From the NCBI RefSeq assembly GCF_000802235.1, contig NZ_JTDL01000037.1, positions 1 through 64,000 on the forward strand: a stretch of 64,000 bases of DNA. Reading direction: 5' to 3'. Both the position numbers and the translations under genes were made by a program. The notes under the pieces are model-generated. The model did no database searches. It saw only the letters and a program-made list of their open reading frames with translations, and had not been told where the DNA came from. Positions 1 through 64,000 of the stretch are shown here, piece by piece (positions within the stretch are counted from its first letter, which is position 1; the number at the start of each line of letters is the position of its first letter). The DNA comes from Sinomonas humi. Its GTDB lineage: Bacteria; Actinomycetota; Actinomycetes; Actinomycetales; Micrococcaceae.

Positions 1-1
1 C

Positions 2-223
2 CCCTACACCGGCTACCTCACCCTGGCCTTCCTCGCCGCCGTCCTCATCATGATCCTCGCCGACTCCCCCTGGACCCTCCTGGCCACCGCCATCGCCATC
101 ATCCTCATGGTCGCCGGCTGGTACGCCTGCCGCGACCGCATCCACCAAATCGCCGCCACCCGCAACGGCCACACCGGAACAGCACCCGTCATCGCCAACC
201 GACCCCTGCCTGGCAGGAAGTAG
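2..223 (+). CDS. Amino-acid permease, C-terminal end (partial)
   Basis: Open from the left edge of the window to a TAG at 221-223, giving the last 73 residues of a protein. It holds two hydrophobic segments (from YLTLAFLAAVLIMILA and from WTLLATAIAIILMVAGW) followed by a short basic tail with RDRIHQI. This is the usual end of APC-superfamily amino-acid permeases of the AnsP/GabP type, which carry amino acids across the membrane by proton symport. The substrate cannot be judged from this piece. The next gene starts 92 bases downstream on the same strand and seems unrelated. Confidence 0.7.
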   Translation, partial: PYTGYLTLAFLAAVLIMILADSPWTLLATAIAIILMVAGWYACRDRIHQIAATRNGHTGTAPVIANRPLPGRK

Positions 224-315
224 CCAGACGGGAAACCTGAGCGGACATCGCCTTGTCTTGGCCACGCATCGCCGCGACACAGCATGGGCACAGAAGTTGA
301 TGGCAAGCTGAAGCA

Positions 316-810
316 ATGACGTCGACACCGCCCACGATGACGGACGGCCCCCGGCCGAACGCCCTCACCGCTTCGCCGCGGTGGGGGCGTGTCCGGGGTG
401 CCGTCCGTCGTCCTGTCGTTCGGCAGCTCGTCCGGTTCACGGGCGTTGGCATCATCTGCACGGCGGCGTCCATGGGCCTCTATGCGGGCCTTCGGTTCCC
501 GATCGGGCCGACGGCTGCGAACGCCACGGCACTCATCGTGACGTCGCTGCTGAATACTGAACTGAATCGCCGGTTCACGTTCCGCATCCATGAGCGCCGG
601 CGTCGCCTCCACGATCACCTCCATGGTCTCGTAGCACTCGTAATCGCCCTCGTCCTCACGAGCGGGAGCCTCTGGGCCCTTCTCTGGGCAGAGCCGAACG
701 CAGGCGTCGTCGAGGAACTATGGACCACCACCCTTGCGGGCTGGGTCGCGACCGCAGCCCGCTTCGTCCTTTTGCGTTACTGGGTCTTCCGCCGCGCGAG
801 GAATGCCTGA
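316..810 (+). CDS. GtrA-like membrane protein
   Basis: A 164-residue protein with four predicted membrane segments: about 38-55 (FTGVGIICTAASMGLYAG), 60-76, 101-120 and 136-155. The spacing, the early RQLVRFTGVG motif, the NTELNRRFTF stretch after the second helix and the RYWVFRR ending are typical of the GtrA family. These proteins are thought to move lipid-linked sugars for wall or envelope glycosylation. The first 35 residues are a proline- and arginine-rich leader, and a start at the second Met (337) is also possible. No strong ribosome site is visible. No glycosyltransferase partner lies beside it, so its exact substrate is open. Confidence 0.75.
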   Translation: MTSTPPTMTDGPRPNALTASPRWGRVRGAVRRPVVRQLVRFTGVGIICTAASMGLYAGLRFPIGPTAANATALIVTSLLNTELNRRFTFRIHERRRRLHDHLHGLVALVIALVLTSGSLWALLWAEPNAGVVEELWTTTLAGWVATAARFVLLRYWVFRRARNA

Positions 811-846
811 GCCAAGAATGTCGGACCCATCCCAGAGACTTGGGAC

Positions 847-2505
847 ATGGAGATCGGGAGGCGGAGCCAGCGGACGGCGTGGCCGGGCGATCCGGTGGGG
901 CCGGGCGATCCGGTGGGGCCGCGGGGGCCGGGCAATCCGGTGGGGCCGCCGGGTCCGTTGGGCGATGCGGCGGCCGGCCCGGCCGCCGATCCGGTGGCCG
1001 ATCCCCTGGGGGAAGACGTCTGGGACTTCAGCGCGGACCCGCTCGCCCGCCTTCTAGAGCCGCCCCGCCTCGATCCAGACCTCTTCCGCGGGCCCGAGGA
1101 CAATGCCGAGTTCGATGCGCTGTGGGAGGCGTCCCTTTCTCCCACCGCCATCATGGCCCGCGCCCGAGCGGAACGTGCTGACGTCCTTGTCGCGGAACTG
1201 CAGGAGATCGATGCGGAGGAGGCACGACTTGAGGCCCGCAAAGCCATTGTCCTCGCGGCGCTGACCGCTGCCCTCGGGGGTTCCTCGGAGGACCCGGTCC
1301 AGAGACTCGAGGCACCGAGCGTGGCAGCGTCCGAGATGGCAGCTGCGCTGCGGATCTCCCAACGCACGGCGAAAGCCGCTGTGCTCGAAGCCCAAACCAT
1401 CACAACCCCCTCTTGGGCACCCCTCCTCGACCGCATGGCCGCTGGGGATCTGCCGCGCCGTCGCGCAAACGCCATCCTTGAGGCAGCGGCGCCCGTCCCG
1501 CCAGAGGCCCTCGCGGCCTTCGCCGCTCAGGCTGTCGCGATCGCGTGTCCGACGGTGCCGGATGAACTCCCCAGCCAAGGCACTATGCGGCGCCGACTTC
1601 GCCGATTGGCTGAAGACTATGCGGGCGAACCTTTGCCGGCCAGAAAGGAAAGAGTGAGGGCTCATCGTCGAGTTGACCTCGAACCAGCCCAGGATGGGAT
1701 GTGCTGGCTCTCGGCCTACCTCCCTCTTGAAACGGGTGCGGCAATCGATACTCGACTGGAGGCCATTGCCCGATCGCTGCAGAATCCTGGGGAGGGGCGA
1801 ACGATCAACCAGCTCCGGGCCGATGCGTTCGCGGATCTCCTCAACGATCCCGCCTGTGACCGTACCGTCGGTCGCGCCTCCGATTCGGACCGGAGGAGGG
1901 AGAGCCCGCGACCGCATGGACCAGCGGGTGGCGTGCGTACTGAACTCATCGTCACCATTCCGGTAGGTACGCTGTGCGGAAACTCCGATACGCCGGGCGA
2001 GATCGTCGGCTACGGGGCGGTCGATCGCGAGGCCGCGCGGCTTCTGGCTTCCGAGGCCGCAACCTGGACGCGACTTTACGTCGACCAAGACACCGGCGCC
2101 CCACTAGCGATCGGACGACGGCGCTACACCCCCTCGCTCGCGATGCGGCGCTTCCTTGGCGCGCGTGACCGGACGTGCCGATTCCCGGGGTGCGACAAGC
2201 CAGCCGCCGCCACCGAGGCCGACCACACTCAAGAATGGTCCGAGGGCGGAGCCACGGACATACACAACCTCGCACTGCTCTGCCCCGAGCATCACCGGCT
2301 CAAGACCTTGGGGCATTGGAAAGTCGCTCAGCTGGGTGGCGACGTGCGCCGAGACGACGGCCGGCGCGACCACGGGCGCGACGACGGGCGGTCTCCTAGG
2401 TCTTCCCGAGCAGCGTCGCCTCCACCCGGAACACTGGAATGGACCGCGCCATCCGGTCACCGGTACATCACGTACCCGGAAGGAGACGCACCGCCTCCGT
2501 TCTGA
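847..2505 (+). CDS. DUF222/HNH endonuclease-like protein with collagen-like N-terminus
   Basis: A 552-residue protein of the large DUF222-HNH family found in many copies in Micrococcaceae. Residues 1-40 are Gly/Pro-rich repeats of the form GDPVGP coded by 18-bp tandem units. Residues 90-400 form the helical DUF222 region. The C-terminal HNH module has the zinc pair CRFPGC, the DHTQEW catalytic segment and the CPEHHRLK end, so the nuclease motif looks intact. The tail after residue 500 is charged and poor in order. The family is often suspected of being mobile or acting in DNA uptake or repair, but its role is unproven. The start at 847 is the first ATG in frame. A later start, after the repeats, cannot be excluded. 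Confidence 0.8.
   Translation: MEIGRRSQRTAWPGDPVGPGDPVGPRGPGNPVGPPGPLGDAAAGPAADPVADPLGEDVWDFSADPLARLLEPPRLDPDLFRGPEDNAEFDALWEASLSPTAIMARARAERADVLVAELQEIDAEEARLEARKAIVLAALTAALGGSSEDPVQRLEAPSVAASEMAAALRISQRTAKAAVLEAQTITTPSWAPLLDRMAAGDLPRRRANAILEAAAPVPPEALAAFAAQAVAIACPTVPDELPSQGTMRRRLRRLAEDYAGEPLPARKERVRAHRRVDLEPAQDGMCWLSAYLPLETGAAIDTRLEAIARSLQNPGEGRTINQLRADAFADLLNDPACDRTVGRASDSDRRRESPRPHGPAGGVRTELIVTIPVGTLCGNSDTPGEIVGYGAVDREAARLLASEAATWTRLYVDQDTGAPLAIGRRRYTPSLAMRRFLGARDRTCRFPGCDKPAAATEADHTQEWSEGGATDIHNLALLCPEHHRLKTLGHWKVAQLGGDVRRDDGRRDHGRDDGRSPRSSRAASPPPGTLEWTAPSGHRYITYPEGDAPPPF
885..947 (+). repeat. Three 18-bp tandem units in the HNH gene
   Basis: Copies at 885-902, 903-920 and 930-947 follow the unit GGGCGATCCGGTGGGGCC, with a 9-base insertion before the third. 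They encode the Gly-Asp/Asn-Pro-Val-Gly-Pro repeats at the N-terminus and can expand or contract without breaking the reading frame. Confidence 0.9.
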
Positions 2506-2518
2506 TCTGGGTTTTCCC

Positions 2519-3676
2519 TTACCGGTGTGCGATCCCAGTCACCGCAGCGTACGAGTCGCTGAGAGCAAGGGCCGCCGTCTCGAGCTCTTCCGCGGTGATC
2601 GTGACTGGGAGCGTGAAGCGGACCGCGGTCTGGGCGGTCTCGGCATCGATACCTAGCGCGAGAAGCACCTGGGAGGGCTCGCTCGAACCGGCTGCGCACG
2701 CCGAGCCCGACGAGCAGAGCACTCCTCGACGCTCGAGCTCGAGCAGGACCGACTCGCCGCTGACCCGAGGGAAGCAGAAGGAGGCGCTTCCGGGGAGGCG
2801 CCGTTCGGTGTCGCCCGTGACGAGGGCGTCGGGTACGAGCTCGGTGACGCGCTCGACGAACGATCGCCGGAGCCCTGCAAGGCGAGGCGCCGCCGTCGGC
2901 CGCTCAGCCTCGGCGAGCCGGAGGGCCGTGGCGAGCGCGACGGCGCCCGCGACGTTCTCCGTGCCCGAGCGCAGCCCGCGTTCCTGCCCACCGCCGTGGA
3001 CGAGCGGCTCGACAGTCAGCCGGCCTGCGGCGTACAGCACCCCGACGCCCTTGGGCGCGCCGAGTTTGTGGCCGGAGATGCTGAGGGAGTCCACGCCGAG
3101 CTCGCGCACGTCGAGCGGGAGCATGCCCGCTGCCTGGACCGCGTCGGTATGGAACGGGACGCGCGCCGCGCGCGCCACGGCGGCCAGCTCGGCGATCGGC
3201 TGGACTGTGCCCACCTCGTTGTTCGCATACATGACCGAAACCACGGCAGTCTCCGGGCCTACGACGCCAGCCAGCGCATCCGGCGAGACGCGTCCCACCT
3301 CGTCGACAGGCACGACGTCAACCGTGAAGCCATGCAAGCGGGCGAGACTCCGCGCGGACTCAAGAACGGCGGGGTGCTCGATTGCGCTCACGACGATCCG
3401 AGTGCGGTTCGGATCAGCCGCGCGTCGTGCGAGGGCGATCCCCTTCACGGCAAGGTTGTCCGCCTCCGTGCCCCCAGAGGTGAAAGTCACCTCGCCCGGG
3501 CGGCACCCGAGCACGCGGGCGACGTCGGCGCGCGCCGCCTCGACCGCGGCCCGTGCCCGCTCCCCGAGTTCGTGGTGGCTCGAAGCGTTCCCGAAGTCGC
3601 CGGTGAGATAGGGCCACATGGCCTCGAGGACCTCGCGGCGCACGGGAGTCGTGCCAGCGGCGTCGAGGTAGATCAC
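2519..3676 (-). CDS. nadS: Cysteine desulfurase of the NAD operon
   Basis: A 385-residue pyridoxal-phosphate enzyme of the NifS/IscS group, which takes sulfur from cysteine for Fe-S cluster building. Visible landmarks are the N-terminal YLDAAGTTP, TSGGTEADN for cofactor phosphate binding, ANNEVGTVQP, HTDAVQAAG, the cofactor lysine in SISGHKLGAPKG and the active cysteine loop CSSGSACAAG near residue 320. It is the last gene of the nrtR-nadA-nadB-nadC operon. Its GTG start overlaps the nadC stop by four bases. In other bacteria a desulfurase next to nadA supplies the 4Fe-4S cluster of quinolinate synthase, and that is the most likely job here. Confidence 0.9.
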   Translation of the reverse strand: MIYLDAAGTTPVRREVLEAMWPYLTGDFGNASSHHELGERARAAVEAARADVARVLGCRPGEVTFTSGGTEADNLAVKGIALARRAADPNRTRIVVSAIEHPAVLESARSLARLHGFTVDVVPVDEVGRVSPDALAGVVGPETAVVSVMYANNEVGTVQPIAELAAVARAARVPFHTDAVQAAGMLPLDVRELGVDSLSISGHKLGAPKGVGVLYAAGRLTVEPLVHGGGQERGLRSGTENVAGAVALATALRLAEAERPTAAPRLAGLRRSFVERVTELVPDALVTGDTERRLPGSASFCFPRVSGESVLLELERRGVLCSSGSACAAGSSEPSQVLLALGIDAETAQTAVRFTLPVTITAEELETAALALSDSYAAVTGIAHR

Positions 3677-4611
3677 GAAGGGTCTCCCTCCATGGGCGGG
3701 GCCGCGTCAAGCACCACGTCAAGACCCAAGTCGAGGTTGACCACCGAATGCGTGAGCGCACCGACCGAGATCACGTCCACTCCTGACGCCGCGATCGCTT
3801 CGACCGTCTCGAGGTTCACGCCACCACTCGCCTCCACGATCGCCCGGCCTGCCACGAGCGCGACGCCCTCGCGAAGCTGCTCGGGAGTGAAGTTGTCGAG
3901 CATGATGGTGTCCACGCCCGCTGCGAGCACGGACTCGATCTGTTCGATCGCGTCCACCTCAACCTCGAAGTGCGTTGTGTGCCCCAGCCGGTCCCGGGCG
4001 GCGCTCAGCACCTCAGTCAGCTTCGCAGGGTCTCCCCCGGTCAGAACAGCCAGGTGGTTGTCCTTGGCCATGACCGCGTCCGAGAGGCTGAAGCGGTGAT
4101 TCCGGCCGCCGCCGCAGCGCACCGCATAGCGTTCGAGCTCACGGAGGCCGGGGGTCGTCTTGCGCGTATCCACAATCCGAGCCTTCGTCCCCGCCGTCAG
4201 CGCCACATAACGGGCGGTGAGGGTAGCGATAGCGCTCATCCGCTGGACGAGGTTCAGCACGACCCGTTCCGCGGTGAGAAGCTCGCGCGCCCGCCCCGAA
4301 ACGCGGGCGAGGACCGCGCCCGCCTCGAACGCCTCGCCTTCGGCGACGGGCAGCTCGACCCGCACCTGCGAGTCGTGGAGCCGGAAGCCCGCTTCGATGA
4401 CTGGGCCGCCCGAAAAGACCCCCGGCACTCTGGCTCGGAGTTCGGCGCTGGCGGCCAGCCCTTCCGGGATGAGGACGAGCGAGGTGATGTCGCCATGTGG
4501 CGCATCCTCGGCATAGGCGGAGTCGAGGACACGCCGGAGCGCCGTAGGCGAAAGGGGCATCGGCAGTGTCGAGACGAACGGCCGAGCGGCTTGTACGGCG
4601 TGCGCTGTCAT
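3673..4611 (-). CDS. nadC: Quinolinate phosphoribosyltransferase
   Basis: A 312-residue enzyme that joins quinolinate and PRPP to give nicotinate mononucleotide with loss of CO2, the third step of de novo NAD synthesis. Recognised by the N-terminal EDAPHGDITS, ERVVLNLVQRMSAIAT, TRKTTPGLRELERYAVRCGGGRNHR with its substrate-binding basic residues, the KDNHL segment and the phosphate-binding end EASGGVNLETV...VGALTHS. Its length is near the usual 280-300. The ATG overlaps the nadB stop by four bases and its own stop overlaps the desulfurase start, so it is translated as part of a tightly coupled operon. Confidence 0.95.
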   Translation of the reverse strand: MTAHAVQAARPFVSTLPMPLSPTALRRVLDSAYAEDAPHGDITSLVLIPEGLAASAELRARVPGVFSGGPVIEAGFRLHDSQVRVELPVAEGEAFEAGAVLARVSGRARELLTAERVVLNLVQRMSAIATLTARYVALTAGTKARIVDTRKTTPGLRELERYAVRCGGGRNHRFSLSDAVMAKDNHLAVLTGGDPAKLTEVLSAARDRLGHTTHFEVEVDAIEQIESVLAAGVDTIMLDNFTPEQLREGVALVAGRAIVEASGGVNLETVEAIAASGVDVISVGALTHSVVNLDLGLDVVLDAAPPMEGDPS

Positions 4612-6239
4612 GAGGCGTTCCTTCCTGCCAGGACAGGCTGGCGTACGACGTCGATCGAGACTTCCACGGCCCCGTCGCGAGAGCGGCGGACGGGGAAGTC
4701 GAGCCGGAAATGAGCTCCGACAGACTCCTCGCGTGCAGCTGCCGCCGCAACGAGGAGCTTGCCGGCAAGGATGAGGTTCTCGGTCTCGGGGTCTTCGGAG
4801 GAGAGGTTCGCGAGCGCGGCTCTCGCCCGGCCAAGGCCTTCGGCGTCCCGGAGGACCCCCGCATCCCGCTCCATGAGCGCCGCGAGTTCAGGGCGGCTGG
4901 TCGCGTGTGAGCGCGGCGCAGCCTCGGCCCCGACCTCGATGGTGAGTGCAGCGCCGGCATTCTGGGCGGGACCCGCCCAGTGACTTGGCTCGGCGCGGAA
5001 GTGCTCCACGGCGCGGGCCGCGAACACGACGCCTTCGAGAAGGGAGTTCGAGGCGAGCCGATTCGCGCCGTGGACACCGGTGCACGCGACCTCCCCCGCT
5101 GCGTAGAGGCCCGGGATGCTTGTCGCACCGTCAAGGTCGGTGGCCACCCCGCCCATCCAGTAGTGGGCTGCGGGGCCGATCGGAAGGAGATCTCGGCGCC
5201 AGTCGTAGCCTGCTGCACGGGTCATCGCGTCAAGGCTCGGGAAGCGCCGCGAGAGGAATCCATTCCCGCGTTCTGCCTCCAGGCCTGTGGCATCCAGATA
5301 GGCCTGACCACCTCCGGCCCGGCGGTGGAGGGCGAGCGCCCGGGAAACTGCGTCGCGGGGAGCGAGTTCGCCGAGGGGGTGGTACTCCTCGACGAAACGA
5401 CTTCCGGAGGCGTCACGGATCACGGCACCCTCGCCGCGAACGGCTTCCGAGATGAGGGACGATCGGAGCGTCCCGTCGTCGGCTCGAAGTTGGAGCGCCG
5501 TCGGGTGGAACTGATAGAACTCGAGGTCACGCAGCAGTGCGCCCGCGCGGAAGGCGAGCGCCACGCCGTCGCCCGTCGCCACGCTGGGATTCGTGGTCTG
5601 GGCGAAGAGCTGCCCGGCGCCTCCCGTGGCGAGCAGAACCGCGTTGGCGCCCACCCGGCGTCGTGCGCCGGTCCCGCAGACGTACTCGACGCCGGCGACG
5701 GCCCCTGAGTCGAGCAGGATCTCGGTCGCCAGCGCGCCTTCGAGGATCTCGACGCGGCCCTCGGACTCGAGCCCACGCACCCGCGAGATAAGCGCGCGCG
5801 TAATGCCGGCGCCGCTCGCGTCCCCGCCAGCGTGGAGGATGCGCGGGAACGAGTGGGCGGCCTCGAGGCCGAGGAGCAGCCGGCCGTCAGGGCCGCGGTC
5901 GAATGCGACGCCGTGGGCAAGAAGGCTCTCCACCACACTCGCGGCGCGCCGGCACATGACCTCCACGGCAGCCCGCGTCCCCAGCTGGGCTCCAGCTGAC
6001 ATCGTGTCCGCCACATGGCGTTCGATGCTGTCTCCCGGCGCGTGCTGGCCTCCGGGCAGGACGGCGGAAAAGCCGCCCTGGGCGAGCATGCTGTTGCTAT
6101 CCGCAAGCGTGGCCTTCGTGAGAAGAACGACGTCGGCCCCCGCCTCCGCCGCGGAGATCGCGGCGAAGAGCCCTGCGGCGCCGCTGCCGACGACTGCCAG
6201 CCGGCGTCCACTCGGCCGGCCGAGGCTCACTGCGGGCAT
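4608..6239 (-). CDS. nadB: L-aspartate oxidase
   Basis: A 543-residue flavoprotein that oxidises L-aspartate to iminoaspartate, the substrate of NadA. The FAD-binding VVGSGAAGLFAAISAAEAG lies at the N-terminus, followed by SNSMLAQGG. The capping domain carries HPTAL, and the C-terminal flavin segment reads GEVACTGVHGANRLASNS. The open frame runs far upstream, but the ATG at 6239 is chosen because the FAD motif starts some 15 residues later and nadA stops just two bases before it. The stop overlaps the nadC start. Confidence 0.95.
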   Translation of the reverse strand: MPAVSLGRPSGRRLAVVGSGAAGLFAAISAAEAGADVVLLTKATLADSNSMLAQGGFSAVLPGGQHAPGDSIERHVADTMSAGAQLGTRAAVEVMCRRAASVVESLLAHGVAFDRGPDGRLLLGLEAAHSFPRILHAGGDASGAGITRALISRVRGLESEGRVEILEGALATEILLDSGAVAGVEYVCGTGARRRVGANAVLLATGGAGQLFAQTTNPSVATGDGVALAFRAGALLRDLEFYQFHPTALQLRADDGTLRSSLISEAVRGEGAVIRDASGSRFVEEYHPLGELAPRDAVSRALALHRRAGGGQAYLDATGLEAERGNGFLSRRFPSLDAMTRAAGYDWRRDLLPIGPAAHYWMGGVATDLDGATSIPGLYAAGEVACTGVHGANRLASNSLLEGVVFAARAVEHFRAEPSHWAGPAQNAGAALTIEVGAEAAPRSHATSRPELAALMERDAGVLRDAEGLGRARAALANLSSEDPETENLILAGKLLVAAAAAREESVGAHFRLDFPVRRSRDGAVEVSIDVVRQPVLAGRNAS

Positions 6240-6241
6240 GC

Positions 6242-7552
6242 TCACGGCCGCGCCGCCAGCATCCGCTCGAGCGCCACCCGTGCCGGCCCCGCGACGTCCT
6301 CCGAAACCTCGATGCGGTTGCGGACCTCGCCCTCGACGAGCCCCTCGAGGACCCACGCGAGATAGCCGGGGTGGATGCGGTACATCGTCGAGCACGGGCA
6401 GATGACCGGGTCGAGGCAGAAGATGGTGTGCTGCGGATATTCGGCGGCGAGTCGGTTCACGAGGTTGACCTCGGTGCCGATCGCGAAGACGGTCGGCTCC
6501 GTAGCGGCCGCGATCGCCTTGCGGATGTAGTCGGTGGAACCGTACTCGTCGGCCGCATCGACGACCTCCATCGGGCACTCGGGGTGGACTATGACGCGAA
6601 CCCCCGGGTAGTCGGCGCGAGCCTTCTCGATCTGCGCCACGTTGAAGCGCCGGTGGACCGAGCAGAAGCCGTGCCACAGGATGACCCGCGAGTCGCGCAG
6701 CGTCTCCGGGCTCGTGCCGCCCCACGGCTTGCGCGGGCTCCACATCGGCATCTGCTCGAGCGGGACGCCCATGGCCTTGGCCGTGTTGCGCCCGAGGTGC
6801 TGGTCCGGGAAGAAGAGGACGCGCTGGCCACGCTCGAATGCCCACTCGAGAACGGTCGCAGCATTCGAGGACGTGCAAACGATGCCACCGTGCTCGCCGC
6901 AGAAGCCCTTGAGCGCGGCGGAGGAGTTCATGTAGGTCACGGGAATGACGGGCACGCGGCCGTCCGCGTCGGGCTCCGTGCCGAACAGGTCTTCAAGCTG
7001 GTCCCAGCATTCCTGGACCGAGTCGATGTCTGCCATGTCCGCCATCGAGCAGCCCGCAGCGAGGTTGGGCAGGATCACGGCCTGGTCATCGCGCGAGAGG
7101 ATGTCCGCGGTCTCGGCCATGAAGTGGACGCCGCAGAACACGATGGCCTCGGCGTCGGGGCGCGTGAGGGCGGCGTTTGCGAGCTGGAAGGAATCGCCCA
7201 CGAAGTCCGCGTGCTCCACGACTTCGTCCCGCTGATAGAAGTGGCCGAGCACGACGACGCGCTCGCCGAGGGTCTTCTTCGCCGCGCGAATGCGGGCGTG
7301 CAGCTCGTCCTTGCTCGCGTCCTTGTACTCCTGCGGGAGCTGGCCCTGGCGCGGGGTCGACGCCGGAGCGACGTCCCCGCTCGACGCTCCCGGCCCGTAG
7401 GCGGGCATCCCGCGCAGGGCCTCGGCGGCGTCGAACTCCCACGGGCCCTTGGAGAGGTCGGCGCTGCAGGTGCCCGTCGCCGGCGCCTCCTTGGACAGCC
7501 GCTCCGCTTCCGCGCGGGTGATGAGGTCGATGGCGGTTGCGACGGACGTCAT
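6242..7552 (-). CDS. nadA: Quinolinate synthase, 4Fe-4S enzyme
   Basis: A 436-residue enzyme that condenses iminoaspartate with dihydroxyacetone phosphate to form quinolinate. Cysteine contexts include FCGVHFMAETA, AAGCSMADM, the HPECPMEVV segment and CPCSTMYRIHP, which together supply the cluster ligands and active site. The GHFYQRDEV segment is also typical. The first 75 residues are an extension common in actinobacterial NadA. The ATG at 7552 overlaps the nrtR stop by four bases, which fixes the start. It is the second gene of the operon and needs an Fe-S cluster, in line with the desulfurase gene at the operon end. Confidence 0.95.
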   Translation of the reverse strand: MTSVATAIDLITRAEAERLSKEAPATGTCSADLSKGPWEFDAAEALRGMPAYGPGASSGDVAPASTPRQGQLPQEYKDASKDELHARIRAAKKTLGERVVVLGHFYQRDEVVEHADFVGDSFQLANAALTRPDAEAIVFCGVHFMAETADILSRDDQAVILPNLAAGCSMADMADIDSVQECWDQLEDLFGTEPDADGRVPVIPVTYMNSSAALKGFCGEHGGIVCTSSNAATVLEWAFERGQRVLFFPDQHLGRNTAKAMGVPLEQMPMWSPRKPWGGTSPETLRDSRVILWHGFCSVHRRFNVAQIEKARADYPGVRVIVHPECPMEVVDAADEYGSTDYIRKAIAAATEPTVFAIGTEVNLVNRLAAEYPQHTIFCLDPVICPCSTMYRIHPGYLAWVLEGLVEGEVRNRIEVSEDVAGPARVALERMLAARP

Positions 7553-8298
7553 GTCGTGCTCCTTTGGGCAGGGCCGGTGTAGCGGTAGAGGCGGGGAGGG
7601 CGGTGTTTCCCACCCTCGAGGAACTGGTCTGTCGGCTCGATCTGTGGGACGGATTTGAGCTGCCGGCGGAAGTTCGCCGGATCGAGGGGCCGGCCGAGGA
7701 CTGCCTCGTAGACCTCCCGGAGCTGGGCGAGGGTGAACGTCTCGCCGAGGAAGTGGTAAGCGATCTGGGCGTACTCGAGCTTGCTGCGCAGCCGCCACAG
7801 CGCGTAGTCGATGATCTCCCGGTGGTCGAACGCGAGGCCGCCCTCGCCGTCGCCCGCAGTGTCCGCGCGATGCCACGCAACGTTCTCTGCCTCGGCCTCG
7901 CCCTCGACGAGGAGCTCAGCCTCCGTGGGCCGCACGAGTGCCCAGTACACAATCGAGACCACCCGTTGGCTGCCTTGGCCGGGCCGGTGCGCCCGGTTGA
8001 GGCCGCCGAACGCGTACAGCTGCTCGAGGTATTCGGGGGCGAGTCCGGTGGTTTCGCGCAGGTTGCGGCGGGCCGCGTCCTCAAGCGACTCCGTCGCGGC
8101 GAGGGGGCCGCCAGGGAGGGCCCATTGGCCTTTGAACGGTTCCTTCACCCGCCGGACGAGGGGGAGCCAGAGCGTCGGCTTCCCGACGTCCCGGCTCGGC
8201 TTGAGCGCGAAGATGACGGTCGAGATGGCCAACGACGGCGGAAGCTGGGCACGCTCGGAGACGTTCGCGCCGAAGGGACCGGCAAAGAGGGTGCTCAC
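7549..8298 (-). CDS. nrtR: NrtR-family NAD repressor (Nudix plus winged helix)
   Basis: A 249-residue protein with an N-terminal Nudix fold (about 20-150) and a C-terminal winged-helix DNA-binding part (about 160-240), the layout of NrtR, which represses NAD genes and senses ADP-ribose or NAD. The Nudix box is degraded: the usual REUXEEXGU core reads RNLRETTGL, with the first Glu replaced by Asn and one of the paired Glu by Thr. This points to sensing and not hydrolysis. The GTG start at 8298 follows AAGGAGG by seven bases. It leads the nadABC-desulfurase operon with a four-base overlap into nadA, so it probably controls itself together with the operon. Confidence 0.88.
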   Translation of the reverse strand: MSTLFAGPFGANVSERAQLPPSLAISTVIFALKPSRDVGKPTLWLPLVRRVKEPFKGQWALPGGPLAATESLEDAARRNLRETTGLAPEYLEQLYAFGGLNRAHRPGQGSQRVVSIVYWALVRPTEAELLVEGEAEAENVAWHRADTAGDGEGGLAFDHREIIDYALWRLRSKLEYAQIAYHFLGETFTLAQLREVYEAVLGRPLDPANFRRQLKSVPQIEPTDQFLEGGKHRPPRLYRYTGPAQRSTT

Positions 8299-8346
8299 TT
8301 GCGGGCCTCCTTCGTAGTGACTTGCGATTGAACTCCGACGGCTGCT

Positions 8347-8368
8347 GACTTCAACTTCAGTTAAAGTC
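8347..8368. promoter_or_regulatory. Imperfect 22-bp palindrome, NrtR operator candidate
   Basis: The 22 bases from GACTTCAACT to GTTAAAGTC pair with 9 of 11 positions in each arm and lie 49 bases before the nrtR GTG. A second inverted repeat, CTGAC-N5-GTCAG at 8372-8386, follows directly. NrtR operons are usually self-controlled through such palindromes near the promoter, so one or both are likely binding sites. The match is by position and symmetry only. Confidence 0.55.
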
Positions 8369-8434
8369 GATCTGACCCTAAGTCAGGATACGCCTCCTTG
8401 CCCGTCTGCGGCAAAAGTGACGGACCGCCGTCGT

Positions 8435-8571
8435 CCGTTTCGGGTACGCGAACTGCCGCCCTGAGGCGTTTCGGGTACGGATAGTTCTGGTGAAACGGAC
8501 TGCAGCAAGGCGGAGGCGGGAGTTGGCGTACCCGAAACGGATGTGAGCGGGAGTTGGCGTACCCGAAACGG
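8435..8571. repeat. Intergenic repeat array, four copies of a CGTTTCGGGTACG element
   Basis: Two copies in one direction start at 8435 and 8466 (31 bp apart). Two copies in the other direction lie at 8518-8540 and 8549-8571 (31 bp apart) as 23-bp perfect direct repeats ending CCCGAAACGG. The first copy pairs with the third or fourth at 21 of 23 bases, so long hairpins can form. The array begins directly after the stop codon of the Lrp gene and ends before the nrtR promoter. It may stop transcription from the Lrp gene. Confidence 0.85.
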
Positions 8572-9042
8572 TCAGGGGCGGGCCGCTGCTTCGAGCAGCG
8601 GGAGGGTACGGCCTTCGAAGTGGGTGTTGAGCGCGATGACGCTCGAGGACCGGACCACGGCCTTCGTGGCCATGATGATGTCGAGGACCCGCTGCAGGTC
8701 GGAGTTGGAACGAGCCGCGACGCGCGCCATGAGGTCGCTGTCCCCCGACACGGTGTGGACTTCGATGACCTCAGGGATCGCGGCGAGTGCCTTGGAGACA
8801 GCATCGTGCCCGAGGTCCTGGTTGATGGTCAGGAAGCAGAAGGCCACGACGGGGAAGCCAAACGCGCGCGGCTCAGGCTGGGGAACCCACTGGGCAATGA
8901 CGCCGTTGGCAATCATCCGGTCGAGGCGGGCCTGCACCGTCGCCCGGGCGACTTTGAGGATGCGCGAGGCCTCAAGGACAGACATGCGCTGCTCCTCGGT
9001 GAAGAGCCGGACGATCTTCGCATCAAGCTCGTCGACCCGCAT
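8572..9042 (-). CDS. Lrp/AsnC-family transcription regulator
   Basis: A 156-residue protein with an N-terminal helix-turn-helix (about 3-50, with LDAKIVRLF and ASRILKVARATVQARLDRM) and a C-terminal RAM ligand-binding domain (about 70-145, with VIEVHTVSGDSDLMARV). Lrp/AsnC proteins form octamers and respond to amino acids. It is read away from an amino-acid permease and a branched-chain-type oxoacid dehydrogenase operon, which suggests control of amino-acid uptake and breakdown, as BkdR-type Lrp proteins do elsewhere. That link is an inference from position. The helix-turn-helix starts almost at residue 1, so the N-terminus is compact. Confidence 0.88.
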   Translation of the reverse strand: MRVDELDAKIVRLFTEEQRMSVLEASRILKVARATVQARLDRMIANGVIAQWVPQPEPRAFGFPVVAFCFLTINQDLGHDAVSKALAAIPEVIEVHTVSGDSDLMARVAARSNSDLQRVLDIIMATKAVVRSSSVIALNTHFEGRTLPLLEAAARP

Positions 9043-9096
9043 CAGTGACCTCCCATTCCCAGACCTGCGCGGCGCGGGCCTATAGCGATGGTACAG

Positions 9097-9110
9097 ATTG
9101 ATGGATCAAT
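9097..9110. promoter_or_regulatory. Palindrome ATTGATGGATCAAT in the Lrp-permease gap
   Basis: Five-base arms ATTGA/TCAAT around TGGA, followed by an AT-rich run, lie 55 bases before the Lrp gene start and 174 bases before the permease. Short AT-rich dyads of this kind are typical of Lrp/AsnC sites, so self-regulation is plausible. No binding motif was computed. Confidence 0.4.
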
Positions 9111-9283
9111 TTTCCTTTATTGCGCATACTGCTCAGAGCAGGGGCTCTTCTGAACCCTGATGTCAGCAGACTGCCCAGCCCCGTGATGCGCACCACACAA
9201 GCGCGAAAAATCGGGCTATTCTCGTCACCGTCCCCTGGCGCCGGCACACCCCGCTGGAGCCATCGAAGAACCAAAGAGGGTCA

Positions 9284-10705
9284 ATGACACCTATGCAGAC
9301 TGCAGATTCGACAGTTGGCAACAAAGAATCAACAGCGGGCACCCGGCAGGCGAATCCGACGACGACGTCGACGCTCGGGGCCGCCCTCAAGCCCAGACAG
9401 CTCACCATGATGGGTCTCGGCAGCGCCATCGGCGCCGGGCTCTTCATCGGCTCCGGCGCCGGAATCCAGGCCGCGGGCCCGGCCGTCCTGATCTCCTACC
9501 TCGTCGCCGGCGGCCTCATCATCCTCGTCATGTGGGCGCTCGGGGAGATGGCCGCAGCGAACCCGAACAGCGGCGCGTTCTCCGTCTACACCGCGCGGGC
9601 GCTCGGCCCGGTGTCCGGGGCCACCGTCGGTTGGCTGTGGTGGCTGCAGCTCGTCGTCGTCATCGCGGCGGAAGCCCTCGGCGCGGCGGGCCTGCTCGCG
9701 AGTGTCTTCCCCGCGTTGCCCGTGTGGCTCATGGCCCTCCTGTTCATTGCCGCTCTCACGGCCGTCAACCTGACCCGCGTGCGCAACTTCGGCGAGTTCG
9801 AATTCTGGTTCGCACTCCTCAAGGTCGCCGCAATCGTCGGCTTCCTCGTGATCGGCGTCGCGCTCCTCTTCGGGTGGATCCCGGGAGCCCACTCCCCCGG
9901 CTTCACCAACTTCGGCAGCTTCGCACCGCACGGCTTCGAGGGGATTGCGACGGCGCTGTTCGTTGTCGCCTTCGCATTCGGCGGCACTGAGATCGTCTCG
10001 GTCGCGGCGGCCGAGACCCGGGACCCGGCCCGCAGCGTCGGCAAGGCAGTCCGCACGGTCGTATGGCGGATCCTCGTGTTCTACATCGGCTCGATCTTCA
10101 TCATCGCCGCTGTCATCCCCGCGAGCTCGGATGCCCTCAAGAGCCCGTTCGCAGGCGTCCTCGACGCGGCCGGAATGCCAGGCGCCGCGACCGCGATCAC
10201 GCTGGTCGCCGTCGTCGCGCTCCTTTCGGCCCTCAACGCGAACCTGTACGGCGCATCCCGCATGGTGTTCTCCCTCGCCGAGCGCGGCGAGGCACCGCGC
10301 GCGCTCAAGTCCCTCACGAGTTCGAAGGTCCCCGCGGTGGCGGTGCTCGCGAGTGTCACGTTCGGCGTGGTCGCAACCGTGCTCGAGCTGATCTTCCCCG
10401 ACCGCGTGCTTCCGGTGCTGCTCAACATCGTGGGTTCGACGTGCCTCATGGTGTGGGGCTCCGCCCTCGTCTCGCAGCTCGTCCTCCGGCGCCGGGCCGA
10501 CCGCGACGGCCTCGAGCTGCCGCTGCGCATGGCCGGGTTCCCGTGGCTGACCTCGCTCGGCCTCGTCCTGCTCGCGGCAATCTTCGCGGTCGGGCTCGTC
10601 GGTGACGACTCGCGGCCGCAGCTGCTGAGCACGTTTGCGCTCGTCGTCGTGCTCGCCGCAGCGAGCGCCCTCCGGCGGCGGCGGGCGACCGCGCCGGCCG
10701 CCTAG
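9284..10705 (+). CDS. Amino-acid permease (APC superfamily, AroP/GabP type)
   Basis: A 473-residue membrane protein with about twelve hydrophobic segments between residues 35 and 465. The conserved first segment LKPRQLTMMGLGSAIGAGLFIGSG-like stretch, GEMAAANPNSGAFSVYTARALG and GGTEIVSVAAAETRDPARSV are hallmarks of the amino-acid transporter family that includes AroP, PheP, ProY and GabP. It takes up amino acids by proton symport, but the substrate cannot be told. An AGAGGG ribosome site sits close before the ATG at 9284, and a second ATG nine bases later is also possible. It lies between an Lrp gene and the oxoacid dehydrogenase genes, fitting a role in amino-acid catabolism. Confidence 0.88.
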   Translation: MTPMQTADSTVGNKESTAGTRQANPTTTSTLGAALKPRQLTMMGLGSAIGAGLFIGSGAGIQAAGPAVLISYLVAGGLIILVMWALGEMAAANPNSGAFSVYTARALGPVSGATVGWLWWLQLVVVIAAEALGAAGLLASVFPALPVWLMALLFIAALTAVNLTRVRNFGEFEFWFALLKVAAIVGFLVIGVALLFGWIPGAHSPGFTNFGSFAPHGFEGIATALFVVAFAFGGTEIVSVAAAETRDPARSVGKAVRTVVWRILVFYIGSIFIIAAVIPASSDALKSPFAGVLDAAGMPGAATAITLVAVVALLSALNANLYGASRMVFSLAERGEAPRALKSLTSSKVPAVAVLASVTFGVVATVLELIFPDRVLPVLLNIVGSTCLMVWGSALVSQLVLRRRADRDGLELPLRMAGFPWLTSLGLVLLAAIFAVGLVGDDSRPQLLSTFALVVVLAAASALRRRRATAPAA

Positions 10706-10740
10706 CCACCCCCTCGAACCGCCCCGGTTTTCGGACAATT

Positions 10741-10781
10741 GCCCCGGCGCAAAGCGCGTGGGGAACTCCGGAAGCCGGGGC
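10741..10781 (+). terminator. GC-rich hairpin after the permease
   Basis: GCCCCGGC at 10741-10748 pairs perfectly with GCCGGGGC at 10774-10781 across a 25-base loop that can fold further (GCGC repeats). It lies 36 bases after the permease stop. There is no clear T-run, only CTTCTG, so it is a weak or factor-dependent terminator candidate. Confidence 0.45.
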
Positions 10782-10867
10782 GCTTCTGTCAGTAGGCACT
10801 CTGATTCGTGATGCAGGCCACAAGGGGCCCGGATCGTCCAGTTTGTATAGATATCAGAGCAGCTGTT

Positions 10868-10878
10868 GCACAGTGTGC
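10868..10878. promoter_or_regulatory. Palindrome GCACAGTGTGC before the E1alpha gene
   Basis: A perfect 11-base dyad centred on G10873, 23 bases before the ATG at 10901, downstream of an AT-rich stretch with TATAGAT near 10847-10853 that could be the -10 box. A regulator bound here would block early transcription. Which protein binds is unknown; the nearby Lrp protein is one option. Confidence 0.4.
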
Positions 10879-10900
10879 TGAGTAAACCTACGGTCTTGCT

Positions 10901-12028
10901 ATGCAGACTTCAGGACAAAGCACGACGGCGCACGGGCGGGCAGGACTCGCTGACGCGCCCCGGCCACCGCTCTCCGACCTTCCCTCTGTCGAACCCGTCA
11001 CCGGAAGCGACCTCGTGGAGCTCTACCGGCTGATGACCGCCGTCCGCCACCTCGACCTCGCCGCCATCTCGTGGCAGCGCCAGGGCATCGTGCCGGCGTA
11101 CGCCCCCGAGCTGGGGCAGGAGGCTGCACAGGTCGGTTCGGCCCTCGCCGTGGATCCGAAGCGGGACTTCGTGTTCCCCACGTACCGAGAACTCGGCGTC
11201 GCACGGGCGTGCGGTGTGGACATGGTGGAGTACATGTCAACGCACAAGGCGACGTGGCACGGCGGCCTCTGGAACCCGGCGGAGACTCACGTCGCGCCGA
11301 TCCAAGCCGTCGTCGCAGGATCGGTGCTCCACGCCGTCGGCTGGGCGCATGGGCAGACCCTCGAAGCCCACGGCGAATTGCCGGCCGAGGGGTACAACGT
11401 CGCGATCACGTATCTCGGGGACGGCGCCTCGAGTCAGGGCGATGTGCACGAGGCCATGAACTTCGCCGCCATCTTCAAGGCTCCCGTGGTCTTCTTCGTG
11501 CAGAACAATGGCTGGGCCATCTCGGTGCCCACTGAGAGGCAGGTCGCGGGCGGCAGCGTGGCCGCCCGGGGGGCCGGCTACGGGATCCCGGCCATTCAAG
11601 TCGACGGGAACGATGCGGCCGCCGTCCTGACCGCCACACGCAGGGCCGTCGCCCACGCGCGAGCCGGGCAGGGCCCCGCGATCGTCGAGGCCATGACCTA
11701 CCGCCGCGGCCCGCACGCGACCTCCGACGACCCCGGCCGCTACCGTTCGCTCGAGGACGAGCGTCTGGATGCGGGTGCAGACCCGGTCGCCCGGCTGCGG
11801 GAACGGTTTGTGGCCGAGGGCATCGCCGACGCGGCTGCACTCAACGAGGCCGACGATGCCGCAGCGGCCGAGGCGGAGCGCGTCCGAAGAGGCGTCCTCG
11901 CACTCGGCGGCCGCCCTGGGGCGGAGATGTTCGACTTGGTCTTCCAAGAACCCACCGACGAACTGCTGCGGCAGAAGGCCAACTGGCAGGCAGAGACCGA
12001 ATGGCACGAGGAGTCCGAGCATGCATGA
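10901..12028 (+). CDS. 2-oxoacid dehydrogenase E1 component, alpha subunit
   Basis: A 375-residue thiamine-diphosphate enzyme subunit that decarboxylates 2-oxoacids. It shows the cofactor motif GDGASSQGDVHEAMNFAA (GDG...N), the N-terminal RHLDLAAISWQRQG region and the phosphorylation-loop-like RRGPHATSDDPGRYR, which resembles branched-chain or PdhA-type E1alpha more than acetoin-type. It starts an operon with E1beta, a lipoyl protein and a hydrolase, overlapping E1beta by eight bases. No strong ribosome site precedes the ATG. Likely substrates are branched-chain oxoacids or pyruvate; the sequence alone does not decide. Confidence 0.85.
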   Translation: MQTSGQSTTAHGRAGLADAPRPPLSDLPSVEPVTGSDLVELYRLMTAVRHLDLAAISWQRQGIVPAYAPELGQEAAQVGSALAVDPKRDFVFPTYRELGVARACGVDMVEYMSTHKATWHGGLWNPAETHVAPIQAVVAGSVLHAVGWAHGQTLEAHGELPAEGYNVAITYLGDGASSQGDVHEAMNFAAIFKAPVVFFVQNNGWAISVPTERQVAGGSVAARGAGYGIPAIQVDGNDAAAVLTATRRAVAHARAGQGPAIVEAMTYRRGPHATSDDPGRYRSLEDERLDAGADPVARLRERFVAEGIADAAALNEADDAAAAEAERVRRGVLALGGRPGAEMFDLVFQEPTDELLRQKANWQAETEWHEESEHA

Positions 12029-13124
12029 GACCCTGACGGCACCCAAAGCCGAACCGGAGACGAGAATGGCACAGGTCCCGGCTCAGCTCGAGCTCTCTCT
12101 TCAGGGCGCGCTGAATCTCGCCCTCGACGAGATCCTCGCAGAGGATCCGAAGGCCCTCGTGCTCGGCGAGGACGTCGGCACGCTCGGGGGCGTGTTCCGA
12201 GTCACCTCGGGGCTGGCCGCGAAGCACGGCGCCGAGCGCGTCTTCGACACCCCACTCGCGGAGTCCGGGATCCTCGGCATGTCGATCGGGCTCGCGATGG
12301 CCGGATTCCATCCCATCCCCGAGGTCCAGTTCGACGGCTTCGCCTACCCGGCCGTGAACCAGATCGTGTGCCAGCTCGGCCGCATGAACTACCGCAGCCG
12401 CGGGACGCTGCCTATGCCCGTGACGCTCCGGGTTCCGAGCTTCGGGGGCATCCGCGCCCCCGAGCACCACGGCGAGAGCCTTGAGGCGCTCTTCGCCCAC
12501 GTTCCGGGACTCAAGGTCGTCTCCCCCTCTGATCCGCAGCAGGGCTATTCGCTGCTCAAGGCCGCGACGCGCATGCCCGACCCGGTCATCTTCATGGAGC
12601 CCAAGTCCCGTTACTGGCAGAAAGGCCAGGTCGTGCTTGAGGGCTCGGGCGCGGCTGGCACCGCCCGAGGTGGGGCGGCGAACGACGGCGGAGGGTCGCC
12701 GTCGTCGTCCGATCTCACCGGGGCACGGATCGCCCGGGCCGGCCGGCACCTCACGCTTGTTGCCTGGGGCGCCATGGTTGCCCGCTGCCTTCAGGTCGCA
12801 GAGCTCGCCGCCGAGGACGGGATCGACGTCGAGGTTCTGGACCTGCGCTGGCTCAAGCCCATCGACGCCGAAGCCCTCGCGACGTCCGTGGGGAAGACGC
12901 GCCGCGCCGTCGTCGTCCATGAGGCCCCCCGAACCTCGGGGCTCGGAGGCGAGGTGGCCCAGATCATCACCGAGCGCTGCTTCGCGACCCTCAAGGCACC
13001 CGTTGAGCGCGTCACGGGGTTCGACGTACCGTATCCCTCAGGCGACCTGGAGGACGAGTACATCCCGAACATCGACCGCATCCTGTTCGGAATCCAACGA
13101 GTATTGGAGTACAAGCGTGGCTGA
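12021..13124 (+). CDS. 2-oxoacid dehydrogenase E1 component, beta subunit
   Basis: A 367-residue partner of the E1alpha subunit. Family marks include LALDEILAEDPKALVLGEDVG, the FDTPLAESGILGMSIGLAMAG region, EVQFDGFAYPAVNQI, the APEHHGES stretch and a C-terminal transketolase domain ending with DLRWLKPIDAEAL and HEAPRTSGLGGEVAQ. A glycine/serine-rich insertion (GAAGTARGGAANDGGGSPSS) follows residue 210 and is not usual. The ATG at 12021 has GAGGAG eight bases before it and overlaps the E1alpha stop. A second ATG at 12066 would remove 15 residues. Its stop overlaps the lipoyl gene by eight bases. Confidence 0.88.
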   Translation: MHETLTAPKAEPETRMAQVPAQLELSLQGALNLALDEILAEDPKALVLGEDVGTLGGVFRVTSGLAAKHGAERVFDTPLAESGILGMSIGLAMAGFHPIPEVQFDGFAYPAVNQIVCQLGRMNYRSRGTLPMPVTLRVPSFGGIRAPEHHGESLEALFAHVPGLKVVSPSDPQQGYSLLKAATRMPDPVIFMEPKSRYWQKGQVVLEGSGAAGTARGGAANDGGGSPSSSDLTGARIARAGRHLTLVAWGAMVARCLQVAELAAEDGIDVEVLDLRWLKPIDAEALATSVGKTRRAVVVHEAPRTSGLGGEVAQIITERCFATLKAPVERVTGFDVPYPSGDLEDEYIPNIDRILFGIQRVLEYKRG

Positions 13125-13449
13125 GATCCCCTTCCCCCTCCCCGACCTAGGAGAAGGCCTCATCGAGGCCACCGTCCTCGAATGGCTCGTCGCCGAGGGC
13201 GAGCAGGTCGAGCGGAACCAGCCGCTCGTCGAGGTCGAGACCACGAAGTCCGCGCTCGAACTCCCTTCGCCGCAATCCGGCAAGGTGCTCAAGGTCCACG
13301 GTGCCCCGGGCGACGTGATCAAAGTGGGCGAGCCCCTCATCGTCTTCGAAGTCCCGGATGACACCGCCGGGATCGTCGGGACGGTGCCCAGCGACGAGGC
13401 CCCGAAACGGCGGCGCGTCCGGCTCAACGCGAACCTCGACGAAGACTGA
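13117..13449 (+). CDS. Stand-alone lipoyl-domain protein (E2 fragment)
   Basis: A 110-residue protein that consists of a single lipoyl domain (about 3-80): PFPLPDLGEGLIEATVLEWLVAEG at the start and the lipoylated lysine in VEVETTKSALEL. It ends with an Ala/Val/Pro and Arg-rich tail (GIVGTVPSDEAPKRRRVRL) that resembles the start of an E2 linker. A normal E2 then has a subunit-binding domain and a 230-residue acyltransferase; neither follows. The GTG start overlaps E1beta by eight bases. It could shuttle acyl groups from E1 to another E2, or be the lipoyl part of a split AcoC-like protein whose hydrolase half is the next gene. Confidence 0.85.
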   Translation: MAEIPFPLPDLGEGLIEATVLEWLVAEGEQVERNQPLVEVETTKSALELPSPQSGKVLKVHGAPGDVIKVGEPLIVFEVPDDTAGIVGTVPSDEAPKRRRVRLNANLDED

Positions 13450-13461
13450 GCGGTCCAGAAT

Positions 13462-13506
13462 TGGTGGACCTGGGGCTGGTGGACCTGGGGCTGGTGGATC
13501 TGGGAC
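13462..13506 (+). repeat. Three 15-bp tandem units between lipoyl and hydrolase genes
   Basis: Units at 13462-13476, 13477-13491 and 13492-13506 follow TGGTGGACCTGGGGC, the third with two changes. In the hydrolase frame they read as VDLGL repeats. They sit just ahead of the hydrolase ribosome site, and could be leftover linker sequence or simple slippage. Confidence 0.9.
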
Positions 13507-13523
13507 CCGAGGAAGAAGGACTG

Positions 13524-14348
13524 ATGACGATGGCGACGGGTCGGCATGCGGGGGCTTCGGCACAGCACACGGTCGAGGGGACGGACCCGGGCCTCAACGT
13601 CCAGACGTTCGAACCCGATACGGCGGCGGCCTTGCCGCCCGTCCTGCTGATCCACGGCTTCGCGTCCTCCGTCGCGCTCAACTGGGAGCAGAGCGGCTGG
13701 ATCTCCGCGCTGCTTGCGGCGGGGCGTCGCGTCATCGCCGTCGACCTTCCCGGCCATGGCCTGAGCGCCGCGCCCGAGGATGTGGACTCCTACTCGCCGA
13801 GCCGGATCCGCGCCGACCTCCTGCAGATCGCAACCGACGCCGGCGCGCGCCCGCTCGCCGCGGGCCATCCCGACAGCGGGCTTGACCTCATCGGCTACTC
13901 GCTCGGCTCCCGGCTCGCGTGGGAGTTCGGAGCGACGCAGCCGGCGCTCGTGCGCCGACTCGTGCTGGGCGGCCCGAGTGGCCGAGACCCCCTCGCCGAA
14001 TTCGACCTCGCTGCGGCGCAGCGGTTCCTCGCTGACGGAACGCCCATCGAGGACGAATCCACGGCTGCGCTCGTGACCATGGCCCTGGCCTCGCCCGGTT
14101 CCGACATGTACGCGCTCCTCTCACTTGTGGAAGCCATCAAGGAGGAGCCGTTCGATGCCGCAGAGGCGGTTCCCCGGCAGCCGATCCTCATTGCCGCTGG
14201 CGAGAAGGACGAACGGGCCGCCGGAATCGAGGCGCTCCAAAGCCTCGTGCCTCAGGCGCAGGTCGTGCTGATCCCCGGCCGGAATCACGTCAACGCGGTG
14301 ACGGCACGGGCGTTCAAGCAGGCGGCGATCGACTTCCTCTCTCAATGA
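13524..14348 (+). CDS. Alpha/beta hydrolase of the oxoacid dehydrogenase operon
   Basis: A 274-residue alpha/beta-hydrolase. Visible are the oxyanion region LLIHGFASS, DLPGHGLS, the nucleophile elbow GYSLGSR (Ser near residue 125) and the late histidine in PGRNHVNAV. The ATG at 13524 is preceded by GAAGGA. A TTG 63 bases upstream is in frame and would add the VDLGL repeats, but that is less likely. In acetoin dehydrogenase systems the E2 protein AcoC is a lipoyl domain fused to just this fold, so the pair of this gene and the preceding lipoyl gene looks like a split AcoC. The reaction catalysed is not known. Confidence 0.8.
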   Translation: MTMATGRHAGASAQHTVEGTDPGLNVQTFEPDTAAALPPVLLIHGFASSVALNWEQSGWISALLAAGRRVIAVDLPGHGLSAAPEDVDSYSPSRIRADLLQIATDAGARPLAAGHPDSGLDLIGYSLGSRLAWEFGATQPALVRRLVLGGPSGRDPLAEFDLAAAQRFLADGTPIEDESTAALVTMALASPGSDMYALLSLVEAIKEEPFDAAEAVPRQPILIAAGEKDERAAGIEALQSLVPQAQVVLIPGRNHVNAVTARAFKQAAIDFLSQ

Positions 14349-14810
14349 AGGGTGACCAACGGAATGAAGGGTGACCAACGGACGACGACGGCGCCCCGCC
14401 TTCCCCTCCAACCGTCACCTCCCGACGGTGCCGGGCCATCCAAGGGTCACGTAACGACGGTAAGCCGCCGTCCAGGGGTCACGTAACGACGGTGCCCACC
14501 GTCGTTAGGTGACCAACGAACGGGGGCGCACCGTCGTTAGGTGACCAATGAACGACGACGGCGCCCCGCCTTCCCCTCCAACCGTCACCTCCCGACGGTG
14601 CCCACCGTCGTTAGGTGACCAATGAACGACGACGGCGCCCCGCCTTCCCCTCCAACCGTCACCTCCCGACGGTGCGACCTCGTCCAAGCGTCACCCAACC
14701 GTCGTTAGGTGACCAACAAACGGGCCCGCACCGTCGCTAGGTGACCAACGAACGGGCCCGCACCGTCGCTAGGTGACCAACGAACGGGGGGGCACCGTCG
14801 TTAGGTGGCC
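14345..14810. repeat. Array of 32-bp repeats with core CCGTCGTTAGGTGACC
   Basis: This fills most of the 615-base gap between the hydrolase and the hpa operon. Seven copies of the core (or one-base variants) point one way, starting at 14499, 14531, 14605, 14699, 14731, 14763 and 14795. Two inverse copies start at 14445 and 14477. Steps of exactly 32 bp recur, and a 74-bp block is duplicated at 14529/14603. The copies at 14477 and 14499 face each other and form an 18-bp hairpin with one mismatch and a 2-base loop. A 19-bp direct repeat at 14345-14382 spans the hydrolase stop. No gene is seen here. Confidence 0.92.
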
Positions 14811-14834
14811 AACGGACGGGGGCGGGGCTGGGGG

Positions 14835-14895
14835 TTGACGAGGCGCTTGTTCCGAGGCACACTGGATCGTATACGATGATCGTATACGATCCAGT
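14835..14895 (+). promoter_or_regulatory. hpa promoter with a 35-bp operator palindrome
   Basis: Bases 14861-14895 form a palindrome with perfect 17-base arms around one central base. It contains two tandem copies of the 12-base palindrome ATCGTATACGAT. The core TCGTATACGA fits the T-N-G-T...A-C-N-A pattern of FadR/FCD-type GntR operators. A TTGACG at 14835-14840 can serve as -35 box, placing the operator over the -10 region and transcription start, so binding should repress. The GntR protein encoded second in the operon is the obvious candidate to bind. Confidence 0.7.
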
Positions 14896-14963
14896 TCGGG
14901 TTAAGCCGAGAGGCCGAAGGGCCAGAGCTTCGCCGGGACTGCCAACTCGAGGGAGAGGGAACA

Positions 14964-16481
14964 GTGGAACAACGCGACCGCTTGGGCCAGGACACGATCG
15001 ACGCCGCCGGCAAGGTCATCGCGGTACACCTCAACTACCCGAGTCGAGCAGCGCAACGCGGCCGCACTCCTGAGGTCCCCTCCTACTTCCTCAAGCCGGC
15101 CACCTCGCTCGCCCTCTCCGGTGCCGAACTCGAGCGCCCTCAGGACGTCGAACTCTTCACCTTCGAGGGCGAAGTCGCACTCATCATGGGCGGCCGTGCA
15201 CGGAACGTCGGCATCGACGAAGCGTGGCAGCACGTCGGCTGGGTGACGGCCGCGAACGACGCCGGGCTCGCCGACCTCCGCTGGCCGGACAAGGGCTCCA
15301 ACCTCCGCTCGAAGGGCGCCGACGGCATCGCCCCGATCGGCCCCACCCTCCTCCCCGCGCAGGAACTCGACCCCACGAACCTCCGCGTCCGCACCTGGCG
15401 CAACGGCGAGCTCATCCAAGAGGACTCGACTTCGACGCTGATCTTCCCGTTCGCCCAGCTCGTAGCGGACCTTTCACGGCTCATGACCCTCCACCCGGGC
15501 GACATCATCCTCACCGGCACGCCGGCAGGGGCAACGGTCGCTCAGCCTGGCGACGTCCTCGAGGTCGAGGTGGACGGCACGGCCCTAGATGGCACGCCCG
15601 TCAGCACGGGGCGCCTCTCGAACAAGGTCGTCCAGTCGGACTTGGTCCTCTCCCCCCTCGGTGCCCTGCCGAAGGTGAACGACGCCGAACGCATCGATGC
15701 GTGGGGCTCGGCCGAAGCGGCGGGGATCGCGGCGAGCGATGGGCAGGCAAGCGACGACCGGCCGGCAAGCGTCCTCACGCCCGAGCTCGAAGCCACGCTC
15801 CGGTCCGTCGGCACCGCGACGCTGAGCGTCCAGCTCCGCAAGCGCGGAATGCAGAACTGCCACATCGAGGGCCTCATCCCCACGAAGCCGGGCGCGAAGA
15901 TCGTCGGCGTCGCCCGCACGCTCCGCTACATCCCGGCCCGGGAAGACCTGTTCAAGACGCACGGCGGCGGCTACAACGCGCAGAAGCGCGCGGTGGACTC
16001 CCTCCGCCCGGGCGACATCCTCGTCATGGAGGCCCGGGGCGAAAAGGGCTCGGGCACGCTCGGCGACGTCCTCGCCCTCCGCGCCCAGGTCCTCGGCGCC
16101 GAGGCCATCATCACAGACGGCGGCATTCGCGACTTCGGCCCCGTCTCCGGCATGGACATCCCCGCCTGGGGCTCGAGCGCCCATCCCGCGGTCCTCGGAC
16201 GGAAGCACGTTCCGTGGGCCGTCGACGAGACGATCGCCTGCGGCGGCGCTGCTGTGCAGCCGGGCGACGTCATCGTGGGCGACGAGGACGGCCTCGTCGT
16301 GATCCCTCCGCAGCTCGTGGAGGAGGTCGCGAACGACGCCGCAACCCAGGAGCGCGAAGAGGCGTGGGTCGCCGAGCGGGTCGCCGAGGGCAATCCCGTG
16401 AACGGGCTGTTCCCGATGAACGCCGAATGGCGGGCGCGGTATGAGGCTGATGCTTCCAGCACCGCGGGGCGCACGTCATGA
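14964..16481 (+). CDS. FAH-family isomerase/hydrolase fused to an RraA-like domain
   Basis: A 505-residue fusion. Residues 1-230 are a fumarylacetoacetate-hydrolase fold with the metal ligands of FEGEVALIMG, the WVTAANDAGLADLRW segment and ILTGTPAGATVAQPGD. That is the HpaG type, which acts on 2-oxohept-3-ene-dioate intermediates. Residues 285-490 are an RraA/HMG-aldolase-like domain with GDILVMEARGEKGSGTLGD and ITDGGIRD, a family known for oxoacid aldolase and decarboxylase activity. In enteric bacteria HpaG is two FAH halves; here the second half is replaced. The GTG start follows GAGGGAGAGGG. It is the first gene of the homoprotocatechuate operon and overlaps the GntR gene by four bases. 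Confidence 0.85.
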   Translation: MEQRDRLGQDTIDAAGKVIAVHLNYPSRAAQRGRTPEVPSYFLKPATSLALSGAELERPQDVELFTFEGEVALIMGGRARNVGIDEAWQHVGWVTAANDAGLADLRWPDKGSNLRSKGADGIAPIGPTLLPAQELDPTNLRVRTWRNGELIQEDSTSTLIFPFAQLVADLSRLMTLHPGDIILTGTPAGATVAQPGDVLEVEVDGTALDGTPVSTGRLSNKVVQSDLVLSPLGALPKVNDAERIDAWGSAEAAGIAASDGQASDDRPASVLTPELEATLRSVGTATLSVQLRKRGMQNCHIEGLIPTKPGAKIVGVARTLRYIPAREDLFKTHGGGYNAQKRAVDSLRPGDILVMEARGEKGSGTLGDVLALRAQVLGAEAIITDGGIRDFGPVSGMDIPAWGSSAHPAVLGRKHVPWAVDETIACGGAAVQPGDVIVGDEDGLVVIPPQLVEEVANDAATQEREEAWVAERVAEGNPVNGLFPMNAEWRARYEADASSTAGRTS

Positions 16482-17191
16482 GTGCGCCGGCCGGAGCGAC
16501 CACCGCTGCATCCCCAACTCTGAGCAAGTCCCAGCTCGCCTATGAGTGGCTCCACGAGAGGATCGTCTCGGGGCGGCTCGGACCCGGATCCCGCCTTGTG
16601 CTCTCACAGGTCGCGACCGAGCTCGACATCTCGGTTGTGCCCGTGCGCGAGGCGGTTCGCCGGCTCGAGGCCGAGGGCCTCGTCACGTTCGAGAAGAACG
16701 TCGGGGCGACCGTGGCCGGCATCGACCCAGTGGAGTACCTGTACACGATGCAGACCCTGAGTCTCGTGGAAGGCGCGGCAACCGCGCTGTCCGCACCCGC
16801 CGTCGGCCGTTCCGACCTCGACGCCGCCCGCGAAGTCAACGGGCAGATGCAGGCGATGCTCGTCGACTTCCCCGAGCGCTTCGACCCGGTCAAGTTCACG
16901 CAGCTCAACCATGACTTCCACAGCGTGCTGTTCGAACACTGCCCGAACCCGCACATCCTGGACCTCGTGCACCGCGGATGGAACCGGCTGACGGCCCTCC
17001 GCGGCTCGACGTTCAGCTTCGTCCCTGAACGCGCAGGCGAGTCGGTCGCCGAACACGAGGAGCTCCTGCAGCTCATCGAGAACGGCGCACCGACCGCGGA
17101 GATCGAACTCGCCGCCCGCCGGCACCGCTCGGCGACCCTCGAGGCGTACCTGGACCGCACCGACGCCCACCCGGGCTTCCCAATCCTCTAA
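16478..17191 (+). CDS. GntR-family (FCD) regulator of the homoprotocatechuate operon
   Basis: A 237-residue regulator. The N-terminal winged helix (about 20-85) has LAYEWLHERIVSGRLGPGSRL, the helix-turn-helix ATELDISVVPVREAVRRLEAEGLV and the wing VTFEKNVGATV. The C-terminal all-helical FCD ligand domain (95-220) carries the usual histidines (NHDFHSVLFEHCPN and SVAEHEELL) for metal or acid ligands. It is the second gene of the operon it probably represses through the palindrome at 14861. The inducer is likely an intermediate such as 4-hydroxyphenylacetate or homoprotocatechuate, by analogy. Confidence 0.85.
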   Translation: MSAPAGATTAASPTLSKSQLAYEWLHERIVSGRLGPGSRLVLSQVATELDISVVPVREAVRRLEAEGLVTFEKNVGATVAGIDPVEYLYTMQTLSLVEGAATALSAPAVGRSDLDAAREVNGQMQAMLVDFPERFDPVKFTQLNHDFHSVLFEHCPNPHILDLVHRGWNRLTALRGSTFSFVPERAGESVAEHEELLQLIENGAPTAEIELAARRHRSATLEAYLDRTDAHPGFPIL

Positions 17192-17218
17192 AGCACTCCC
17201 CTCTTAAGGAGCCAATCC

Positions 17219-18724
17219 ATGAGCAAGCACTTCGTGCCCGAGAACCTGCCGACCCACCTGCAGCACTACATCGGCGGCAAGCGCGTCGACTCGATCGGCG
17301 GAGAGACCTTCGAGGTCCTCGATCCCGTCACCAACACGACGTACGCGACCGCCGCTTCCGGCCAGAAGGCGGACATCGACGCCGCCGTCGCCGCCGCGAC
17401 CGAGGCGTTCGAGCACGGCCCGTGGCCGCGCATGAAGCCCCGCGCGAGGGCCAAGGTCCTGTTCGCGATCGCCGATGCGGTCGAGGCGCAGGAGGGCCGC
17501 CTCGCCGAGATGGAGACCTTCGACACGGGACTCCCTATCACCCAGGCGCGCGGCCAGGCGCAGCGTGCGGCGGAGAACTTCCGCTTCTTCGCGGACCTCA
17601 TCGTGGCGCAGCAGGACAACGCACTCAAGGTCCCCGGCAGCCAGCTGAACTACGTGAACCGCAAGCCGATCGGCGTCGCGGGCCTCATCACACCGTGGAA
17701 CACGCCGTTCATGCTCGAGTCCTGGAAGCTCGCGCCGTCGATCGCCTCGGGCTGCACCGTGGTGCTCAAGCCCGCGGAGTTCACGCCGCTCTCGGCCTCG
17801 CTGTGGGCCGGGATCTTCGAGGAGGCGGGCCTGCCCGAGGGCGTCTTCAACCTCGTCAACGGCTTCGGCGAGACCGCCGGAGACTCCCTCGTGAAGCACC
17901 CGGGCGTGCCGCTCATCTCGTTCACGGGCGAGTCCTCGACCGGCCAGCTGATCTTCCGCAACTGCGCGGAGAACCTCAAGGGCATGTCGATGGAGCTCGG
18001 CGGCAAGTCCCCCGCCGTCGTCTTCGCCGACGCAGACCTCGACGCCGCGATCGACTCGACGCTCTTCGGCGTCTTCTCCCTCAACGGCGAGCGCTGCACG
18101 GCCGGTTCCCGCATCCTCGTGGAGCGCAGCATCTACGACGAGTTCACCGAGCGGTACGCGGAGCGGGCCAAGAACATCGTGGTCGGCGATCCGCACGATC
18201 CGAAGACGCAGGTCGGCGCCCTCGTGCACCCCGAGCACTACGAGAAGGTCATGAGCTACGTCGAGATCGGCAAGTCCGAGGGCCGGCTCCTCGCTGGCGG
18301 CGGGCGACCAGAGCACCTTCCGGAGGGCCAGGAAAACGGCTCGTACGTCGCCCCGACCGTTTTCGCGGACGTCAAGCCGGACGCGCGGATCTTCCAGGAG
18401 GAGATCTTCGGCCCGGTAGTCGCGATCACGCCGTTCGACGACGACGACGAGGCCCTTTCGCTGGCCAACAACACGAAGTACGGCCTCGCCGCCTACGTCT
18501 GGACCAACGACCTCAAGCGCGCCCACAACTTCGCGCAATCGATCAACGCGGGGATGGTCTGGCTCAACTCCCACAACGTCCGCGACCTGCGCACCCCGTT
18601 CGGCGGTGTCAAGGCCTCGGGCCTCGGACACGAGGGCGGCTACCGCTCGATCGACTTCTACACCGACCAGCAGGCCGTCCACATCACGCTCGGCGAGGTC
18701 CACACGCCCAAGTTCGGCGCCTGA
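17219..18724 (+). CDS. hpaE: 5-carboxymethyl-2-hydroxymuconate semialdehyde dehydrogenase
   Basis: A 501-residue NAD-dependent aldehyde dehydrogenase. It has the NAD-fold region LITPWNTPFMLESWKLAPSI, the general base Glu in MELGGKSPAVVF and the catalytic cysteine in NGERCTAGSRI. It oxidises the ring-cleavage product of HpaD to the tricarboxylic acid. Assignment to HpaE rests on the sequence family together with its place between the GntR and HpaD genes. An AAGGAG site stands ahead of the ATG. It might also act on 4-hydroxyphenylacetaldehyde, since no other such enzyme is nearby, but that is speculative. Confidence 0.9.
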   Translation: MSKHFVPENLPTHLQHYIGGKRVDSIGGETFEVLDPVTNTTYATAASGQKADIDAAVAAATEAFEHGPWPRMKPRARAKVLFAIADAVEAQEGRLAEMETFDTGLPITQARGQAQRAAENFRFFADLIVAQQDNALKVPGSQLNYVNRKPIGVAGLITPWNTPFMLESWKLAPSIASGCTVVLKPAEFTPLSASLWAGIFEEAGLPEGVFNLVNGFGETAGDSLVKHPGVPLISFTGESSTGQLIFRNCAENLKGMSMELGGKSPAVVFADADLDAAIDSTLFGVFSLNGERCTAGSRILVERSIYDEFTERYAERAKNIVVGDPHDPKTQVGALVHPEHYEKVMSYVEIGKSEGRLLAGGGRPEHLPEGQENGSYVAPTVFADVKPDARIFQEEIFGPVVAITPFDDDDEALSLANNTKYGLAAYVWTNDLKRAHNFAQSINAGMVWLNSHNVRDLRTPFGGVKASGLGHEGGYRSIDFYTDQQAVHITLGEVHTPKFGA

Positions 18725-18766
18725 GACGCTCGCCCCACTTACTGACAGCTCAAAGAGGAGAACATC

Positions 18767-19885
18767 ATGACCAGCAGCCCCAAGCTCCCCCACCCAGCCA
18801 CCCTTACCACCTCCGTCCCGGCCCCCGACATCGTCCGCTGCGCCTACCTCGACCTCGTGGTGACCGACCTCAAGAAGTCGCGCGACTTCTACGTGGGCCT
18901 GCTCGGCCTGCACGTGACGTACGAGGACGACGAGGCGATCTACCTGCGCTCCTTCGAGGAGTTCATCCACCACAACCTCGTGCTGCGCAAGGGTCCGATC
19001 GCTGCCGCCGCGGCCTTCGCCTTCCGCGTCCGCACCCCCGAGGATGTGGACAAGGCCGAGGCCTACTTCAAGGAGCTCGGCTGCCGGACCGAGCGCCGCA
19101 AGGAGGGCTTCGTGCGCGGGATCGGCGACGCCGTGCGCGTCGAGGACCCGCTGGGCTTCCCCTACGAGTTCTTCTACGAGGTCGAGCACGTGGAGCGCCT
19201 GCACATGCGCTATGACCTGTACTCGGCCGGCGAGCTCGTGCGCCTCGACCACTTCAACCAGGTCACCCCCGACGTCCCGCGCGGCCGCGCCTACCTCGAA
19301 GGCCTCGGCTTCCGCGTCTCCGAGGACATCAAGGACTCCGAGGGCACGACGTACGCGGCGTGGCTCCACCGCAAGGAGACCGTGCACGACACCGCGCTCA
19401 CCGGCGGCGACGGCCCGCGCCTCCACCACATCGCGTTCTCGACGCACGAGAAGCACAACATCATCCAGATCTGCGACAAGATGGGCGCGCTGCGCATGTC
19501 GGACCGGATCGAGCGCGGGCCGGGCCGGCACGGCGTCTCGAACGCGTTCTACCTCTACATCCTCGATCCCGATGGCCACCGGGTGGAGATCTACACGCAG
19601 GACTACTACACGGGCGATCCGGACAACCCCACGATCACGTGGGATGTCCACGACAACCAGCGCCGCGACTGGTGGGGCAACCCCGTCGTCCCGTCCTGGT
19701 ACACGGAGGCCTCCCTCGTGCTCGACCTCGACGGCAACCCGCAGGAAGTGATCAAGCGCGAGGACAAGTCCGAGATGGCCGTGACGATCGGAGCCGACGG
19801 CTTCTCCTACACCCGCGCCGGGGACGACTCCGGCTCGTATCACGGCGAGGCGTCGAAGGGCTTCAAGCTCGGAAGCCAGGTCTGA
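18767..19885 (+). CDS. hpaD: 3,4-dihydroxyphenylacetate 2,3-dioxygenase
   Basis: A 372-residue extradiol dioxygenase of the vicinal oxygen chelate class, close in length to the Brevibacterium fuscum iron and Arthrobacter globiformis manganese enzymes (about 365). Two VOC modules are seen; the metal ligands are His in RLDHFNQVTPD, His in RLHHIAFSTHEKHN and Glu in HRVEIYTQDYYTG. It opens the ring of homoprotocatechuate between C2 and C3. Iron versus manganese cannot be told by eye. The AGAGGAG site lies seven bases before the ATG, and the next gene begins three bases after the stop. Confidence 0.95.
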   Translation: MTSSPKLPHPATLTTSVPAPDIVRCAYLDLVVTDLKKSRDFYVGLLGLHVTYEDDEAIYLRSFEEFIHHNLVLRKGPIAAAAAFAFRVRTPEDVDKAEAYFKELGCRTERRKEGFVRGIGDAVRVEDPLGFPYEFFYEVEHVERLHMRYDLYSAGELVRLDHFNQVTPDVPRGRAYLEGLGFRVSEDIKDSEGTTYAAWLHRKETVHDTALTGGDGPRLHHIAFSTHEKHNIIQICDKMGALRMSDRIERGPGRHGVSNAFYLYILDPDGHRVEIYTQDYYTGDPDNPTITWDVHDNQRRDWWGNPVVPSWYTEASLVLDLDGNPQEVIKREDKSEMAVTIGADGFSYTRAGDDSGSYHGEASKGFKLGSQV

Positions 19886-19888
19886 CGC

Positions 19889-20674
19889 GTGCTGGATCCC
19901 CAGAGCATCGAGACGATCGCCGACGAACTCGTCGAGGCGGGGCGGACGCGCACTCCCGTCCCGCTCCTCCACACCCGTTACGAGGGCATGGACATCGAGG
20001 ACTCGTACGCGGTGCAGAAGCTGTGGGCCTCGCGGCTTGAGGCCCAGGGCAAGCGCGTTGTCGGCCGCAAGATCGGGCTGACCTCGAAGGCCATGCAGGC
20101 CGCGACGGGCATCACCGAGCCTGACTACGGGGTCATCTTCGACGACATGGTCCTCGAGAACGGCTCGGTCGTGGACTGGAAGCGGTACACGCATCCGCGG
20201 ATCGAGGTCGAGCTCGCGTTCCGGCTCAACCAGGATCTCAAGGGGCCGGGCGTGACGCTCTTCGACGTCCTCGACGCAACGGACTACGTCGTCCCGGCCC
20301 TCGAGATCCTCGACTCCCGCATCGAGATGCAGGGCCGGACGATCGTGGACACGATCTCCGACAACGCCGCGATGGGCGCCATGGTCGTCGGCGGCCGCCC
20401 GGTGCGCCCGCACGACGTCGACCTCCGCTGGGTCTCCGCCCTCCTGTACCAGAATCAGGAGATCGTGGAGACCGGTGTTGCCGCCGGGGTGCTGAACCAC
20501 CCGGCGTCGGGCGTCGCGTGGCTCGCGGACAAGCTCGCCCAGCACGGGCAGTCCCTACGGGCTGGCGACCTCGTCCTCGCGGGGTCGTTCACCCGGCCGA
20601 TGTGGGTCTACGAAGGAGACACCGTGTACGCAGACTATGGGCCCCTGGGGACGGTGACATGCCGTTTCGTCTAG
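19889..20674 (+). CDS. hpaH: 2-oxo-hept-4-ene-1,7-dioate hydratase
   Basis: A 261-residue enzyme of the MhpD/HpaH hydratase family, which adds water to 2-oxohept-4-ene-dioate. Typical segments are [34 protein letters not shown] and the metal-ligand glutamates in [13 protein letters not shown], plus the ending [21 protein letters not shown]. The GTG at 19889 lies three bases past the hpaD stop and needs the ribosome site inside the end of hpaD. Its end overlaps the aldolase start by 16 bases. Confidence 0.92.
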
Positions 20675-21504
20675 AGCCCGAGCGCACCTTCCGGCACGCC
20701 CTCGAACAGCCCAGCAACGGCGTGGGACCGGCTGGCGCGAAGATCGGCCTCTGGGTCTGCTCCGGCAGCGCCCTCGTGGCCGAGATCATGGCCGGCTCCG
20801 GCGCGGACTGGCTCCTCATCGACACCGAGCACAGCCCGAATTCGCTCGAGTCGGTCCTCGCCCAGCTCCACGCCGTGCACGGGTACCCCGTGCTGCCCAT
20901 GGTGCGGCTGCCCTGGAACGATGTGGTGCTCATCAAGCAGTACCTCGACCTCGGCGCGCAGAACCTCCTCATCCCGATGGTCAACGACGCCGAGCAGGCG
21001 CGGGCCGCCGTCGCCGCCGTGCGGTACCCGCCGCACGGCGTGCGCGGCGTCGGCTCGGCGCTGGCCCGAGCGGCGCGGTGGAACCGCATCCCGGACTATC
21101 TGGCCCGGGCAGACGAGACCATCTCGCTCGCCGTGCAGATCGAGACGGGCGAGGCGGTCGAGAACGTCGAGGAGATCCTCGCCGTCGACGGCGTCGACGC
21201 GATCTTCATCGGCCCGTCCGATCTCGCGGCCTCGATGGGCTACCTCGGCCAGCAGGAGCACCCGGAGGTGATTGCCGCCGTCGAACGCTGCCTCGCCGCC
21301 GCACAGGCTGCGGGGAAGCCCGCGGGCGTCAACGCCTTCGTGGAGGCGACTGCACGGCGTTACATCGAGGCAGGCGCGCGCTTCGTCCTCGTGGGCGCCG
21401 ACGTCGCCATCCTCGCCCGCTCGAGCGAGGAGCTCGCCGCGCGATACTCGGCGACAGGCGGAGCGGGCACCACAGACGACGCCGGAAGGCCCGCAAGCTA
21501 CTGA
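20659..21504 (+). CDS. hpaI: 4-hydroxy-2-oxoheptane-1,7-dioate aldolase
   Basis: A 281-residue class II pyruvate aldolase of the HpcH/HpaI family that splits the C7 acid to pyruvate and succinate semialdehyde, the last step of the pathway. Seen are WLLIDTEHSPNS, RLPWNDVVLIKQYLDLGAQNLLIPMV, the metal-ligand Glu in VQIETGEAVENVEEI and Asp in FIGPSDLAASMG. The ATG at 20659 is chosen because the family start matches there. A longer frame upstream is only the overlap with hpaH. The C-terminal 20 residues (GGAGTTDDAGRP) are low in complexity. Confidence 0.93.
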   Translation: MPFRLEPERTFRHALEQPSNGVGPAGAKIGLWVCSGSALVAEIMAGSGADWLLIDTEHSPNSLESVLAQLHAVHGYPVLPMVRLPWNDVVLIKQYLDLGAQNLLIPMVNDAEQARAAVAAVRYPPHGVRGVGSALARAARWNRIPDYLARADETISLAVQIETGEAVENVEEILAVDGVDAIFIGPSDLAASMGYLGQQEHPEVIAAVERCLAAAQAAGKPAGVNAFVEATARRYIEAGARFVLVGADVAILARSSEELAARYSATGGAGTTDDAGRPASY

Positions 21505-21538
21505 AGTGTTGACTGGCGGGGGCGCAGCAAGGCCTGAA

Positions 21539-22144
21539 CTAGTGCTGCCCCCGCCAGACGCGCTGCCACCACGTCCGCGGCTTCTTCCGCTGCTCTTCCT
21601 CCGCTGCTGCCTCGAGCTCCCGGCTCGCGGCAGCCCGTTCTTCCCGCCGCTCGCGCCAGCGGCGCACCTCGCCGTCGACATCCCGCGTCTTGGTGACCAC
21701 GGGAGGCCCGCCCTCGAGCTGACGGCGTGCGTCGATCACCCGCGCATTGAAGTCCTCGACCGCGGCCCGCACTTCGCGCTCAGTGAAGAGAGTGTCGAGC
21801 CGCTCGTCCAGCTCGGCGTCCTCGACGCGCAGGAGCAGCGCCTTGGGCCCGAGGCCCGAGAGGTGCTCGCGCTGGATGAGGCCTTTGATCCACCAATCCG
21901 GGTCGTACGTTCCGCCGAGGCCGGGGATCGGCTTCCCGGCGTACTTGAGGTTGTCGAACTCCCCGCGGGCCATCGCATCCCGAACCAGGTACTCGGCCCG
22001 GGCTGTGGGATCGAATTTCAGCCGCTTCTTGCGGAGCTCCTCCTCGGCCGCGAGCTCGGGATCGTTTTCCACGTCTCCGGCGGCCCGCAGCTCGGCTGCC
22101 CGCTCGAGCCGCTTCCGGAGCTCGTCAGCTCCACCAGGATTCAC
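21539..22144 (-). CDS. DUF1992 / DnaJC28-type protein
   Basis: A 201-residue protein carrying the conserved DUF1992 domain over about residues 45-125: DPTARAEYLVRDAMARGEFDNLKYAGKPIPGL and the DPDWWIKGLIQRE segment are its signature. The rest is charged helix, with many Glu and Arg and a likely coiled coil near 135-185 (RRWRERREERAAASRELEAA). The family is widespread but its function is unknown. The human homologue carries a J domain, absent here. It stands alone on the minus strand, 34 bases from the end of hpaI, and is divergent from the phosphoribosyltransferase gene. Confidence 0.85.
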   Translation of the reverse strand: MNPGGADELRKRLERAAELRAAGDVENDPELAAEEELRKKRLKFDPTARAEYLVRDAMARGEFDNLKYAGKPIPGLGGTYDPDWWIKGLIQREHLSGLGPKALLLRVEDAELDERLDTLFTEREVRAAVEDFNARVIDARRQLEGGPPVVTKTRDVDGEVRRWRERREERAAASRELEAAAEEEQRKKPRTWWQRVWRGQH

Positions 22145-22209
22145 ACTTCATCACCGCCTCGGACCACCATTACCCACCTCTCGTGGGCCTGAGCGCGCAT
22201 ACTGACATC

Positions 22210-22953
22210 ATGGCCTCGTCGCCGCGGGCTGAACCAGCGGATGAGGGCACGGGCCTCTACATGGACCGCGCCCAAGCGGGGCGCGTCCTCGCGGCCGCGC
22301 TCAGGGATTCAGCCAGTCTGCCGAATTCGGCGGCGCCCGGACCGCCTGCGCCCGGATCGAGGGGCCTCCCCCTCGTCGTCGGGCTCAGCCGGGGCGGGGT
22401 GCCCGTCGCAGCCGAGGTGGGCCGCGCGCTCGGGCTGCCATTCGACGTCGTGCCCGCCAGGAAGCTGGGCATCCCGGGCCACGAGGAGGTCGCGTTCGGG
22501 GCGATCGCCTCGTGCGACGGCGAGCGGTGCGCTGACTTGGACCGGCCCCTGATCCGCCGCCTCCTCGCCGCCGGGTTCACGAACGGTTCGCTTGAGCAAG
22601 TGCGTGAGCGCGAGACCGCCGAACTCGAACGGCAGGAAGAGGTGTTTCTCGGCGGACGGCACCAGAACGCGGCGGGACGCACGGTGATTGTGTGCGACGA
22701 CGGCGCCGCCACCGGGGACACAGCGCGAGCCGCGGTTGCCGCCGTGCGGGCTGCAGGGGCCTCGGCCGTCATCCTCGCTGTACCGGTCGCGCCACCGAGC
22801 GTCGTGAAAGACCTCGACGCGGTCGCGGACCAAGTCGTGTGCCCGCGCCAGCCGCTCGCGTTCCTCTCGGTCGGCGGAGCCTACGAGGGCTTTCCCCAAT
22901 GCAGCGACGACGAAGTCCGCCGGCTCCTGGCAGACAGGGAGCCGGCGGACTGA
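22210..22953 (+). CDS. Phosphoribosyltransferase-like protein
   Basis: A 247-residue protein of the type I phosphoribosyltransferase fold. The PRPP-binding loop reads VIVCDDGAATGDTARAAV (about 162-179), and GLSRGGVPVAAEVGRALGLPFDVVPARKLGIPGHEE supplies the N-terminal substrate part. Such stand-alone proteins are common in actinobacteria, sometimes next to erythromycin-esterase or dienelactone-hydrolase domains, and their substrate is unknown. The ATG at 22210 has no good ribosome site. The Met at 22261, just before DRAQAGRVLAA, is a fair alternative because that is where the conserved part begins. Confidence 0.78.
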   Translation: MASSPRAEPADEGTGLYMDRAQAGRVLAAALRDSASLPNSAAPGPPAPGSRGLPLVVGLSRGGVPVAAEVGRALGLPFDVVPARKLGIPGHEEVAFGAIASCDGERCADLDRPLIRRLLAAGFTNGSLEQVRERETAELERQEEVFLGGRHQNAAGRTVIVCDDGAATGDTARAAVAAVRAAGASAVILAVPVAPPSVVKDLDAVADQVVCPRQPLAFLSVGGAYEGFPQCSDDEVRRLLADREPAD

Positions 22954-22959
22954 GAGAAG

Positions 22960-24486
22960 CTAGTCGTCCTCGCCCAAGTGGTGCGTCGCCGCGCCTTCCT
23001 CGCCGTGCCCGATGCGCTGGTACAGGGCGGGCTTCGCGCGCCGCAGTCGGAGGGCCCAGAAGATCCCCACCACGCCAGGGACGATGATGAGGGCGGGCAG
23101 GATGAAGCTGACGGGGGTGGACTCCGTCTGGCCGAGCAGTACGTCAAAGTTCGCGACGATGAGTCCGAACACGACGGCGAGCGCCACGGCGCCTATCGCG
23201 GGGGCGACGACGGCGGACCACGTGCCCTGCGCGAGATGGCGGCGGCGCCGGAAGAAGCCGATGACGGCGGCAGAGACGATGGCCATGAGCAGCACGAGGC
23301 CCATCGCGCCGGCGTTCGTGAGCCACGTGAACATCGTGAGCACGGGGTAGAGCGGATCGGCACCGTTGCCGGCGATCGCGAACCCGACGGTCACGACGAC
23401 GGCGATGCCCGTCTGCACGAGCGATCCCGCCTTGGGCGCGCCGTGGCGGCTCGTCGCCTCGAGCCACGCGGGGATGACCCGCTCGCGGCCGAGAGAGAAG
23501 AAGTAGCGTGCCACGGCGTTGTGGAAGCTCACGAGGGCCGCGAAGAGGCTAGTGCAGAACAGCACCTGGGCGATGTCCGCGATGAGCTGGCCGACGTGGC
23601 CCGAGAGGAACGTGAAGACGAGGTCCGGCCCCTGCTTGCCGGCGGCGTCGAAGAGCTGTGAGGGTCCGGTTCCGATGGCCATCGCCCACGAGGACACGGC
23701 GTAGAAGACTGCGATGACCGCGACGGCTGTGTAGGTGGCGCGGGGGATGGTGCGGCGGGGATCCTTGGCCTCCTCGCTGTAGATCGCGGCGGACTCGAAG
23801 CCCATGAAAGCCGCAATGCCGAAGGAGAGGACGGCGCCGACGCCAGGGAGGAAGAGGCTTGAGGGCGAAAGCGGGGCTGCCGTGACGCCCTCAGGGGCGA
23901 CGGCGAACGAGACGACGTCGTAGACGATGACGACGAGGAACTCAAGGGCCACGAGGCCGCCCAGGACCTTGGCCGAAAGGTCCACGCGGTTCACGCCCAG
24001 AACCGCGACGACGGCGATGCAGATGATCACTGGGATCCACCACGGGACGTTGAGGCCGAATCGCGAGGACAGGAGCGACGAGACCGTGAAGCCGAAGAGC
24101 CCGTAGATGCCGACCTGCATGAGGTTGTAGGACATGAGGGCCACGAGGGAGGCTCCCACCCCGGCTGGGCGGGAGATGCCTTGGGCGACGTACGCGTAGA
24201 AGGCGCCAGCGTTCGTGACGTGGCGGCTCATCGCGGCATACCCGACCGCGAAGATGGCCAGCACGGCGCCGAGAATGAGGTAGGACAGGGGCACGCCGAG
24301 GAGCCCGGTCACGGCAAAGGTAGTCGTCACGCCGCCGGCGAGGACAGTCAGCGGCGCGGAGGCGGCGATGATCATCATGGTCACCGACGCCACACCGAGC
24401 CTGCGCTCCTTCGCGTGTGCCACGGTCGGCGTGCCCCCCGCTGTGCTCTTGGAGCCCGGGCGGGGCGAGCTCGTCTCGATGCTCAT
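22960..24486 (-). CDS. APC-superfamily permease, likely amine importer
   Basis: A 508-residue membrane protein with about twelve hydrophobic segments from residue 30 to 485. Family signs are LGVASVTMMIIAASAPLTVLAGG, the FMGFESAAIYSEEAKDPRRTIPRATY segment and FTWLTNAGAMGLVLLM. It belongs to the amino-acid/polyamine/ethanolamine transporters. It is read in the same direction as the copper amine oxidase gene, 142 bases after it, so it probably brings in the amine substrate (tyramine or phenylethylamine). The ATG at 24486 has GGAG at good distance. The long frame upstream of it is a reading artefact. Confidence 0.85.
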   Translation of the reverse strand: MSIETSSPRPGSKSTAGGTPTVAHAKERRLGVASVTMMIIAASAPLTVLAGGVTTTFAVTGLLGVPLSYLILGAVLAIFAVGYAAMSRHVTNAGAFYAYVAQGISRPAGVGASLVALMSYNLMQVGIYGLFGFTVSSLLSSRFGLNVPWWIPVIICIAVVAVLGVNRVDLSAKVLGGLVALEFLVVIVYDVVSFAVAPEGVTAAPLSPSSLFLPGVGAVLSFGIAAFMGFESAAIYSEEAKDPRRTIPRATYTAVAVIAVFYAVSSWAMAIGTGPSQLFDAAGKQGPDLVFTFLSGHVGQLIADIAQVLFCTSLFAALVSFHNAVARYFFSLGRERVIPAWLEATSRHGAPKAGSLVQTGIAVVVTVGFAIAGNGADPLYPVLTMFTWLTNAGAMGLVLLMAIVSAAVIGFFRRRRHLAQGTWSAVVAPAIGAVALAVVFGLIVANFDVLLGQTESTPVSFILPALIIVPGVVGIFWALRLRRAKPALYQRIGHGEEGAATHHLGEDD

Positions 24487-24523
24487 GGGATTCTCCAGTC
24501 TCAAAAAATCGTAGGATGCGGCT

Positions 24524-24553
24524 GCGGCCACAGCACCATCGTGCTGCGGCCGC
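24524..24553 (-). terminator. Hairpin between amine oxidase and permease genes
   Basis: GCGGCC-A-CAGCAC pairs with GTGCTG-C-GGCCGC (13 positions, one mismatch) around CATC. On the minus strand a run of six T follows about 14 bases later (24502-24507). It may partly stop transcripts of the amine oxidase and lower permease expression. Confidence 0.55.
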
Positions 24554-24628
24554 GGGCCGAGTGACTTGTCCCACAGCGAACGCTTCTTGTCCTCGGAAGC
24601 GAGGCTCGCGCGTGGGCTCAAGCGGCGA

Positions 24629-26659
24629 CTAGGAGTGGCAGTGGCCGCCCTCGCGGGGAGCCGACGGCGGGACGTCGAGGACGGGGCTGCGGTCGAAGAA
24701 TCCTTCGGGGCGGAGGCGGAAGCCGACGTGGTCCACCGGCATGATGGGCCAGTCCTCGGTGCGGGGGAAGTGGGTGAGGCCGAAGGTGTGCCACACGACG
24801 AGCTGGGCGCCGTCGAGCTCCCGGTCCTGGGCCTGGAACGCGGGCAGGCCCGCACCGCCGGAGTGCTGGTTGACGAAGTCGCCGGTCGGGTAGCGCTCGG
24901 CCTCGTCGTACGCGGTGACCCAGAGCTCCTTGGTGGCGAACGCGGCGCGCTTGGCGACCGACGACGACGGGTCGGCCAGCAGCGTGGGCTGCCCCTGCGG
25001 GTGCAGCTTGTAGCCGACGGGCTCGCCGAGCCGGTTGAGGGAGTCCGGGTTGGAGACGATCCACGTCCGGCCCGCAGCCATGTCAGCAGTCCGTGCTCCC
25101 TCGGACTCGCGCCGGATCACCGTGCGACGGCGGGTGAACGCGTTGCCGCGCTCGTTGCCCGGGCCAGCCGGGACTCGGACGACGTCTTCTTCCTCGACTC
25201 GGTTCGGGCCGCCGTCGAGCGCGAAGTCCAGGCGCGCACTGAAGAGGTGCTGGTGGAACGGAGCCCCGAGCCCCGGGGCCATCTCGGACGCGTATTCGTA
25301 GCCCTTGCCGGGGTAGGCACTCGTGAAGACGACGCCGGTGGCCTTGGCCTCGAACTCGATGGTGCCGTCGAGGTACAGGTACCAGTAGAAGCCGTAGTCG
25401 TAGTTGCCGATCGTCGTGAAGAAGCTGATGACGAGGCGGCGGTTGCGGCGCACGTAGTTGACGCCTGCCCACAGGTCGGAGTGCTTGGCCAGGATCGACC
25501 AGTCCTCCTCGTGCATGCAGATCCCGTTGCGGATGGTCCGGGGATTGCCGAACGCATCGCTCACCGTCGGGCTGAGGTAGGTGATCTCGCCCAGGCAGTC
25601 GCAGCCGAGCTCGAGCGAGTTCGCGTACTGGCCCACGAGGTACTCGCCGGTGTCGAAGTAGTTCTGCCACGAACGCACGGGTGAGGGATCTCCGTAGGGC
25701 ACCACCATCTCGGCGATCGAGGCGCGGTCCAGGATCCGCCGGCGCTGCGGGGCGCCCGTCTGGGGCGCGCTGCCTTCTCCGGCTCGTCCGGAGGCGACGT
25801 CGTCGAACGCGATGTTGTGGAGCACGAGCCCCTCGCGCACGTCGAAGCCGATGTCCAGGCTCCACCGCTCCCACTCCACGTGGTTCCCTCCGGTGACTTC
25901 GAAGCTCGGGCCCTCGGGCTGGGTGATCTCGATCGGCTTCTGGCTCGTGCGCACGGGTCCGGTGAGCTCGGGATCGGTGAAGTTGCCGTGCTCCGCCGGA
26001 ACCGGCACGGGCCCGAAGTCGAGGACCTGGTCCACCGCACGGTTGACGATGTCGACGTACGCGACGAGCCCGTCCACCGGGTGGGCCCACGGGAGGTCCT
26101 CCGGGAACTCCTGGACGAACGCGAGCCCGCGCAGGATCCGGCGGCCCTTCTCCTCGGGGTACTCGAAGACGCCGGCCGAGAGCGGCGCGACCCGGACCTT
26201 CGCGACGTTGAGGTCGCGGGCGGCGAGCGCTGCGAGCCAGCGTTCGTCCGCGTTCAGGATCTCCTCGACGGCCTCGAACTCCTCCTCCAGGACTGGAAGC
26301 TCACCCATGATGGAGGTGTCGAGCTCGACGTCGGAGACGAGGTTCCGGTGGGTCACGGAGACGACGACGTCGTGCGGCCGGGCGCCGGACGTGTCGTGGA
26401 GGAACGCTCGGAAGCGGCGGTCCACCGGGCTGTCCCCCGCGCTCCCCCGTGGCGGGTCGACGAGCCCGAGGTACGCGATGCGGGTCGTCTCGCTCCAGCG
26501 GCCGGCCTCGGCGAGGATCTCGCGGACTGCCGTGATCTCGGCTGCCGTAGTGAGGCCGTAGGCACCGCCTTCCGTCGCCTCCTCTGCCGCGCTGTGGCAG
26601 GCGTGCTGGCCCTCGTGTGCGGCCTGGTCGGTCGTGGACGTCGTCGTCTCGGTGCTCAA
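24629..26659 (-). CDS. Copper-containing primary amine oxidase
   Basis: A 676-residue quinoprotein that oxidises primary amines to aldehyde, ammonia and hydrogen peroxide. The topaquinone tyrosine lies in NYDYGF (about residue 420), the catalytic base Asp in NYFDTGEYL, two copper histidines in FHQHLF and the third in [11 protein letters not shown]. It resembles the Arthrobacter globiformis phenylethylamine/tyramine oxidases (about 640 residues) with a 38-residue His- and Thr-rich N-terminal addition that may not be translated. It is divergent from a TetR and a FeaR-like AraC regulator and upstream of a permease. Its product would feed the 4-hydroxyphenylacetate route in this window. Confidence 0.93.
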
Positions 26660-26681
26660 TGGTGCCTCCGGGGAGAAACGG

Positions 26682-26743
26682 TTTTTTCTATAGACGTAGA
26701 CAATAACGGCCTGTAAGGTGAATCACAACAGCTGTAGAAAAAA
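26682..26743. promoter_or_regulatory. Inverted repeat in the amine oxidase-TetR gap
   Basis: TTTTTTCTATAG at 26682-26693 and CTGTAGAAAAAA at 26732-26743 are inverted copies with one mismatch, 38 bases apart, in the 109-base divergent gap. They are well placed to control both directions, and a TetR dimer at each, or looping, is possible. The gap between them is AT-richer than the surroundings and should hold both promoters. Confidence 0.5.
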
Positions 26744-26768
26744 GATGTGAGGAAGGTGCCGCAGACCG

Positions 26769-27341
26769 ATGCCCAAGATCGTGGACCACGACCAGCGCCG
26801 GGTGGAGCTCGTGGACGCGACGTGGCGGATCATCGCCGAGAAGGGGCTCGACGGGGCCACGATGCGGGACATCGCCGCGGAGGCTGGCTTCGCCAATGGT
26901 GCCCTCAAGCCGTACTTCCCCACCAAGGACCGTCTGCTCGACTTCGCGTTCGAGCACATCTTCGCCCAGACCAACCGACGCATGAAGGCCGCCACAGACG
27001 GCCTCTCCGGACGGGCCGCCGTCCGCGCCTACTGCCACGAGATCCTCCCGCTCGACGACGAGCGCCTCAACGAGGCCCGGGTTGCGATCGCCTTCTGGCA
27101 GAAGGCGCTCCAGGACCCCGCGAAGGCCGCCGTGCACGACCGGTCGATGGAGCAATGGCGCGCCTCGCTCGGGCAGCTGCTCGTCGATGCGGGCTATCGG
27201 GGCAACGACCTCGAGAACGCGCTCGGAGCCGTGATGGATCTCGTGCTCGGAGCACAGATCACGGCCACCCTCTCCCCCGCCCACCACTCTCCCGACAAGC
27301 TCATCGCCCAGCTCGACACCCTTCTCGACGCCCTCATCTAA
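26769..27341 (+). CDS. TetR-family regulator
   Basis: A 190-residue repressor-type protein. The N-terminal helix-turn-helix (about 8-55) reads RRVELVDATWRIIAEKGLDGATMRDIAAEAGFANGALKPYFPTKDRLLDFAFEH, and the rest is an all-helical ligand domain (TetR_C type, AFWQKALQDP). It is divergent from the copper amine oxidase and 12 bases ahead of the AraC-type gene, so all are probably controlled together. The likely ligand is an amine or its aldehyde, inferred from the neighbours. Confidence 0.85.
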   Translation: MPKIVDHDQRRVELVDATWRIIAEKGLDGATMRDIAAEAGFANGALKPYFPTKDRLLDFAFEHIFAQTNRRMKAATDGLSGRAAVRAYCHEILPLDDERLNEARVAIAFWQKALQDPAKAAVHDRSMEQWRASLGQLLVDAGYRGNDLENALGAVMDLVLGAQITATLSPAHHSPDKLIAQLDTLLDALI

Positions 27342-27353
27342 GGGAGGATCACG

Positions 27354-28319
27354 ATGACACTTCTCACGCCGACAATGACGCCGGCCCTTGACCTCGCCGT
27401 CGCACACGACGTCGACACGTGGCGCCGCGCGACGTCGGAATCCTTCGTACCGCTCAAGGTCACGGTCGACCGTCCCGCGAGCTTCCGAGGGAAAATGCGC
27501 GGCAAGCGGCTCCTGCCGGACGACCTCGCCATGATCGAGGTCGACGCGAGCGGGCACGCCGTCCACCGCACCGAAGAGCTCATCGCCTCGTCCGACCTGA
27601 AGTACTTCAAGCTCGGGATCCAACTGGCCGGAACCGGTCTGCTCCTGCAGGACGGCAGGGAGGCCGTCCTGCAGCCAGGGGATCTGGCCGTGTATTCGAC
27701 CGACAGGCCCTACACCCTTGCATTCGACGGCGACTTCCGCTCGCTCGTGCTCATGTTCCCGCACTCCGCCCTCGACCTTCCGACAGAAGCGATGGCTCAG
27801 GTGACGGCGACCGCCATCAGTGGCTCGAGCGGTCTGGGCCAGCTCGTGAGCCCGTTCCTCATCCGTCTCGCGGAGAACCTCGACGCGATCGCTGGGCCGA
27901 ACGGCGCCCGGCTCGTGCACAACGCGCTCGATCTCGTAACCACGCTGTTCAATGGCGAACTCGACGCGCGGGTCGCCGCCTCACGCGATCCGCATCAGAT
28001 CCTCCTGGCCCGCATCCATGACTTCATCGAATCCCATCTCGGCGACCCAGAGCTCTCTCCCGGCTCGATCGCCGCAGCCCACTACATTTCCACCCGGCAT
28101 CTGCACGACCTGTTCCGGGAGCTCGGCACGACCGTCGCGGCATCCATCCGCGAGCGCCGCCTCGAGCGGTGCCGGCGGGACCTCCGCGATCCTGTGCTCG
28201 CCGATAGGCCCGTGACTGCGATAGCCGCGCGTTGGGGCTTCCTCGACTCTGCGCACTTCAGCCGCATCTTCCGGGCGGCTTTCGGCGAGTCGCCCACGGG
28301 ATACAGGGCGGGCGCTTAG
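27354..28319 (+). CDS. AraC-family regulator, FeaR-like
   Basis: A 321-residue activator. Residues 20-190 form the AraC_binding_2 type sensor (VTVDRPASFRGKMRGKRLLPDDLAMIEV, and the cupin-like QPGDLAVYSTDRPYTLAF). The last 100 residues carry two helix-turn-helix units (AAHYISTRHLHDLFRELG and IAARWGFLDSAHFSRIFRAAFGESPTGYR). E. coli FeaR, which turns on the tynA amine oxidase and feaB aldehyde dehydrogenase genes, has the same layout. The location next to an amine oxidase gene makes that role likely. A GGGAGG site precedes the ATG. It forms an operon with the TetR gene. Confidence 0.83.
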   Translation: MTLLTPTMTPALDLAVAHDVDTWRRATSESFVPLKVTVDRPASFRGKMRGKRLLPDDLAMIEVDASGHAVHRTEELIASSDLKYFKLGIQLAGTGLLLQDGREAVLQPGDLAVYSTDRPYTLAFDGDFRSLVLMFPHSALDLPTEAMAQVTATAISGSSGLGQLVSPFLIRLAENLDAIAGPNGARLVHNALDLVTTLFNGELDARVAASRDPHQILLARIHDFIESHLGDPELSPGSIAAAHYISTRHLHDLFRELGTTVAASIRERRLERCRRDLRDPVLADRPVTAIAARWGFLDSAHFSRIFRAAFGESPTGYRAGA

Positions 28320-28397
28320 AAAGACGTGGCGGGAAAGGCGCGGGAAAGGGCGCGCCAGAAAAGGCGCCCGCCGAACGACGCCTAGGAAGAGACGAGT

Positions 28398-28438
28398 GCC
28401 CCGGCACGCGGACTGGAGAACCGCATGCCGGGGCTTTT
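28398..28438 (+). terminator. Intrinsic terminator after the AraC-type gene
   Basis: GCCCCGGCA pairs perfectly with TGCCGGGGC, an inner GCGG/CCGC adds to the stem, and TTTT follows directly at 28435-28438. It lies 80 bases after the AraC-type stop, in the gap to the convergent sulfatase gene. Confidence 0.8.
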
Positions 28439-28451
28439 CCCTCACCGGGCA

Positions 28452-30131
28452 CTACGCCGCCGCAGTTGGCGCAGTGCCCTCGTCAGCGAGGCTTGCCATC
28501 TCGACGACGAGCGCCTCCGTGAGGCGCCTCTCGAGCTCACGGTGCTCGGGGCGTCCCGCGAGGTTCTCGAGTTCGCCGGGATCGGAGATGTGGTCGTAAA
28601 GCTCGGTTTCCCCGGCACCGAAGTACCGAGTGAGCCTGCCCTCGGAAGTGATCACCGTCCGCATGCGGACGGGACCCGGGAGCCCGGGGAGGCCAAACGG
28701 CTGGTCTTCTTCGACGAGGAGCGCAGATCGGTGGGCCTCGGCCCCGCCGATGAGGACAGGGAGGAAGGACCGACCCTGGATTCCACGGAACGGCGCGGCG
28801 CCTGTGAGTTCCATGAGGGTCGGGACGAGGTCTGGGCTCGAGACGAGAGCTTGGCTCCTCCTTGCCACGGGCTCGCTGCTGGCGCCCCCTGGTTCGGGCC
28901 GTCGGCTGTCTGCGCCTGTCGGCAGGGCGACGATGAGCGGGACATTCGTCACCGCCCGATAGTGCGAGAAGTGCTTGAGCATGAGCCCGTGGTCTCCGAA
29001 CAGGTCGCCGTGGTCTGCGGTGAAGACGACGATGGTCTCGTCTGCGAGTCCCTGCGCCTCGAGCTCGCCGAGAATCCGGCCGATCTGCTCATCCATGAGG
29101 GTGATGAGTCCGTACTGCGCCGCGGCCGCGTGCCGGTACTGCTCGGCAGTCGCCGCCCACGTCATGGTCGGGTCGCTCCCGGGCTCTCCCCGGTGGGACA
29201 TCATGTGCCGGATGTGCTGCGGCGACCGCGCGTGGTCTTGCTCGAAGCCGAGGGGCAATGGGATCTCTGCGGGTCGATAGAGCGAGTCGTAGCCCTCGGG
29301 GGGCGAGAACGGGTGATGCGGATCCGGGAAGGAGACGAAGAGGAAGAAGGGAGCGTCCTGGCCCGCGGCGTCCTTGAGGTGCTCGACCGCCTTCTCGCCG
29401 ATGAATGCACTGGGGTGGAGCTCCGCTGGGATCGCGGTCCGGTACACCTGGTCCCAGCCTCCGTACGCCACGTCGGCGTGATCCCGGCCGCCGACGGCGT
29501 CGGGATCGAGGCCACGTTCACGCGCCCAGTGCAAGTAGTGTCCCCCGGGATGGTCACCGTGGCCGACGACGAGGTCCACGTGTTGGTACCCGTAGTAGTC
29601 AGCGGGCAGGGGGATGAAGCGTTCCTCGTGGCGCGCCCGGTCCTCCCAGCGGTCCCATCCCTCCTCGCCGCCGCGCGGGCGCGCGTCCTGGGCGGTCGGG
29701 TCCAGGAGGAGGGGCGCCGTCGCGAGGATCTCATCCTCCTGCTCGGGCTCGAACCCCCAGCCCATGTTCTGGTGGTGCAGCTTGCCCACGCCGATCGTCC
29801 GGTAGCCCGCGTCCGCGAGCGAGCGCATGATGGTGCGGGAGTCCGGATCCAGCGGGATCCCGTTGCACCGCGTGCCGTGGGACGACGGCCACCGTCCCGT
29901 TGCGAGCGAAGCCCTGTTCGGCATACACGTCGGGTTGGCGACCGTCGCGTTCTCGAACACCATCCCCCGGGTGGCGAGGGCATCGAGATGCGGGGTTCGC
30001 ACCACGCTGTTGCCCCCGAAACCGACGTGGTCGGCACGGAGTTGGTCTGCGACGATCACGAGGACGTTGGGACGACGGCTGTTGTCCTCCCGGCGGTTGC
30101 GCTCCCCGCGGCTCTCTCCCGCGCCCGTCAC
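28452..30131 (-). CDS. Sulfatase (formylglycine type), cytoplasmic
   Basis: A 559-residue type I sulfatase. The metal-binding PNVLVIVADQLRADH is near the N-terminus, and the CMPNRASLATG segment has the C-x-P-x-R signature whose cysteine becomes formylglycine. Later marks are GVGKLHHQNMGWGFEPEQ, FVSFPDPHHPFSPP and FTADHGDLFGDHGLMLKH. No signal peptide is seen, so it works inside the cell on imported sulfate esters, in keeping with the ABC importer genes before it. The GTG start overlaps the ATPase stop by four bases. No sulfatase-modifying enzyme lies in the window. The substrate is unknown. Confidence 0.88.
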   Translation of the reverse strand: MTGAGESRGERNRREDNSRRPNVLVIVADQLRADHVGFGGNSVVRTPHLDALATRGMVFENATVANPTCMPNRASLATGRWPSSHGTRCNGIPLDPDSRTIMRSLADAGYRTIGVGKLHHQNMGWGFEPEQEDEILATAPLLLDPTAQDARPRGGEEGWDRWEDRARHEERFIPLPADYYGYQHVDLVVGHGDHPGGHYLHWARERGLDPDAVGGRDHADVAYGGWDQVYRTAIPAELHPSAFIGEKAVEHLKDAAGQDAPFFLFVSFPDPHHPFSPPEGYDSLYRPAEIPLPLGFEQDHARSPQHIRHMMSHRGEPGSDPTMTWAATAEQYRHAAAAQYGLITLMDEQIGRILGELEAQGLADETIVVFTADHGDLFGDHGLMLKHFSHYRAVTNVPLIVALPTGADSRRPEPGGASSEPVARRSQALVSSPDLVPTLMELTGAAPFRGIQGRSFLPVLIGGAEAHRSALLVEEDQPFGLPGLPGPVRMRTVITSEGRLTRYFGAGETELYDHISDPGELENLAGRPEHRELERRLTEALVVEMASLADEGTAPTAAA

Positions 30132-30964
30132 GCCGGCCTCTTGATGAGGGAGAGCACGTCCGTCCGCTGGGCGGCGAATTCCGGCAGGGCGCGGGTGCCG
30201 ATCTGGTCGCGCGGCGACGGCAGCTCGACGTCGACGATCCGGAGGACGCGCGCGGGCTTCGAACCGAGGACGACGACGCGATCCGCGAGATAGACCGCCT
30301 CATCGATGTCGTGGGTCACCACGAGGATCGTCATCCCGAAGCCCTCACGGATCTTGAGGCACAGGTCCTCGAGGTCGAAGCGCGTCTGCGCGTCGACCGA
30401 GGCGAACGGCTCGTCCATGATGAGGATCTCCGGTCGATATGCGAGCGCCCGGGCAATCGCAACGCGCTGCTGCATTCCCCCGGAGAGCTGCCAGGGGAAC
30501 TGGTTCTCGGCATGTGCGAGTCCCACTGCTTCGAGGGCCTCGTCGCACCGCGCCTTGAGTTCAGCTTTGGGAAGCCGAAGGTGGCGCAGGGGCAGGACGA
30601 CGTTCTTCCGTACCGTGAGCCACGGCATGAGGGACCGGCTGTAGTCCTGGAAGACGAGAGCCATCTCGGGCGGTGGCCCGCTGATCTCGCGGCCGTCGAT
30701 CGCCGCGCGGCCCCCGGACGTGGGCTGGAGGCCGGCGAGACACTTCAGCAGAGTGGTCTTCCCGATTCCGGACGGGCCCACAATGCAGACGATCTCACGG
30801 GCCGAGACGCTGAAGGTGAGGTCTTCGATGACCTTCTTGGCGCCGTCGCCCGTCCCGTAGCTCTTGGCGAGATGGACGACGTCGAGGCGAGCCGGCCGCT
30901 GTCCCTGAGGCTCACCCCCGAGGGAGCCTTCGAGCGGAGTGGTTGCCAGATGGGGTGAAGTCAT
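30128..30964 (-). CDS. ABC transporter ATP-binding protein (SsuB/TauB type)
   Basis: A 278-residue ATPase with Walker A GPSGIGKTT, the Q-loop in ALVFQDYSRSLMPWLTV, the signature LSGGMQQRVAIARAL, Walker B ILIMDEPFASVD and the switch histidine in VVTHDIDEAVYLADR. The wording of these motifs is that of nitrate/sulfonate/taurine importers. The ATG at 30964 overlaps the permease stop by four bases and leaves a 40-residue leader before the first strand. It drives the import of the substrate bound by the lipoprotein of the same operon. Confidence 0.9.
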   Translation of the reverse strand: MTSPHLATTPLEGSLGGEPQGQRPARLDVVHLAKSYGTGDGAKKVIEDLTFSVSAREIVCIVGPSGIGKTTLLKCLAGLQPTSGGRAAIDGREISGPPPEMALVFQDYSRSLMPWLTVRKNVVLPLRHLRLPKAELKARCDEALEAVGLAHAENQFPWQLSGGMQQRVAIARALAYRPEILIMDEPFASVDAQTRFDLEDLCLKIREGFGMTILVVTHDIDEAVYLADRVVVLGSKPARVLRIVDVELPSPRDQIGTRALPEFAAQRTDVLSLIKRPA

Positions 30965-31752
30965 GATGCACGAGCCAATCTGCGGGAGCCGATGTACCAG
31001 GCCAGGACTTTGCGCCGGACGAGGTCGAACAAGAAGTTGGCGGCGAAGCCGATCACGCCGAGGAGCAGGATGCCGGACCACATGTCCGAGATCATGAAGC
31101 TCTGCTGCGCGAGGAGGGTCATGGCGCCGATGCCCTGCGAGGGCCCGAGCATCTCCGAGGCGATCATGACGACGAACGCGGTCTGGAGGCTGACCTGCAG
31201 ACCCGAGAAGATCTGCGGGCCGGCCGCGGGAAGGAGCACCGACACAACGCGCTCGCCGCGGCTGAGCCGGTAGACGCTTGCGACGTCGAGAAGGCCGCGG
31301 TCGACCGCCCGGAGGCCGTCCACCGTCGCGATGAACGTCGGGAAGAAGGCAGCGAGCGCGATGCTGGTGATCCTCATTTCAAGCCCGAAACCCATGAGCG
31401 AGATGAAGATCGGCACGAGGGCTACGGGTGGGATGCCGCGCAGGAAGTGGATCACGGGATCCACGGCCCAGCGGATCGGAGCGGACAGCGCCGTCACAAA
31501 GCCGACTGCGACGGCGGCGACGCCGGCGATCGCGTACCCGAGAGCGAGGTTCCGAAGGCTTACGAGCACATCCGAGGTGAAGTGGTCGAAGAGCCACAGC
31601 GCGCGGAACCGGTCGAGGATCTCCGCGAGGGGCGGGAAGAACGTGTCCGTCGAGTCCGCCGACGCGAACCACCACACGGCGAGAAGGACGAGCGGCGTTC
31701 CCACGCCGAGCAGCCACAGGCGCACAGACTTCAGGGACGGTCGCTTGCTCAC
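30961..31752 (-). CDS. ABC transporter permease (SsuC/TauC type), second
   Basis: A 263-residue permease with about six membrane helices. The binding-protein-dependent transport loop is seen near residue 170 (ASVYRLSRGERVVSVLLPAAGPQIFSGLQ), typical for this superfamily. The GTG at 31752 overlaps the first permease gene by four bases, which fixes the start. The open frame upstream of it belongs to the shadow of the other permease gene. It probably pairs with the first permease as a heterodimer for uptake of an organic sulfate or similar anion. Confidence 0.88.
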   Translation of the reverse strand: MSKRPSLKSVRLWLLGVGTPLVLLAVWWFASADSTDTFFPPLAEILDRFRALWLFDHFTSDVLVSLRNLALGYAIAGVAAVAVGFVTALSAPIRWAVDPVIHFLRGIPPVALVPIFISLMGFGLEMRITSIALAAFFPTFIATVDGLRAVDRGLLDVASVYRLSRGERVVSVLLPAAGPQIFSGLQVSLQTAFVVMIASEMLGPSQGIGAMTLLAQQSFMISDMWSGILLLGVIGFAANFLFDLVRRKVLAWYIGSRRLARAS

Positions 31753-32525
31753 GAGTGCACCACCTCTCGGTAGGACTCGTGCCAGTGCAGGAGCCGCCGC
31801 TCGGCGAAGCGCGTGGCGCCCTGGAACATGAGCCCGAGGACGCCGAGCACGATCACGAGTGCGTAGAGGGTCGGGTAGTCGCCCCCGGACTGGGCCAGGT
31901 AGAGGCGCGCGCCGAGCCCGGGACCGCCGCCGAGCAGCCCGGCAACCACGGTAATGATGAGGGCCGCGGGCGCCGAGACGCGCATGGCCGTACCGATGTA
32001 CGGAAGCGAACTGGGCACGACGATCCTTGCGAGAATCTCCGCCGAGCCCATGCCGTAGGAGCGAGCGGTGTCCCGGGCCACGGGATCGGTGCTGTGCACC
32101 CCGTCCACGGTCTGCATGACGATCGGCAGGAGGCAGCCGAGGAACACGAGGAACCACGACATCTGCCCGGTCGGCCCGAGAATCAGCACGACGAGCGGAA
32201 GGATCACGATAGGCGGGATCGGCTTGAGGAATTCGAGGACCGCCCGGGTCGCGAAGCGGATCGGCTCGAAGCTTCCCACAAGCACCCCCACCACAATCCC
32301 AGCCGCTGCAGAGGCGCCGAGTCCGAGCAGGGCGATGCCGACCGTAGCGCCAACAGCGGACCAGAAGTCGGGCTCGGCGAGAAGGCCGCCGAGGTCCGTG
32401 GCCACGGTCGCCACGGCTGGCAACGAGCCGCCGGCAGCGTGAGCGGACGAGGCCGCCTGCCAAATGGCGAGTGCGACGGCGATGCCTGCCGCCCCCGCAA
32501 CGGCCGGTTTTACTGTGAGTGCCAT
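31749..32525 (-). CDS. ABC transporter permease (SsuC/TauC type), first
   Basis: A 258-residue permease with about six membrane helices (first at 8-30). The conserved cytoplasmic loop reads ARSYGMGSAEILARIVVPSSLPYIGTAMR. The presence of two different permease genes is unusual for SsuABC/TauABC systems, which use one gene as a homodimer. Its start lies three bases after the stop of the binding-protein gene, so translation is coupled. Confidence 0.88.
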   Translation of the reverse strand: MALTVKPAVAGAAGIAVALAIWQAASSAHAAGGSLPAVATVATDLGGLLAEPDFWSAVGATVGIALLGLGASAAAGIVVGVLVGSFEPIRFATRAVLEFLKPIPPIVILPLVVLILGPTGQMSWFLVFLGCLLPIVMQTVDGVHSTDPVARDTARSYGMGSAEILARIVVPSSLPYIGTAMRVSAPAALIITVVAGLLGGGPGLGARLYLAQSGGDYPTLYALVIVLGVLGLMFQGATRFAERRLLHWHESYREVVHS

Positions 32526-32528
32526 TGG

Positions 32529-33518
32529 TCAGTCGCCCAGGATGAGATTCGACGGGAGCTTCACGGGGGCCTTGAGATAGCCGAGTTCGGCCATGGAATC
32601 GTCGACTCGCTGGATGTCGCCCGTGGTCACGGTGTCGGGCCAGTAGTTGACGGCGCCCGCCTTGATGACGCTGAGCGGGGTGTTGGTGATCTGCGCGCTC
32701 AGCTGCTGCGCCTCGTCAATGTGGGTGTTCGCGTAGGCGTTGGCCTTGTAGATCGCAGTCTTGAACCCCTCGAGGGCTTGGCGTTCCTTCCCGAGGGTCG
32801 AGTTGCCGGTGGCCCAGAGGCCCACGGCGCCGGCCTTGAAGAACTCGACCCCCGGCGAGGCGAGCAGCCGATCGCCCTGCGAGATCGCCTTCGAGACGAA
32901 CGGGGCGACGAGCGAGGCCGCGTCGACGCGGCCCGAGTTGAGCGATTGGAGCGCGGACGACGGGTCGAGGACCATCCAGTTGACCTTGGAAGGATCACCG
33001 CCGTCGTCCTTGATGAGCTTGCTCACCGTGACCTCGAGCTGAGCTTTGCGTGCCGGCACGGAGACCGACTTGCCCTCGAGGTCTCTCGGACGGTTGATCG
33101 ACGAGCCCTTCTGGACGACTAGGCCGGTGTCGTCGACCTTGGTGAGGTCCTTGCTCGTCATCGCCTGTGCCGAATAGCCGTCGGCAGCCGCGACGACCGT
33201 GAGCGGGACGTTGTTGCTCAGGGCATTGAGCAGCGGGATGGACGGCGTGTACGTGAGATCGAGTTGGCCGCTCTGGGCGGCAGCGATCCCTGCGGGCGGA
33301 TTGGCGACGACGGAGATCTTGACGTCGAGCCCTTCCTCCTTGAAATAGCCCTTCTCTTCCGCGAGCTTGATGGCGGCGTCGCTGCCGATGCCGATCGTTC
33401 CGACCCTGAGCGTCGTCACGGAGCCGCTCGCGCCAGGGGACGCGGCGGTGCTGGCGCCGCAGGCCGAGAGGGCGAGGGCGAGGACGGCGGCGAGGGCCGC
33501 GGGGATGCTTCGTCGCAT
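32529..33518 (-). CDS. Lipoprotein substrate-binding protein of the ABC importer
   Basis: A 329-residue secreted lipoprotein. The signal peptide ends in a lipobox ALSAC with Cys at about residue 20, followed by a Ser/Ala-rich linker. The mature part is of the SsuA/THI5/NMT1 type (LRVGTIGIGSDAAIKLAEEKGYFKEEG, and QSGQLDLTYTPSIPLLNAL). It would catch the substrate on the outer face of the membrane. The ATG at 33518 has GAGGAGACC ahead of it. It lies 50 bases after the amidohydrolase stop. The substrate is probably an organic sulfate or another small anion because a sulfatase closes the operon. Confidence 0.9.
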   Translation of the reverse strand: MRRSIPAALAAVLALALSACGASTAASPGASGSVTTLRVGTIGIGSDAAIKLAEEKGYFKEEGLDVKISVVANPPAGIAAAQSGQLDLTYTPSIPLLNALSNNVPLTVVAAADGYSAQAMTSKDLTKVDDTGLVVQKGSSINRPRDLEGKSVSVPARKAQLEVTVSKLIKDDGGDPSKVNWMVLDPSSALQSLNSGRVDAASLVAPFVSKAISQGDRLLASPGVEFFKAGAVGLWATGNSTLGKERQALEGFKTAIYKANAYANTHIDEAQQLSAQITNTPLSVIKAGAVNYWPDTVTTGDIQRVDDSMAELGYLKAPVKLPSNLILGD

Positions 33519-33568
33519 GGAATGGTCTCCTCGTGGTGGTGGGGGTGGGAACGGACTTGGGGGTTGGG

Positions 33569-35254
33569 TCAGAGCAGGGCACGCTCGTGAACGGGCAAGC
33601 CTGCCGCGAGCGTGAGGACGATGTCCGATTCGAGGAGGTCCTCGATCACGTCGTCGTTGGGCCAGGGATGGGAGAGGATACAGAGGTCGGCAGCCATGCC
33701 AGGGGCGATGCGGCCCTTGAGGTGCTCGGCGTGGTCCTGCCATGAGGCGTCTGCCGTCATGGCTCGGAGGGCTTGGCGGCCGCTGATGCGCTCCGGGTCC
33801 CGATCCGCGCCCGGCGTCGCTCGCGTGCCGCGCCGCACTGCGGCGATGACCGTCTCTCGCCAATCGGTGCTCGCAACGGGCGCATCTGAAGCGAGGGTGA
33901 AGCGAACTCCTGCCTTCGACGCGCTGCGAAGCGGTTGATGGCGCCCGAATCGCTCCTCGCCGAGCAGGCGTCGCATGGCCTCGCCTGCCCCGTGGCGGAT
34001 CAGCGGGTTCGTGCTGTAGCCGATCCCGCTCGCTGCCATGCGCTCGATCGTGCGATGGCTCGAGAACGCTCCGTGGATGATGTAGTGACGCCTTGACGCG
34101 GCGTCCGTGCCGCGAATGAGCGCCTCAACCGCGGCCTCGGTCGCGGCGTCGCCCGTTGCGTGGATGCCAGCCTGGAGGCCGGCCCGGTCGATCACCTCCA
34201 GGATGCGGCCCAGCTCGGCGACGCGCTCCTCCTCCGAGCGTCCGACGACGACGAGGCTGCCTCGCGTGCAATGGTCACCGTAGGGTTCGGCCATCCACGC
34301 GGTTCCGCTGCGAGGAATGCCATCGGCGAACACCTTGACTCCAGCAATGCGCAGGAGCGCCGGATCTATACCGCGGTCGCTGTATTCGGCCGCGAGGCCG
34401 CTGGCGAGCCCTGCCTCCACGGACGCGGCGTCGGCTCCGCCCGTACCTGAGAACAGCAAGAGGACCGTCGTGCGGAGGGTGAGATCGCGGGCAAGGGCCA
34501 GATCGCCGAGGAGACGTAGGGCCGCTGTCGATCCGGAGCCATCGAGCAGCCCCGCGCTCGCGGGGCCCAAGCCGGGTTCGGTGAGGGATGTGATGCCCTG
34601 CGCGTGGAGGTGCCGCTGCATCGCGAGCATCGCATCGCGGAGAACGGACCGCGGGACCGGCGGCAAGGCGGCATTGACGAGCTCCATCGCCCCGTCTTGA
34701 AGGAGGCCGGTGAGCTCGCCGTCTGCATCGCGCCCAATGACGCCACCGATGGGCGGAGCGGTCGACGACGTCACGCCGACGCGGCGCAGCGCCTCGCGGT
34801 TCACGACGAGCCGGTGTCCCGTCGCGTCGAACGCGACGACCGGGACTTCCGGACGGACGCTGAGGAGCTGCCCTGTCGCTGGGCCGATGAGGGCGTCGTC
34901 CCAGCCGCGTGCACGGATCCATCCGTCCTCGCCCGGTTGCGCGCGTTCGATGACGCTCGCAAGAGCAGTCCAGTCAGGGGCCGCGGCCGGATCGACAGGG
35001 ATGTAGCCAAAGGCAGCCATGGCTGCGGCCGTGAAATGGAGATGAGAATCGTTGATTCCCGGCACCACTGCCCCGCCACGAGCGTCGATCACTGTCGTGT
35101 CAGGGCCGATGACCTCAGGCACCGCGTCCTTCCCGACCGCGAGGATCCTGCCGCTCGCCACTGCCACGGCGTCGGAGGCAGAAGCTCCCTGCCCGTGGGC
35201 AGCCATCGTCAGCACGTCTGCGTTGACGATGGCGAGTTCGGCGCTCGGCGTCAT
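33569..35254 (-). CDS. Amidohydrolase family protein (YtcJ/Amidohydro_3 type)
   Basis: A 561-residue metal-dependent hydrolase. The metal site starts with HxH in INDSHLHFTAA (near residue 70), then GIHATGDAATEA and IIHGAFSSH, and ends with the Asp of TLASDAPVAS. Long proteins of this type include formamidases and other exo-acting deacylases whose substrates are mostly unknown. No signal peptide is seen. It opens the operon with the ABC importer and sulfatase, and is divergent from a TetR gene. The ATG at 35254 follows GAGGGGACC. A longer frame of 22 more residues is possible but has no better start site. Confidence 0.85.
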   Translation of the reverse strand: MTPSAELAIVNADVLTMAAHGQGASASDAVAVASGRILAVGKDAVPEVIGPDTTVIDARGGAVVPGINDSHLHFTAAAMAAFGYIPVDPAAAPDWTALASVIERAQPGEDGWIRARGWDDALIGPATGQLLSVRPEVPVVAFDATGHRLVVNREALRRVGVTSSTAPPIGGVIGRDADGELTGLLQDGAMELVNAALPPVPRSVLRDAMLAMQRHLHAQGITSLTEPGLGPASAGLLDGSGSTAALRLLGDLALARDLTLRTTVLLLFSGTGGADAASVEAGLASGLAAEYSDRGIDPALLRIAGVKVFADGIPRSGTAWMAEPYGDHCTRGSLVVVGRSEEERVAELGRILEVIDRAGLQAGIHATGDAATEAAVEALIRGTDAASRRHYIIHGAFSSHRTIERMAASGIGYSTNPLIRHGAGEAMRRLLGEERFGRHQPLRSASKAGVRFTLASDAPVASTDWRETVIAAVRRGTRATPGADRDPERISGRQALRAMTADASWQDHAEHLKGRIAPGMAADLCILSHPWPNDDVIEDLLESDIVLTLAAGLPVHERALL

Positions 35255-35357
35255 TGTCGGTCCCCTCACGGATAGGCCTGCTTGCTTCGCTTGGTTTCTT
35301 CGATGCTTGCGGTCGTTCAATGTGACCTGCTCAACATCGCTGGAAAAGAGTATGTCG

Positions 35358-35381
35358 CTTGACTAGGTCACTTGACTAGGT
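35358..35381. promoter_or_regulatory. Direct repeat CTTGACTAGGT x2 in the amidohydrolase-TetR gap
   Basis: Two perfect 11-base copies at 35358-35368 and 35371-35381, 13 bases apart, in the divergent gap. The TTGACT cores could be -35 boxes for the TetR gene or binding sites. The 9-mer TTGACTAGG recurs at 37209-37217 ahead of the dehydratase gene. Confidence 0.5.
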
Positions 35382-35469
35382 TTTGGCGTAGAATTTTTTT
35401 GCGCGCCGGAATCGACGGCTCGGAACTGGGCACGACCTACGATGGGTCGGACGAGATCGGGAGGTCAGA

Positions 35470-36141
35470 ATGGCGAGGATTCCCGCCGAGGAGCGGCGGC
35501 TGCAGTTCGTCGAGGCGGCGGCCCGCGTGATCGCTGCGGAAGGGCTTCCTGCAGCTACGACACGCCGCATCGCTGCCGAGGCCGACGCCCCTCTCGCGGC
35601 CCTTCACTACTGTTTTCGGAACAAGGACGAGCTGCTCAAAGAGGTCTACTACTTCCTCAGCCGCGACTATGCCAAGAGCCTTCCCCCCATTGAAGACCTG
35701 GGGGACGGCCTCCCCTCGGTGATCCGCCAGCATGCTCGCCGCATTTGGGACCGGATGCTCCAACGGCCGCACGAACAGGTGACGACGTTCGAACTGCTCC
35801 TCCGTCGTTTCCGGGAGGGGCCGGAGCAGGAACCGATCGCCCGAGAGCAGAACCGGAGCATGTACGAAGGCTGGGTGCTCTCCACCGGGGACCTCTTCCG
35901 CTCGGCCGCGGAGGCCTCGGGGCAGCACATTCCGGAGGACCTCGACCTCATCGCCCGGCTCTTCGTCTCGGGCATCGACGGGATCAGCATGCAGCACCTC
36001 GCATGCCCGGATGAGACCCAATCGCGGCGCCTCATCGAGCTGCTTGCCGACTCGCTCGGCGCGCTCGTCTCGTCCGCCCCTTCAGCCTCAACCGGAGACA
36101 GGACGGCGGGGGAGCACGTGTCAGTAGGGGCGCGCCGCTAA
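35470..36141 (+). CDS. TetR-family regulator
   Basis: A 223-residue protein with an N-terminal helix-turn-helix (about 5-50: RRLQFVEAAARVIAAEGLPAATTRRIAAEADAPLAALHYCFRNKDELLKEV) and a helical ligand domain. It is divergent from the amidohydrolase-ABC-sulfatase operon and is its likely repressor, a common arrangement for TetR genes. A GGGAGG site lies before the ATG. Its stop codon overlaps by four bases with the end of the convergent gene on the other strand. Confidence 0.85.
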   Translation: MARIPAEERRLQFVEAAARVIAAEGLPAATTRRIAAEADAPLAALHYCFRNKDELLKEVYYFLSRDYAKSLPPIEDLGDGLPSVIRQHARRIWDRMLQRPHEQVTTFELLLRRFREGPEQEPIAREQNRSMYEGWVLSTGDLFRSAAEASGQHIPEDLDLIARLFVSGIDGISMQHLACPDETQSRRLIELLADSLGALVSSAPSASTGDRTAGEHVSVGARR

Positions 36142-37121
36142 CGGCCTCCTCGGGCGGCGTCCCACCATTCCAGGGCGCGAGCGGCGTAGAAGGTCAACCA
36201 TTTCGAGGGCCGGCCCGGCGGCACGTCCACATCGAACCACACGCGTCCGGGCAGCGTCTTGCCCTGGTGCCATGTGCCGTCGTCGTGGCGGCCTGCGCGC
36301 ACGACGGCGACCGCCTCCTCAAGACGCGCATCCGGCGGCATGCCGTCGTGGAGCGCGGCGCACCTGAAGTAGTCGAGGGCACGCAGCGCGTTGTACTGCC
36401 AGCGGAACGGGTATGCGAAGCTGGTCGCCCACGGCCCTACGACCTCGCCCGTGGTGAGCCTCCAGAGCAGGTGCCGCCGCAGGAGGTACTCCTCCCCCGC
36501 CTTGCGCGCGCGACGGAGCTCGTCGTCGCCGCCCGTCGCGCCCTCGTAATAGAGGAGGCCGCGGAGCACGTTGAGCGTCGAGTGGAATGACGCGCGCCCG
36601 GATCCGTTGACCCACTCGCAGTTCCACCCGCCGTCGTCCATTGCGTGGTCGATGAACCACTGCCCGATACCGGAGACGTCGGCGCCGAGCCAGGCTCCGT
36701 TCGCGAGAGTGTAGGCATTGATGCAGCAGTCAACTTCCCCGCCCCAATACGGGAGGTCCCCGTACTCCCACCGACTGTTGTCGGCGAGAAGGCGTGCGGT
36801 TCCGTCGAGCGCCCCCGCGTCGAGTCCCCACTCACGCAGCGTGTTGAGCGTCCACGTCGTCGCGGTCCAAGGCTGCCCGGCACCTTCGGCAGCTTCCGGA
36901 CCGTGGAAGTCGAAGTCGCCCGGAAAGTACGCCCCTCCCGCCCACTGGCCGTCAGGCTCCTGAAGCGCGAGGAGGCGGGCGCCGAATCCCTCGCTCGAAA
37001 CGCGACGCCGGGTCGCTTCCCAGACCGGCGGGGGCAGATGCGCAAGGTCCCGCTCGACCTGCCAGCGCAGGGCAGGGTCGGCTTCCAGGAGCCATTCGAG
37101 CACGGAGTCCGAGACCGCCAT
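36138..37121 (-). CDS. Squalene-cyclase-like alpha/alpha-toroid protein
   Basis: A 327-residue protein with repeated glycine/tryptophan turns of the terpene-cyclase/prenyltransferase barrel type: LQEPDGQWAGGAYF, YWGGEVDCC, DDGGWNCEW and HDDGTWHQGKTL. It lacks the DxDD acid motif of true squalene-hopene cyclases, so a cyclase reaction is doubtful. Actinobacterial genomes hold many such orphan proteins, annotated as prenyltransferase or hypothetical. It stands alone on the minus strand, facing away from the sugar-acid cluster. The ATG at 37121 is preferred over a GTG two codons before it. The function is not known. Confidence 0.75.
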   Translation of the reverse strand: MAVSDSVLEWLLEADPALRWQVERDLAHLPPPVWEATRRRVSSEGFGARLLALQEPDGQWAGGAYFPGDFDFHGPEAAEGAGQPWTATTWTLNTLREWGLDAGALDGTARLLADNSRWEYGDLPYWGGEVDCCINAYTLANGAWLGADVSGIGQWFIDHAMDDGGWNCEWVNGSGRASFHSTLNVLRGLLYYEGATGGDDELRRARKAGEEYLLRRHLLWRLTTGEVVGPWATSFAYPFRWQYNALRALDYFRCAALHDGMPPDARLEEAVAVVRAGRHDDGTWHQGKTLPGRVWFDVDVPPGRPSKWLTFYAARALEWWDAARGGR

Positions 37122-37189
37122 AAGCACAGGCTAGCCGCCGAGAATCTTGGCGTACACGAACACCATCGCCCTCAGGTACGCTCATCGAT

Positions 37190-37201
37190 ATCCTATAGGA
37201 T
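37190..37201. promoter_or_regulatory. Operator ATCCTATAGGAT before the dehydratase gene
   Basis: A perfect 12-base palindrome 44 bases ahead of the ATG at 37246. The right half holds TAGGAT, a fair -10 box, so binding would block RNA polymerase. The same 12-mer occurs at 41698 and 47336, and with one change at 51678, next to the GntR gene that probably binds all four. Confidence 0.75.
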
Positions 37202-37245
37202 CACCCCTTTGACTAGGATCAGCACTTCGACGACGAGAGAGTCCC

Positions 37246-38586
37246 ATGGCCCGCATTGCATCCATCACGACTCAGGACATCCGCTTCCCCACCTCGCTCG
37301 AGCTCGACGGATCGGATGCCGTCAACGTAGACCCTGACTATTCGGCGGCATATGTCGTCATCAGGACCGACAGCGGCGAGGAAGGCCACGGCTTCGTCTT
37401 CACGGGAGGCCGCGGCAACGAAATCGTGGTGAGGGCCATCGAATCCTATGCGGACCTCCTGACCGGCCTCGACGCGGACGCGCTCGTGGCAGACCTCGGC
37501 GAAGCGTCACGGCGCCTCGTCCATGATTCCCAGCTCCGCTGGCTCGGCCCGGAAAAGGGCGTGAGCCACATGGCATGCGGCGCACTCGTCAACGCGCTAT
37601 GGGACCTGAGGGCGCGCCGGGAAGGCAAGCCGCTCTGGCTCCTCCTGAGCGAACTGAGCCCGGAGGAAATCGTCGACGTCGTCGACTTCACCCACATCAC
37701 CGATGCCCTCAGCCCAGCCCAGGCGCTCGACCTCCTGCGGGCCGGGCAGAAGGGGAAGGCAGCTCGGATCGCAGCCCTCCAATCGGAGGGCTACCCCGCC
37801 TACACGACCTCCCCTGGCTGGCTCGGCTACAGCGACGAGAAGCTCGTCCGGCTGAGCAAGGAAGCCGCCGCCGAGGGCTTCTCCATGATCAAGCTCAAGG
37901 TTGGCGGCAGCGTCGAGGATGACCGCCGCCGCCTTCGGCTCGCTCGGGAAGCGGTGGGCGCGCTCCCCATCGGAATCGACGCGAACCAGCGCTGGGATGT
38001 CTCCGAGGCGATCGACTGGGTCAAGGCGCTCGCCGAGTTCGAGCCTTACTGGATCGAGGAGCCGACGAGCACGGACGACATCCTCGGCCACGCCGCCATC
38101 CGGAAGGGCATCGCGCCGATCCGAGTCGCGACGGGCGAGGCCGTCGCCAACCGGATCGTCGTGAAGCAGCTCCTCCAGGCAGGCGCGATCGACGTCCTCC
38201 AGATCGACGCCACACGGGTAGGAGGCGTGAATGAGAACATCGCGAACATCCTCTTGGCGGCGCAGTTCGGCGTCGCCATCTGCCCCCACGCGGGCGGCGT
38301 CGGGCTCTGCGAACTCGCCCAGCACTTCTCCTTCTTCGACTACGCCGCAGTCTCGGGCACGCAGGAGAATCGGATGATCGAGTACGTCGATCACCTCCAC
38401 GAGCACTTCGCTGAACCGGTCCGGATTGATCGCGGCCGCTACCTCGCGCCGCGGCGCCCGGGGACGGGCGCCGAAATGCTCGCGGTTTCCCGGGAGCGCT
38501 GGGCGTTCCCGGCGGGCCCGGGCTGGCTCGAGGTGGGCGCCCGGGCGGCGGTCTCCTCCCCCACTTTGGCGGGAGACGCCCGTTGA
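37246..38586 (+). CDS. fucD: L-fuconate dehydratase-like enzyme (enolase superfamily)
   Basis: A 446-residue member of the mandelate-racemase branch of the enolase superfamily. The phrase [18 protein letters not shown] is characteristic of L-fuconate dehydratases. Catalytic parts are the KxK of IKLKVGG, metal ligands Asp in GIDANQRWD, Glu in [10 protein letters not shown] and Glu in VATGEA, and the base His in [11 protein letters not shown]. It removes water from an acid sugar to give a 2-keto-3-deoxy acid. It is the first gene behind the operator at 37190, with the aldehyde dehydrogenase following. The usual later steps (KDF dehydrogenase, hydrolase) are not next to it. L-galactonate or D-arabinonate are other options. 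Confidence 0.85.
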
Positions 38587-38654
38587 GCCAGCACGCCAGC
38601 GACCACTACCCGGCCAACCACGACGCCACGACCACAACGCCACGAGAGGACACG

Positions 38655-40166
38655 ATGAGCCAGGACTCCAACGCCAAAGGCCAGCAGACGACGACGGCGG
38701 AGCTCGCCCAGGCGGTCGAGGCAGCCCACGAGGCGTTCCTCAAAGCCAGGAGCGAGACTCCCCGGACAAAGGCGGAATGGCTCGAGTCGGTAGCCTCGGC
38801 CCTCGAGGCCGACGCGGAAGCCCTCGTCCAGGTCGCCGCGCGGGAGACGCACCTCTCGGAACAGCGCCTCACCGGTGAACTGCGCCGGAGCGTGTTCCAG
38901 CTGCGGCTCTTCGCCGAGGAGATCCGTTCCGGCGAACACCTCGACGCGACGATCGACCACGCGGACCCCGATTGGGGAATGGGGCCCCGCCCGGATATCC
39001 GCAGGGTGAATGTCCCGCTGGGAGTCGTAGGTGTCTTCGGCGCCTCCAACTTCCCCTTCGCGTTCAGTGTTGCAGGCGGGGACACGGCGTCCGCTCTCGC
39101 CGCTGGCTGCGCCGTCGTGCACAAGGCCCACGAAGCCCACCCGGAGCTCGCAGCCCTCACGGCCGCCGCCGTCGTCCGGGGACTCGAAGCCGCTGGCGCG
39201 CCAGCCGGGCTGTTCGCCCTCGTCACGGGACGGGAGGCAGGCGCCGAGCTCGTCCAGCACCCGCTCGTCAAGGCGATCGGCTTCACGGGTTCGACGGCGG
39301 GCGGCCGCGCCCTCATGGACCTCGCCGCGAAGCGTCCCGAGCCCATCCCTTTCTATGGCGAACTCGGCGGGATCAACGCGGTCGTCGTCACGCCGATTGC
39401 GTGGCATGAGCGCCGGGACGAGGTCATCTCCGAGTACGTCGCCTCCTTCACGTTGGGAATGGGGCAGTTCTGCACGAAGCCGGGGCTCTTGTTCGTGCCA
39501 GCGGGTGAGGACGCGGACCTGCAAGAGCCGCTCAACGCTGCCCTGCGGGAGCCCGCCGGCCACTCGCTCCTCTCCCCGCACCTGGCCGCGGGCTACGCGA
39601 AGGCGGTCGAGGAGATGTCAGGGCGCCCCGGCGTGCGTGTCCTCGTGCCTGGCAGCTTCGGCGAAGTTCCACAGCCGACCGTCCTCGTCGCCGACGCGCG
39701 CGAGGCCTTCAGCGACCCCGAGCTGCTGCGCCGCGAGATGTTCGGCCCTGCGAGCCTCGTTCTGCGGTACTCCGACGGCGAGGAGCTCCTCCGGCTCGTC
39801 GGCCTCCTCGAGGGGCAGCTCACCACCACGATTCAGGGGACCGCGGGTGATGTCGGCCAGGACTCGACCAACGAACTCACGGAGGTTCTCGCTGAACGCA
39901 GCGGTCGCGTGCTCTGGAACCAGTGGCCGACAGGTGTGACCGTGAGCTATGCCCAGCATCATGGCGGCCCCTACCCGGCGACGTCCAGCAACACCACATC
40001 GGTTGGGACGGCGGCGATTCGGCGGTTCCTTCGCCCCGTCGCGTACCAGGGGTGGCCCGAAGCAGCCCTTCCCGAGCCCTTGCAGGACGCCAATCCGTGG
40101 AGAATCCCCCAGAGGGTCGACGGCGCGTGGCGGCGGCCAGAGCCAGAAGCGGTGGCGGCCAGCTGA
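38655..40166 (+). CDS. Aldehyde dehydrogenase, 2-oxoglutarate semialdehyde type
   Basis: A 503-residue NADP-type aldehyde dehydrogenase. The N-terminus has NVPLGVVGVFGASNFPFAFSVAGGD, the base is Glu in FYGELGGINAVVV, and the active cysteine lies in GMGQFCTKPGLLF. That wording, with PFAFSVAGGDTASALAAGC, is typical of 2,5-dioxopentanoate/2-oxoglutarate semialdehyde dehydrogenases at the end of pentonate and hexarate pathways. It may equally oxidise the lactaldehyde made from a 2-keto-3-deoxy-fuconate aldolase. The ATG at 38655 has GAGAGGA. A TTG at 38583 overlapping fucD is a weaker start. Confidence 0.87.
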   Translation: MSQDSNAKGQQTTTAELAQAVEAAHEAFLKARSETPRTKAEWLESVASALEADAEALVQVAARETHLSEQRLTGELRRSVFQLRLFAEEIRSGEHLDATIDHADPDWGMGPRPDIRRVNVPLGVVGVFGASNFPFAFSVAGGDTASALAAGCAVVHKAHEAHPELAALTAAAVVRGLEAAGAPAGLFALVTGREAGAELVQHPLVKAIGFTGSTAGGRALMDLAAKRPEPIPFYGELGGINAVVVTPIAWHERRDEVISEYVASFTLGMGQFCTKPGLLFVPAGEDADLQEPLNAALREPAGHSLLSPHLAAGYAKAVEEMSGRPGVRVLVPGSFGEVPQPTVLVADAREAFSDPELLRREMFGPASLVLRYSDGEELLRLVGLLEGQLTTTIQGTAGDVGQDSTNELTEVLAERSGRVLWNQWPTGVTVSYAQHHGGPYPATSSNTTSVGTAAIRRFLRPVAYQGWPEAALPEPLQDANPWRIPQRVDGAWRRPEPEAVAAS

Positions 40167-40200
40167 CCGGAACTGAGCGCGTGCTGCCCGAGGATGCGGG

Positions 40201-40998
40201 CTAGCCCGCCACGACGGCGCCGCGCAGGAACGGCACGAGCTCGTCCAGCACGGGTCCTGCCGGAAAGAGCGTCGAGGCGTGGGTGCGAGCGGGCAGCTCG
40301 ACGAAGCGGGCGTGCGGCATGATGGCCGCCGCGCGGCGTGACTGCTCGAGCCTCGGCACATCGAGGGTTCCCGCCATGAGCAGCGCCGGCATGGAGAGCT
40401 GGGCCAGGACAGCTTCGGGGACCCCCTCACCCTCCTCGGTCGCCTCGAAATAGGCCGCGAGCGCCTCGGCGTCGTTGGCAAGGAACGCCGCGCGGGTTGA
40501 GGGGTCGAGCTGATTCCCTGCGGCCCGGAAGCCATCGGCGAAGGCCGTCATCCCACCAGCGCGCAGTGCCTCGAGATAACCGGGGAAGAAGACCTTCTCG
40601 ACCTCGCCGCGCTGCGCCCGGTAGGTGCCGCCGAGCGTCGCGAGGCTCAGGACTCTCCGCGGCTCCGCTGCCGCGAGAGCGAACGCGACGCGGGCGCCGA
40701 ACGAGTACCCGACCGCGTGTGCGGCTTCAACCCGAGCATCGTCGAGGACGGTCAGCACGTCCTCGACGACGAGAGGCATGCGGTAGCGGTCGGGGGTGTG
40801 CGGTTTGCCGCTCCGCCCATGGCCGCGCAGGTCCATTCGGACGAGCGTGAATCCCTCGAGTGCGCGCACGTAGCCCAAGCCCCTCCAGATAGCGCGCGAA
40901 AGCGCGGAGCCATGGAGCAGGAGCACGCCCGGGCCCTCTCCCGAGACTTCGTACGCGAGTTGGGTTCCGTCCGAGGGGTTGGTGGCGATGCTCACCAC
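40201..40998 (-). CDS. Alpha/beta hydrolase
   Basis: A 265-residue alpha/beta-hydrolase fold protein. LLLHGSALSRAIW holds the oxyanion region, RMDLRGHGRSGKP follows, the nucleophile elbow is VGYSFGARVAF (Ser about residue 95), and the late histidine lies in PARTHASTLF. There is no signal peptide. It is on the opposite strand to the sugar-acid genes and may be unrelated, but a lactonase role cannot be excluded because sugar acids often enter as lactones. It is convergent with the aldehyde dehydrogenase gene. Confidence 0.8.
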   Translation of the reverse strand: MVSIATNPSDGTQLAYEVSGEGPGVLLLHGSALSRAIWRGLGYVRALEGFTLVRMDLRGHGRSGKPHTPDRYRMPLVVEDVLTVLDDARVEAAHAVGYSFGARVAFALAAAEPRRVLSLATLGGTYRAQRGEVEKVFFPGYLEALRAGGMTAFADGFRAAGNQLDPSTRAAFLANDAEALAAYFEATEEGEGVPEAVLAQLSMPALLMAGTLDVPRLEQSRRAAAIMPHARFVELPARTHASTLFPAGPVLDELVPFLRGAVVAG

Positions 40999-41072
40999 GC
41001 AACGCTAGCGCCCGGCGTCGCCCTCTGCAGTGGCCCCCGTTACCGTGTAGCGGGTATCACAGCGTTGGAGGC

Positions 41073-41543
41073 CTACCGCGCGGCGAGCGCTATGCCCAGC
41101 GACCGGCGGAGCCAGCTCGCGGCGAGCATCGCGGCGGTGAAGTCGGCGCACATGACGGCGAGCATCATCAGGCCGCTGCCCGTGGAGCCAGAGTCTCCAT
41201 CCGAGAGCACTGACAACGAGGGGCCCTGAGCCATCGCCGAGGCGCCCATACCCGCCATCCCTCCGTGGTGCAGCGCTGGGGCAACGCCGAGGAGCAGCGC
41301 ACCGTGGAGGAGGGCCATCCCGAGCGACATGCCGGTGAGGACGCGGGCAGTCCGCAGGGTCGGCGCACGCCACATGCCCCACGCGCACGGAATGCAGGCC
41401 AGCGCCATGAGGACGGCGGCTGCCGCCATCACTCCCCCGGCACTCACCATCGCCAGGTGCACGACGACGCCGACTCCCGCGGCCCCTGCGGCCCAGCGGG
41501 AGTGGGTGCTCGATGGACCCGCACGAAACGCAGTACTAGGCAT
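41073..41543 (-). CDS. Small membrane protein of unknown function
   Basis: A 156-residue protein with four likely membrane helices (about 18-36, 38-56, 66-88 and 118-140). A Met/His/Gly-rich loop, LHHGGMAGMGASAMAQ, lies between the last two, which could bind copper or another metal. No known family was recognised. It lies 74 bases before the hydrolase gene on the same strand, so the two may be transcribed together. Confidence 0.65.
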   Translation of the reverse strand: MPSTAFRAGPSSTHSRWAAGAAGVGVVVHLAMVSAGGVMAAAAVLMALACIPCAWGMWRAPTLRTARVLTGMSLGMALLHGALLLGVAPALHHGGMAGMGASAMAQGPSLSVLSDGDSGSTGSGLMMLAVMCADFTAAMLAASWLRRSLGIALAAR

Positions 41544-41697
41544 GCCTCAACCCTGCCGGCTCCTGCCCCTCCCCGCCGTTGCGAGAGCGCACGCCTCTTG
41601 ACGCGGAGCGAACATTGGGAGCAGAACGGTCTTGCGTCCTTGCGGGAGACCTCGTCGCCTCCCGCCGGCGCCTTCCCTCCTTCCAAAAGAGCCCTAT

Positions 41698-41709
41698 ATC
41701 CTATAGGAT
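41698..41709. promoter_or_regulatory. Operator ATCCTATAGGAT before the L-erythrulose kinase gene
   Basis: A perfect copy of the 12-base palindrome, 38 bases ahead of the ATG at 41748. Its position relative to the start matches the copies at 37190 and 47336, supporting one shared regulator. Confidence 0.78.
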
Positions 41710-41747
41710 CGGAGGAGAACAGGGACTCAAAGTGGAGGCAGCAGCTC

Positions 41748-43499
41748 ATGACACGGCTCTGGAACGAACCGGCCGATTTCGCAGATGACATGGTGGACGG
41801 CTTCGTCCGCGCAAACGGCCGCTGGGTCCGCAAAGTCTACGGCGGGGTGACCCGCTCCACGCAGGCCGCGCAGCCTGAGGTTGCGGTCGTGATCGGCGGG
41901 GGCAGCGGGCACTACCCCGCCTTCGCAGGCTTGGTCGGTCCCGGCCTCGCGCATGGGGCTGCCATGGGAAACCTCTTCGCCTCGCCCTCCGCGCATCAGG
42001 TCGAATCCGTTGCGCGTGCGAGCCACCGTGGTCGCGGCGTCCTGCTGAGCTATGGGAACTACGCCGGCGACGTCCTGCACTTCTCCGAGGCGCAGGAGGC
42101 GCTGCGCAAGGATGGCATCGACTGCCGAACCGTCACCGTCACGGATGACATCTTCTCCGCCCCTCCCCAGGAAGCCGAGAAGCGTCGGGGAATTGCCGGC
42201 GACCTGACAGTCTTCAAGGTTGCGGGAGCGGCGGCATCGCTCGGCTACGACCTCGACGGCGTCGAGCGCGTCGCGCGCCTCGCCAACGAAAGGACCCGCT
42301 CGCTCGGCGTCGCCTTCACCGGCTGCACGATGCCAGGCGCGGCAGAGCCGCTCTTCACCGTGCCGGAGGGGAGGATGGCGATCGGCCTCGGGATCCATGG
42401 CGAACCGGGGCTCGACGAGACGGACATCCCGACCGCCAACGGCCTCGCCGAGCTGTTCATCGAACAGCTCCTCGCCGACGCCGAAGTGCCCGGCGGGGCC
42501 TCGAAGTCCGGCGGCAGGGTCGTGCCCGTGCTCAACGGGCTCGGCTCGGTGAAGTCCGAGGAGCTCTTCGTCGTCTACGCCCGGGTGGCGGACCTGCTCG
42601 AATCCGCGGGCCTCACGATCGTCGACCCGCAGGTCGGCGAGTTCTGCACGAGCTTCGACATGGCGGGCGTTTCGCTCACGCTCCTATGGCTAGACGACGA
42701 GCTCGAGCGCCTGTGGCTGGCTCCCGCGGACACTCCCGCCTTCCGCTGTGGCGCAGTGGACCACGCGTCCCTCACCCCTACAGCGGACGACGCCGATGCG
42801 GACGAGCGCGCAAACGTGCCTTCCGCGTCCGCTGCCTCGAGCGAGGCAGCACGGCGCATTGCCGAGTTCCTCGGCGCAACCCGCGAGACCATCGACGAGC
42901 ACGCGGACGAGTTGGGCCGCATCGACGCGATCGCGGGTGACGGCGATCATGGGATCGGAATGCAGCGTGGCGCTCGCGCGGCGGCGGCCGAGGCCGAAGC
43001 CCTTGTAGAGCTCGGCGCAGGGGCAGGCACCCTGCTCTCTCGGGCGGCGGACGCATGGGCCGACCGCGCCGGGGGAACCTCCGGCGCCCTTTGGGGCGTG
43101 ATCCTCCGCACCCTCGGAGAGCGGCTCGGCGACACGGAGGCGGTCTCGCCAGAGGGCGTCCGTGACGGAGTGCTTTCGGCGTCCGAGACCGTGCGATCGT
43201 ATGGAAAGGCCCGCGTAGGCGACAAGACGCTCGTCGACGCCCTCGTTCCATTCGCCGACACGTTGGCTGCCCGCGTGGACGAAGGCGCTTCCCTGCCCGA
43301 AGCTTGGGAAGCTGCCGCGCAGGCAGCGACGACCGCGGCAGAGCGCACGGCCGATCTCATGCCCGGCCTCGGCCGCGCGCGGTCCCACGGCGAGAAGGCC
43401 CTGGGGGTGCCCGATCCCGGAGCCGTCTCGCTCGCCCTCATTGTGACGACTATCGCCGCGCTGCTCAGCAGAGGCGAGCGCACCGACGTCGCCCGCTGA
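41748..43499 (+). CDS. lerK: Dihydroxyacetone-kinase family enzyme, probable L-erythrulose kinase
   Basis: A 583-residue ATP-dependent kinase with both modules fused. The DhaK domain (1-330) has [15 protein letters not shown] and the substrate-binding histidine in GLGIHGEPG. The DhaL domain (370-580) has the nucleotide-metal motif [12 protein letters not shown] and [10 protein letters not shown]. The neighbours derI and lerI are the same set that in Mycobacterium smegmatis turns L-erythrulose into D-erythrose 4-phosphate, where this kinase makes L-erythrulose 1-phosphate. By itself the sequence would also fit a dihydroxyacetone kinase. It opens the transcription unit behind the operator at 41698. 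Confidence 0.85.
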
Positions 43500-43563
43500 A
43501 AACACCCGGACCCTAGCCCCACCACCAATTGCCTATCCCCATCACCAATTAGAGGAGCACATC

Positions 43564-44025
43564 ATGGCCCGACAGTGGCGCATCGTCGTCGGTTCCGACG
43601 ACGCAGGATTCGAATACAAGGAAGCAATCAAGAAGGACCTCGAGGCGAGCGGGCTGGTCGCGTCCGTTATGGATGTCGGCGTCGGCGCAGACGGGCATAC
43701 GAACTACCCGACCATCGCGACGAGCGCTGCCGAGATCGTCGCCCGCGGCGAGGCGGACCGCGCCGTCCTCATCTGCGGGACGGGCCTTGGCGTCGCGATC
43801 GCGGCGAACAAGGTGCCCGGAATCCGCGCGGTCACGGCGCACGATTCGTTCTCGGTCGAGCGTTCCGTGCTCTCGAACAACGCTCAGGTGCTCTGCATGG
43901 GGCAGCGCGTGGTCGGGCTCGAGCTCGCGCGGCGCAACGTCCGCGAGTGGCTCACCTATGAGTTCGACGAGACGAGCGCTTCGAACGAGAAGGTCCAGGA
44001 GCTCTGCGCCTACGAGGGCGTCTGA
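43564..44025 (+). CDS. derI: RpiB-type isomerase, probable D-erythrulose-4-phosphate isomerase
   Basis: A 153-residue enzyme of the RpiB/LacAB family. [20 protein letters not shown] starts it, the active cysteine sits in [15 protein letters not shown], and [30 protein letters not shown] completes the signature. In the M. smegmatis tetritol route the homologue DerI interconverts D-erythrulose 4-phosphate and D-erythrose 4-phosphate. With lerK before it and lerI after it (one base apart), the same role is likely. AGAGGAG lies before the ATG. Confidence 0.85.
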
Positions 44026-44026
44026 C

Positions 44027-44803
44027 GTGGCGCCTTGCCTCGTCGGCGTAAGCCTCAAGATGTACTTCAGCCACGCGAAGACCGTCGCGTGGTGCCGTGA
44101 CATCGCGGAGGTCGCCCGAGCGCACCCAGCGGTGCGCGACGGCGCGGCGCAGCTCTTCGTGGTCCCGACCTACCTCTCGGTGCCGGCTGCGGTGGACCTC
44201 CTCCGCGGTGTCGCCATGGTCGGCGCCCAGGACCTCGCAACGGAGGACGCGGGAGCGCTCACCGGAGAGGTCAGCGGGGCTGAGATCGCGGAGGTCGGAT
44301 GCCGCGTCGTCGAGGTCGGGCACGCTGAGCGCCGCCGCCTCTTCGGCGAGACGGACGCCGTCGTCCGCGCGAAGACGGACGCCGCGCTCCGGAACGGACT
44401 CACACCGATCCTGTGCGTAGGCGAGGCCGAGCGCGGCGCACCGGAATCCGTAGCTCAGGAGTGCATGCGGCAAGTCGACGACGCACTCTCCACGGCGCGC
44501 GCGGCGGGCCGGTGCGGCCGGGTCATCGTTGCCTACGAACCCCTTTGGGCCATCGGGGCGGACGCACCTGCCAAACCGGATTACATCCGCTCGGTGTGCG
44601 GCCGCCTGCGCCGCCATCTCGAGTCGTTCACCGACTTCGAGGGCTCGCGCGTGATCTACGGTGGGAGCGCCCGGCCCGGGCTCCTCCGCGAGATCGCAGA
44701 CGACGTCGATGGACTGTTCCTCGGCCGCTTCGCCCACCGCGCCGAGGCCCTTGAAGAGGTCCTCGACGAGGTGCTCAGCGCGCAGCCCGCCGGGACCCGC
44801 TAG
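44027..44803 (+). CDS. lerI: TPI-like enzyme, probable L-erythrulose-1-phosphate isomerase
   Basis: A 258-residue triosephosphate-isomerase-type barrel with Lys in GVSLKMYFSH, His in VEVGHAERRR and the catalytic Glu in VIVAYEPLWAIG, plus the phosphate loop VIYGGSARPG. It starts at a GTG one base after derI. A second TPI gene next to a DAK-type kinase and an RpiB homologue is the hallmark of the L-erythrulose pathway, where it converts L-erythrulose 1-phosphate to D-erythrulose 4-phosphate. A role as normal TPI is less likely in this context. Confidence 0.83.
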   Translation: MAPCLVGVSLKMYFSHAKTVAWCRDIAEVARAHPAVRDGAAQLFVVPTYLSVPAAVDLLRGVAMVGAQDLATEDAGALTGEVSGAEIAEVGCRVVEVGHAERRRLFGETDAVVRAKTDAALRNGLTPILCVGEAERGAPESVAQECMRQVDDALSTARAAGRCGRVIVAYEPLWAIGADAPAKPDYIRSVCGRLRRHLESFTDFEGSRVIYGGSARPGLLREIADDVDGLFLGRFAHRAEALEEVLDEVLSAQPAGTR

Positions 44804-44839
44804 CGGCAGCCGTCCCACCAATTTCCCGTCCACGATGAG

Positions 44840-46375
44840 GTGCCTGTGATCGTCGAAGAAGAACTGCTCGCGGGGTTCCCCGCCGACGCGACCGTGCCCG
44901 CAGAGGCGGTTGCGGATTCCGTCTCCGCCTCGAAGCGGATTCTTGTGGTCCTGGACGACGATCCGACTGGAACACAGTCGGTCGCCGACCTGCCCGTCCT
45001 CACCGCATGGGAGCCAGACGACTTCCGATGGGCCTTCGGACTCGCTGCATCCGGTTCCCGCTCCCCTCGACCCGAACGTGACAATCCCCAGGAGCAGCAC
45101 CAGCCTCCCGCTGCGGTCTACGTCCTCACGAACACCCGCAGCCTCGACCCGGGCGAGGCGGCCGAACGGAATCGGGAAGTTGTCACGAATGCGCTCGCGG
45201 CGGCCCGCGAGCTGGGGCTCGAACTGGCGTTCACGAGCCGCAGCGACTCGACACTGCGCGGCCATTTCCCCCTCGAGACAGACACGATCGCCGCAACCCT
45301 CGAAGCACAGGAGGCGCTCGGCGCTGATGGGGTGGTCATCGTCCCGGCCTTTCCCGACGCGGGCCGCGTCACCATCGGCGGCACACACTACACCCGCAAC
45401 GGCTCCGGCCAGCTCACGCCCGTCGCCGAGACCGAGTTCGCGCGCGACGCCACGTTCGGCTACCACAACTCGAGACTTGCGGAGTACGTCGAGGAGAAGT
45501 CGGGCGGGCGCTATCCGGCGGACCGCGTGATCGTGCTCGACCTCGCAACCCTTCGCACGGGCACCCCCACGGAAAGCGCGATCGCCATTGCGGATGCACT
45601 GGCACCCGCCACGGACCGGACGCCGATCGCCGTCGACATTGTGACCGAGAACGACTTCCGGCGCCTCGCCCTCGGCCTCGCCGAGGCCGAGCGGCGTGGG
45701 AAGAGGTTCATCTACCGGGTCGGCCCTCCGTTCGTGCGCGGCCGGATCGGTCAGGAGGTCAAGGCGCCGCTCAGCTCTGCCGAGGCGCTCGGGCCCGACG
45801 CCCCACCGCGCGGCGGCCTCGTCGTCGTCGGCTCGCACGTGGGGCAGACCACCCGGCAGCTCGAGGCGCTGCTGGGCCGCCTCCCGTCCGCGCGCGTGGT
45901 TGAACTCGACGTCGAACGCGTCCTCGCGGGCGACGAATCGCACGTCGCCGAGACCGCGGAGCTCGTTGCCGCCTCGCTTGCGACGGGGGACGTCGTGGTC
46001 CACACGACCCGCACCCTCGTCACCGCGGACACCGCCGCAGGAAGCCTCGCAATCGCCCGCCGGATCTCGGCGGCCCTCGTCGACGTGGTGCGCCGGACCC
46101 TCGCGGCCGTCCGCCCGCGCTTCGTCGTGGCCAAGGGCGGCATCACATCGTCCGACGTCGCCGCCCACGGCCTCGGGATCCGGCACGCGATCGTCAGGGG
46201 CCCCATGCTCCCCGGAATCGTCTCGCTCTGGGAGCCGATGGACGGCCCTGCCCTCGGCATCCCCTACGTCGTCTTCGCGGGAAACGTCGGCGACGACGCA
46301 TCCTTGGCCGACGTAGTAGCCAAGCTGAGCTACCAGAAGGACCAAGGTGAGCTACCAGAAGGAACCGATCAATGA
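44840..46375 (+). CDS. Four-carbon acid sugar kinase (DUF1537 family)
   Basis: A 511-residue kinase of the DUF1537 family, which phosphorylates tetronate-type acids (OtnK, DtnK) or 3-oxo-isoapionate. The N-terminal domain holds LDDDPTGTQSVADLPVLT and SRSDSTLRGHFPLE, and the C-terminal nucleotide-binding domain has VAKGGITSSDVAAHGL and VFAGNVGD. A charged insertion at about 70-90 (RPERDNPQEQHQ) is unusual. The GTG start follows 36 bases after lerI, and the stop overlaps the dehydrogenase start by four bases. The last residues come from a 22-bp duplicated segment read in another frame. No class II OtnC aldolase is seen, so the substrate is uncertain. Confidence 0.87.
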   Translation: MPVIVEEELLAGFPADATVPAEAVADSVSASKRILVVLDDDPTGTQSVADLPVLTAWEPDDFRWAFGLAASGSRSPRPERDNPQEQHQPPAAVYVLTNTRSLDPGEAAERNREVVTNALAAARELGLELAFTSRSDSTLRGHFPLETDTIAATLEAQEALGADGVVIVPAFPDAGRVTIGGTHYTRNGSGQLTPVAETEFARDATFGYHNSRLAEYVEEKSGGRYPADRVIVLDLATLRTGTPTESAIAIADALAPATDRTPIAVDIVTENDFRRLALGLAEAERRGKRFIYRVGPPFVRGRIGQEVKAPLSSAEALGPDAPPRGGLVVVGSHVGQTTRQLEALLGRLPSARVVELDVERVLAGDESHVAETAELVAASLATGDVVVHTTRTLVTADTAAGSLAIARRISAALVDVVRRTLAAVRPRFVVAKGGITSSDVAAHGLGIRHAIVRGPMLPGIVSLWEPMDGPALGIPYVVFAGNVGDDASLADVVAKLSYQKDQGELPEGTDQ

Positions 46376-47295
46376 CTGACCCTGCCGCCGACCGCTACAC
46401 GGTTGCTGTCCTCGGCCTCGGCGCGATGGGCTTGCCCATGGCATCGCGGCTCGCCACGCGCCTCACCGTCCACGGCTTCGACATCGCTGAGGAACGCCTC
46501 GCACTCGCCCGCGAGGCGGGCGTCGAGACGTTCGGATCGGCGCGCGAGGCGGCGCGCGGGGCCGACGCGGTTCTGCTCGCGGTACGCAACGAAGCCCAGC
46601 TCGAGGACGTCCTCTTCGGGGATGCGGGTATCGCACCCGAGCTCTCGCGAGGCGCTGTCGCGATCCTGACCAGCACCGTTGGGACCGGAGCCGTGGACGG
46701 AACCGCCCAACGCCTGGCGGAACTCGGTGTCGACCTCGTGGACGCTCCTCTCTCAGGCGGCCCGGTTCGCGCGGGACAAGGTGACCTGCTCGTCGTCGTC
46801 GGCGCGTCACCGTCGGCGCTCGAACGCGCCCGCCCCGTGCTCGACCTGCTGGCTTCGACGCTCTCGGTCGTGGGCGACCGGGCCGGGGACGGCCAAGCCC
46901 TCAAGACGGTCAACCAGCTCCTCTGCGGGGTGCACATCGCCGCAGCAGCCGAGGCGCTCGCGCTCGCGGACGCCCTCGGGCTTGACCGAGCGCGCACCCT
47001 CGACGCCCTCACGGCAGGTGCGGCGGGCTCCTTCATGCTCGGGGATCGCGGCCGGCGCATGCTCAGCGCATACGACGACGGCGGGGCGCCCGTGCTGAGC
47101 CGGCTCGACATCTTCGTGAAGGACCTTGGGATCGTGGGACGCGCAGCGCGCACCGCCGGACTTCCCACACCTGTCGCGGCAGCCGCCGAGCAGCTTTTTC
47201 TTATGGGGCAGTCGATGGGGCTCGAGGCAGAAGACGATTCAGCCGTCATCCGCGTCCTCGCGCCCGAGCTTCGCAAGGCCCCCGACGAGGCCTGA
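46372..47295 (+). CDS. Beta-hydroxyacid dehydrogenase (LtnD/GarR-like)
   Basis: A 307-residue NAD(P)-dependent enzyme of the 3-hydroxyisobutyrate dehydrogenase family. Rossmann motif VLGLGAMGLPMASRLA, substrate motif VDAPLSGGPVRAGQGDL and the catalytic lysine in LKTVNQLLCGVHIAA are seen. Next to a DUF1537 kinase such proteins are usually L-threonate or D-threonate dehydrogenases that oxidise the 2- or 3-hydroxyl. It is coupled to the kinase gene by an ATGA overlap. The cofactor is likely NAD, but this was not judged. Confidence 0.85.
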   Translation: MTDPAADRYTVAVLGLGAMGLPMASRLATRLTVHGFDIAEERLALAREAGVETFGSAREAARGADAVLLAVRNEAQLEDVLFGDAGIAPELSRGAVAILTSTVGTGAVDGTAQRLAELGVDLVDAPLSGGPVRAGQGDLLVVVGASPSALERARPVLDLLASTLSVVGDRAGDGQALKTVNQLLCGVHIAAAAEALALADALGLDRARTLDALTAGAAGSFMLGDRGRRMLSAYDDGGAPVLSRLDIFVKDLGIVGRAARTAGLPTPVAAAAEQLFLMGQSMGLEAEDDSAVIRVLAPELRKAPDEA

Positions 47296-47335
47296 AGCAC
47301 CAGCTTGACTTGAGCGGTGACTTGGTTCACTGTAA

Positions 47336-47347
47336 ATCCTATAGGAT
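47336..47347. promoter_or_regulatory. Operator ATCCTATAGGAT before the TIM-barrel gene
   Basis: A perfect palindrome 40 bases ahead of the ATG at 47388, with TTGACT at 47305-47310 upstream. It starts a second transcription unit (TIM-barrel enzyme to MFS transporter). It also shows that the open frame running from 47310 is not translated from there. Confidence 0.78.
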
Positions 47348-47387
47348 CTACGATCAGGACGGTCGATCAACCATGCAACGGAGCACC

Positions 47388-48323
47388 ATGCAGGAGAATC
47401 CTCACTACACCGCAGAGACCTGGCCCATCGCCACGTGCCTCCACGGCTTCGCCCCAACCGACGCGCAGGGCGTGAACATGCACGACGCCGAGCCTGAGGT
47501 CTGGGACGACATGTTCGCCCAGATCGAGGAGGTCGGGTTCAACCTCGCCGAGCTCGCGGACAGCCACGTCCGGCCGGCCGACCTTTCCCCGTCGCGCCGC
47601 GACGAGTTCCTCGCCATCGCCGCGTCGCACGGCGTCGGCATCCCCTCGGTGCACCTCCAACGGCAGAGCGTCATCATGCCCGGCCACGAAGAGCGGAACC
47701 TCGAGTACGCGCACCGCACGATCGACGCTGCCGCGGAATGGGGCATGCAGGTCTTCTCGACCGGGCTGCACCAGCCCTTCAGCGAGGCCCAGAAGAAGGC
47801 CCTGTGGTTCTGGACGGCCGAGGGGCCGAAGGACCCCGAAGACCGGGAGACGTGGGATCTCGCCGTCAGCCGCATCCGCGAACTGGGCAAGCACGCGGCG
47901 GAGGTCGGCCTTCCGGTCGCTCTCGAGCTGTACGAGGACACGTATCTGGGGACAGCAGACAGCGCGGTGCGATTCGTCGAGGCCGTCGGGCTCGACAATG
48001 TCGGGCTCAACCCTGACGTCGCAAACCTCATCCGCCTCCACCGCCCCGTCGAGGACTGGCGAGAGCTCTACGCGAAGACGCTCCCCTACGCCAACTACTG
48101 GCACGTCAAGAACTACACGCGGGACGAAGCCGCGGACGGCAGCTGGGCGACGTCGGTGCCCTCGACCATGGAAACCGGCCTCATCAACTACCGCCAGGTG
48201 TTCCGCGACGCCATCAAGCTCGGCTTCAACGGGATCATCCTCACGGAGCAGTACGGCGGCGACAGCCTCGGCGTGTGCGCCACGAATCAGAAGTACATCC
48301 GCTCGCTCCTGCCCAAGGCCTAG
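47388..48323 (+). CDS. Sugar isomerase/epimerase-type TIM barrel, possible 3-oxo-acid decarboxylase
   Basis: A 311-residue protein of the AP-endonuclease-2/xylose-isomerase-like barrel family. Metal-ligand candidates are Glu in FNLAELADSHV, Glu in VALELYEDTYLG, Asp in LNPDVANLI, His in YWHVKNYT and Glu in ILTEQYGGD. The family includes hydroxypyruvate/2-oxo-tetronate isomerases (OtnI) and the 3-oxo-isoapionate decarboxylase OiaC, which gives L-erythrulose. With L-erythrulose enzymes encoded next to it, the decarboxylase reading is attractive but unproven. The ATG at 47388 has GGAG six bases before it; 47373 is an alternative. Confidence 0.75.
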   Translation: MQENPHYTAETWPIATCLHGFAPTDAQGVNMHDAEPEVWDDMFAQIEEVGFNLAELADSHVRPADLSPSRRDEFLAIAASHGVGIPSVHLQRQSVIMPGHEERNLEYAHRTIDAAAEWGMQVFSTGLHQPFSEAQKKALWFWTAEGPKDPEDRETWDLAVSRIRELGKHAAEVGLPVALELYEDTYLGTADSAVRFVEAVGLDNVGLNPDVANLIRLHRPVEDWRELYAKTLPYANYWHVKNYTRDEAADGSWATSVPSTMETGLINYRQVFRDAIKLGFNGIILTEQYGGDSLGVCATNQKYIRSLLPKA

Positions 48324-48338
48324 GAAGGAATCCCAGCC

Positions 48339-49304
48339 ATGACCAATTCGGCATCGCAGAACAAGATCGCCGTCGTCGGCTCCGGCTACATGGGAGGTGG
48401 GATCGCGCAGTCGCTCGCCCTCGCCGGTGCGACGGTGAAGATCGCCGACATCTCCGAGGAGATCGCCAAGAAGAACTACGACCGGCTCCTCGCCGAGGCC
48501 GCCGACTTCGCGGAGCAGGGGCTCTTCCCCGCCGACGCGGTCGAGCGCATCAAGGCGAACCTCTCCCCCGCAGCATCCATCGAGGACGCGGTGGCCGACG
48601 CGGACTTCATCGAGGAGGCCGTGCCCGAGAAGATCGAGATCAAGCACGAGACGCTGCGCCGCGTCAGCGCAGCCGCTCGGCCTGAGGCGGTCATCGGTTC
48701 GAACACCTCGACCATCCGCATTGCGGAACTGGCCACCGCCGTCGAGCGCCCCGAGCGGTTCCTCGGAGTGCACTTCTCGAACCCCGCGCCGTTCATCCCG
48801 GGCGTCGAACTCATCCCCCATGAGGGGACCGACGAGGGCGTCCTGCCGTTCGTCGAGGAGATCGTCGCTTCGACGGGCAAGGAGAGTGCGCGCGTCAAGG
48901 ACTCCACGGGGTTCGTGCTCAACCGCCTCCAGTACGCCCTGTTCCACGAGGCGACGCAGATCGTCGAAGAGGGCATTGCCACGCCCGAGGACATCGACAC
49001 CATCGTCCGTACGACGTTCGGCTTCCGCCTCCCGGCATTCGGACCGTTCGCGATCGCGGACATGGCCGGGCTCGACGTCTACGCGTTCTGCTACGCGTCC
49101 CTCCAGACCCGTTGGCCTGAGCGCTTCGCCACTCCCGAATCGCTGCGAGAGCTCGTCGATGCTGGGAAGTTCGGCACCAAGTCCGGCGCGGGGTACCTCA
49201 ACGTGCCCGCCGACCGCACGCCGGAGCTCGTCGCGTACCGGAACAAGGCCTATGTGGCCATCAAGAAGCTCATGGACGAGCTCGGCCCCGCACCGATCAA
49301 CTAG
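48339..49304 (+). CDS. 3-hydroxyacyl-CoA dehydrogenase-family oxidoreductase
   Basis: A 321-residue enzyme with the N-terminal NAD domain VVGSGYMGGGIAQSLALAG, the segment VIGSNTSTIRI, the catalytic histidine in GVHFSNPAPFIPGVELIPHEGT and the C-terminal helical domain FVLNRLQYALFHEA. The family covers true 3-hydroxyacyl-CoA dehydrogenases but also L-gulonate 3-dehydrogenase and L-carnitine dehydrogenase, which act on free acids. Among sugar-acid genes it most likely oxidises the 3-hydroxyl of a sugar acid to a 3-keto acid. It lies 15 bases after the TIM-barrel gene, and GAAGGA precedes the ATG. Confidence 0.82.
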   Translation: MTNSASQNKIAVVGSGYMGGGIAQSLALAGATVKIADISEEIAKKNYDRLLAEAADFAEQGLFPADAVERIKANLSPAASIEDAVADADFIEEAVPEKIEIKHETLRRVSAAARPEAVIGSNTSTIRIAELATAVERPERFLGVHFSNPAPFIPGVELIPHEGTDEGVLPFVEEIVASTGKESARVKDSTGFVLNRLQYALFHEATQIVEEGIATPEDIDTIVRTTFGFRLPAFGPFAIADMAGLDVYAFCYASLQTRWPERFATPESLRELVDAGKFGTKSGAGYLNVPADRTPELVAYRNKAYVAIKKLMDELGPAPIN

Positions 49305-49316
49305 GAGAACCCCCCC

Positions 49317-50084
49317 ATGACCGCCTTCCCCGAATCCCGGACCGTCATCCTCACCGGTGCCGCCTCTCCCCGTGGCATCGGCCGTGCGTCCGCCCACTAC
49401 CTGGCCGAGCGAGGCTGGAACGTGGGGATCATCGACCTCGACGCTGCTGCCGCGAAGCGCGTCGCCGAAGAGATCGTCCTCGAGCACGGCGTCCAGGCAG
49501 CTGGAGCCGGGGCCGACGTCTCGAATGAGGCTCAGGTCCGCGTTGCCTTCGATGAACTCGAAGGTGCCCTGCCCCAGATCGTCGCGCTCGTGAACCTCGC
49601 CGGCGTCTCCTCGCCCGTCCCCTACCTCGAGGTCACCCCCGAAGAGTGGAACCGGGTCATGAACATCAACCTCAACGGCGTCCACTACGCAACGCGCAGG
49701 GCCGTCGAATCGATGGTCAAGAACGGTGTGGGGCGCGTCGTCAGCCTTGCCTCGGTTTCGGCACAGCGCGGCGGCGGCACGTACAGCAAGACCCCGTACT
49801 CCGCCGCGAAGGCCGGCATCATCGGCTTCTCGCGCAGCGTCGCCCGCGAACTCGGCCACGACGGGATCACCGTCAACGTGATCTCTCCCGGACCCATCGA
49901 CACCGACATCATGGGCGGGACCCTCACCGACGAGCGCAAGGTCCTGATGGCGGCCGACGGCGTCCTGCCGAGAATCGGCACGCCGCGCGACATCGCTGCC
50001 GCAATCGCCTACCTCATCAGCGAGGACGCCGGCTTCGTGACGGGCCAGACCCTGAACGTCGACGGCGGCCTCTACATGCACTGA
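49317..50084 (+). CDS. Short-chain dehydrogenase/reductase
   Basis: A 255-residue SDR. The cofactor loop reads TGAASPRGIGRA, two residues longer than the common TGxxxGIG. The following DLD at the end of strand 2 suggests NAD. NLAGVSS, the catalytic YSAAKAG (Tyr and Lys) and NVISPGPIDTDIM are normal. It lies 12 bases after the previous gene and belongs to the same unit. It could be a sugar-acid or polyol dehydrogenase, for instance an L-threitol/erythritol or keto-deoxy-acid dehydrogenase. The substrate cannot be told from the sequence. Confidence 0.87.
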   Translation: MTAFPESRTVILTGAASPRGIGRASAHYLAERGWNVGIIDLDAAAAKRVAEEIVLEHGVQAAGAGADVSNEAQVRVAFDELEGALPQIVALVNLAGVSSPVPYLEVTPEEWNRVMNINLNGVHYATRRAVESMVKNGVGRVVSLASVSAQRGGGTYSKTPYSAAKAGIIGFSRSVARELGHDGITVNVISPGPIDTDIMGGTLTDERKVLMAADGVLPRIGTPRDIAAAIAYLISEDAGFVTGQTLNVDGGLYMH

Positions 50085-50102
50085 TTACAGAGCGGACCCC
50101 AC

Positions 50103-50204
50103 ATGAAATCCCTTCTGGGCAGTTGGTCGAAATCGCGCCTGCTGTTCCTCGCCGTGGGCCTTGCCCTCGTTGCCTTTGGCGCGGCGTCGCTGCTTCAGCA
50201 CTGA
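50103..50204 (+). CDS. Possible 33-residue single-span membrane peptide
   Basis: An ATG at 50103 opens a 33-codon frame ending in TGA at 50202. It reads MKSLLGSWSKSRLLFLAVGL at the start and goes on with a hydrophobic run, giving one transmembrane helix (about 13-30) after two lysines and an arginine. It sits between the SDR and MFS genes, in the same direction. No good ribosome site is visible (GAGCGG only). It may be a small helper of the transporter, or chance. Confidence 0.4.
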   Translation: MKSLLGSWSKSRLLFLAVGLALVAFGAASLLQH

Positions 50205-50271
50205 CGCCGCTCCGGCGGCACCAATTCGCGCACCCGTCTTACGAGAAGTTCATCTCAAAGGAGAGCTTGAA

Positions 50272-51642
50272 GTGTCCACATCAGCCGAGAGGACCCTCGC
50301 GTCGTCCATCCACGACGCGAAATTGAAATCCGCCATCAGCAAGGCGGCTCGGCACCTCATGCCGATGCTTGTGATCCTGTATTTCGTAGCGTTCCTGGAC
50401 CGCACGAATGTCGGCTTTGCCCAAGCCGCGCTCAAGGCCGACCGCGGCGTCAGCGACGCCGCCTTCGCCCTCGGTGCCGGCATCTTCTTCATCGGCTACG
50501 CCATCTTCGAAGTCCCGAGCAACCTCCTGCTCAAGCGCTTCGGCGCGCGCTTCTGGCTCGCCCGCATCTCCATCACGTGGGGAATCGTGGCGGCCTGCTT
50601 CGCCTTCACGACGAACGACGTCATGTTCAACGTGCTGCGCTTCCTCCTCGGTGTCACCGAGGCGGGGCTGTTCCCGGGCGTCATCATGTTCCTTTCCGAG
50701 TGGTTCCCGAACAAGGTCCGCGTCCAGATGTTCGCGATCTTCTATCTCGCGCAGCCTTTCTCGCAGATGATCGGCGCCCCGATGAGCGGCGGCCTGATCA
50801 GCTTCGGCGACTCCCTCGGCTTCGCCCGCGGCTGGCAGGTCATGTTCTTCGGCGAGGGCATCCTCGCGATCCTCGCCGGTATCGCCGCGCTGTTCCTCCT
50901 CACGAACAGTCCCGCCAAGGCCAAGTTCCTCGACGATGACGAGAAGCTCGCCCTCTCCAATGCCATGGCGGTAGAGGACCAGGCACGGAACCAGGACGGC
51001 CCGAAGGGCATCTGGTCGGCCATGGCGAACTGGAAGGTCTGGTACTTCACGGTCATCTACTTCGCCCTGCAGATCGCGGTGTACGGCACTACGTTCTACC
51101 TGCCCCAAGAGGTTGCCGGGCTCCTCGGCAAGAAGGTCGGCTGGGAAGTCGGCCTTGTCTCCGCCATCCCGTGGCTCGTGGGCCTTTTCGCCTGCTACTT
51201 CCTCGGCCGCGCTGCGCACACGGTAGCCCGTCGCCGCAACTGGGGCACGCTCCTCTACATCGGCACCGGCCTGTTCATCGTGGGCTCCGCGTGGGCGGGT
51301 GTGAGCAGCCAGCCGCTGCTCGGCATCGTGTTCATCACGCTTGCAGTCGCGAGCTTCCTCGCCGTCGGACCGATCACGTGGGCCTATCCGACGTCCTTCC
51401 TCACGGGGGCAGCCGCCGCGGCCGGCATCGGGCTCATCAACTCGCTCGGAAATCTCGGCGGCTTCGTCGCCCCGCTCATGCGGACGGCGTTCAACTCGGC
51501 GATGCCGACGACGAGCGGAGCTTGGGGCGTCATCTCCCTCGGGGTCTTCGCATTCCTCGGAGCGCTCATGATGTACCTGACGAGGTTCTTCCGGACGGCA
51601 AAGTCTGACGAACTGCTCGACGAACCGGTGATGCACCACTAG
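50272..51642 (+). CDS. MFS transporter of the sugar-acid (anion:cation symporter) family
   Basis: A 456-residue transporter with about twelve membrane helices. The conserved early stretch LVILYFVAFLDRTNVGFAQAAL and the GYAIFEVPSNLLLKRFGARFWLARI region are the signature of the ACS family (GudP, ExuT, DgoT, tartrate and phthalate carriers), which import organic acids with protons. It ends the second transcription unit of the cluster and so probably brings in the sugar acid. The GTG at 50272 has AAGGAGAG at good distance, which decides the start over the longer frame. Confidence 0.9.
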   Translation: MSTSAERTLASSIHDAKLKSAISKAARHLMPMLVILYFVAFLDRTNVGFAQAALKADRGVSDAAFALGAGIFFIGYAIFEVPSNLLLKRFGARFWLARISITWGIVAACFAFTTNDVMFNVLRFLLGVTEAGLFPGVIMFLSEWFPNKVRVQMFAIFYLAQPFSQMIGAPMSGGLISFGDSLGFARGWQVMFFGEGILAILAGIAALFLLTNSPAKAKFLDDDEKLALSNAMAVEDQARNQDGPKGIWSAMANWKVWYFTVIYFALQIAVYGTTFYLPQEVAGLLGKKVGWEVGLVSAIPWLVGLFACYFLGRAAHTVARRRNWGTLLYIGTGLFIVGSAWAGVSSQPLLGIVFITLAVASFLAVGPITWAYPTSFLTGAAAAAGIGLINSLGNLGGFVAPLMRTAFNSAMPTTSGAWGVISLGVFAFLGALMMYLTRFFRTAKSDELLDEPVMHH

Positions 51643-51677
51643 CGAGGAGTTCACGAGCCTGACGTGACCGAGACAAT

Positions 51678-51689
51678 ATCCGATAGGAT
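51678..51689. promoter_or_regulatory. Operator variant ATCCGATAGGAT before the GntR gene
   Basis: One base away from the perfect ATCCTATAGGAT, this copy ends seven bases before the ATG at 51697 and so overlaps the ribosome site. Binding would block the regulator's own gene, typical self-control, and the weaker match would keep some expression. Confidence 0.72.
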
Positions 51690-51696
51690 TCGACCC

Positions 51697-52389
51697 ATGC
51701 ACGCCGTTTCGAGTGGTCGTCGGCCAGCCAACCGACAGCTCCTGGCCGACTACGTGTACCAGGAACTGCTCGCGTCCCTCATGGACGGCCGGCTCGAGCC
51801 CGGGCAGGCCATCGGAATCGATCGGATGGCCCAAGAGCTCGACGTGTCTCAGACACCGATTCGCGAGGCGCTCGCCCGGCTCGAGTCCACTGGGCTCGTC
51901 CGGCGCGCGGCGCTCAAGGGCTACCGGGTGGCTCCACTCTTCACGGCGGAGGAGCTCGATGAGCTCATGGCCGCGCGAGCGATCATCGAACCAGCCATCG
52001 CAGAGCGCGCCTGCGCTCATGTGACAGCGGAGCTTCGGGAAGAGCTCGAGCAGGCCGTCGACGACCTCCGTGGGGCTCCGACCGGCCCGACCTTCGCAGA
52101 GTACGGGGCGTATTGGGAGGCGGACGAGCGGTTCCACCGTCTCATCGCCGAGAACGCACAGAATCGGTTCCTGGTCAACGCGTACAGGGCCCTCGGCGGC
52201 CAGGTGCAGCGCTTCAGGTTCTTCGGGAAGCTCGGCGTGACTGACGCCGAGAACGCGATCGAGGAGCATACGAAGATCCTCGAGGCGTTCGAATCGGGCG
52301 ACCCACAGCGAGCGCACGATGCGATGCTCGAGCACATCTCGGGCGTGCGGGACCGCGCTGTGAAGGACGCCGCCTCGAAGCGCAGCTGA
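51697..52389 (+). CDS. GntR-family (FCD) regulator of the sugar-acid regulon
   Basis: A 230-residue regulator. The winged helix (about 12-75) reads LLADYVYQELLASLMDGRLEPGQAI, the helix-turn-helix AQELDVSQTPIREALARLESTGLV and the wing GYRVAPLF. The FCD domain (85-220) has MAARAIIEPAIAERAC and metal-type histidines (FHRLIAENAQNRFLVNAY and IEEHTKILEAF). FCD regulators respond to small organic acids. Its gene closes the cluster, and the palindrome ATCCTATAGGAT before three units and its own gene is the predicted site. The ATG at 51697 is used since the operator lies in the longer frame. Confidence 0.87.
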   Translation: MHAVSSGRRPANRQLLADYVYQELLASLMDGRLEPGQAIGIDRMAQELDVSQTPIREALARLESTGLVRRAALKGYRVAPLFTAEELDELMAARAIIEPAIAERACAHVTAELREELEQAVDDLRGAPTGPTFAEYGAYWEADERFHRLIAENAQNRFLVNAYRALGGQVQRFRFFGKLGVTDAENAIEEHTKILEAFESGDPQRAHDAMLEHISGVRDRAVKDAASKRS

Positions 52390-52405
52390 CCACCCACCAT
52401 CCAAG

Positions 52406-52480
52406 GGTCACCTAACGACGGTGAGCCACCATCCAAGGGTCACCTAACGACGGTGAAAAGCGTCGTTACGTGACCCTTGG
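52406..52480. repeat. Repeat and hairpin of the GGTCACCTAACGACGG family
   Basis: Two direct copies start at 52406 and 52438 (32 bp apart), followed by one inverse copy at 52461-52475. The second and third form a hairpin (52433-52480) with 20-bp arms, one mismatch and an 8-base loop. This is the same element as in the array at 14.4-14.8 kb. It sits between the convergent ends of the GntR and hpaB genes and is well placed to act as a two-way terminator. Confidence 0.9.
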
Positions 52481-52504
52481 ACGTGCCGGGCCGAAGACGA
52501 CCCC

Positions 52505-53956
52505 TCAGTCCTCGCGGTGCAGCAGTTCCCGCACACGCGCGCGGACAGGCTCGCGGTCGTAGCTGTTCACGAGTGCCCCCGCCATGCGCACCGGGTCCCC
52601 GAAGAAGAAGTACTCGTAGAGCGCCTGCCGGCCCGCGAAGCCCGTGATGGACGCGTCATAGGCGAGCTTGAAGAGGCGGATCCGCTCGGGCCCCGTAAGC
52701 GATTTCCCCTGCAGGTACATCTCGATGTCGTCGCGTGCAACGTCAAGATCTGCCTCGCCGGGGAGGGCCATGAGGCCGGAGGCGCAGAACTTGCGAATGA
52801 TCTCGGGGTAGCGCTGCGAGATCTTCGGATACCAGTTGCGTGCCGCGTTGAGGGTCGGCCAGTGCGGGAGCATCACCCCGTCGTCGCTGAGCTCCGCCTG
52901 CGCCTCGGAGGCCACAACGAGCGCCTTGCCGATCTCGACGTCCTTGATGAGCTCGGCCAAGTCCTCTTGGATGTGCTGGAAGCCGTCGATCCCGATGGCG
53001 GCTCCGATCTCAGATGCCAGCCCCAGGAAGAACTCGCTCTTCGCCACAGTGCGAGTCACGACCTGATGCGTCATGAGCGCGGCGGCCCCAGTCTCCGAGT
53101 ACCACTGATTGCACAGCTCGGGGTGCCCGAGCATGAACAGCCGCTCGTTCGGAACGAAGACGTCGTCGAACACTACGACCGCGTCGACCTCTTCGAAGCG
53201 GCTCGCGAGGGGCTCGTCGTGGTGGCTCCCGCCGTTGTGCAGGGCGGTCCGGCACAGATAGCGCAGGCCCGGCGCGTCATTCTGGATCGCGAACGCGAAG
53301 GAGTAGGGTGCGTCGTCAGGAGTGCCGCGGAGGACGGTCGAGGGGAAGACGAGCAGTTCGTCGGCGATGGGAGCGATCGTGGCGAGCATGCGCGCACCAC
53401 GGACGACGACGCCGTCGTCCTTCTCTTCGACGATGCGGGCCGCGAGCTGGCCACCCAGCTGTTCCGAGCCTGTGACGGAGCGGTTGGCCTGGGGTGGGAT
53501 GAGGGTGTGGGTCGCGAGAAGGTCATTCTCCCGCGCCATCTCGTAGTACGCTTCCATGCGCTCGCCGAAGACGGGATCCGCTTGGGCGAAGAACTTCTTC
53601 GCAGCGCTCAGAGCGGTGAGTGCAGAGTTCATATAGTCGCCGGTGCGGCCGAGGAAGCCATTCGAGTACTCCGCCCACACCGACATTGCCTCGCGTCGTT
53701 GCGCGAGGTCCTCCTTCGAACGCGGAACAAGGAATGAGGTGTTGACACGCTCTCCCGTGGTGGGCGAAGGGTAGGTCAGACGATCCCGGAACTGCGGGTC
53801 GTGCTGCAGGTCGAAGAGCGCCGCGTAGGTTCGCGCAAGGCCCCTGAAGGCGGGGTGATCGGTGAGGTTCTCAGAAACCACCTCACCGTCGATCACCAGA
53901 TGCGGCCGCATCGAATTGAGCTTGTCCAGGAACTGCTGGCCGGTACGAATGCCCAT
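52505..53956 (-). CDS. hpaB: 4-hydroxyphenylacetate 3-monooxygenase, oxygenase component
   Basis: A 483-residue FADH2-dependent hydroxylase that makes homoprotocatechuate from 4-hydroxyphenylacetate. Family marks are the N-terminal RTGQQFLDKL, the FLGRTGDYMNSALT segment, HTLIPPQANRS, FVPNERLFMLGHPELCNQWY and SGLMALPGEADLDVARDD. The length fits the usual 480-520. It is downstream of the flavin reductase gene, 31 bases apart, in one unit. The product is the substrate of the HpaD encoded 33 kb away in the window. The ATG at 53956 has GGGAGAAG before it; the upstream frame is not coding. Confidence 0.92.
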   Translation of the reverse strand: MGIRTGQQFLDKLNSMRPHLVIDGEVVSENLTDHPAFRGLARTYAALFDLQHDPQFRDRLTYPSPTTGERVNTSFLVPRSKEDLAQRREAMSVWAEYSNGFLGRTGDYMNSALTALSAAKKFFAQADPVFGERMEAYYEMARENDLLATHTLIPPQANRSVTGSEQLGGQLAARIVEEKDDGVVVRGARMLATIAPIADELLVFPSTVLRGTPDDAPYSFAFAIQNDAPGLRYLCRTALHNGGSHHDEPLASRFEEVDAVVVFDDVFVPNERLFMLGHPELCNQWYSETGAAALMTHQVVTRTVAKSEFFLGLASEIGAAIGIDGFQHIQEDLAELIKDVEIGKALVVASEAQAELSDDGVMLPHWPTLNAARNWYPKISQRYPEIIRKFCASGLMALPGEADLDVARDDIEMYLQGKSLTGPERIRLFKLAYDASITGFAGRQALYEYFFFGDPVRMAGALVNSYDREPVRARVRELLHRED

Positions 53957-53987
53957 GGTGCTTCTCCCGTCGTCGGATGGTTGGGCT

Positions 53988-54518
53988 CTAAAGCAGGTCC
54001 TCCACGCCGAGCTGGCTCTCCGGGATTGTGGTGAAGCGGCCGCTCGCGAAGGCGAGCGCATCCCCGGACCGATAGTTGAAATCCACGACCTCGCCCAGAT
54101 AGAGGGTGTGGTCACCGCCGTCGTAGGCCGCCCACGGCTTGCACTCGAAGTAGGCGAGGACCCTGCTGAGCCGCGGAGCGACCGTCCCCTCGACCCAGTG
54201 TGGCTCCAGCCCTGGGCTGCCCGCGAAGTGCATGGCGAGGGCCTTCTGCTCGGCCCCGAGGATATTCACGGTGAACGGCCGCCCGGCGAGCTCATCGTGG
54301 GCCCGAGTGTTGCGCGCAATGCTCACGAGCACGAGCGGGGGGTCAAGGGAGACTGAGGTAAACGAGTTGACAGTGATGCCGTGGCGCTTCGTCGCGCCAT
54401 CGAACGTAACGATTGCGACGCCCGTCGCGAAGCGCCCAAGGCTGCCCCGGAAGTGGTGAGCGCGCGCGCTCACGGTTCGCCCCGTCCTCTCGGGGACCGC
54501 TCCCGGCTGGGCGATCAT
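53988..54518 (-). CDS. hpaC: Flavin reductase, partner of HpaB
   Basis: A 176-residue flavin:NAD(P)H reductase of the HpaC/DIM6 type that supplies reduced FAD to HpaB. Typical are FRGSLGRFATGVAIVTF, HGITVNSFTSVSLDPPLVLVSI and FTVNILGAEQKALAMHFAG. GGAGGGAG lies before the ATG at 54518. It is the first gene of the hpaCB unit and is divergent from an IclR-type regulator, which probably controls it. Confidence 0.9.
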   Translation of the reverse strand: MIAQPGAVPERTGRTVSARAHHFRGSLGRFATGVAIVTFDGATKRHGITVNSFTSVSLDPPLVLVSIARNTRAHDELAGRPFTVNILGAEQKALAMHFAGSPGLEPHWVEGTVAPRLSRVLAYFECKPWAAYDGGDHTLYLGEVVDFNYRSGDALAFASGRFTTIPESQLGVEDLL

Positions 54519-54578
54519 CGCGCTCCCTCCTCAGGCCGTCACATTCTGCTGAGGTTCTGTCGAATATCGAATTCCAGT

Positions 54579-54596
54579 TCTATAATTGAACATAGA
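54579..54596. promoter_or_regulatory. Inverted repeat in the hpaC-iclR gap
   Basis: TCTAT-N8-ATAGA at 54579-54596 lies in an AT-rich 181-base divergent gap. Two ATATCGAA direct repeats flank it, one on each side near 54565 and 54603. They are candidate sites for the IclR protein and mark the promoter zone. No binding motif was computed. Confidence 0.45.
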
Positions 54597-54699
54597 GTCC
54601 CCATATCGAACATTTCAACTGTAGGGTGCAGTGGAGTCCTACACAAGACTCTAAGACCCGATCCCGCGGTCCGAGTGACCCTTCCCCGAAAGGAACAGC

Positions 54700-55410
54700 A
54701 TGCCGCAGGCAACGGAGACGGCGGCCCACTCCCAGACCCTCTCGCGAGGGATCCGCGCGCTCGAGGTTCTCGCCGACGCACGCTCACCTCTCACCATCGC
54801 GGAGCTCGCCGACTCGCTCGGGGTGCATCGCTCAATCGCCTACCGCATCATCCGCACGCTCGAGGACCATTCCCTCATCGAACGCGACGACTCGGGACGT
54901 CTCCAGCCCGGTGCGGGTCTCGCCGTCCTGGCGCGCGGCGTCGCCCGCGACCTGCAATCAGCGGCGGCACCAGAACTCGGCCGTATCGCCGAGGAACTCG
55001 GGATGACCGCCTTCGTCGTCGTGTGGGACCACGCGGACTGCGTCACGCTCGCAACCGTCGAACCGCGCCACAACGGCACGACCATAGCGCAGCGCCCCGG
55101 CACCCGCCACAGCATCTCCTCGGGAGCCCCGGGCATCGCCATCCAGTCCGCGATCGGGCGTGTCGAATGGGAACGCCGGATGCCCGACGTCCCCTATCGA
55201 GCGGAGGCCGAGGAAGCCCGGGAGCGCGGGTACGCGGTGAGCCACGACGAGGTGATTCCAGGGGTCTTTGCGATTGCCGCGCCCATCCTGACGCCTCGGC
55301 AGCGGCCCTCCGCACTCGCCGTCGTACATCTGGGGGGAAACATCGAGGTCGAGAGGATCGGACAAGCGCTCAAGGAGTCGGCCCGCCGCATTGCCGCCGC
55401 CGTCGGCTGA
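54700..55410 (+). CDS. IclR-family regulator
   Basis: A 236-residue regulator. The N-terminal winged helix (about 10-70) reads LSRGIRALEVLADARSPLTIAELADSLGVHRSIAYRIIRTLEDHSLIERD. The C-terminal effector domain covers 75-235 (with TIAQRPGTRHSISSGAPGIAIQS and GYAVSHDEVIPGVFAIAAPI). IclR proteins sense aromatic or small acids. The divergent place next to hpaCB suggests it controls 4-hydroxyphenylacetate hydroxylation, possibly as an activator that responds to that acid. GAAAGGA lies before the ATG. It is convergent with the MFS gene. Confidence 0.86.
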   Translation: MPQATETAAHSQTLSRGIRALEVLADARSPLTIAELADSLGVHRSIAYRIIRTLEDHSLIERDDSGRLQPGAGLAVLARGVARDLQSAAAPELGRIAEELGMTAFVVVWDHADCVTLATVEPRHNGTTIAQRPGTRHSISSGAPGIAIQSAIGRVEWERRMPDVPYRAEAEEARERGYAVSHDEVIPGVFAIAAPILTPRQRPSALAVVHLGGNIEVERIGQALKESARRIAAAVG

Positions 55411-55424
55411 ACCAGATCTTCGAA

Positions 55425-56654
55425 TCAGCGGCGGCGCACGACGGCGGCCCCCGCCCCGAGCGCAAGCAGCGCGCCCGCCGCTGCCACCGGCGCCCACAGG
55501 GCGGCTGCTGTCCCACCGCGCGCCGCGAGCTGCCCTCCGATGGCTGCTCCGAGCGCCGTGCCCGCCACGATCCCGCTCGCAAGCGCGGTCATGACGGTCC
55601 CGGTCCTGCCACGGGGAGCAATCCGCCCGCCGATGCCGAAGACGGTCACCATGATCGGGCCCACGGGGATTCCGACCAGCAGGAGCGCGCCCGTCATCCA
55701 GGTCAGGCCGTGCGGAGCGAAGAGGGAGAGGCTGAAGACGAGCATGCACCCCGCGCACACGGCCCAGCGGAGCCGGAGGCCGAAAGCCGGCGGCCAGACC
55801 GCGACGCTCAGGGCCGCGACGGCAGAGGTGAGACCGAGCGCCGCGTAGAGCAGGCCGGCCAGATCCGGTGAACCGTGCTCCCCGGCGAACGCAGTCAACG
55901 CCGCCTGGGTGCCGCCGAAGAATGTTCCCATTGCCACCATCGCCGCGACAGGAACCAGCACGATCGACCACTCACGGAGAGTCACGGCGGGAAGCTCGTG
56001 ACGTGGGATCGGTCGGACCGCGGAGGCGGTTGGGTGCAGCGCGAAGGCCGTCACAAACGTGGCGGTCAGGAAGGCTGCGGTCGAAAGCGGCAACCAGGGG
56101 GCTATCCCGGCCCCCAACAGGCCGACGAGGGCTGGCCCGAGCACGAACGTCAGCTCGTCTGCAGTCCCCTCATACGAGAGGGCGGCGTCAAGCTCGAGCG
56201 CCCTCAGAGTCCGTCCCTCGGTGAGCCCCATCCAGCGCGCCCTCGCAAACGGCCCGACCTGCGGAGTCGTCAGGCCAGACAGCAGAGCCGCGACAACGAC
56301 GGCGCCGCCAGCCTGGTCCCCGCTGTTCGCAGCGCTCAGCGAGAGGGCAGCAAGCACGACGGCGGTGACTGCGACGGTGTTGAGTGCCGCCGCGATGAGG
56401 AGCACCTTCTTCTGCCCTGCCCGGTCGGCGAGCGCACCGAGGATGGGTGCCCCAATGGCAGAGCCGATTCCGACAGCGCCCGCAGCAACACCGGCGAGAG
56501 CGTAGGACGCCGACTCGACTGCTACGAGGGTGAGCGTCCCGACGGTGAGCATCGCGAGGGGCAGGCGGGCGAGAAGGCCCAGGGGAAGAAAGGCTGCACC
56601 AGCAAGGTCTGGCAGGACTTTGTAGCGCGACAAGACAGAGACTCGGGTCGACAC
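55425..56654 (-). CDS. MFS transporter
   Basis: A 409-residue transporter with about twelve membrane helices. IGAPILGALADRAGQKKVLL is the classic MFS loop between helices 2 and 3. SYEGTADELTFVLGPALVGLLG and the GGRIAPRGRTGTVMTAL segment are like those of actinobacterial efflux carriers of the YbjJ or SetA/NreB type. Its substrate is unknown. It ends 15 bases from the convergent IclR stop and may be unrelated to the aromatic genes. The start is GTG at 56654. Confidence 0.82.
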   Translation of the reverse strand: MSTRVSVLSRYKVLPDLAGAAFLPLGLLARLPLAMLTVGTLTLVAVESASYALAGVAAGAVGIGSAIGAPILGALADRAGQKKVLLIAAALNTVAVTAVVLAALSLSAANSGDQAGGAVVVAALLSGLTTPQVGPFARARWMGLTEGRTLRALELDAALSYEGTADELTFVLGPALVGLLGAGIAPWLPLSTAAFLTATFVTAFALHPTASAVRPIPRHELPAVTLREWSIVLVPVAAMVAMGTFFGGTQAALTAFAGEHGSPDLAGLLYAALGLTSAVAALSVAVWPPAFGLRLRWAVCAGCMLVFSLSLFAPHGLTWMTGALLLVGIPVGPIMVTVFGIGGRIAPRGRTGTVMTALASGIVAGTALGAAIGGQLAARGGTAAALWAPVAAAGALLALGAGAAVVRRR

Positions 56655-56709
56655 GGGGCACGCCTCAGCTCATGCACGACGTCCCTGCCTCCCGTCGCGC
56701 CCAACCCGG

Positions 56710-59700
56710 CTACGCCCCACCATCGTAGAACGTATCCGCGCCCGCGACGACTGCGACGCTCGAGCCCGAGCGGCCCTTGGTGACCCGGATCTGCGCTGGG
56801 ATCCTCTGCTTGAGCTCGGCGACGTGGCTCACGAGCCCGACGGTGCGCCCTCCGTCTCGAAGTCCCTCGATGGCCTCCATGACCTGTTCGAGTGTCTGCT
56901 CGTCGAGGCTTCCGAAACCCTCGTCGACGAACAGGGTCTCGATATCGATTCCCCCAGCCTCGTGTTGGACGACGTCTGCGAGCCCGAGCGCCAGGGCGAG
57001 GGATGCCATGAACGACTCTCCCCCGGAGAGGGTCGAGGGGTCACGGCGCTGGCCAGTCCAGGCATCGAAGACCTCGAGCCCGAGGCCCGAAGCAGCGCCT
57101 CGGGCGGCCAGGGCATCGCTGTGCTCGAGACTGAAGCGGCCATCGCTCATGACGGCGAGCCGCTCGGTCGCTGCGACGGCCACCTGTTCGAGCCGGGCTG
57201 CGAGCACATAGCGATGAAGTGACATCCGGAGGCGATTGTCGCCACTCCCGCGCGCCGTCCTCTGGAGTTCGCCGAGCAGGTCTGCGCGCGCGCGGGCGGA
57301 GCTTACGACCGGGAGCGCCTGCGCGAACTCCTTGTGCAGCCTTTCGCACCGCCCTCGCGCCGCGACCGCCGAATGCTGGGCCGTCTGAGCCGTAGCGAGC
57401 GCCGCCTCAGCTCGAGCCAGCTCACGCTGGCACGCTTCGAGTCGCTCGTGAACTTGTGGAGCGGCTTCAGACCCCGTGTCCTGTTCGGCCGCAAGGGCCC
57501 TTCTCGCCGCCGCGGACGAAAGCAACCCTGCGATGGCCTGCTCCTCCGCGAGATGCGACTCCACCGCGGACTGCAGAGCCTGAGCCTCGGCCTCCGTCAG
57601 AAGCGCGTTTCGGGCGGAGTCCGCGTCTGCGAAACGGCTCCCTTCAAGCGCGGCGCAGAGGGCTTCGGCGGCACTGGCCGCGTGAGCACGGCCAGCCGCG
57701 GCCTTCGCGGCGGCGTCGGCAAGCGGCTCGAGTGCGCGAACAAGGGCGGTGAGCGCGCTGTGCCTTGCGCTGAGGCTAGCCCACCCCGCCCGCCACTCGA
57801 TCAGGTCGCTTTGGCGCTGCTCGATCTCACCCGAGAGGCGGGCGAGCGTCGCCTCGGCAACTGCCAGCTCAGTGGCCGCTGCCTCGCGCTCCCCTGCCGC
57901 CTCGCGGCGCCTGGTTTCGATCACCGCCAGCTGTTGCGAAATCAACTTAAGCCGCTCCTCGGCTGCGCGAGCGTGCTTGAGCCGAGCGCTCGCCTCGGCG
58001 AGGACCCGTGCGCCCTTGTCCGGATCGGCGTCACCTCCGCGGGCTACCACCGCGGCCACCTTGGCTCTCGCCTCGGCGAGATCCGACGCGGCCGACCGCT
58101 CACGCTCGACGCCTGCCTCTGCAGCGGCGGCGGCCGCCTTCTCCCGGTCGACGAGCCGAAGCGGATCGTCATCCCCAACCGCGGGCCGGGGATGGTCCGG
58201 AGAGCCGCACACCGGGCACTCCATTCCGTCCTCAAGTCTGGCCGCGAGCTCGAAGGCTGTGTGGTCGAGGCGCTCCTGGCGAAGGTCGAGCCACTGTTCG
58301 CGGAGTTCGAGCGCCTCGGCGCGTCGCCGAAGCAGGAGCTGTTGCGCAGTCTCGAGCAGCCCGGCGGCCGAGCCGTACTCCTTTACGGCCTCCATAACCG
58401 CGCGCGCCGACTGCTCGTCTCGCTCGTCGCCCGCTCGCGCCGCCGCGATCGGCTCGATCCTCTCCCTCTCGGCCACAAGCTCGGCCTCTGCTCGATCGAG
58501 ATAAGACCGTTCTGCCTCAAGGCGTGAAAGCGACTCGCGCCCGCGCTTGGCTGCGGATACGGCCCGGCCCTGCTCAGCGATGAGCTGGTCGAGTTCGTCC
58601 TCCAGCGGGACGCGTTCGGCGAGCACAGCTGCCTCTGCGCGGGTATTGCCAGCCTCGGCGCGGAGCGCGCTCGGCGAGAGCTCGTCGTCGTCCGCACTCG
58701 TCCAGCCCACTGCGGCAGCTGCGCCGAGCGCTGCGCGGAGTTCCTCTTCCGCAGCGGCGCAGGCCGCGGCGGCACGACGGTCCTCCTCCAGCTCCGGCCG
58801 CAATGCTGCTGCCGCCCGTGACCGGTCCAATCGGTCGAGCCGCGCCGCATGATCCGCGGCCTTGGCCTCCCAGCGCTTTCGCCGCTCGCGCGCGGCTGCA
58901 AGCTCTGCCGCGTCTTCCACGGCACGTCGGCATTCCTCCTCAGCCAGACGGGCCGCCACTGCCTCGTCCCGAGCGCGGGCACTGGCAGCCTGCGCACGTT
59001 GGGCAAGCTCCTCAAACGAGCCGTCGGCCGCCCGGAACCAGGCCTCCGCGTCGGCAAGAGCCAGCTCATCTGCGGCCACGCCCTCATAGGGCACCGGCAG
59101 CGTCACCCCGAGCTGCGGGGAATCCTCGTCTTCTGATGCGCCGTTCCCGTCTGCGGACGCAAGCTCGCGATGCGCCGCCAGTTCGGCCACGAGCTGACGG
59201 ACGGGAATCCGGGCCGCGGTCTCGGCCTTCGCCGCGCTCGCCTCTGCTTCCTGTGCCATCGAAGCGAGTTCCGCCTCGACGTCGGCGAAACGGCCCGTCG
59301 CGAAAAGGCTTTCGAGAAGCTTCTCGCGGTCCTTCGGGTCCGCACGGAGAAACGCCGCGAACTCGCCCTGCGGAAGCATCGCGACGCGCGTGAACTGTTC
59401 GCGATCCATTCCGAGCACGTCGCGAAGCAGGCTCGCGGCCTCGTCGTTCCGCGCTGAGAGCGCCTCCCACTCGTTGTCGACGAGCTCGCGCAGTTGGGTG
59501 GTTGCCTGCTGGAGCGTGGACCCGTTTTTCGAACGCGCGCTGGGCCGATCCCACGCGGGAGTCCGACGGACCTCAAAACGCCGGCCCTGCGCGCTGAACT
59601 CCAGCTCGACGAACGGCTCGGCCGAGGCGTCGGCGTGATGGCTCTTGAGCGACTTGCTGCCTTGCCGGGCGCCCGGCAAGCCGCCGTACAGGGCGAAGCA

Positions 59701-59844
59701 GACCGCGTCGAGGACGCTCGTCTTGCCCGCCCCGGTAGCCCCGTTGAGGAGGAAGAGGCCATGCTCGGCGAGGGAATCGAAGTCAATGCTCTGCCGCGCG
59801 GCGAACGGACCGAACGCGGCCATCTCGAGGCGGTGGAGTCTCAT
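56710..59844 (-). CDS. sbcC: SbcC exonuclease subunit (Rad50-type ATPase)
   Basis: A 1044-residue SMC-like ATPase that works with SbcD on hairpins and double-strand ends. Walker A is GATGAGKTSVLDAV (about 35-48). Long Ala/Glu/Arg-rich coiled coils run from about 200 to 870, broken by the zinc hook CPVC near residue 540. The signature LSGGESFMASLALALGLADVVQ and Walker B TLFVDEGFGSLD lie near the end. The ATG at 59844 overlaps the SbcD stop by four bases. The upstream frame is a shadow of sbcD. Confidence 0.93.
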   Translation of the reverse strand: MRLHRLEMAAFGPFAARQSIDFDSLAEHGLFLLNGATGAGKTSVLDAVCFALYGGLPGARQGSKSLKSHHADASAEPFVELEFSAQGRRFEVRRTPAWDRPSARSKNGSTLQQATTQLRELVDNEWEALSARNDEAASLLRDVLGMDREQFTRVAMLPQGEFAAFLRADPKDREKLLESLFATGRFADVEAELASMAQEAEASAAKAETAARIPVRQLVAELAAHRELASADGNGASEDEDSPQLGVTLPVPYEGVAADELALADAEAWFRAADGSFEELAQRAQAASARARDEAVAARLAEEECRRAVEDAAELAAARERRKRWEAKAADHAARLDRLDRSRAAAALRPELEEDRRAAAACAAAEEELRAALGAAAAVGWTSADDDELSPSALRAEAGNTRAEAAVLAERVPLEDELDQLIAEQGRAVSAAKRGRESLSRLEAERSYLDRAEAELVAERERIEPIAAARAGDERDEQSARAVMEAVKEYGSAAGLLETAQQLLLRRRAEALELREQWLDLRQERLDHTAFELAARLEDGMECPVCGSPDHPRPAVGDDDPLRLVDREKAAAAAAEAGVERERSAASDLAEARAKVAAVVARGGDADPDKGARVLAEASARLKHARAAEERLKLISQQLAVIETRRREAAGEREAAATELAVAEATLARLSGEIEQRQSDLIEWRAGWASLSARHSALTALVRALEPLADAAAKAAAGRAHAASAAEALCAALEGSRFADADSARNALLTEAEAQALQSAVESHLAEEQAIAGLLSSAAARRALAAEQDTGSEAAPQVHERLEACQRELARAEAALATAQTAQHSAVAARGRCERLHKEFAQALPVVSSARARADLLGELQRTARGSGDNRLRMSLHRYVLAARLEQVAVAATERLAVMSDGRFSLEHSDALAARGAASGLGLEVFDAWTGQRRDPSTLSGGESFMASLALALGLADVVQHEAGGIDIETLFVDEGFGSLDEQTLEQVMEAIEGLRDGGRTVGLVSHVAELKQRIPAQIRVTKGRSGSSVAVVAGADTFYDGGA

Positions 59845-61004
59845 CTGCCGGCCTCCGCAAGACGGACAGACTCCAGGGCGTCCGTCAGGGCTGAGCGTTC
59901 GCGCTCGTCCGGGCCGCGACCGCGCACGTGCTCGAAGAATCCACAGCACACCTCGAGCTCGTCCCGCGCGGCAGCGAGCCGGCCGCTGTAGGTTGAGGCC
60001 GCTCGCTCCGCTCCCCCTTCCGGCTCGAACTGGAGCGAAAGAGCGAGCGGGAAACGGACGCGCAGACGTTCCATCGCGCGCTGGGGCCGCTCGGCATCCG
60101 TGAGGGTTATCTGACAGCACGCGCCTTCGGCAGCCACGTGCGCCGGATCGGCGAGGAGTTCCTCGAGCGTGCCGCGCAGCACGGCGAGCCGATGAGCCGT
60201 GGGCCAACCGACCTCGGTCGCCGACTCCAGGCCCCGTGGCGCGAACTCGAGCAGCCACGCTCCCTTGGACTGCTTGGCCTCTCCGAAGGAGTAGGCGAGC
60301 GGAGACCCCGAGTAGCGAACGGTGTCCGTGAGGCGCTGCCTGCCATGGAGATGACCGAGCGCGGCGTAGTCGAAGGCGTCGAAGAGTGCGGCCGGCACGA
60401 CGTCGAGGCCGCCGACCGCGAGAGAACGCTCGCTCTCCGTGGCCACGCCGCCCGCGGCGAACGTGTGGGCCATGACGATGGAGTGGAGGTCGGCGGAGGC
60501 GCGGCGCCTCTCGAGATCCGACCGCACCCGTTCGAGCGCCGCGCGCGTGACGGCGACGTGTCCCGAGCCCTCGGCCTCGAGCTCCGCTCCGACGAGGCGT
60601 GGCTCGAGGTACGGCAGGCCGTAGACGGCTACCTCGGTCCCGTCATCTCCCGTGAGCAGCACGGGGACATCGATCTCGGCGATGCGGGTCCGCAAGTGCA
60701 CCCCTGCGCGTGCGAGGAGGTGGGAACCGAAGCCCAGACGGACGGCAGAGTCATGATTCCCGCTCGTGAGGACCACCTGCGCGCCCGCCTGAGTGAGCTG
60801 CACGAGCGTCTTGTCGAGCATTGCGACCACGTCGACGGCAGGCAGGGCGCGGTCATACACGTCGCCCGAAACGAGCACTGCATCGACCTTCTCGCCCTTG
60901 ACGAACTCCACCAGTCCATCGAGCCATTCGCTCTGCGCGCTGAGCAGTCCGAGCCCATGGAACGAGCGCCCGAGATGCCAGTCAGACGTGTGCAGGATCT
61001 TCAT
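59841..61004 (-). CDS. sbcD: SbcD nuclease subunit (Mre11-type)
   Basis: A 387-residue metallophosphoesterase. Phosphodiesterase motifs I-V are seen: TSDWHLGRSFHG, VSGDVYDRALPAVDVV, TSGNHDSAVRLG, MAHTFAAGG and ALGHLHGRQRL. Together with SbcC it cuts DNA hairpins and processes ends. It is the first gene of the sbcDC operon. The terminator-like hairpin at 61019 separates it from the aquaporin gene before it on the same strand. Confidence 0.94.
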   Translation of the reverse strand: MKILHTSDWHLGRSFHGLGLLSAQSEWLDGLVEFVKGEKVDAVLVSGDVYDRALPAVDVVAMLDKTLVQLTQAGAQVVLTSGNHDSAVRLGFGSHLLARAGVHLRTRIAEIDVPVLLTGDDGTEVAVYGLPYLEPRLVGAELEAEGSGHVAVTRAALERVRSDLERRRASADLHSIVMAHTFAAGGVATESERSLAVGGLDVVPAALFDAFDYAALGHLHGRQRLTDTVRYSGSPLAYSFGEAKQSKGAWLLEFAPRGLESATEVGWPTAHRLAVLRGTLEELLADPAHVAAEGACCQITLTDAERPQRAMERLRVRFPLALSLQFEPEGGAERAASTYSGRLAAARDELEVCCGFFEHVRGRGPDERERSALTDALESVRLAEAGR

Positions 61005-61018
61005 GCCGGAAGGCTAAC

Positions 61019-61048
61019 GGGTGGCACCGACAATTCTCGGTGCCACCC
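61019..61048 (-). terminator. Strong hairpin after the aquaporin gene
   Basis: GGGTGGCACCGA at 61019-61030 pairs perfectly with TCGGTGCCACCC at 61037-61048 around a 6-base loop. It lies 21 bases beyond the aquaporin stop and 14 bases before the sbcD start. There is no T-run, so the strength is uncertain, but the perfect 12-bp stem is clear. Confidence 0.65.
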
Positions 61049-61069
61049 GCTCAGAAGCATCAATGAGGC

Positions 61070-62095
61070 TTACTTGTTCTTGTCGAAGAAGTCTTTGGCG
61101 TCGTCCTCATCGGAGCCGGGAGCCTCGGCCGTCGGGGGAACTTCCGTGCCCTCGCCGAGCCTGCCCTCGCCCAGCGTGCCCTGCCCCAGTGCCCCATCGG
61201 AGGGCGCGCCGTCGGCCGCAGACTCCCGCTCCCCGCGGTGAGCGCCGTGGCCCGAGGCCTCCTCCTCTTCGGCGACGGTGATCCCGAGCGTCGGCTCGCC
61301 CTCGACGGTTGTGAAGGACGGTGCGCCCGGGGCGCCGGTCACGATGACGTCCTCAGGGGAGCCGAAGCCGCGGAAGATGAGGCCCGCGATCGCGGCACCG
61401 AGCAGGGGCGCGACCCAGAAGATCCACAGCTGTCCGAGCGCCGAAGGCTCGGCGAAGATGACCGTCGCGGTGGACCGGGCGGGGTTGAGGGACGCGTTGG
61501 TGATGGGTGCGATCGCCTGGACGAGGATCGCGAGGCCGAGGCCGATCGCCCACGGCGCCACACCCTTCGCTGCGCGCCTCGACGTAGCGGCGAGGATGAT
61601 CGCGAGGAATGCCCCGGTCGCGACAACTTCAGCGAGCAGGCCAGCTGCCATGGGGAACTTGTTCGGCGAAAGGCTGTCCACGCCGTTCGAGAGCTGCGTG
61701 AAGATCGTCTGGACGTTCGAAAGCCCCGGCAGGGTCTTGACGGCGATCCACAGGATCAGCGCGCCGATCGCGCCCCCGACGAGCTGCGCCACGATGTAGC
61801 CGGGGACGCGCCTCCAGGGTGTGCGCCCGGCGACAGCCGTACCGAGGGTCACGGCAGGGTTGAAGTGGCCGCCGGAGATGTGGCCGAAGGCAGCGATGCT
61901 GACGGCGATGCTGAGGCCGATTGCAAGCGGAGCGGGCAGCGGGGCGGAGGAGGGATTGCTGAAGAGGGCAACGCCGAGGCCGCCGAAGACGAGAAGGAAC
62001 GTGCCGAATGCCTCGGCGGCGAGCTTCGCGACGATGCCGAATTCCTTCGTGTCCGAAGGAACGGCCTCAGCGGTGGTGACCGCAGGGGTGGTCAT
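61070..62095 (-). CDS. Aquaporin with long acidic C-terminal tail
   Basis: A 341-residue MIP-family channel. Six helices lie in residues 25-245, with the two pore motifs [11 protein letters not shown] and [15 protein letters not shown] (NPA twice). This matches AqpZ-like water channels more than glycerol facilitators, as the second motif lacks the GlpF Asp. After residue 255 comes an unusual 85-residue tail rich in Glu, Gly, Asp and Ala with GxxGEGxLGEG repeats, ending in [11 protein letters not shown]. The ATG at 62095 has GAGGAATCCC. Confidence 0.88.
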
Positions 62096-62299
62096 GGGAT
62101 TCCTCTTTCGAGTCGTCGGTGGGGACGGCGTCCTGCCGCCCGATGGCGAGGGTCTTCTCTCAGCACCCACCACCGAACGTGGCCGGGCACTTGACCGCCC
62201 TCATGCTACCTTCCTTCGCCATGTTCGTTGCGTGGCCCTCGACACAGCGAAGCTTCGGGGCATCGAAGGGGGACCCCGAGGGAGGGGTACATTGCAGGG

Positions 62300-63268
62300 G
62301 TGACGCGCACGCCCAGCACTCGGTCTCGCATCCACGGCTGCCTTCTGGGCCTTGCCACGGCGGAGGCCGTCGCCCTCAGGCACAGGGGCGCAGCACGCGA
62401 CGGCGCGGACGACGGCGTTCTGCGGCTCGGTGCGGACGGCCAGCTTGCGCTCTACACGGCAGATGCGCTCGTCCAGGTGCTCGAGTGGGCAAACGAAGGG
62501 GTCTACGCGGACCAGGCGGCGACTCTGTGGCTCGCCGGGCTGCGGTGGGCTGCGGTCCAAGGGGTCGAGCTCCCCTCGTCCGCGCCGCCGGCGCCGCCCC
62601 GCTGGATCGACACGGAGCCGTCCGTCGCCCGGCCGCTTCCCGTGCGTCCCGCGTGGCTCGCATCCCTCGCCTCAGGAGAGATGGGCACCGCAGCCCGCCC
62701 GCTTGGCCCCGAGTTCGACGACGCCGCCGCCGCCGCACGGACGGCGCCGCTCGGCCTCGTCCCGGGGACGCCGTCGTCGGCCGTCCTGACGATGGCGGTC
62801 GACGGCGCTTCCCTCACCCACGGGCACCCTGACGCCGTCCAAGCGTCCATCGCCCTCGCGCAGGCCGTGCACGCCGCGCTCGCAGGTTCTCCCCTCGGGG
62901 GCGCCGTGGACGCGGCAAGAGGCGCAATCGCAGGCCTCCGCTCCCCCGAACAGGACATCGTCGACGCGCTCACCGGCAATTCCTCGGAGAAGCTCCGGCC
63001 AGAGGCAGGGCAGGCGGCACTGTCACTGGCCGAAGGCGTTCGCGCGGCACTCTCTGCGGGCCAAGAAGGGGATGCTGGCGTCTTCGAGAAGTCAGTGGTG
63101 AGGGCTTCCGAGGCGGGCCCGGACGCAGCAGCGATCACCGGGGCACTTCTCGGAACGGCGTGGGGCCACGAGGCCGTTCCGGCAGAATGGAGCGCACGCC
63201 TCGAGGGGGCGCACGTCGTCGCTCGTCTCGCGGCGATGCTCGCCGACGCCGCAGGCGCGTTCGACTGA
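62300..63268 (+). CDS. ADP-ribosylglycohydrolase-like protein, probably inactive
   Basis: A 322-residue protein of the ADP-ribosylglycohydrolase fold, recognised from RIHGCLLGLATAEAVAL at the start and AAAITGALLGTAWG near the end. The metal-binding motifs are lost: the GD in GDALG is replaced by TAEAV, the DDT motif reads LALYT, and the C-terminal DTD is GPDAAA. It is thus likely a pseudoenzyme or has changed function. The GTG at 62300 is the best start in frame. A longer frame begins earlier but has no family match. It is convergent with the DUF4395 gene. Confidence 0.72.
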   Translation: MTRTPSTRSRIHGCLLGLATAEAVALRHRGAARDGADDGVLRLGADGQLALYTADALVQVLEWANEGVYADQAATLWLAGLRWAAVQGVELPSSAPPAPPRWIDTEPSVARPLPVRPAWLASLASGEMGTAARPLGPEFDDAAAAARTAPLGLVPGTPSSAVLTMAVDGASLTHGHPDAVQASIALAQAVHAALAGSPLGGAVDAARGAIAGLRSPEQDIVDALTGNSSEKLRPEAGQAALSLAEGVRAALSAGQEGDAGVFEKSVVRASEAGPDAAAITGALLGTAWGHEAVPAEWSARLEGAHVVARLAAMLADAAGAFD

Positions 63269-63280
63269 CCTCTCGGGGCC

Positions 63281-63808
63281 TCAGCTCCTCCGCAGGGCGA
63301 TGTTGCTGCACGCCTCGCATACGCCCTCTGGGATGATTCCCGCGTTCTGGAGGCGCCCGAAGATCCAGCAGCCGAGGCAGAAGCCTGCGAAGGATTCGAG
63401 TGAGGCAGCGACGATGAGGAGTCCGAGGAGGGTCCAGGCCAAGGGAGCCAGGCCGACGGTCCATAGGATCGCGGCTGCTGTGGAGAGAACGGCTCCGATC
63501 GTCTGGGCGAAGCGCTTCGGCGGCCCTGCGACGAGCCTGCGCTTGCCGAGCCGTGGGACGATCACATGGACCGCGAGACGGCCGGCCGGGGAATAGCGTG
63601 GGCCACCCGCAACGCGGAGCCAGAAGCCAAGGGCAATGAGCCACAGAGGCCAACCCCAACCTGTCACGAGCCCGACGGCGAGCACGGCGAGGCTCAGGAC
63701 CACGATGATCCCGGCCGTGCTCCGGGCCGCGTACTCGTTCACCGGGTTGGGGAAGTCGAAGGCACGGCGGAGCGCACTGCGCGGGGCTGTCCCGGTTGGA
63801 GTCGTCAC
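63281..63808 (-). CDS. DUF4395 membrane protein
   Basis: A 175-residue protein of the DUF4395 family with about four membrane helices. FPNPVNEYAARSTAGIIVVLSL, GPRYSPAGRLAVHVIVPRLG, AGPPKRFAQTIGAVLSTAAAIL and FAGFCLGCWIFGRL are all in the conserved part. The FCLGC pair of cysteines and another pair, CEAC, near the end may bind a metal or take part in redox. DUF4395 proteins often sit next to thioredoxin-like or sulfur-transfer genes. None is seen here. The function is unknown. The start is GTG at 63808. Confidence 0.85.
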   Translation of the reverse strand: MTTPTGTAPRSALRRAFDFPNPVNEYAARSTAGIIVVLSLAVLAVGLVTGWGWPLWLIALGFWLRVAGGPRYSPAGRLAVHVIVPRLGKRRLVAGPPKRFAQTIGAVLSTAAAILWTVGLAPLAWTLLGLLIVAASLESFAGFCLGCWIFGRLQNAGIIPEGVCEACSNIALRRS

Positions 63809-63878
63809 CCCTCCAGCCTAGGAAGCTGACGCGTCAGGCGAAAAGGAATGTTGCGTAGTGCGACTTCGCAGCCTGGGG

Positions 63879-64000
63879 TCACGCGCTCCTCGCGGGCCAG
63901 ACGCCGCCGAGCATCTGGAGGAACTCCCCCTCTGACAAGACCTCCACTCGGTAGCCGGCCGAGCGAAGCTCGAGCGCCCTCCTCGCTTTCGACGTCACCC
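63879..64000 (-). CDS. C-terminal end of a BRCT-type protein (partial)
   Basis: Open from the right edge on the minus strand to a TGA at 63879-63881. The 39 residues visible include SKARRALELRSAGYRVEV followed by a SEGEFLQMLGG stretch. That pattern (KARKA...G...VSEAEFL) is the end of a BRCT domain, as found in actinobacterial DnaQ-like exonucleases and DNA ligase LigA. The start lies outside the window. Confidence 0.55.
   Translation of the reverse strand, partial: VTSKARRALELRSAGYRVEVLSEGEFLQMLGGVWPARSA

What the first reader, a model, noticed from the sequence alone, without database searches (positions are those of the whole stretch)
41748..51642. A possible unreported sugar-acid route that runs through L-erythrulose to erythrose 4-phosphate
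Seen: homologues of LerK (fused DhaK-DhaL), DerI (RpiB type) and LerI (TPI type) sit with a DUF1537 kinase, a beta-hydroxyacid dehydrogenase, a TIM-barrel enzyme, a 3-hydroxyacyl-CoA-dehydrogenase-family enzyme, an SDR and an organic-acid MFS carrier. Known: LerK/LerI/DerI convert L-erythrulose to D-erythrose 4-phosphate in M. smegmatis tetritol use; OiaC, a TIM-barrel enzyme, decarboxylates 3-oxo-isoapionate to L-erythrulose; the 3HCDH family includes L-gulonate 3-dehydrogenase. Inferred: a five-carbon acid is taken up, oxidised at C3 by the 3HCDH-type enzyme, decarboxylated by the TIM-barrel enzyme to L-erythrulose, then phosphorylated and isomerised. No polyol dehydrogenase, OtnC aldolase or RuBisCO-like protein is seen, so it is neither the plain tetritol nor the plain tetronate pathway. 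The DUF1537 kinase may serve a second branch.
Basis: partly seen in the sequence, partly recalled or inferred. Interest (0 to 1): 0.75.

Follow-up and report, generated by a model that had tools for sequence, protein, structure and literature searches.

The report
Sugar-acid breakdown route via erythrulose
A soil-type bacterium carries a jointly controlled set of genes that most likely breaks down a five-carbon sugar acid by oxidising it, clipping off carbon dioxide to leave the four-carbon sugar erythrulose, and feeding that into central metabolism; similar gene sets with swapped first enzymes occur in other soil, skin and root-nodule bacteria, and no description was found in the open papers searched.

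Summary
Observation confirmed and enlarged. A palindrome, ATCC(T/G)ATAGGAT, occurs four times in the whole 4.4-Mb genome, each just upstream of one of four transcription units; one of these, an L-fuconate-dehydratase-type enzyme plus aldehyde dehydrogenase, lies outside the given coordinates.

Comparison of 99 neighbourhoods (97 distinct) of the TIM-barrel gene shows a core: TIM barrel + LerK/DerI/LerI-type enzymes + a beta-hydroxyacid dehydrogenase, usually 3HCDH-type (74), sometimes PdxA-type (11), never both, with MFS, GntP or TTT organic-acid carriers. Rhizobia, including Sinorhizobium meliloti, carry PdxA-TctCBA-TIM-LerK as one run.

Best reading (0.6): an aldonic acid, probably linear C5, is oxidised at C3, decarboxylated by the TIM barrel to erythrulose, then phosphorylated and isomerised to erythrose 4-phosphate. 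It works like the decarboxylating D-apionate pathway (recalled) but with another dehydrogenase and a distant TIM barrel of the 5tnv family. Substrate and decarboxylation are inferred, not shown; the pentonate hint rests on few genomes. DUF1537-HIBADH is an optional side branch. New variant of a known kind.

The parts
37190..37201 (.). operator-like palindrome ATCCTATAGGAT before the dehydratase-ALDH unit
   Evidence: only four such sites in the genome
37246..38586 (+). enolase-superfamily sugar-acid dehydratase, L-fuconate dehydratase type
   Evidence: Pfam MR_MLE; best solved relatives L-fuconate dehydratase 2hxt/1yey, 599 bits
38583..40166 (+). aldehyde dehydrogenase; possible start 38655
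   Evidence: Pfam Aldedh; a 70% homologue stands behind the same palindrome with an FAH-family gene in another genus, G018
41698..41709 (.). operator-like palindrome ATCCTATAGGAT before LerK
   Evidence: also before LerK in relatives such as L158, L159, L160, L164, L166
41748..43499 (+). LerK-type DhaK-DhaL fusion kinase (proposed: erythrulose kinase)
   Evidence: GIHGEPG and GDGDHG motifs kept in 36 of 36 rows; 57.6% to the kinase of an Arthrobacter polyol-type cluster, 61.3% to that of an Erwinia apionate-type cluster
43564..44025 (+). RpiB-type isomerase (proposed DerI)
   Evidence: 73.5% to RpiB of the Arthrobacter polyol-type cluster
44027..44803 (+). TPI-type isomerase (proposed LerI); Lys/His/Glu motifs kept, S-L-K at the place of N-W-K of textbook TPI (recalled)
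44840..46375 (+). DUF1537-family kinase; start 44846 equally possible; optional side branch
   Evidence: present in 14 of 99 neighbourhoods
46372..47295 (+). beta-hydroxyacid dehydrogenase (HIBADH type), nearest model L-threonate dehydrogenase but below its cut-off
   Evidence: 258.8 bits, cut-off 350; fused to the kinase in locus L095
47336..47347 (.). operator-like palindrome ATCCTATAGGAT before the TIM-barrel gene
47388..48323 (+). xylose-isomerase-like TIM barrel of the 5tnv family (proposed 3-oxo-aldonate decarboxylase giving erythrulose)
48339..49304 (+). 3HCDH-family dehydrogenase (proposed aldonate 3-dehydrogenase)
   Evidence: His, Glu and Asn of the catalytic motifs kept in 33 of 33 rows
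49317..50084 (+). SDR oxidoreductase, possible alternative or second dehydrogenase
   Evidence: the palindrome stands before an 86% homologue in another genus, G130
50103..50204 (+). conserved 33-aa single-helix membrane protein frame between SDR and MFS genes
   Evidence: 16 of 17 SDR-MFS gaps examined, window included
50272..51642 (+). MFS carrier, probably for an organic anion; nearest solved relatives, weakly, sialin and the D-galactonate transporter
   Evidence: 43 and 28 bits
51678..51689 (.). operator-like site ATCCGATAGGAT before the regulator gene
51697..52389 (+). GntR/FadR-type (GntR + FCD) regulator, proposed to bind the palindrome
   Evidence: homologues lie in 74 of 99 TIM neighbourhoods

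Best explanation
One GntR/FadR-controlled regulon for growth on sugar acids. Core route: an aldonic acid (most likely a linear pentonate, L series) enters by the MFS carrier; the 3HCDH-type enzyme oxidises its C3 hydroxyl with NAD; the metal-dependent TIM-barrel enzyme decarboxylates the 3-oxo acid through an enediolate to erythrulose plus CO2; the LerK-type kinase makes erythrulose 1-phosphate; the TPI-type enzyme makes D-erythrulose 4-phosphate; the RpiB-type enzyme makes D-erythrose 4-phosphate for the pentose phosphate pathway. In other bacteria PdxA (and perhaps the SDR) does the oxidation and GntP or TTT carriers do the uptake. A parallel unit with the same operator (dehydratase + aldehyde dehydrogenase, with an FAH-type gene in some relatives) resembles the Weimberg route for pentonates. 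DUF1537 kinase + HIBADH is an optional side branch, probably for a C4 acid. Shown: gene content, shared operator-like sites, conserved linkage, dehydrogenase exchange. Inferred: every reaction, the substrate, the pairing of operator and regulator.
For: Shared palindrome, four sites in the genome, all here. In 29 genomes chosen because they have the TIM gene, the core TCCTATAGGA has 56 sites, 46 of them within 11 kb of the TIM gene and at least one there in all 29; the reversed control string has 19 sites in all. Of the 10 sites elsewhere, 7 precede homologues of the window's genes: LerK, ALDH, a FucD-ALDH operon, the SDR and three MFS genes. LerK lies in 87, TPI type in 81, RpiB type in 80, 3HCDH in 74, PdxA in 11, 3HCDH together with PdxA in 0 of 99 neighbourhoods (two of the 99 are duplicates). 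PdxA comes with TctA in 10 of 11. Carriers are mostly organic-acid types: GntP in 41, MFS in 38, TctA in 12 of 99. Rhizobial order PdxA-TctC-TctB-TctA-TIM-LerK; Paracoccus TIM-LerK-PdxA-TctCBA. The likely apionate clusters of Erwinia and Pantoea have the same plan, MFS-LerK-TPI-TIM barrel-PGDH_C protein; their TIM barrel and ours align by profile with matching motifs E-x-Y-E, D-x-x-N, H-x-K, E. [quoted passage not shown] EltD and LerK turn L-threitol and erythritol into L-erythrulose 1-phosphate and D-erythrulose 4-phosphate, and LerI and DerI carry these on to erythrose 4-phosphate (PMC10733421, passages read).
Against: I know of no assigned activity in this TIM family, and by profile it is about as near to the ketose-phosphate 3-epimerase UlaE (97.1%) as to the OiaC candidates (96.4%), so epimerase or isomerase chemistry is open. 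PdxA relatives can decarboxylate themselves (recalled), which would make a decarboxylase redundant there. The RpiB-type protein meets the cut-off of the actinobacterial ribose-5-phosphate isomerase model, not that of DerI. In 8 of 35 TPI rows the motif is T-S-W-K-M-N, and the one such protein scanned, from L058, passes a triose-phosphate isomerase cut-off. The pentonate hint is thin: FucD lies in none of the 99 neighbourhoods; of five FucD loci found in 15 genomes only the window's has the palindrome in the flank fetched, G080 being the second case; and the own genome lacks the FAH homologue. In 13 of 97 distinct neighbourhoods neither 3HCDH nor PdxA is near; 11 of these have the SDR. LerK can also serve D-erythrulose, so the L configuration is not fixed by the genes.
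Confidence: 0.6

Rival explanations
1. The acid is a C4 tetronate (threonate or erythronate): it is oxidised at C3, decarboxylated to dihydroxyacetone, phosphorylated by the DhaK-DhaL kinase to DHAP and isomerised by the TPI-type enzyme.
For: The kinase family is annotated as dihydroxyacetone kinase; DUF1537 and a threonate-dehydrogenase-like HIBADH are in the regulon; in Paracoccus the PdxA-TIM-LerK set lies beside a 3-oxo-tetronate kinase and an aldolase; in 8 of 35 rows the TPI-type protein has the T-S-W-K-M-N motif, and the one scanned passes a true TPI cut-off; the carrier of the E. coli threonate operon, YgbN, is of the GntP family as I recall.
Against: It leaves the RpiB-type gene, present in 80 of 99 neighbourhoods, without a job. 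In 27 of 35 rows the TPI-type proteins have S-T/L-K-M/A-Y there, and those of a polyol-type and an apionate-type cluster have S-L-K-M-Y. Kinase and RpiB are close to those of an Arthrobacter polyol-type cluster, 58% and 74%. The regulon's other unit looks like pentonate breakdown.
Confidence: 0.13
2. A branched C5 acid: the cluster is a D-apionate or isoapionate route in which a plain 3HCDH dehydrogenase makes 3-oxo-isoapionate, and the TIM protein is a functional OiaC.
For: Same plan as the apionate-type clusters of Erwinia and Pantoea, including a related MFS carrier (38.8%) and kinase (61.3%); profile similarity of the TIM barrels; 5tnv comes from Mycobacterium smegmatis and, as I recall, from the group that described the apionate routes.
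Against: The PGDH_C family, which I recall as that of ApnO and which sits in the Erwinia and Pantoea clusters, has no match in the own genome and matches in only 2 of 17 genomes searched, far from the TIM gene. A dehydratase that takes off the alpha proton, such as the FucD-type enzyme, cannot act on isoapionate, which lacks a C2 hydrogen (inference), yet shares the operator.
Confidence: 0.15
3. The TIM protein is an epimerase or isomerase of a tetrulose or pentulose, the SDR or another dehydrogenase makes erythrulose from a polyol, and the other dehydrogenases serve other steps.
For: Folds next after 5tnv include ketose 3-epimerases and UlaE, Z about 24 to 26; the pattern E180, D210, H/Q239, E287 is that of the epimerases' metal site as I recall; the SDR matches the GolD/DthD model below its cut-off, 149.6 against 286 bits.
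Against: The own genome has a separate polyol-type set: alcohol dehydrogenase, DUF2291 protein, ABC carrier, LerK, RpiB, TPI and DeoR genes homologous one by one to the Arthrobacter cluster, on another contig. Neighbourhoods of the TIM gene carry acid carriers and beta-hydroxyacid dehydrogenases instead, and the three annotated rhizobial runs have no polyol dehydrogenase in them.
Confidence: 0.12

Closest known systems
D-apionate decarboxylating pathway (ApnO, OiaC, LerK, LerI, DerI; recalled from Carter et al. 2018, not held in the library)
   Same: Acid carrier, NAD enzyme giving a 3-oxo acid, TIM-barrel decarboxylase to L-erythrulose, then LerK, LerI, DerI; the Erwinia and Pantoea clusters, which I take to be of this kind, show the same gene plan
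   Different: Here the oxidising enzyme is 3HCDH or PdxA, not the PGDH_C protein; the TIM barrel is of another family (no BLAST match, profile match only); the regulator is GntR/FadR type instead of a sugar-binding one; a linear instead of a branched acid is proposed
Tetritol utilisation of M. smegmatis (LerK, LerI, DerI; Huang et al. 2015, seen only as a reference and through passages of PMC10733421 and PMC12780249)
   Same: Kinase and two isomerases that carry erythrulose to erythrose 4-phosphate
   Different: No polyol ABC carrier or zinc-type alcohol dehydrogenase in this regulon; such a set lies elsewhere in the same genome
L-threonate pathways (LtnD, OtnI, OtnK, OtnC; three-step form in Arthrobacter; PMC12540250, passages read)
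   Same: HIBADH-type dehydrogenase and DUF1537 kinase
   Different: No OtnC or OtnI found in the regulon; two relatives with the DUF1537-HIBADH pair, G037 and G045, have only one F_bP_aldolase gene, so no spare 2-OtnC of that type
Weimberg-type pentonate route (dehydratase, KDP dehydratase, alpha-ketoglutarate semialdehyde dehydrogenase; PMC6336799, passages read)
   Same: FucD-type dehydratase and aldehyde dehydrogenase behind the same operator; an FAH-type gene beside them in G006 and G080, and beside ALDH in G018
   Different: A parallel unit only; it does not produce erythrulose, and the FAH gene was not found in the own genome
L-gulonate 3-dehydrogenase plus 3-dehydro-L-gulonate decarboxylase (animals; recalled)
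   Same: 3HCDH-family enzyme oxidises C3 of an aldonate and a decarboxylase then yields a ketose; lambda-crystallin proteins are among the solved relatives
   Different: C6 acid to C5 ketose there; C5 to C4 proposed here

Membership tests
5tnv family of xylose-isomerase-like TIM barrels | full-length sequence and fold similarity to 5tnv | tested here: met
   283 bits over residues 6-309; Z 41.5, rmsd 2.0, 304 aligned, next Z 26.2
OiaC (3-oxo-isoapionate decarboxylase) | sequence membership with the TIM barrel of apionate-type clusters | tested here: inconclusive
   no BLAST hit at E 10 to the Erwinia candidate but hhalign 92.1% (one sequence) and 96.4% (five sequences) with matching motifs; the candidate's name is recalled, not proven
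OtnI / Hyi (2-oxo-tetronate and hydroxypyruvate isomerases) | profile similarity to E. coli YgbM or Hyi | tested here: not met
   hhalign probability 10.6 and 3.4
D-apionate decarboxylating pathway | LerK, LerI and DerI type enzymes | tested here: met
D-apionate decarboxylating pathway | PGDH_C-type oxidoisomerase (ApnO, assignment recalled) | tested here: not met
   no match in the own genome; 2 of 17 genomes match, neither near the TIM gene
D-apionate decarboxylating pathway | conversion of D-apionate | not testable with these tools
   needs enzymes or growth tests
Tetritol pathway | polyol carrier and polyol dehydrogenase in the unit | tested here: inconclusive
   carrier nearest, weakly, to organic-anion carriers; the SDR's substrate is unknown; a separate polyol-type set exists elsewhere in the genome
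L-threonate pathway | LtnD and OtnK homologues | tested here: inconclusive
   HIBADH 258.8 bits against cut-off 350; DUF1537 61.9 bits against the D-threonate kinase cut-off 450
L-threonate pathway | OtnC (Aldolase_II or F_bP_aldolase) in the unit | tested here: not met
   none among the genes scanned at 37246-52389; the two F_bP_aldolase genes of the own genome lie on other contigs; Aldolase_II was not sought genome-wide
Weimberg pentonate route | sugar-acid dehydratase and aldehyde dehydrogenase in one unit | tested here: met
Weimberg pentonate route | KDP dehydratase (FAH type) | tested here: not met
   no match at 1e-20 in the own genome; matches in G006, G018, G080, 3 of 9 genomes searched; other types of KDP dehydratase were not sought
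3HCDH family dehydrogenase | Rossmann motif and catalytic residues | tested here: met
   Pfam 3HCDH_N and 3HCDH; His, Glu, Asn motifs kept in 33 of 33 rows, SNTST in 30 and TNTST in 3

The most novel reading that the evidence does not exclude
An undescribed route for linear five-carbon aldonic acids: C3 oxidation, decarboxylation by a new family of TIM-barrel decarboxylases (5tnv family) to erythrulose, and entry as erythrose 4-phosphate; the C3 oxidation step has been filled repeatedly by unrelated dehydrogenases (3HCDH, PdxA, perhaps SDR), probably matching different stereoisomers, and one regulator holds this route and a Weimberg-type unit together.
Probability: 0.4. Interest if true: 0.75.

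Novelty: new variant of a known kind. Interest (0 to 1): 0.62.

Why it matters
It would give a function to a structurally solved enzyme family without an assigned activity known to me (5tnv), re-assign genes now labelled 3-hydroxybutyryl-CoA dehydrogenase, PdxA and dihydroxyacetone kinase in many genomes (117 loci and 93 plasmid records hold the TIM gene here; a larger collection gave 530 candidate relatives of which the best 80 were looked at), and add a path from sugar acids to erythrose 4-phosphate in actinobacteria, mycobacteria and rhizobia. The Sinorhizobium meliloti genes make it directly testable in a laboratory model.

Tried and rejected
OtnI or hydroxypyruvate isomerase as identity of the TIM protein: rejected on profile comparison; neither appears among the 50 rows of the fold list, which is no proof. 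Known apionate pathway as such: its PGDH_C gene (recalled) is missing. Plain tetritol pathway: a separate polyol-type set is in the genome. L-threonate three-step pathway for DUF1537 + HIBADH: no aldolase in the unit, and two relatives with the pair have only one F_bP_aldolase gene; role left open. Literature: searches of the open PMC library listed no paper on this gene set or on a pentonate-to-erythrulose route as far as titles, abstract starts and the passages I opened show; the papers of Huang 2015, Zhang 2016 and Carter 2018 are not held, so what I say of them is recalled. Guessed S. meliloti locus tags gave no paper. A scan of 396 genomes of the phylum found the TIM family in 5, the own genome and one weak partial match included; in most genomes only 5 candidates were scored, so this may undercount. 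tRNA search: none in the window. Of the ten palindromes outside the TIM neighbourhoods, L171 and L172 showed no homologue of the window's genes and L170 precedes an MFS gene not matched by the window's MFS.

Sampling notes: 37 of 42 non-window matches were fetched as stretches of up to 20 kb; the 80 named loci are the best-scoring 80 of 530, so near relatives of the first row are over-represented; of the 117 loci, 18 with less than 7 kb on a side were left out of the counts, and the window itself is not counted. L062/L124 and L074/L111 are the same records; without the repeats the figures are LerK 86, 3HCDH 73, PdxA 11 of 97. Counts rest on tblastn at 75 bits or more; the gene lists come from a home-made caller. 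Neighbourhoods are not phylogenetically independent. The 29 genomes were picked from those with the TIM gene.

Full report
1. What is there. The genes lie on one strand in operon-like runs plus a regulator. The intergenic DNA holds a palindrome, ATCCTATAGGAT, at 37190, 41698 and 47336 and a one-base variant at 51678. The whole 4.4-Mb genome holds no other ATCCNATAGGAT; shuffles of the window give 0.01 on average. The sites end 44, 38, 40 and 7 bases before the start codons of the dehydratase, LerK, TIM-barrel and GntR genes. So the finding is most simply one regulon, and it extends left to a dehydratase-aldehyde dehydrogenase pair at 37246-40166.

2. The operator in relatives. The ten-base core TCCTATAGGA was sought in 29 genomes of the same family, all chosen because they have the TIM gene: 56 sites, 46 of them within 11 kb of the TIM gene and at least one there in each of the 29 genomes; the reversed string, as control, gave 19. 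Ten sites lie elsewhere; seven of these stand before homologues of the window's genes: LerK with RpiB, TPI and GntR in G006; ALDH plus an FAH-family gene in G018; an operon Ldh_2 - DctPQM - FucD - ALDH in G080 (an FAH gene follows); the SDR in G130; MFS carriers in G000, G056 and G018. [quoted passage not shown] FucD, FAH and ALDH together are the kinds of enzyme of a Weimberg-type pentonate route; L-fuconate dehydratase of X. campestris is said to use D-arabinonate (PMC6336799, passages read). This is the main hint that the acids are pentonates, and it is thin: no FucD in the 99 neighbourhoods; five FucD loci in 15 genomes, of which only the window's has the palindrome in the flank fetched; no FAH homologue in the own genome.

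3. The conserved core. In 99 neighbourhoods with at least 7 kb on both sides of the TIM gene (97 distinct), LerK is present in 87, TPI type in 81, RpiB type in 80, 3HCDH in 74, PdxA in 11, and 3HCDH together with PdxA in none; 85 have one or the other and 11 of the other 14 have the SDR. Gene order differs among lineages: GntR-TIM-LerK-RpiB-3HCDH-SDR-MFS-TPI; TIM-3HCDH-SDR-MFS with LerK-RpiB-TPI apart; RpiB-LerK-TPI-TIM-3HCDH-GntP; TPI-RpiB-LerK-GntR-TIM-3HCDH-GntP in Mycolicibacterium. The exchange is seen inside genera: Isoptericola L133 and L134 with 3HCDH and L142 with PdxA and Tct; Brachybacterium L098 with 3HCDH against L119 and, on a short contig, L123 with PdxA. PdxA comes with TctA in 10 of 11. 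The carriers are mostly those of organic acids: GntP, TTT, MFS weakly near sialin and the D-galactonate transporter. Both 3HCDH and PdxA oxidise a hydroxyl beta to a carboxyl carbon (established for the families, recalled); their mutual replacement beside the same TIM barrel and kinase is the strongest evidence for a C3-oxidation step followed by a common TIM-barrel step.

4. Rhizobia. Plasmid records show the TIM protein at about 46 to 51% identity in Sinorhizobium, Ensifer, Shinella, Pararhizobium, Rhizobium and Paracoccus. The annotated order is PdxA - TctC - TctB - TctA - TIM - LerK with a divergent GntR (S. meliloti RCAM1115, Pararhizobium, Shinella); S. meliloti 1021 pSymB has PdxA, TctC, TctA, TIM and LerK homologues at the same spacing. 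In Paracoccus sp. TOH the order is TIM-LerK-PdxA-TctCBA followed by a SAF-domain protein, a 3-oxo-tetronate kinase and an aldolase. This is the smallest unit seen: uptake, oxidation, TIM step, phosphorylation.

5. The TIM protein. Its only clear solved relative by sequence is 5tnv from M. smegmatis. The model (pLDDT 91.3) matches 5tnv with Z 41.5; next come SCO6571, Art22, a 2-hydroxy-3-keto-glucal hydratase, IolE, UlaE and ketose 3-epimerases at Z 24 to 26. Glu180, Asp210 and Glu287 are invariant in 38 rows and position 239 is His in 34 and Gln in 4; Arg92, Arg216, His218, Arg219, Lys241, Arg245 and Arg269 are invariant, a basic site that would suit a carboxylate (inference). Profile comparison: UlaE 97.1%, five OiaC-like proteins 96.4%, a single OiaC candidate 92.1%, OtnI 10.6%, Hyi 3.4%. 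The OiaC candidates were found through LerK: in Erwinia sp. E602 and Pantoea sp. At-9b the order is MFS - LerK - TPI family - TIM barrel - PGDH_C protein - regulator, which I recognise from memory as the decarboxylating apionate pathway. Aligned motifs are E-x-Y-E, D-x-x-N, H-x-K and a C-terminal E. So the protein works plausibly like OiaC without being shown to be one; UlaE is no farther, so an epimerase is not excluded.

6. Erythrulose end. The kinase keeps the GIHGEPG and GDGDHG motifs in 36 of 36 rows, and the 3HCDH protein keeps its His, Glu and Asn motifs in 33 of 33. The TPI-type protein keeps the Lys, His and Glu motifs; in 27 of 35 rows it has S-T/L-K-M/A-Y where textbook TPI has N-W-K-M-N (recalled), as do the TPI-family proteins of the Erwinia and Arthrobacter clusters; in 8 rows (L057-L061, L073-L075) it has T-S-W-K-M-N, and the L058 protein passes a triose-phosphate isomerase cut-off. 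EltD and LerK together carry L-threitol to L-erythrulose 1-phosphate and erythritol to D-erythrulose 4-phosphate, and LerI and DerI take these on to erythrose 4-phosphate in E. coli (PMC10733421, passages). Because the TPI-type step erases the stereocentre (inference), the genes do not fix whether L- or D-erythrulose is the intermediate; the frequent presence of the TPI-type gene favours the 1-phosphate, hence L-erythrulose. The own genome has two further LerK sets: one on contig C134 whose alcohol dehydrogenase, DUF2291, ABC carrier, LerK, RpiB, TPI and DeoR genes match those of the polyol-type cluster of Arthrobacter sp. FW306-07-I one by one at 41 to 75%, and one on C7 with an SDR. The set in the window is therefore a paralogue of its own, wired to acids as I read it.

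7. DUF1537 and HIBADH. Present in 14 and 16 of 99 neighbourhoods; all 14 with DUF1537 also have 3HCDH and SDR; fused into one 793-aa frame in L095. Closest models are D-threonate kinase and L-threonate dehydrogenase, both below cut-off. An Arthrobacter three-step L-threonate route uses LtnD, 2-OtnK and an F_bP_aldolase (PMC12540250, passages), but G037 and G045 have the pair and only one F_bP_aldolase gene. I leave it as an optional branch, perhaps for a C4 acid, unproven.

8. Ecology, inference only: L-threonate and C5 acids such as 2-oxo-L-threo-pentonate arise from ascorbate (PMC6225978, passages), which would suit soil and rhizosphere bacteria; nothing here tests it.

9. Verdict. Observation confirmed; interpretation partly supported and strengthened in its main line. 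New variant of a known kind, probability 0.6 for the route as stated, 0.40 for the boldest form (linear pentonates, new decarboxylase family, repeated recruitment of unrelated dehydrogenases).

Noticed in passing
window 50103-50204 and SDR-MFS gaps of other loci: A conserved single-helix membrane protein frame of about 30-43 aa (motif W-S/T-x-x-R...LA-I/V/L-G) lies between the SDR and MFS genes in 16 of 17 gaps examined, window included; perhaps an accessory of the carrier.
   Followed up: partly
TIM protein, window 47388-48323, residues 55, 57, 60, 97: The window protein and two others (L039, L045) have E, A, H, M where most of the 38 rows have D, T, W, D; this may mark a different substrate isomer in this clade.
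   Followed up: partly
L095:7502-9883: DUF1537 kinase and HIBADH fused into one 793-aa reading frame, which argues that the two act in one path.
   Followed up: no
G000 contigs C134 (L244) and C7 (L245): Two further LerK-RpiB modules in the same genome, one inside a polyol-type ABC cluster, one with an SDR 45% identical to the window SDR and an RpiB match over 93 residues only.
   Followed up: partly
window 40201-40998, minus strand: An alpha/beta hydrolase gene faces the regulon; a 66% homologue stands divergent to LerK, with the palindrome between them, in L043. Possibly a lactonase.
   Followed up: no
L121 (Carnimonas nigrificans): A gammaproteobacterium with a TIM protein 71% identical to 5tnv, 3HCDH, LerK, RpiB, TPI and the same palindrome, which points to transfer between phyla.
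   Followed up: no
L173:6000-11999: In another genus the palindrome stands before Ldh_2 - TRAP carrier - FucD - ALDH, a sugar-acid operon whose substrate is open.
   Followed up: partly
L098, L100, L105 (Brachybacterium): The TIM gene is followed by the SDR while 3HCDH sits further on behind its own palindrome, which suggests that the SDR is a second entry to the same TIM step.
   Followed up: no
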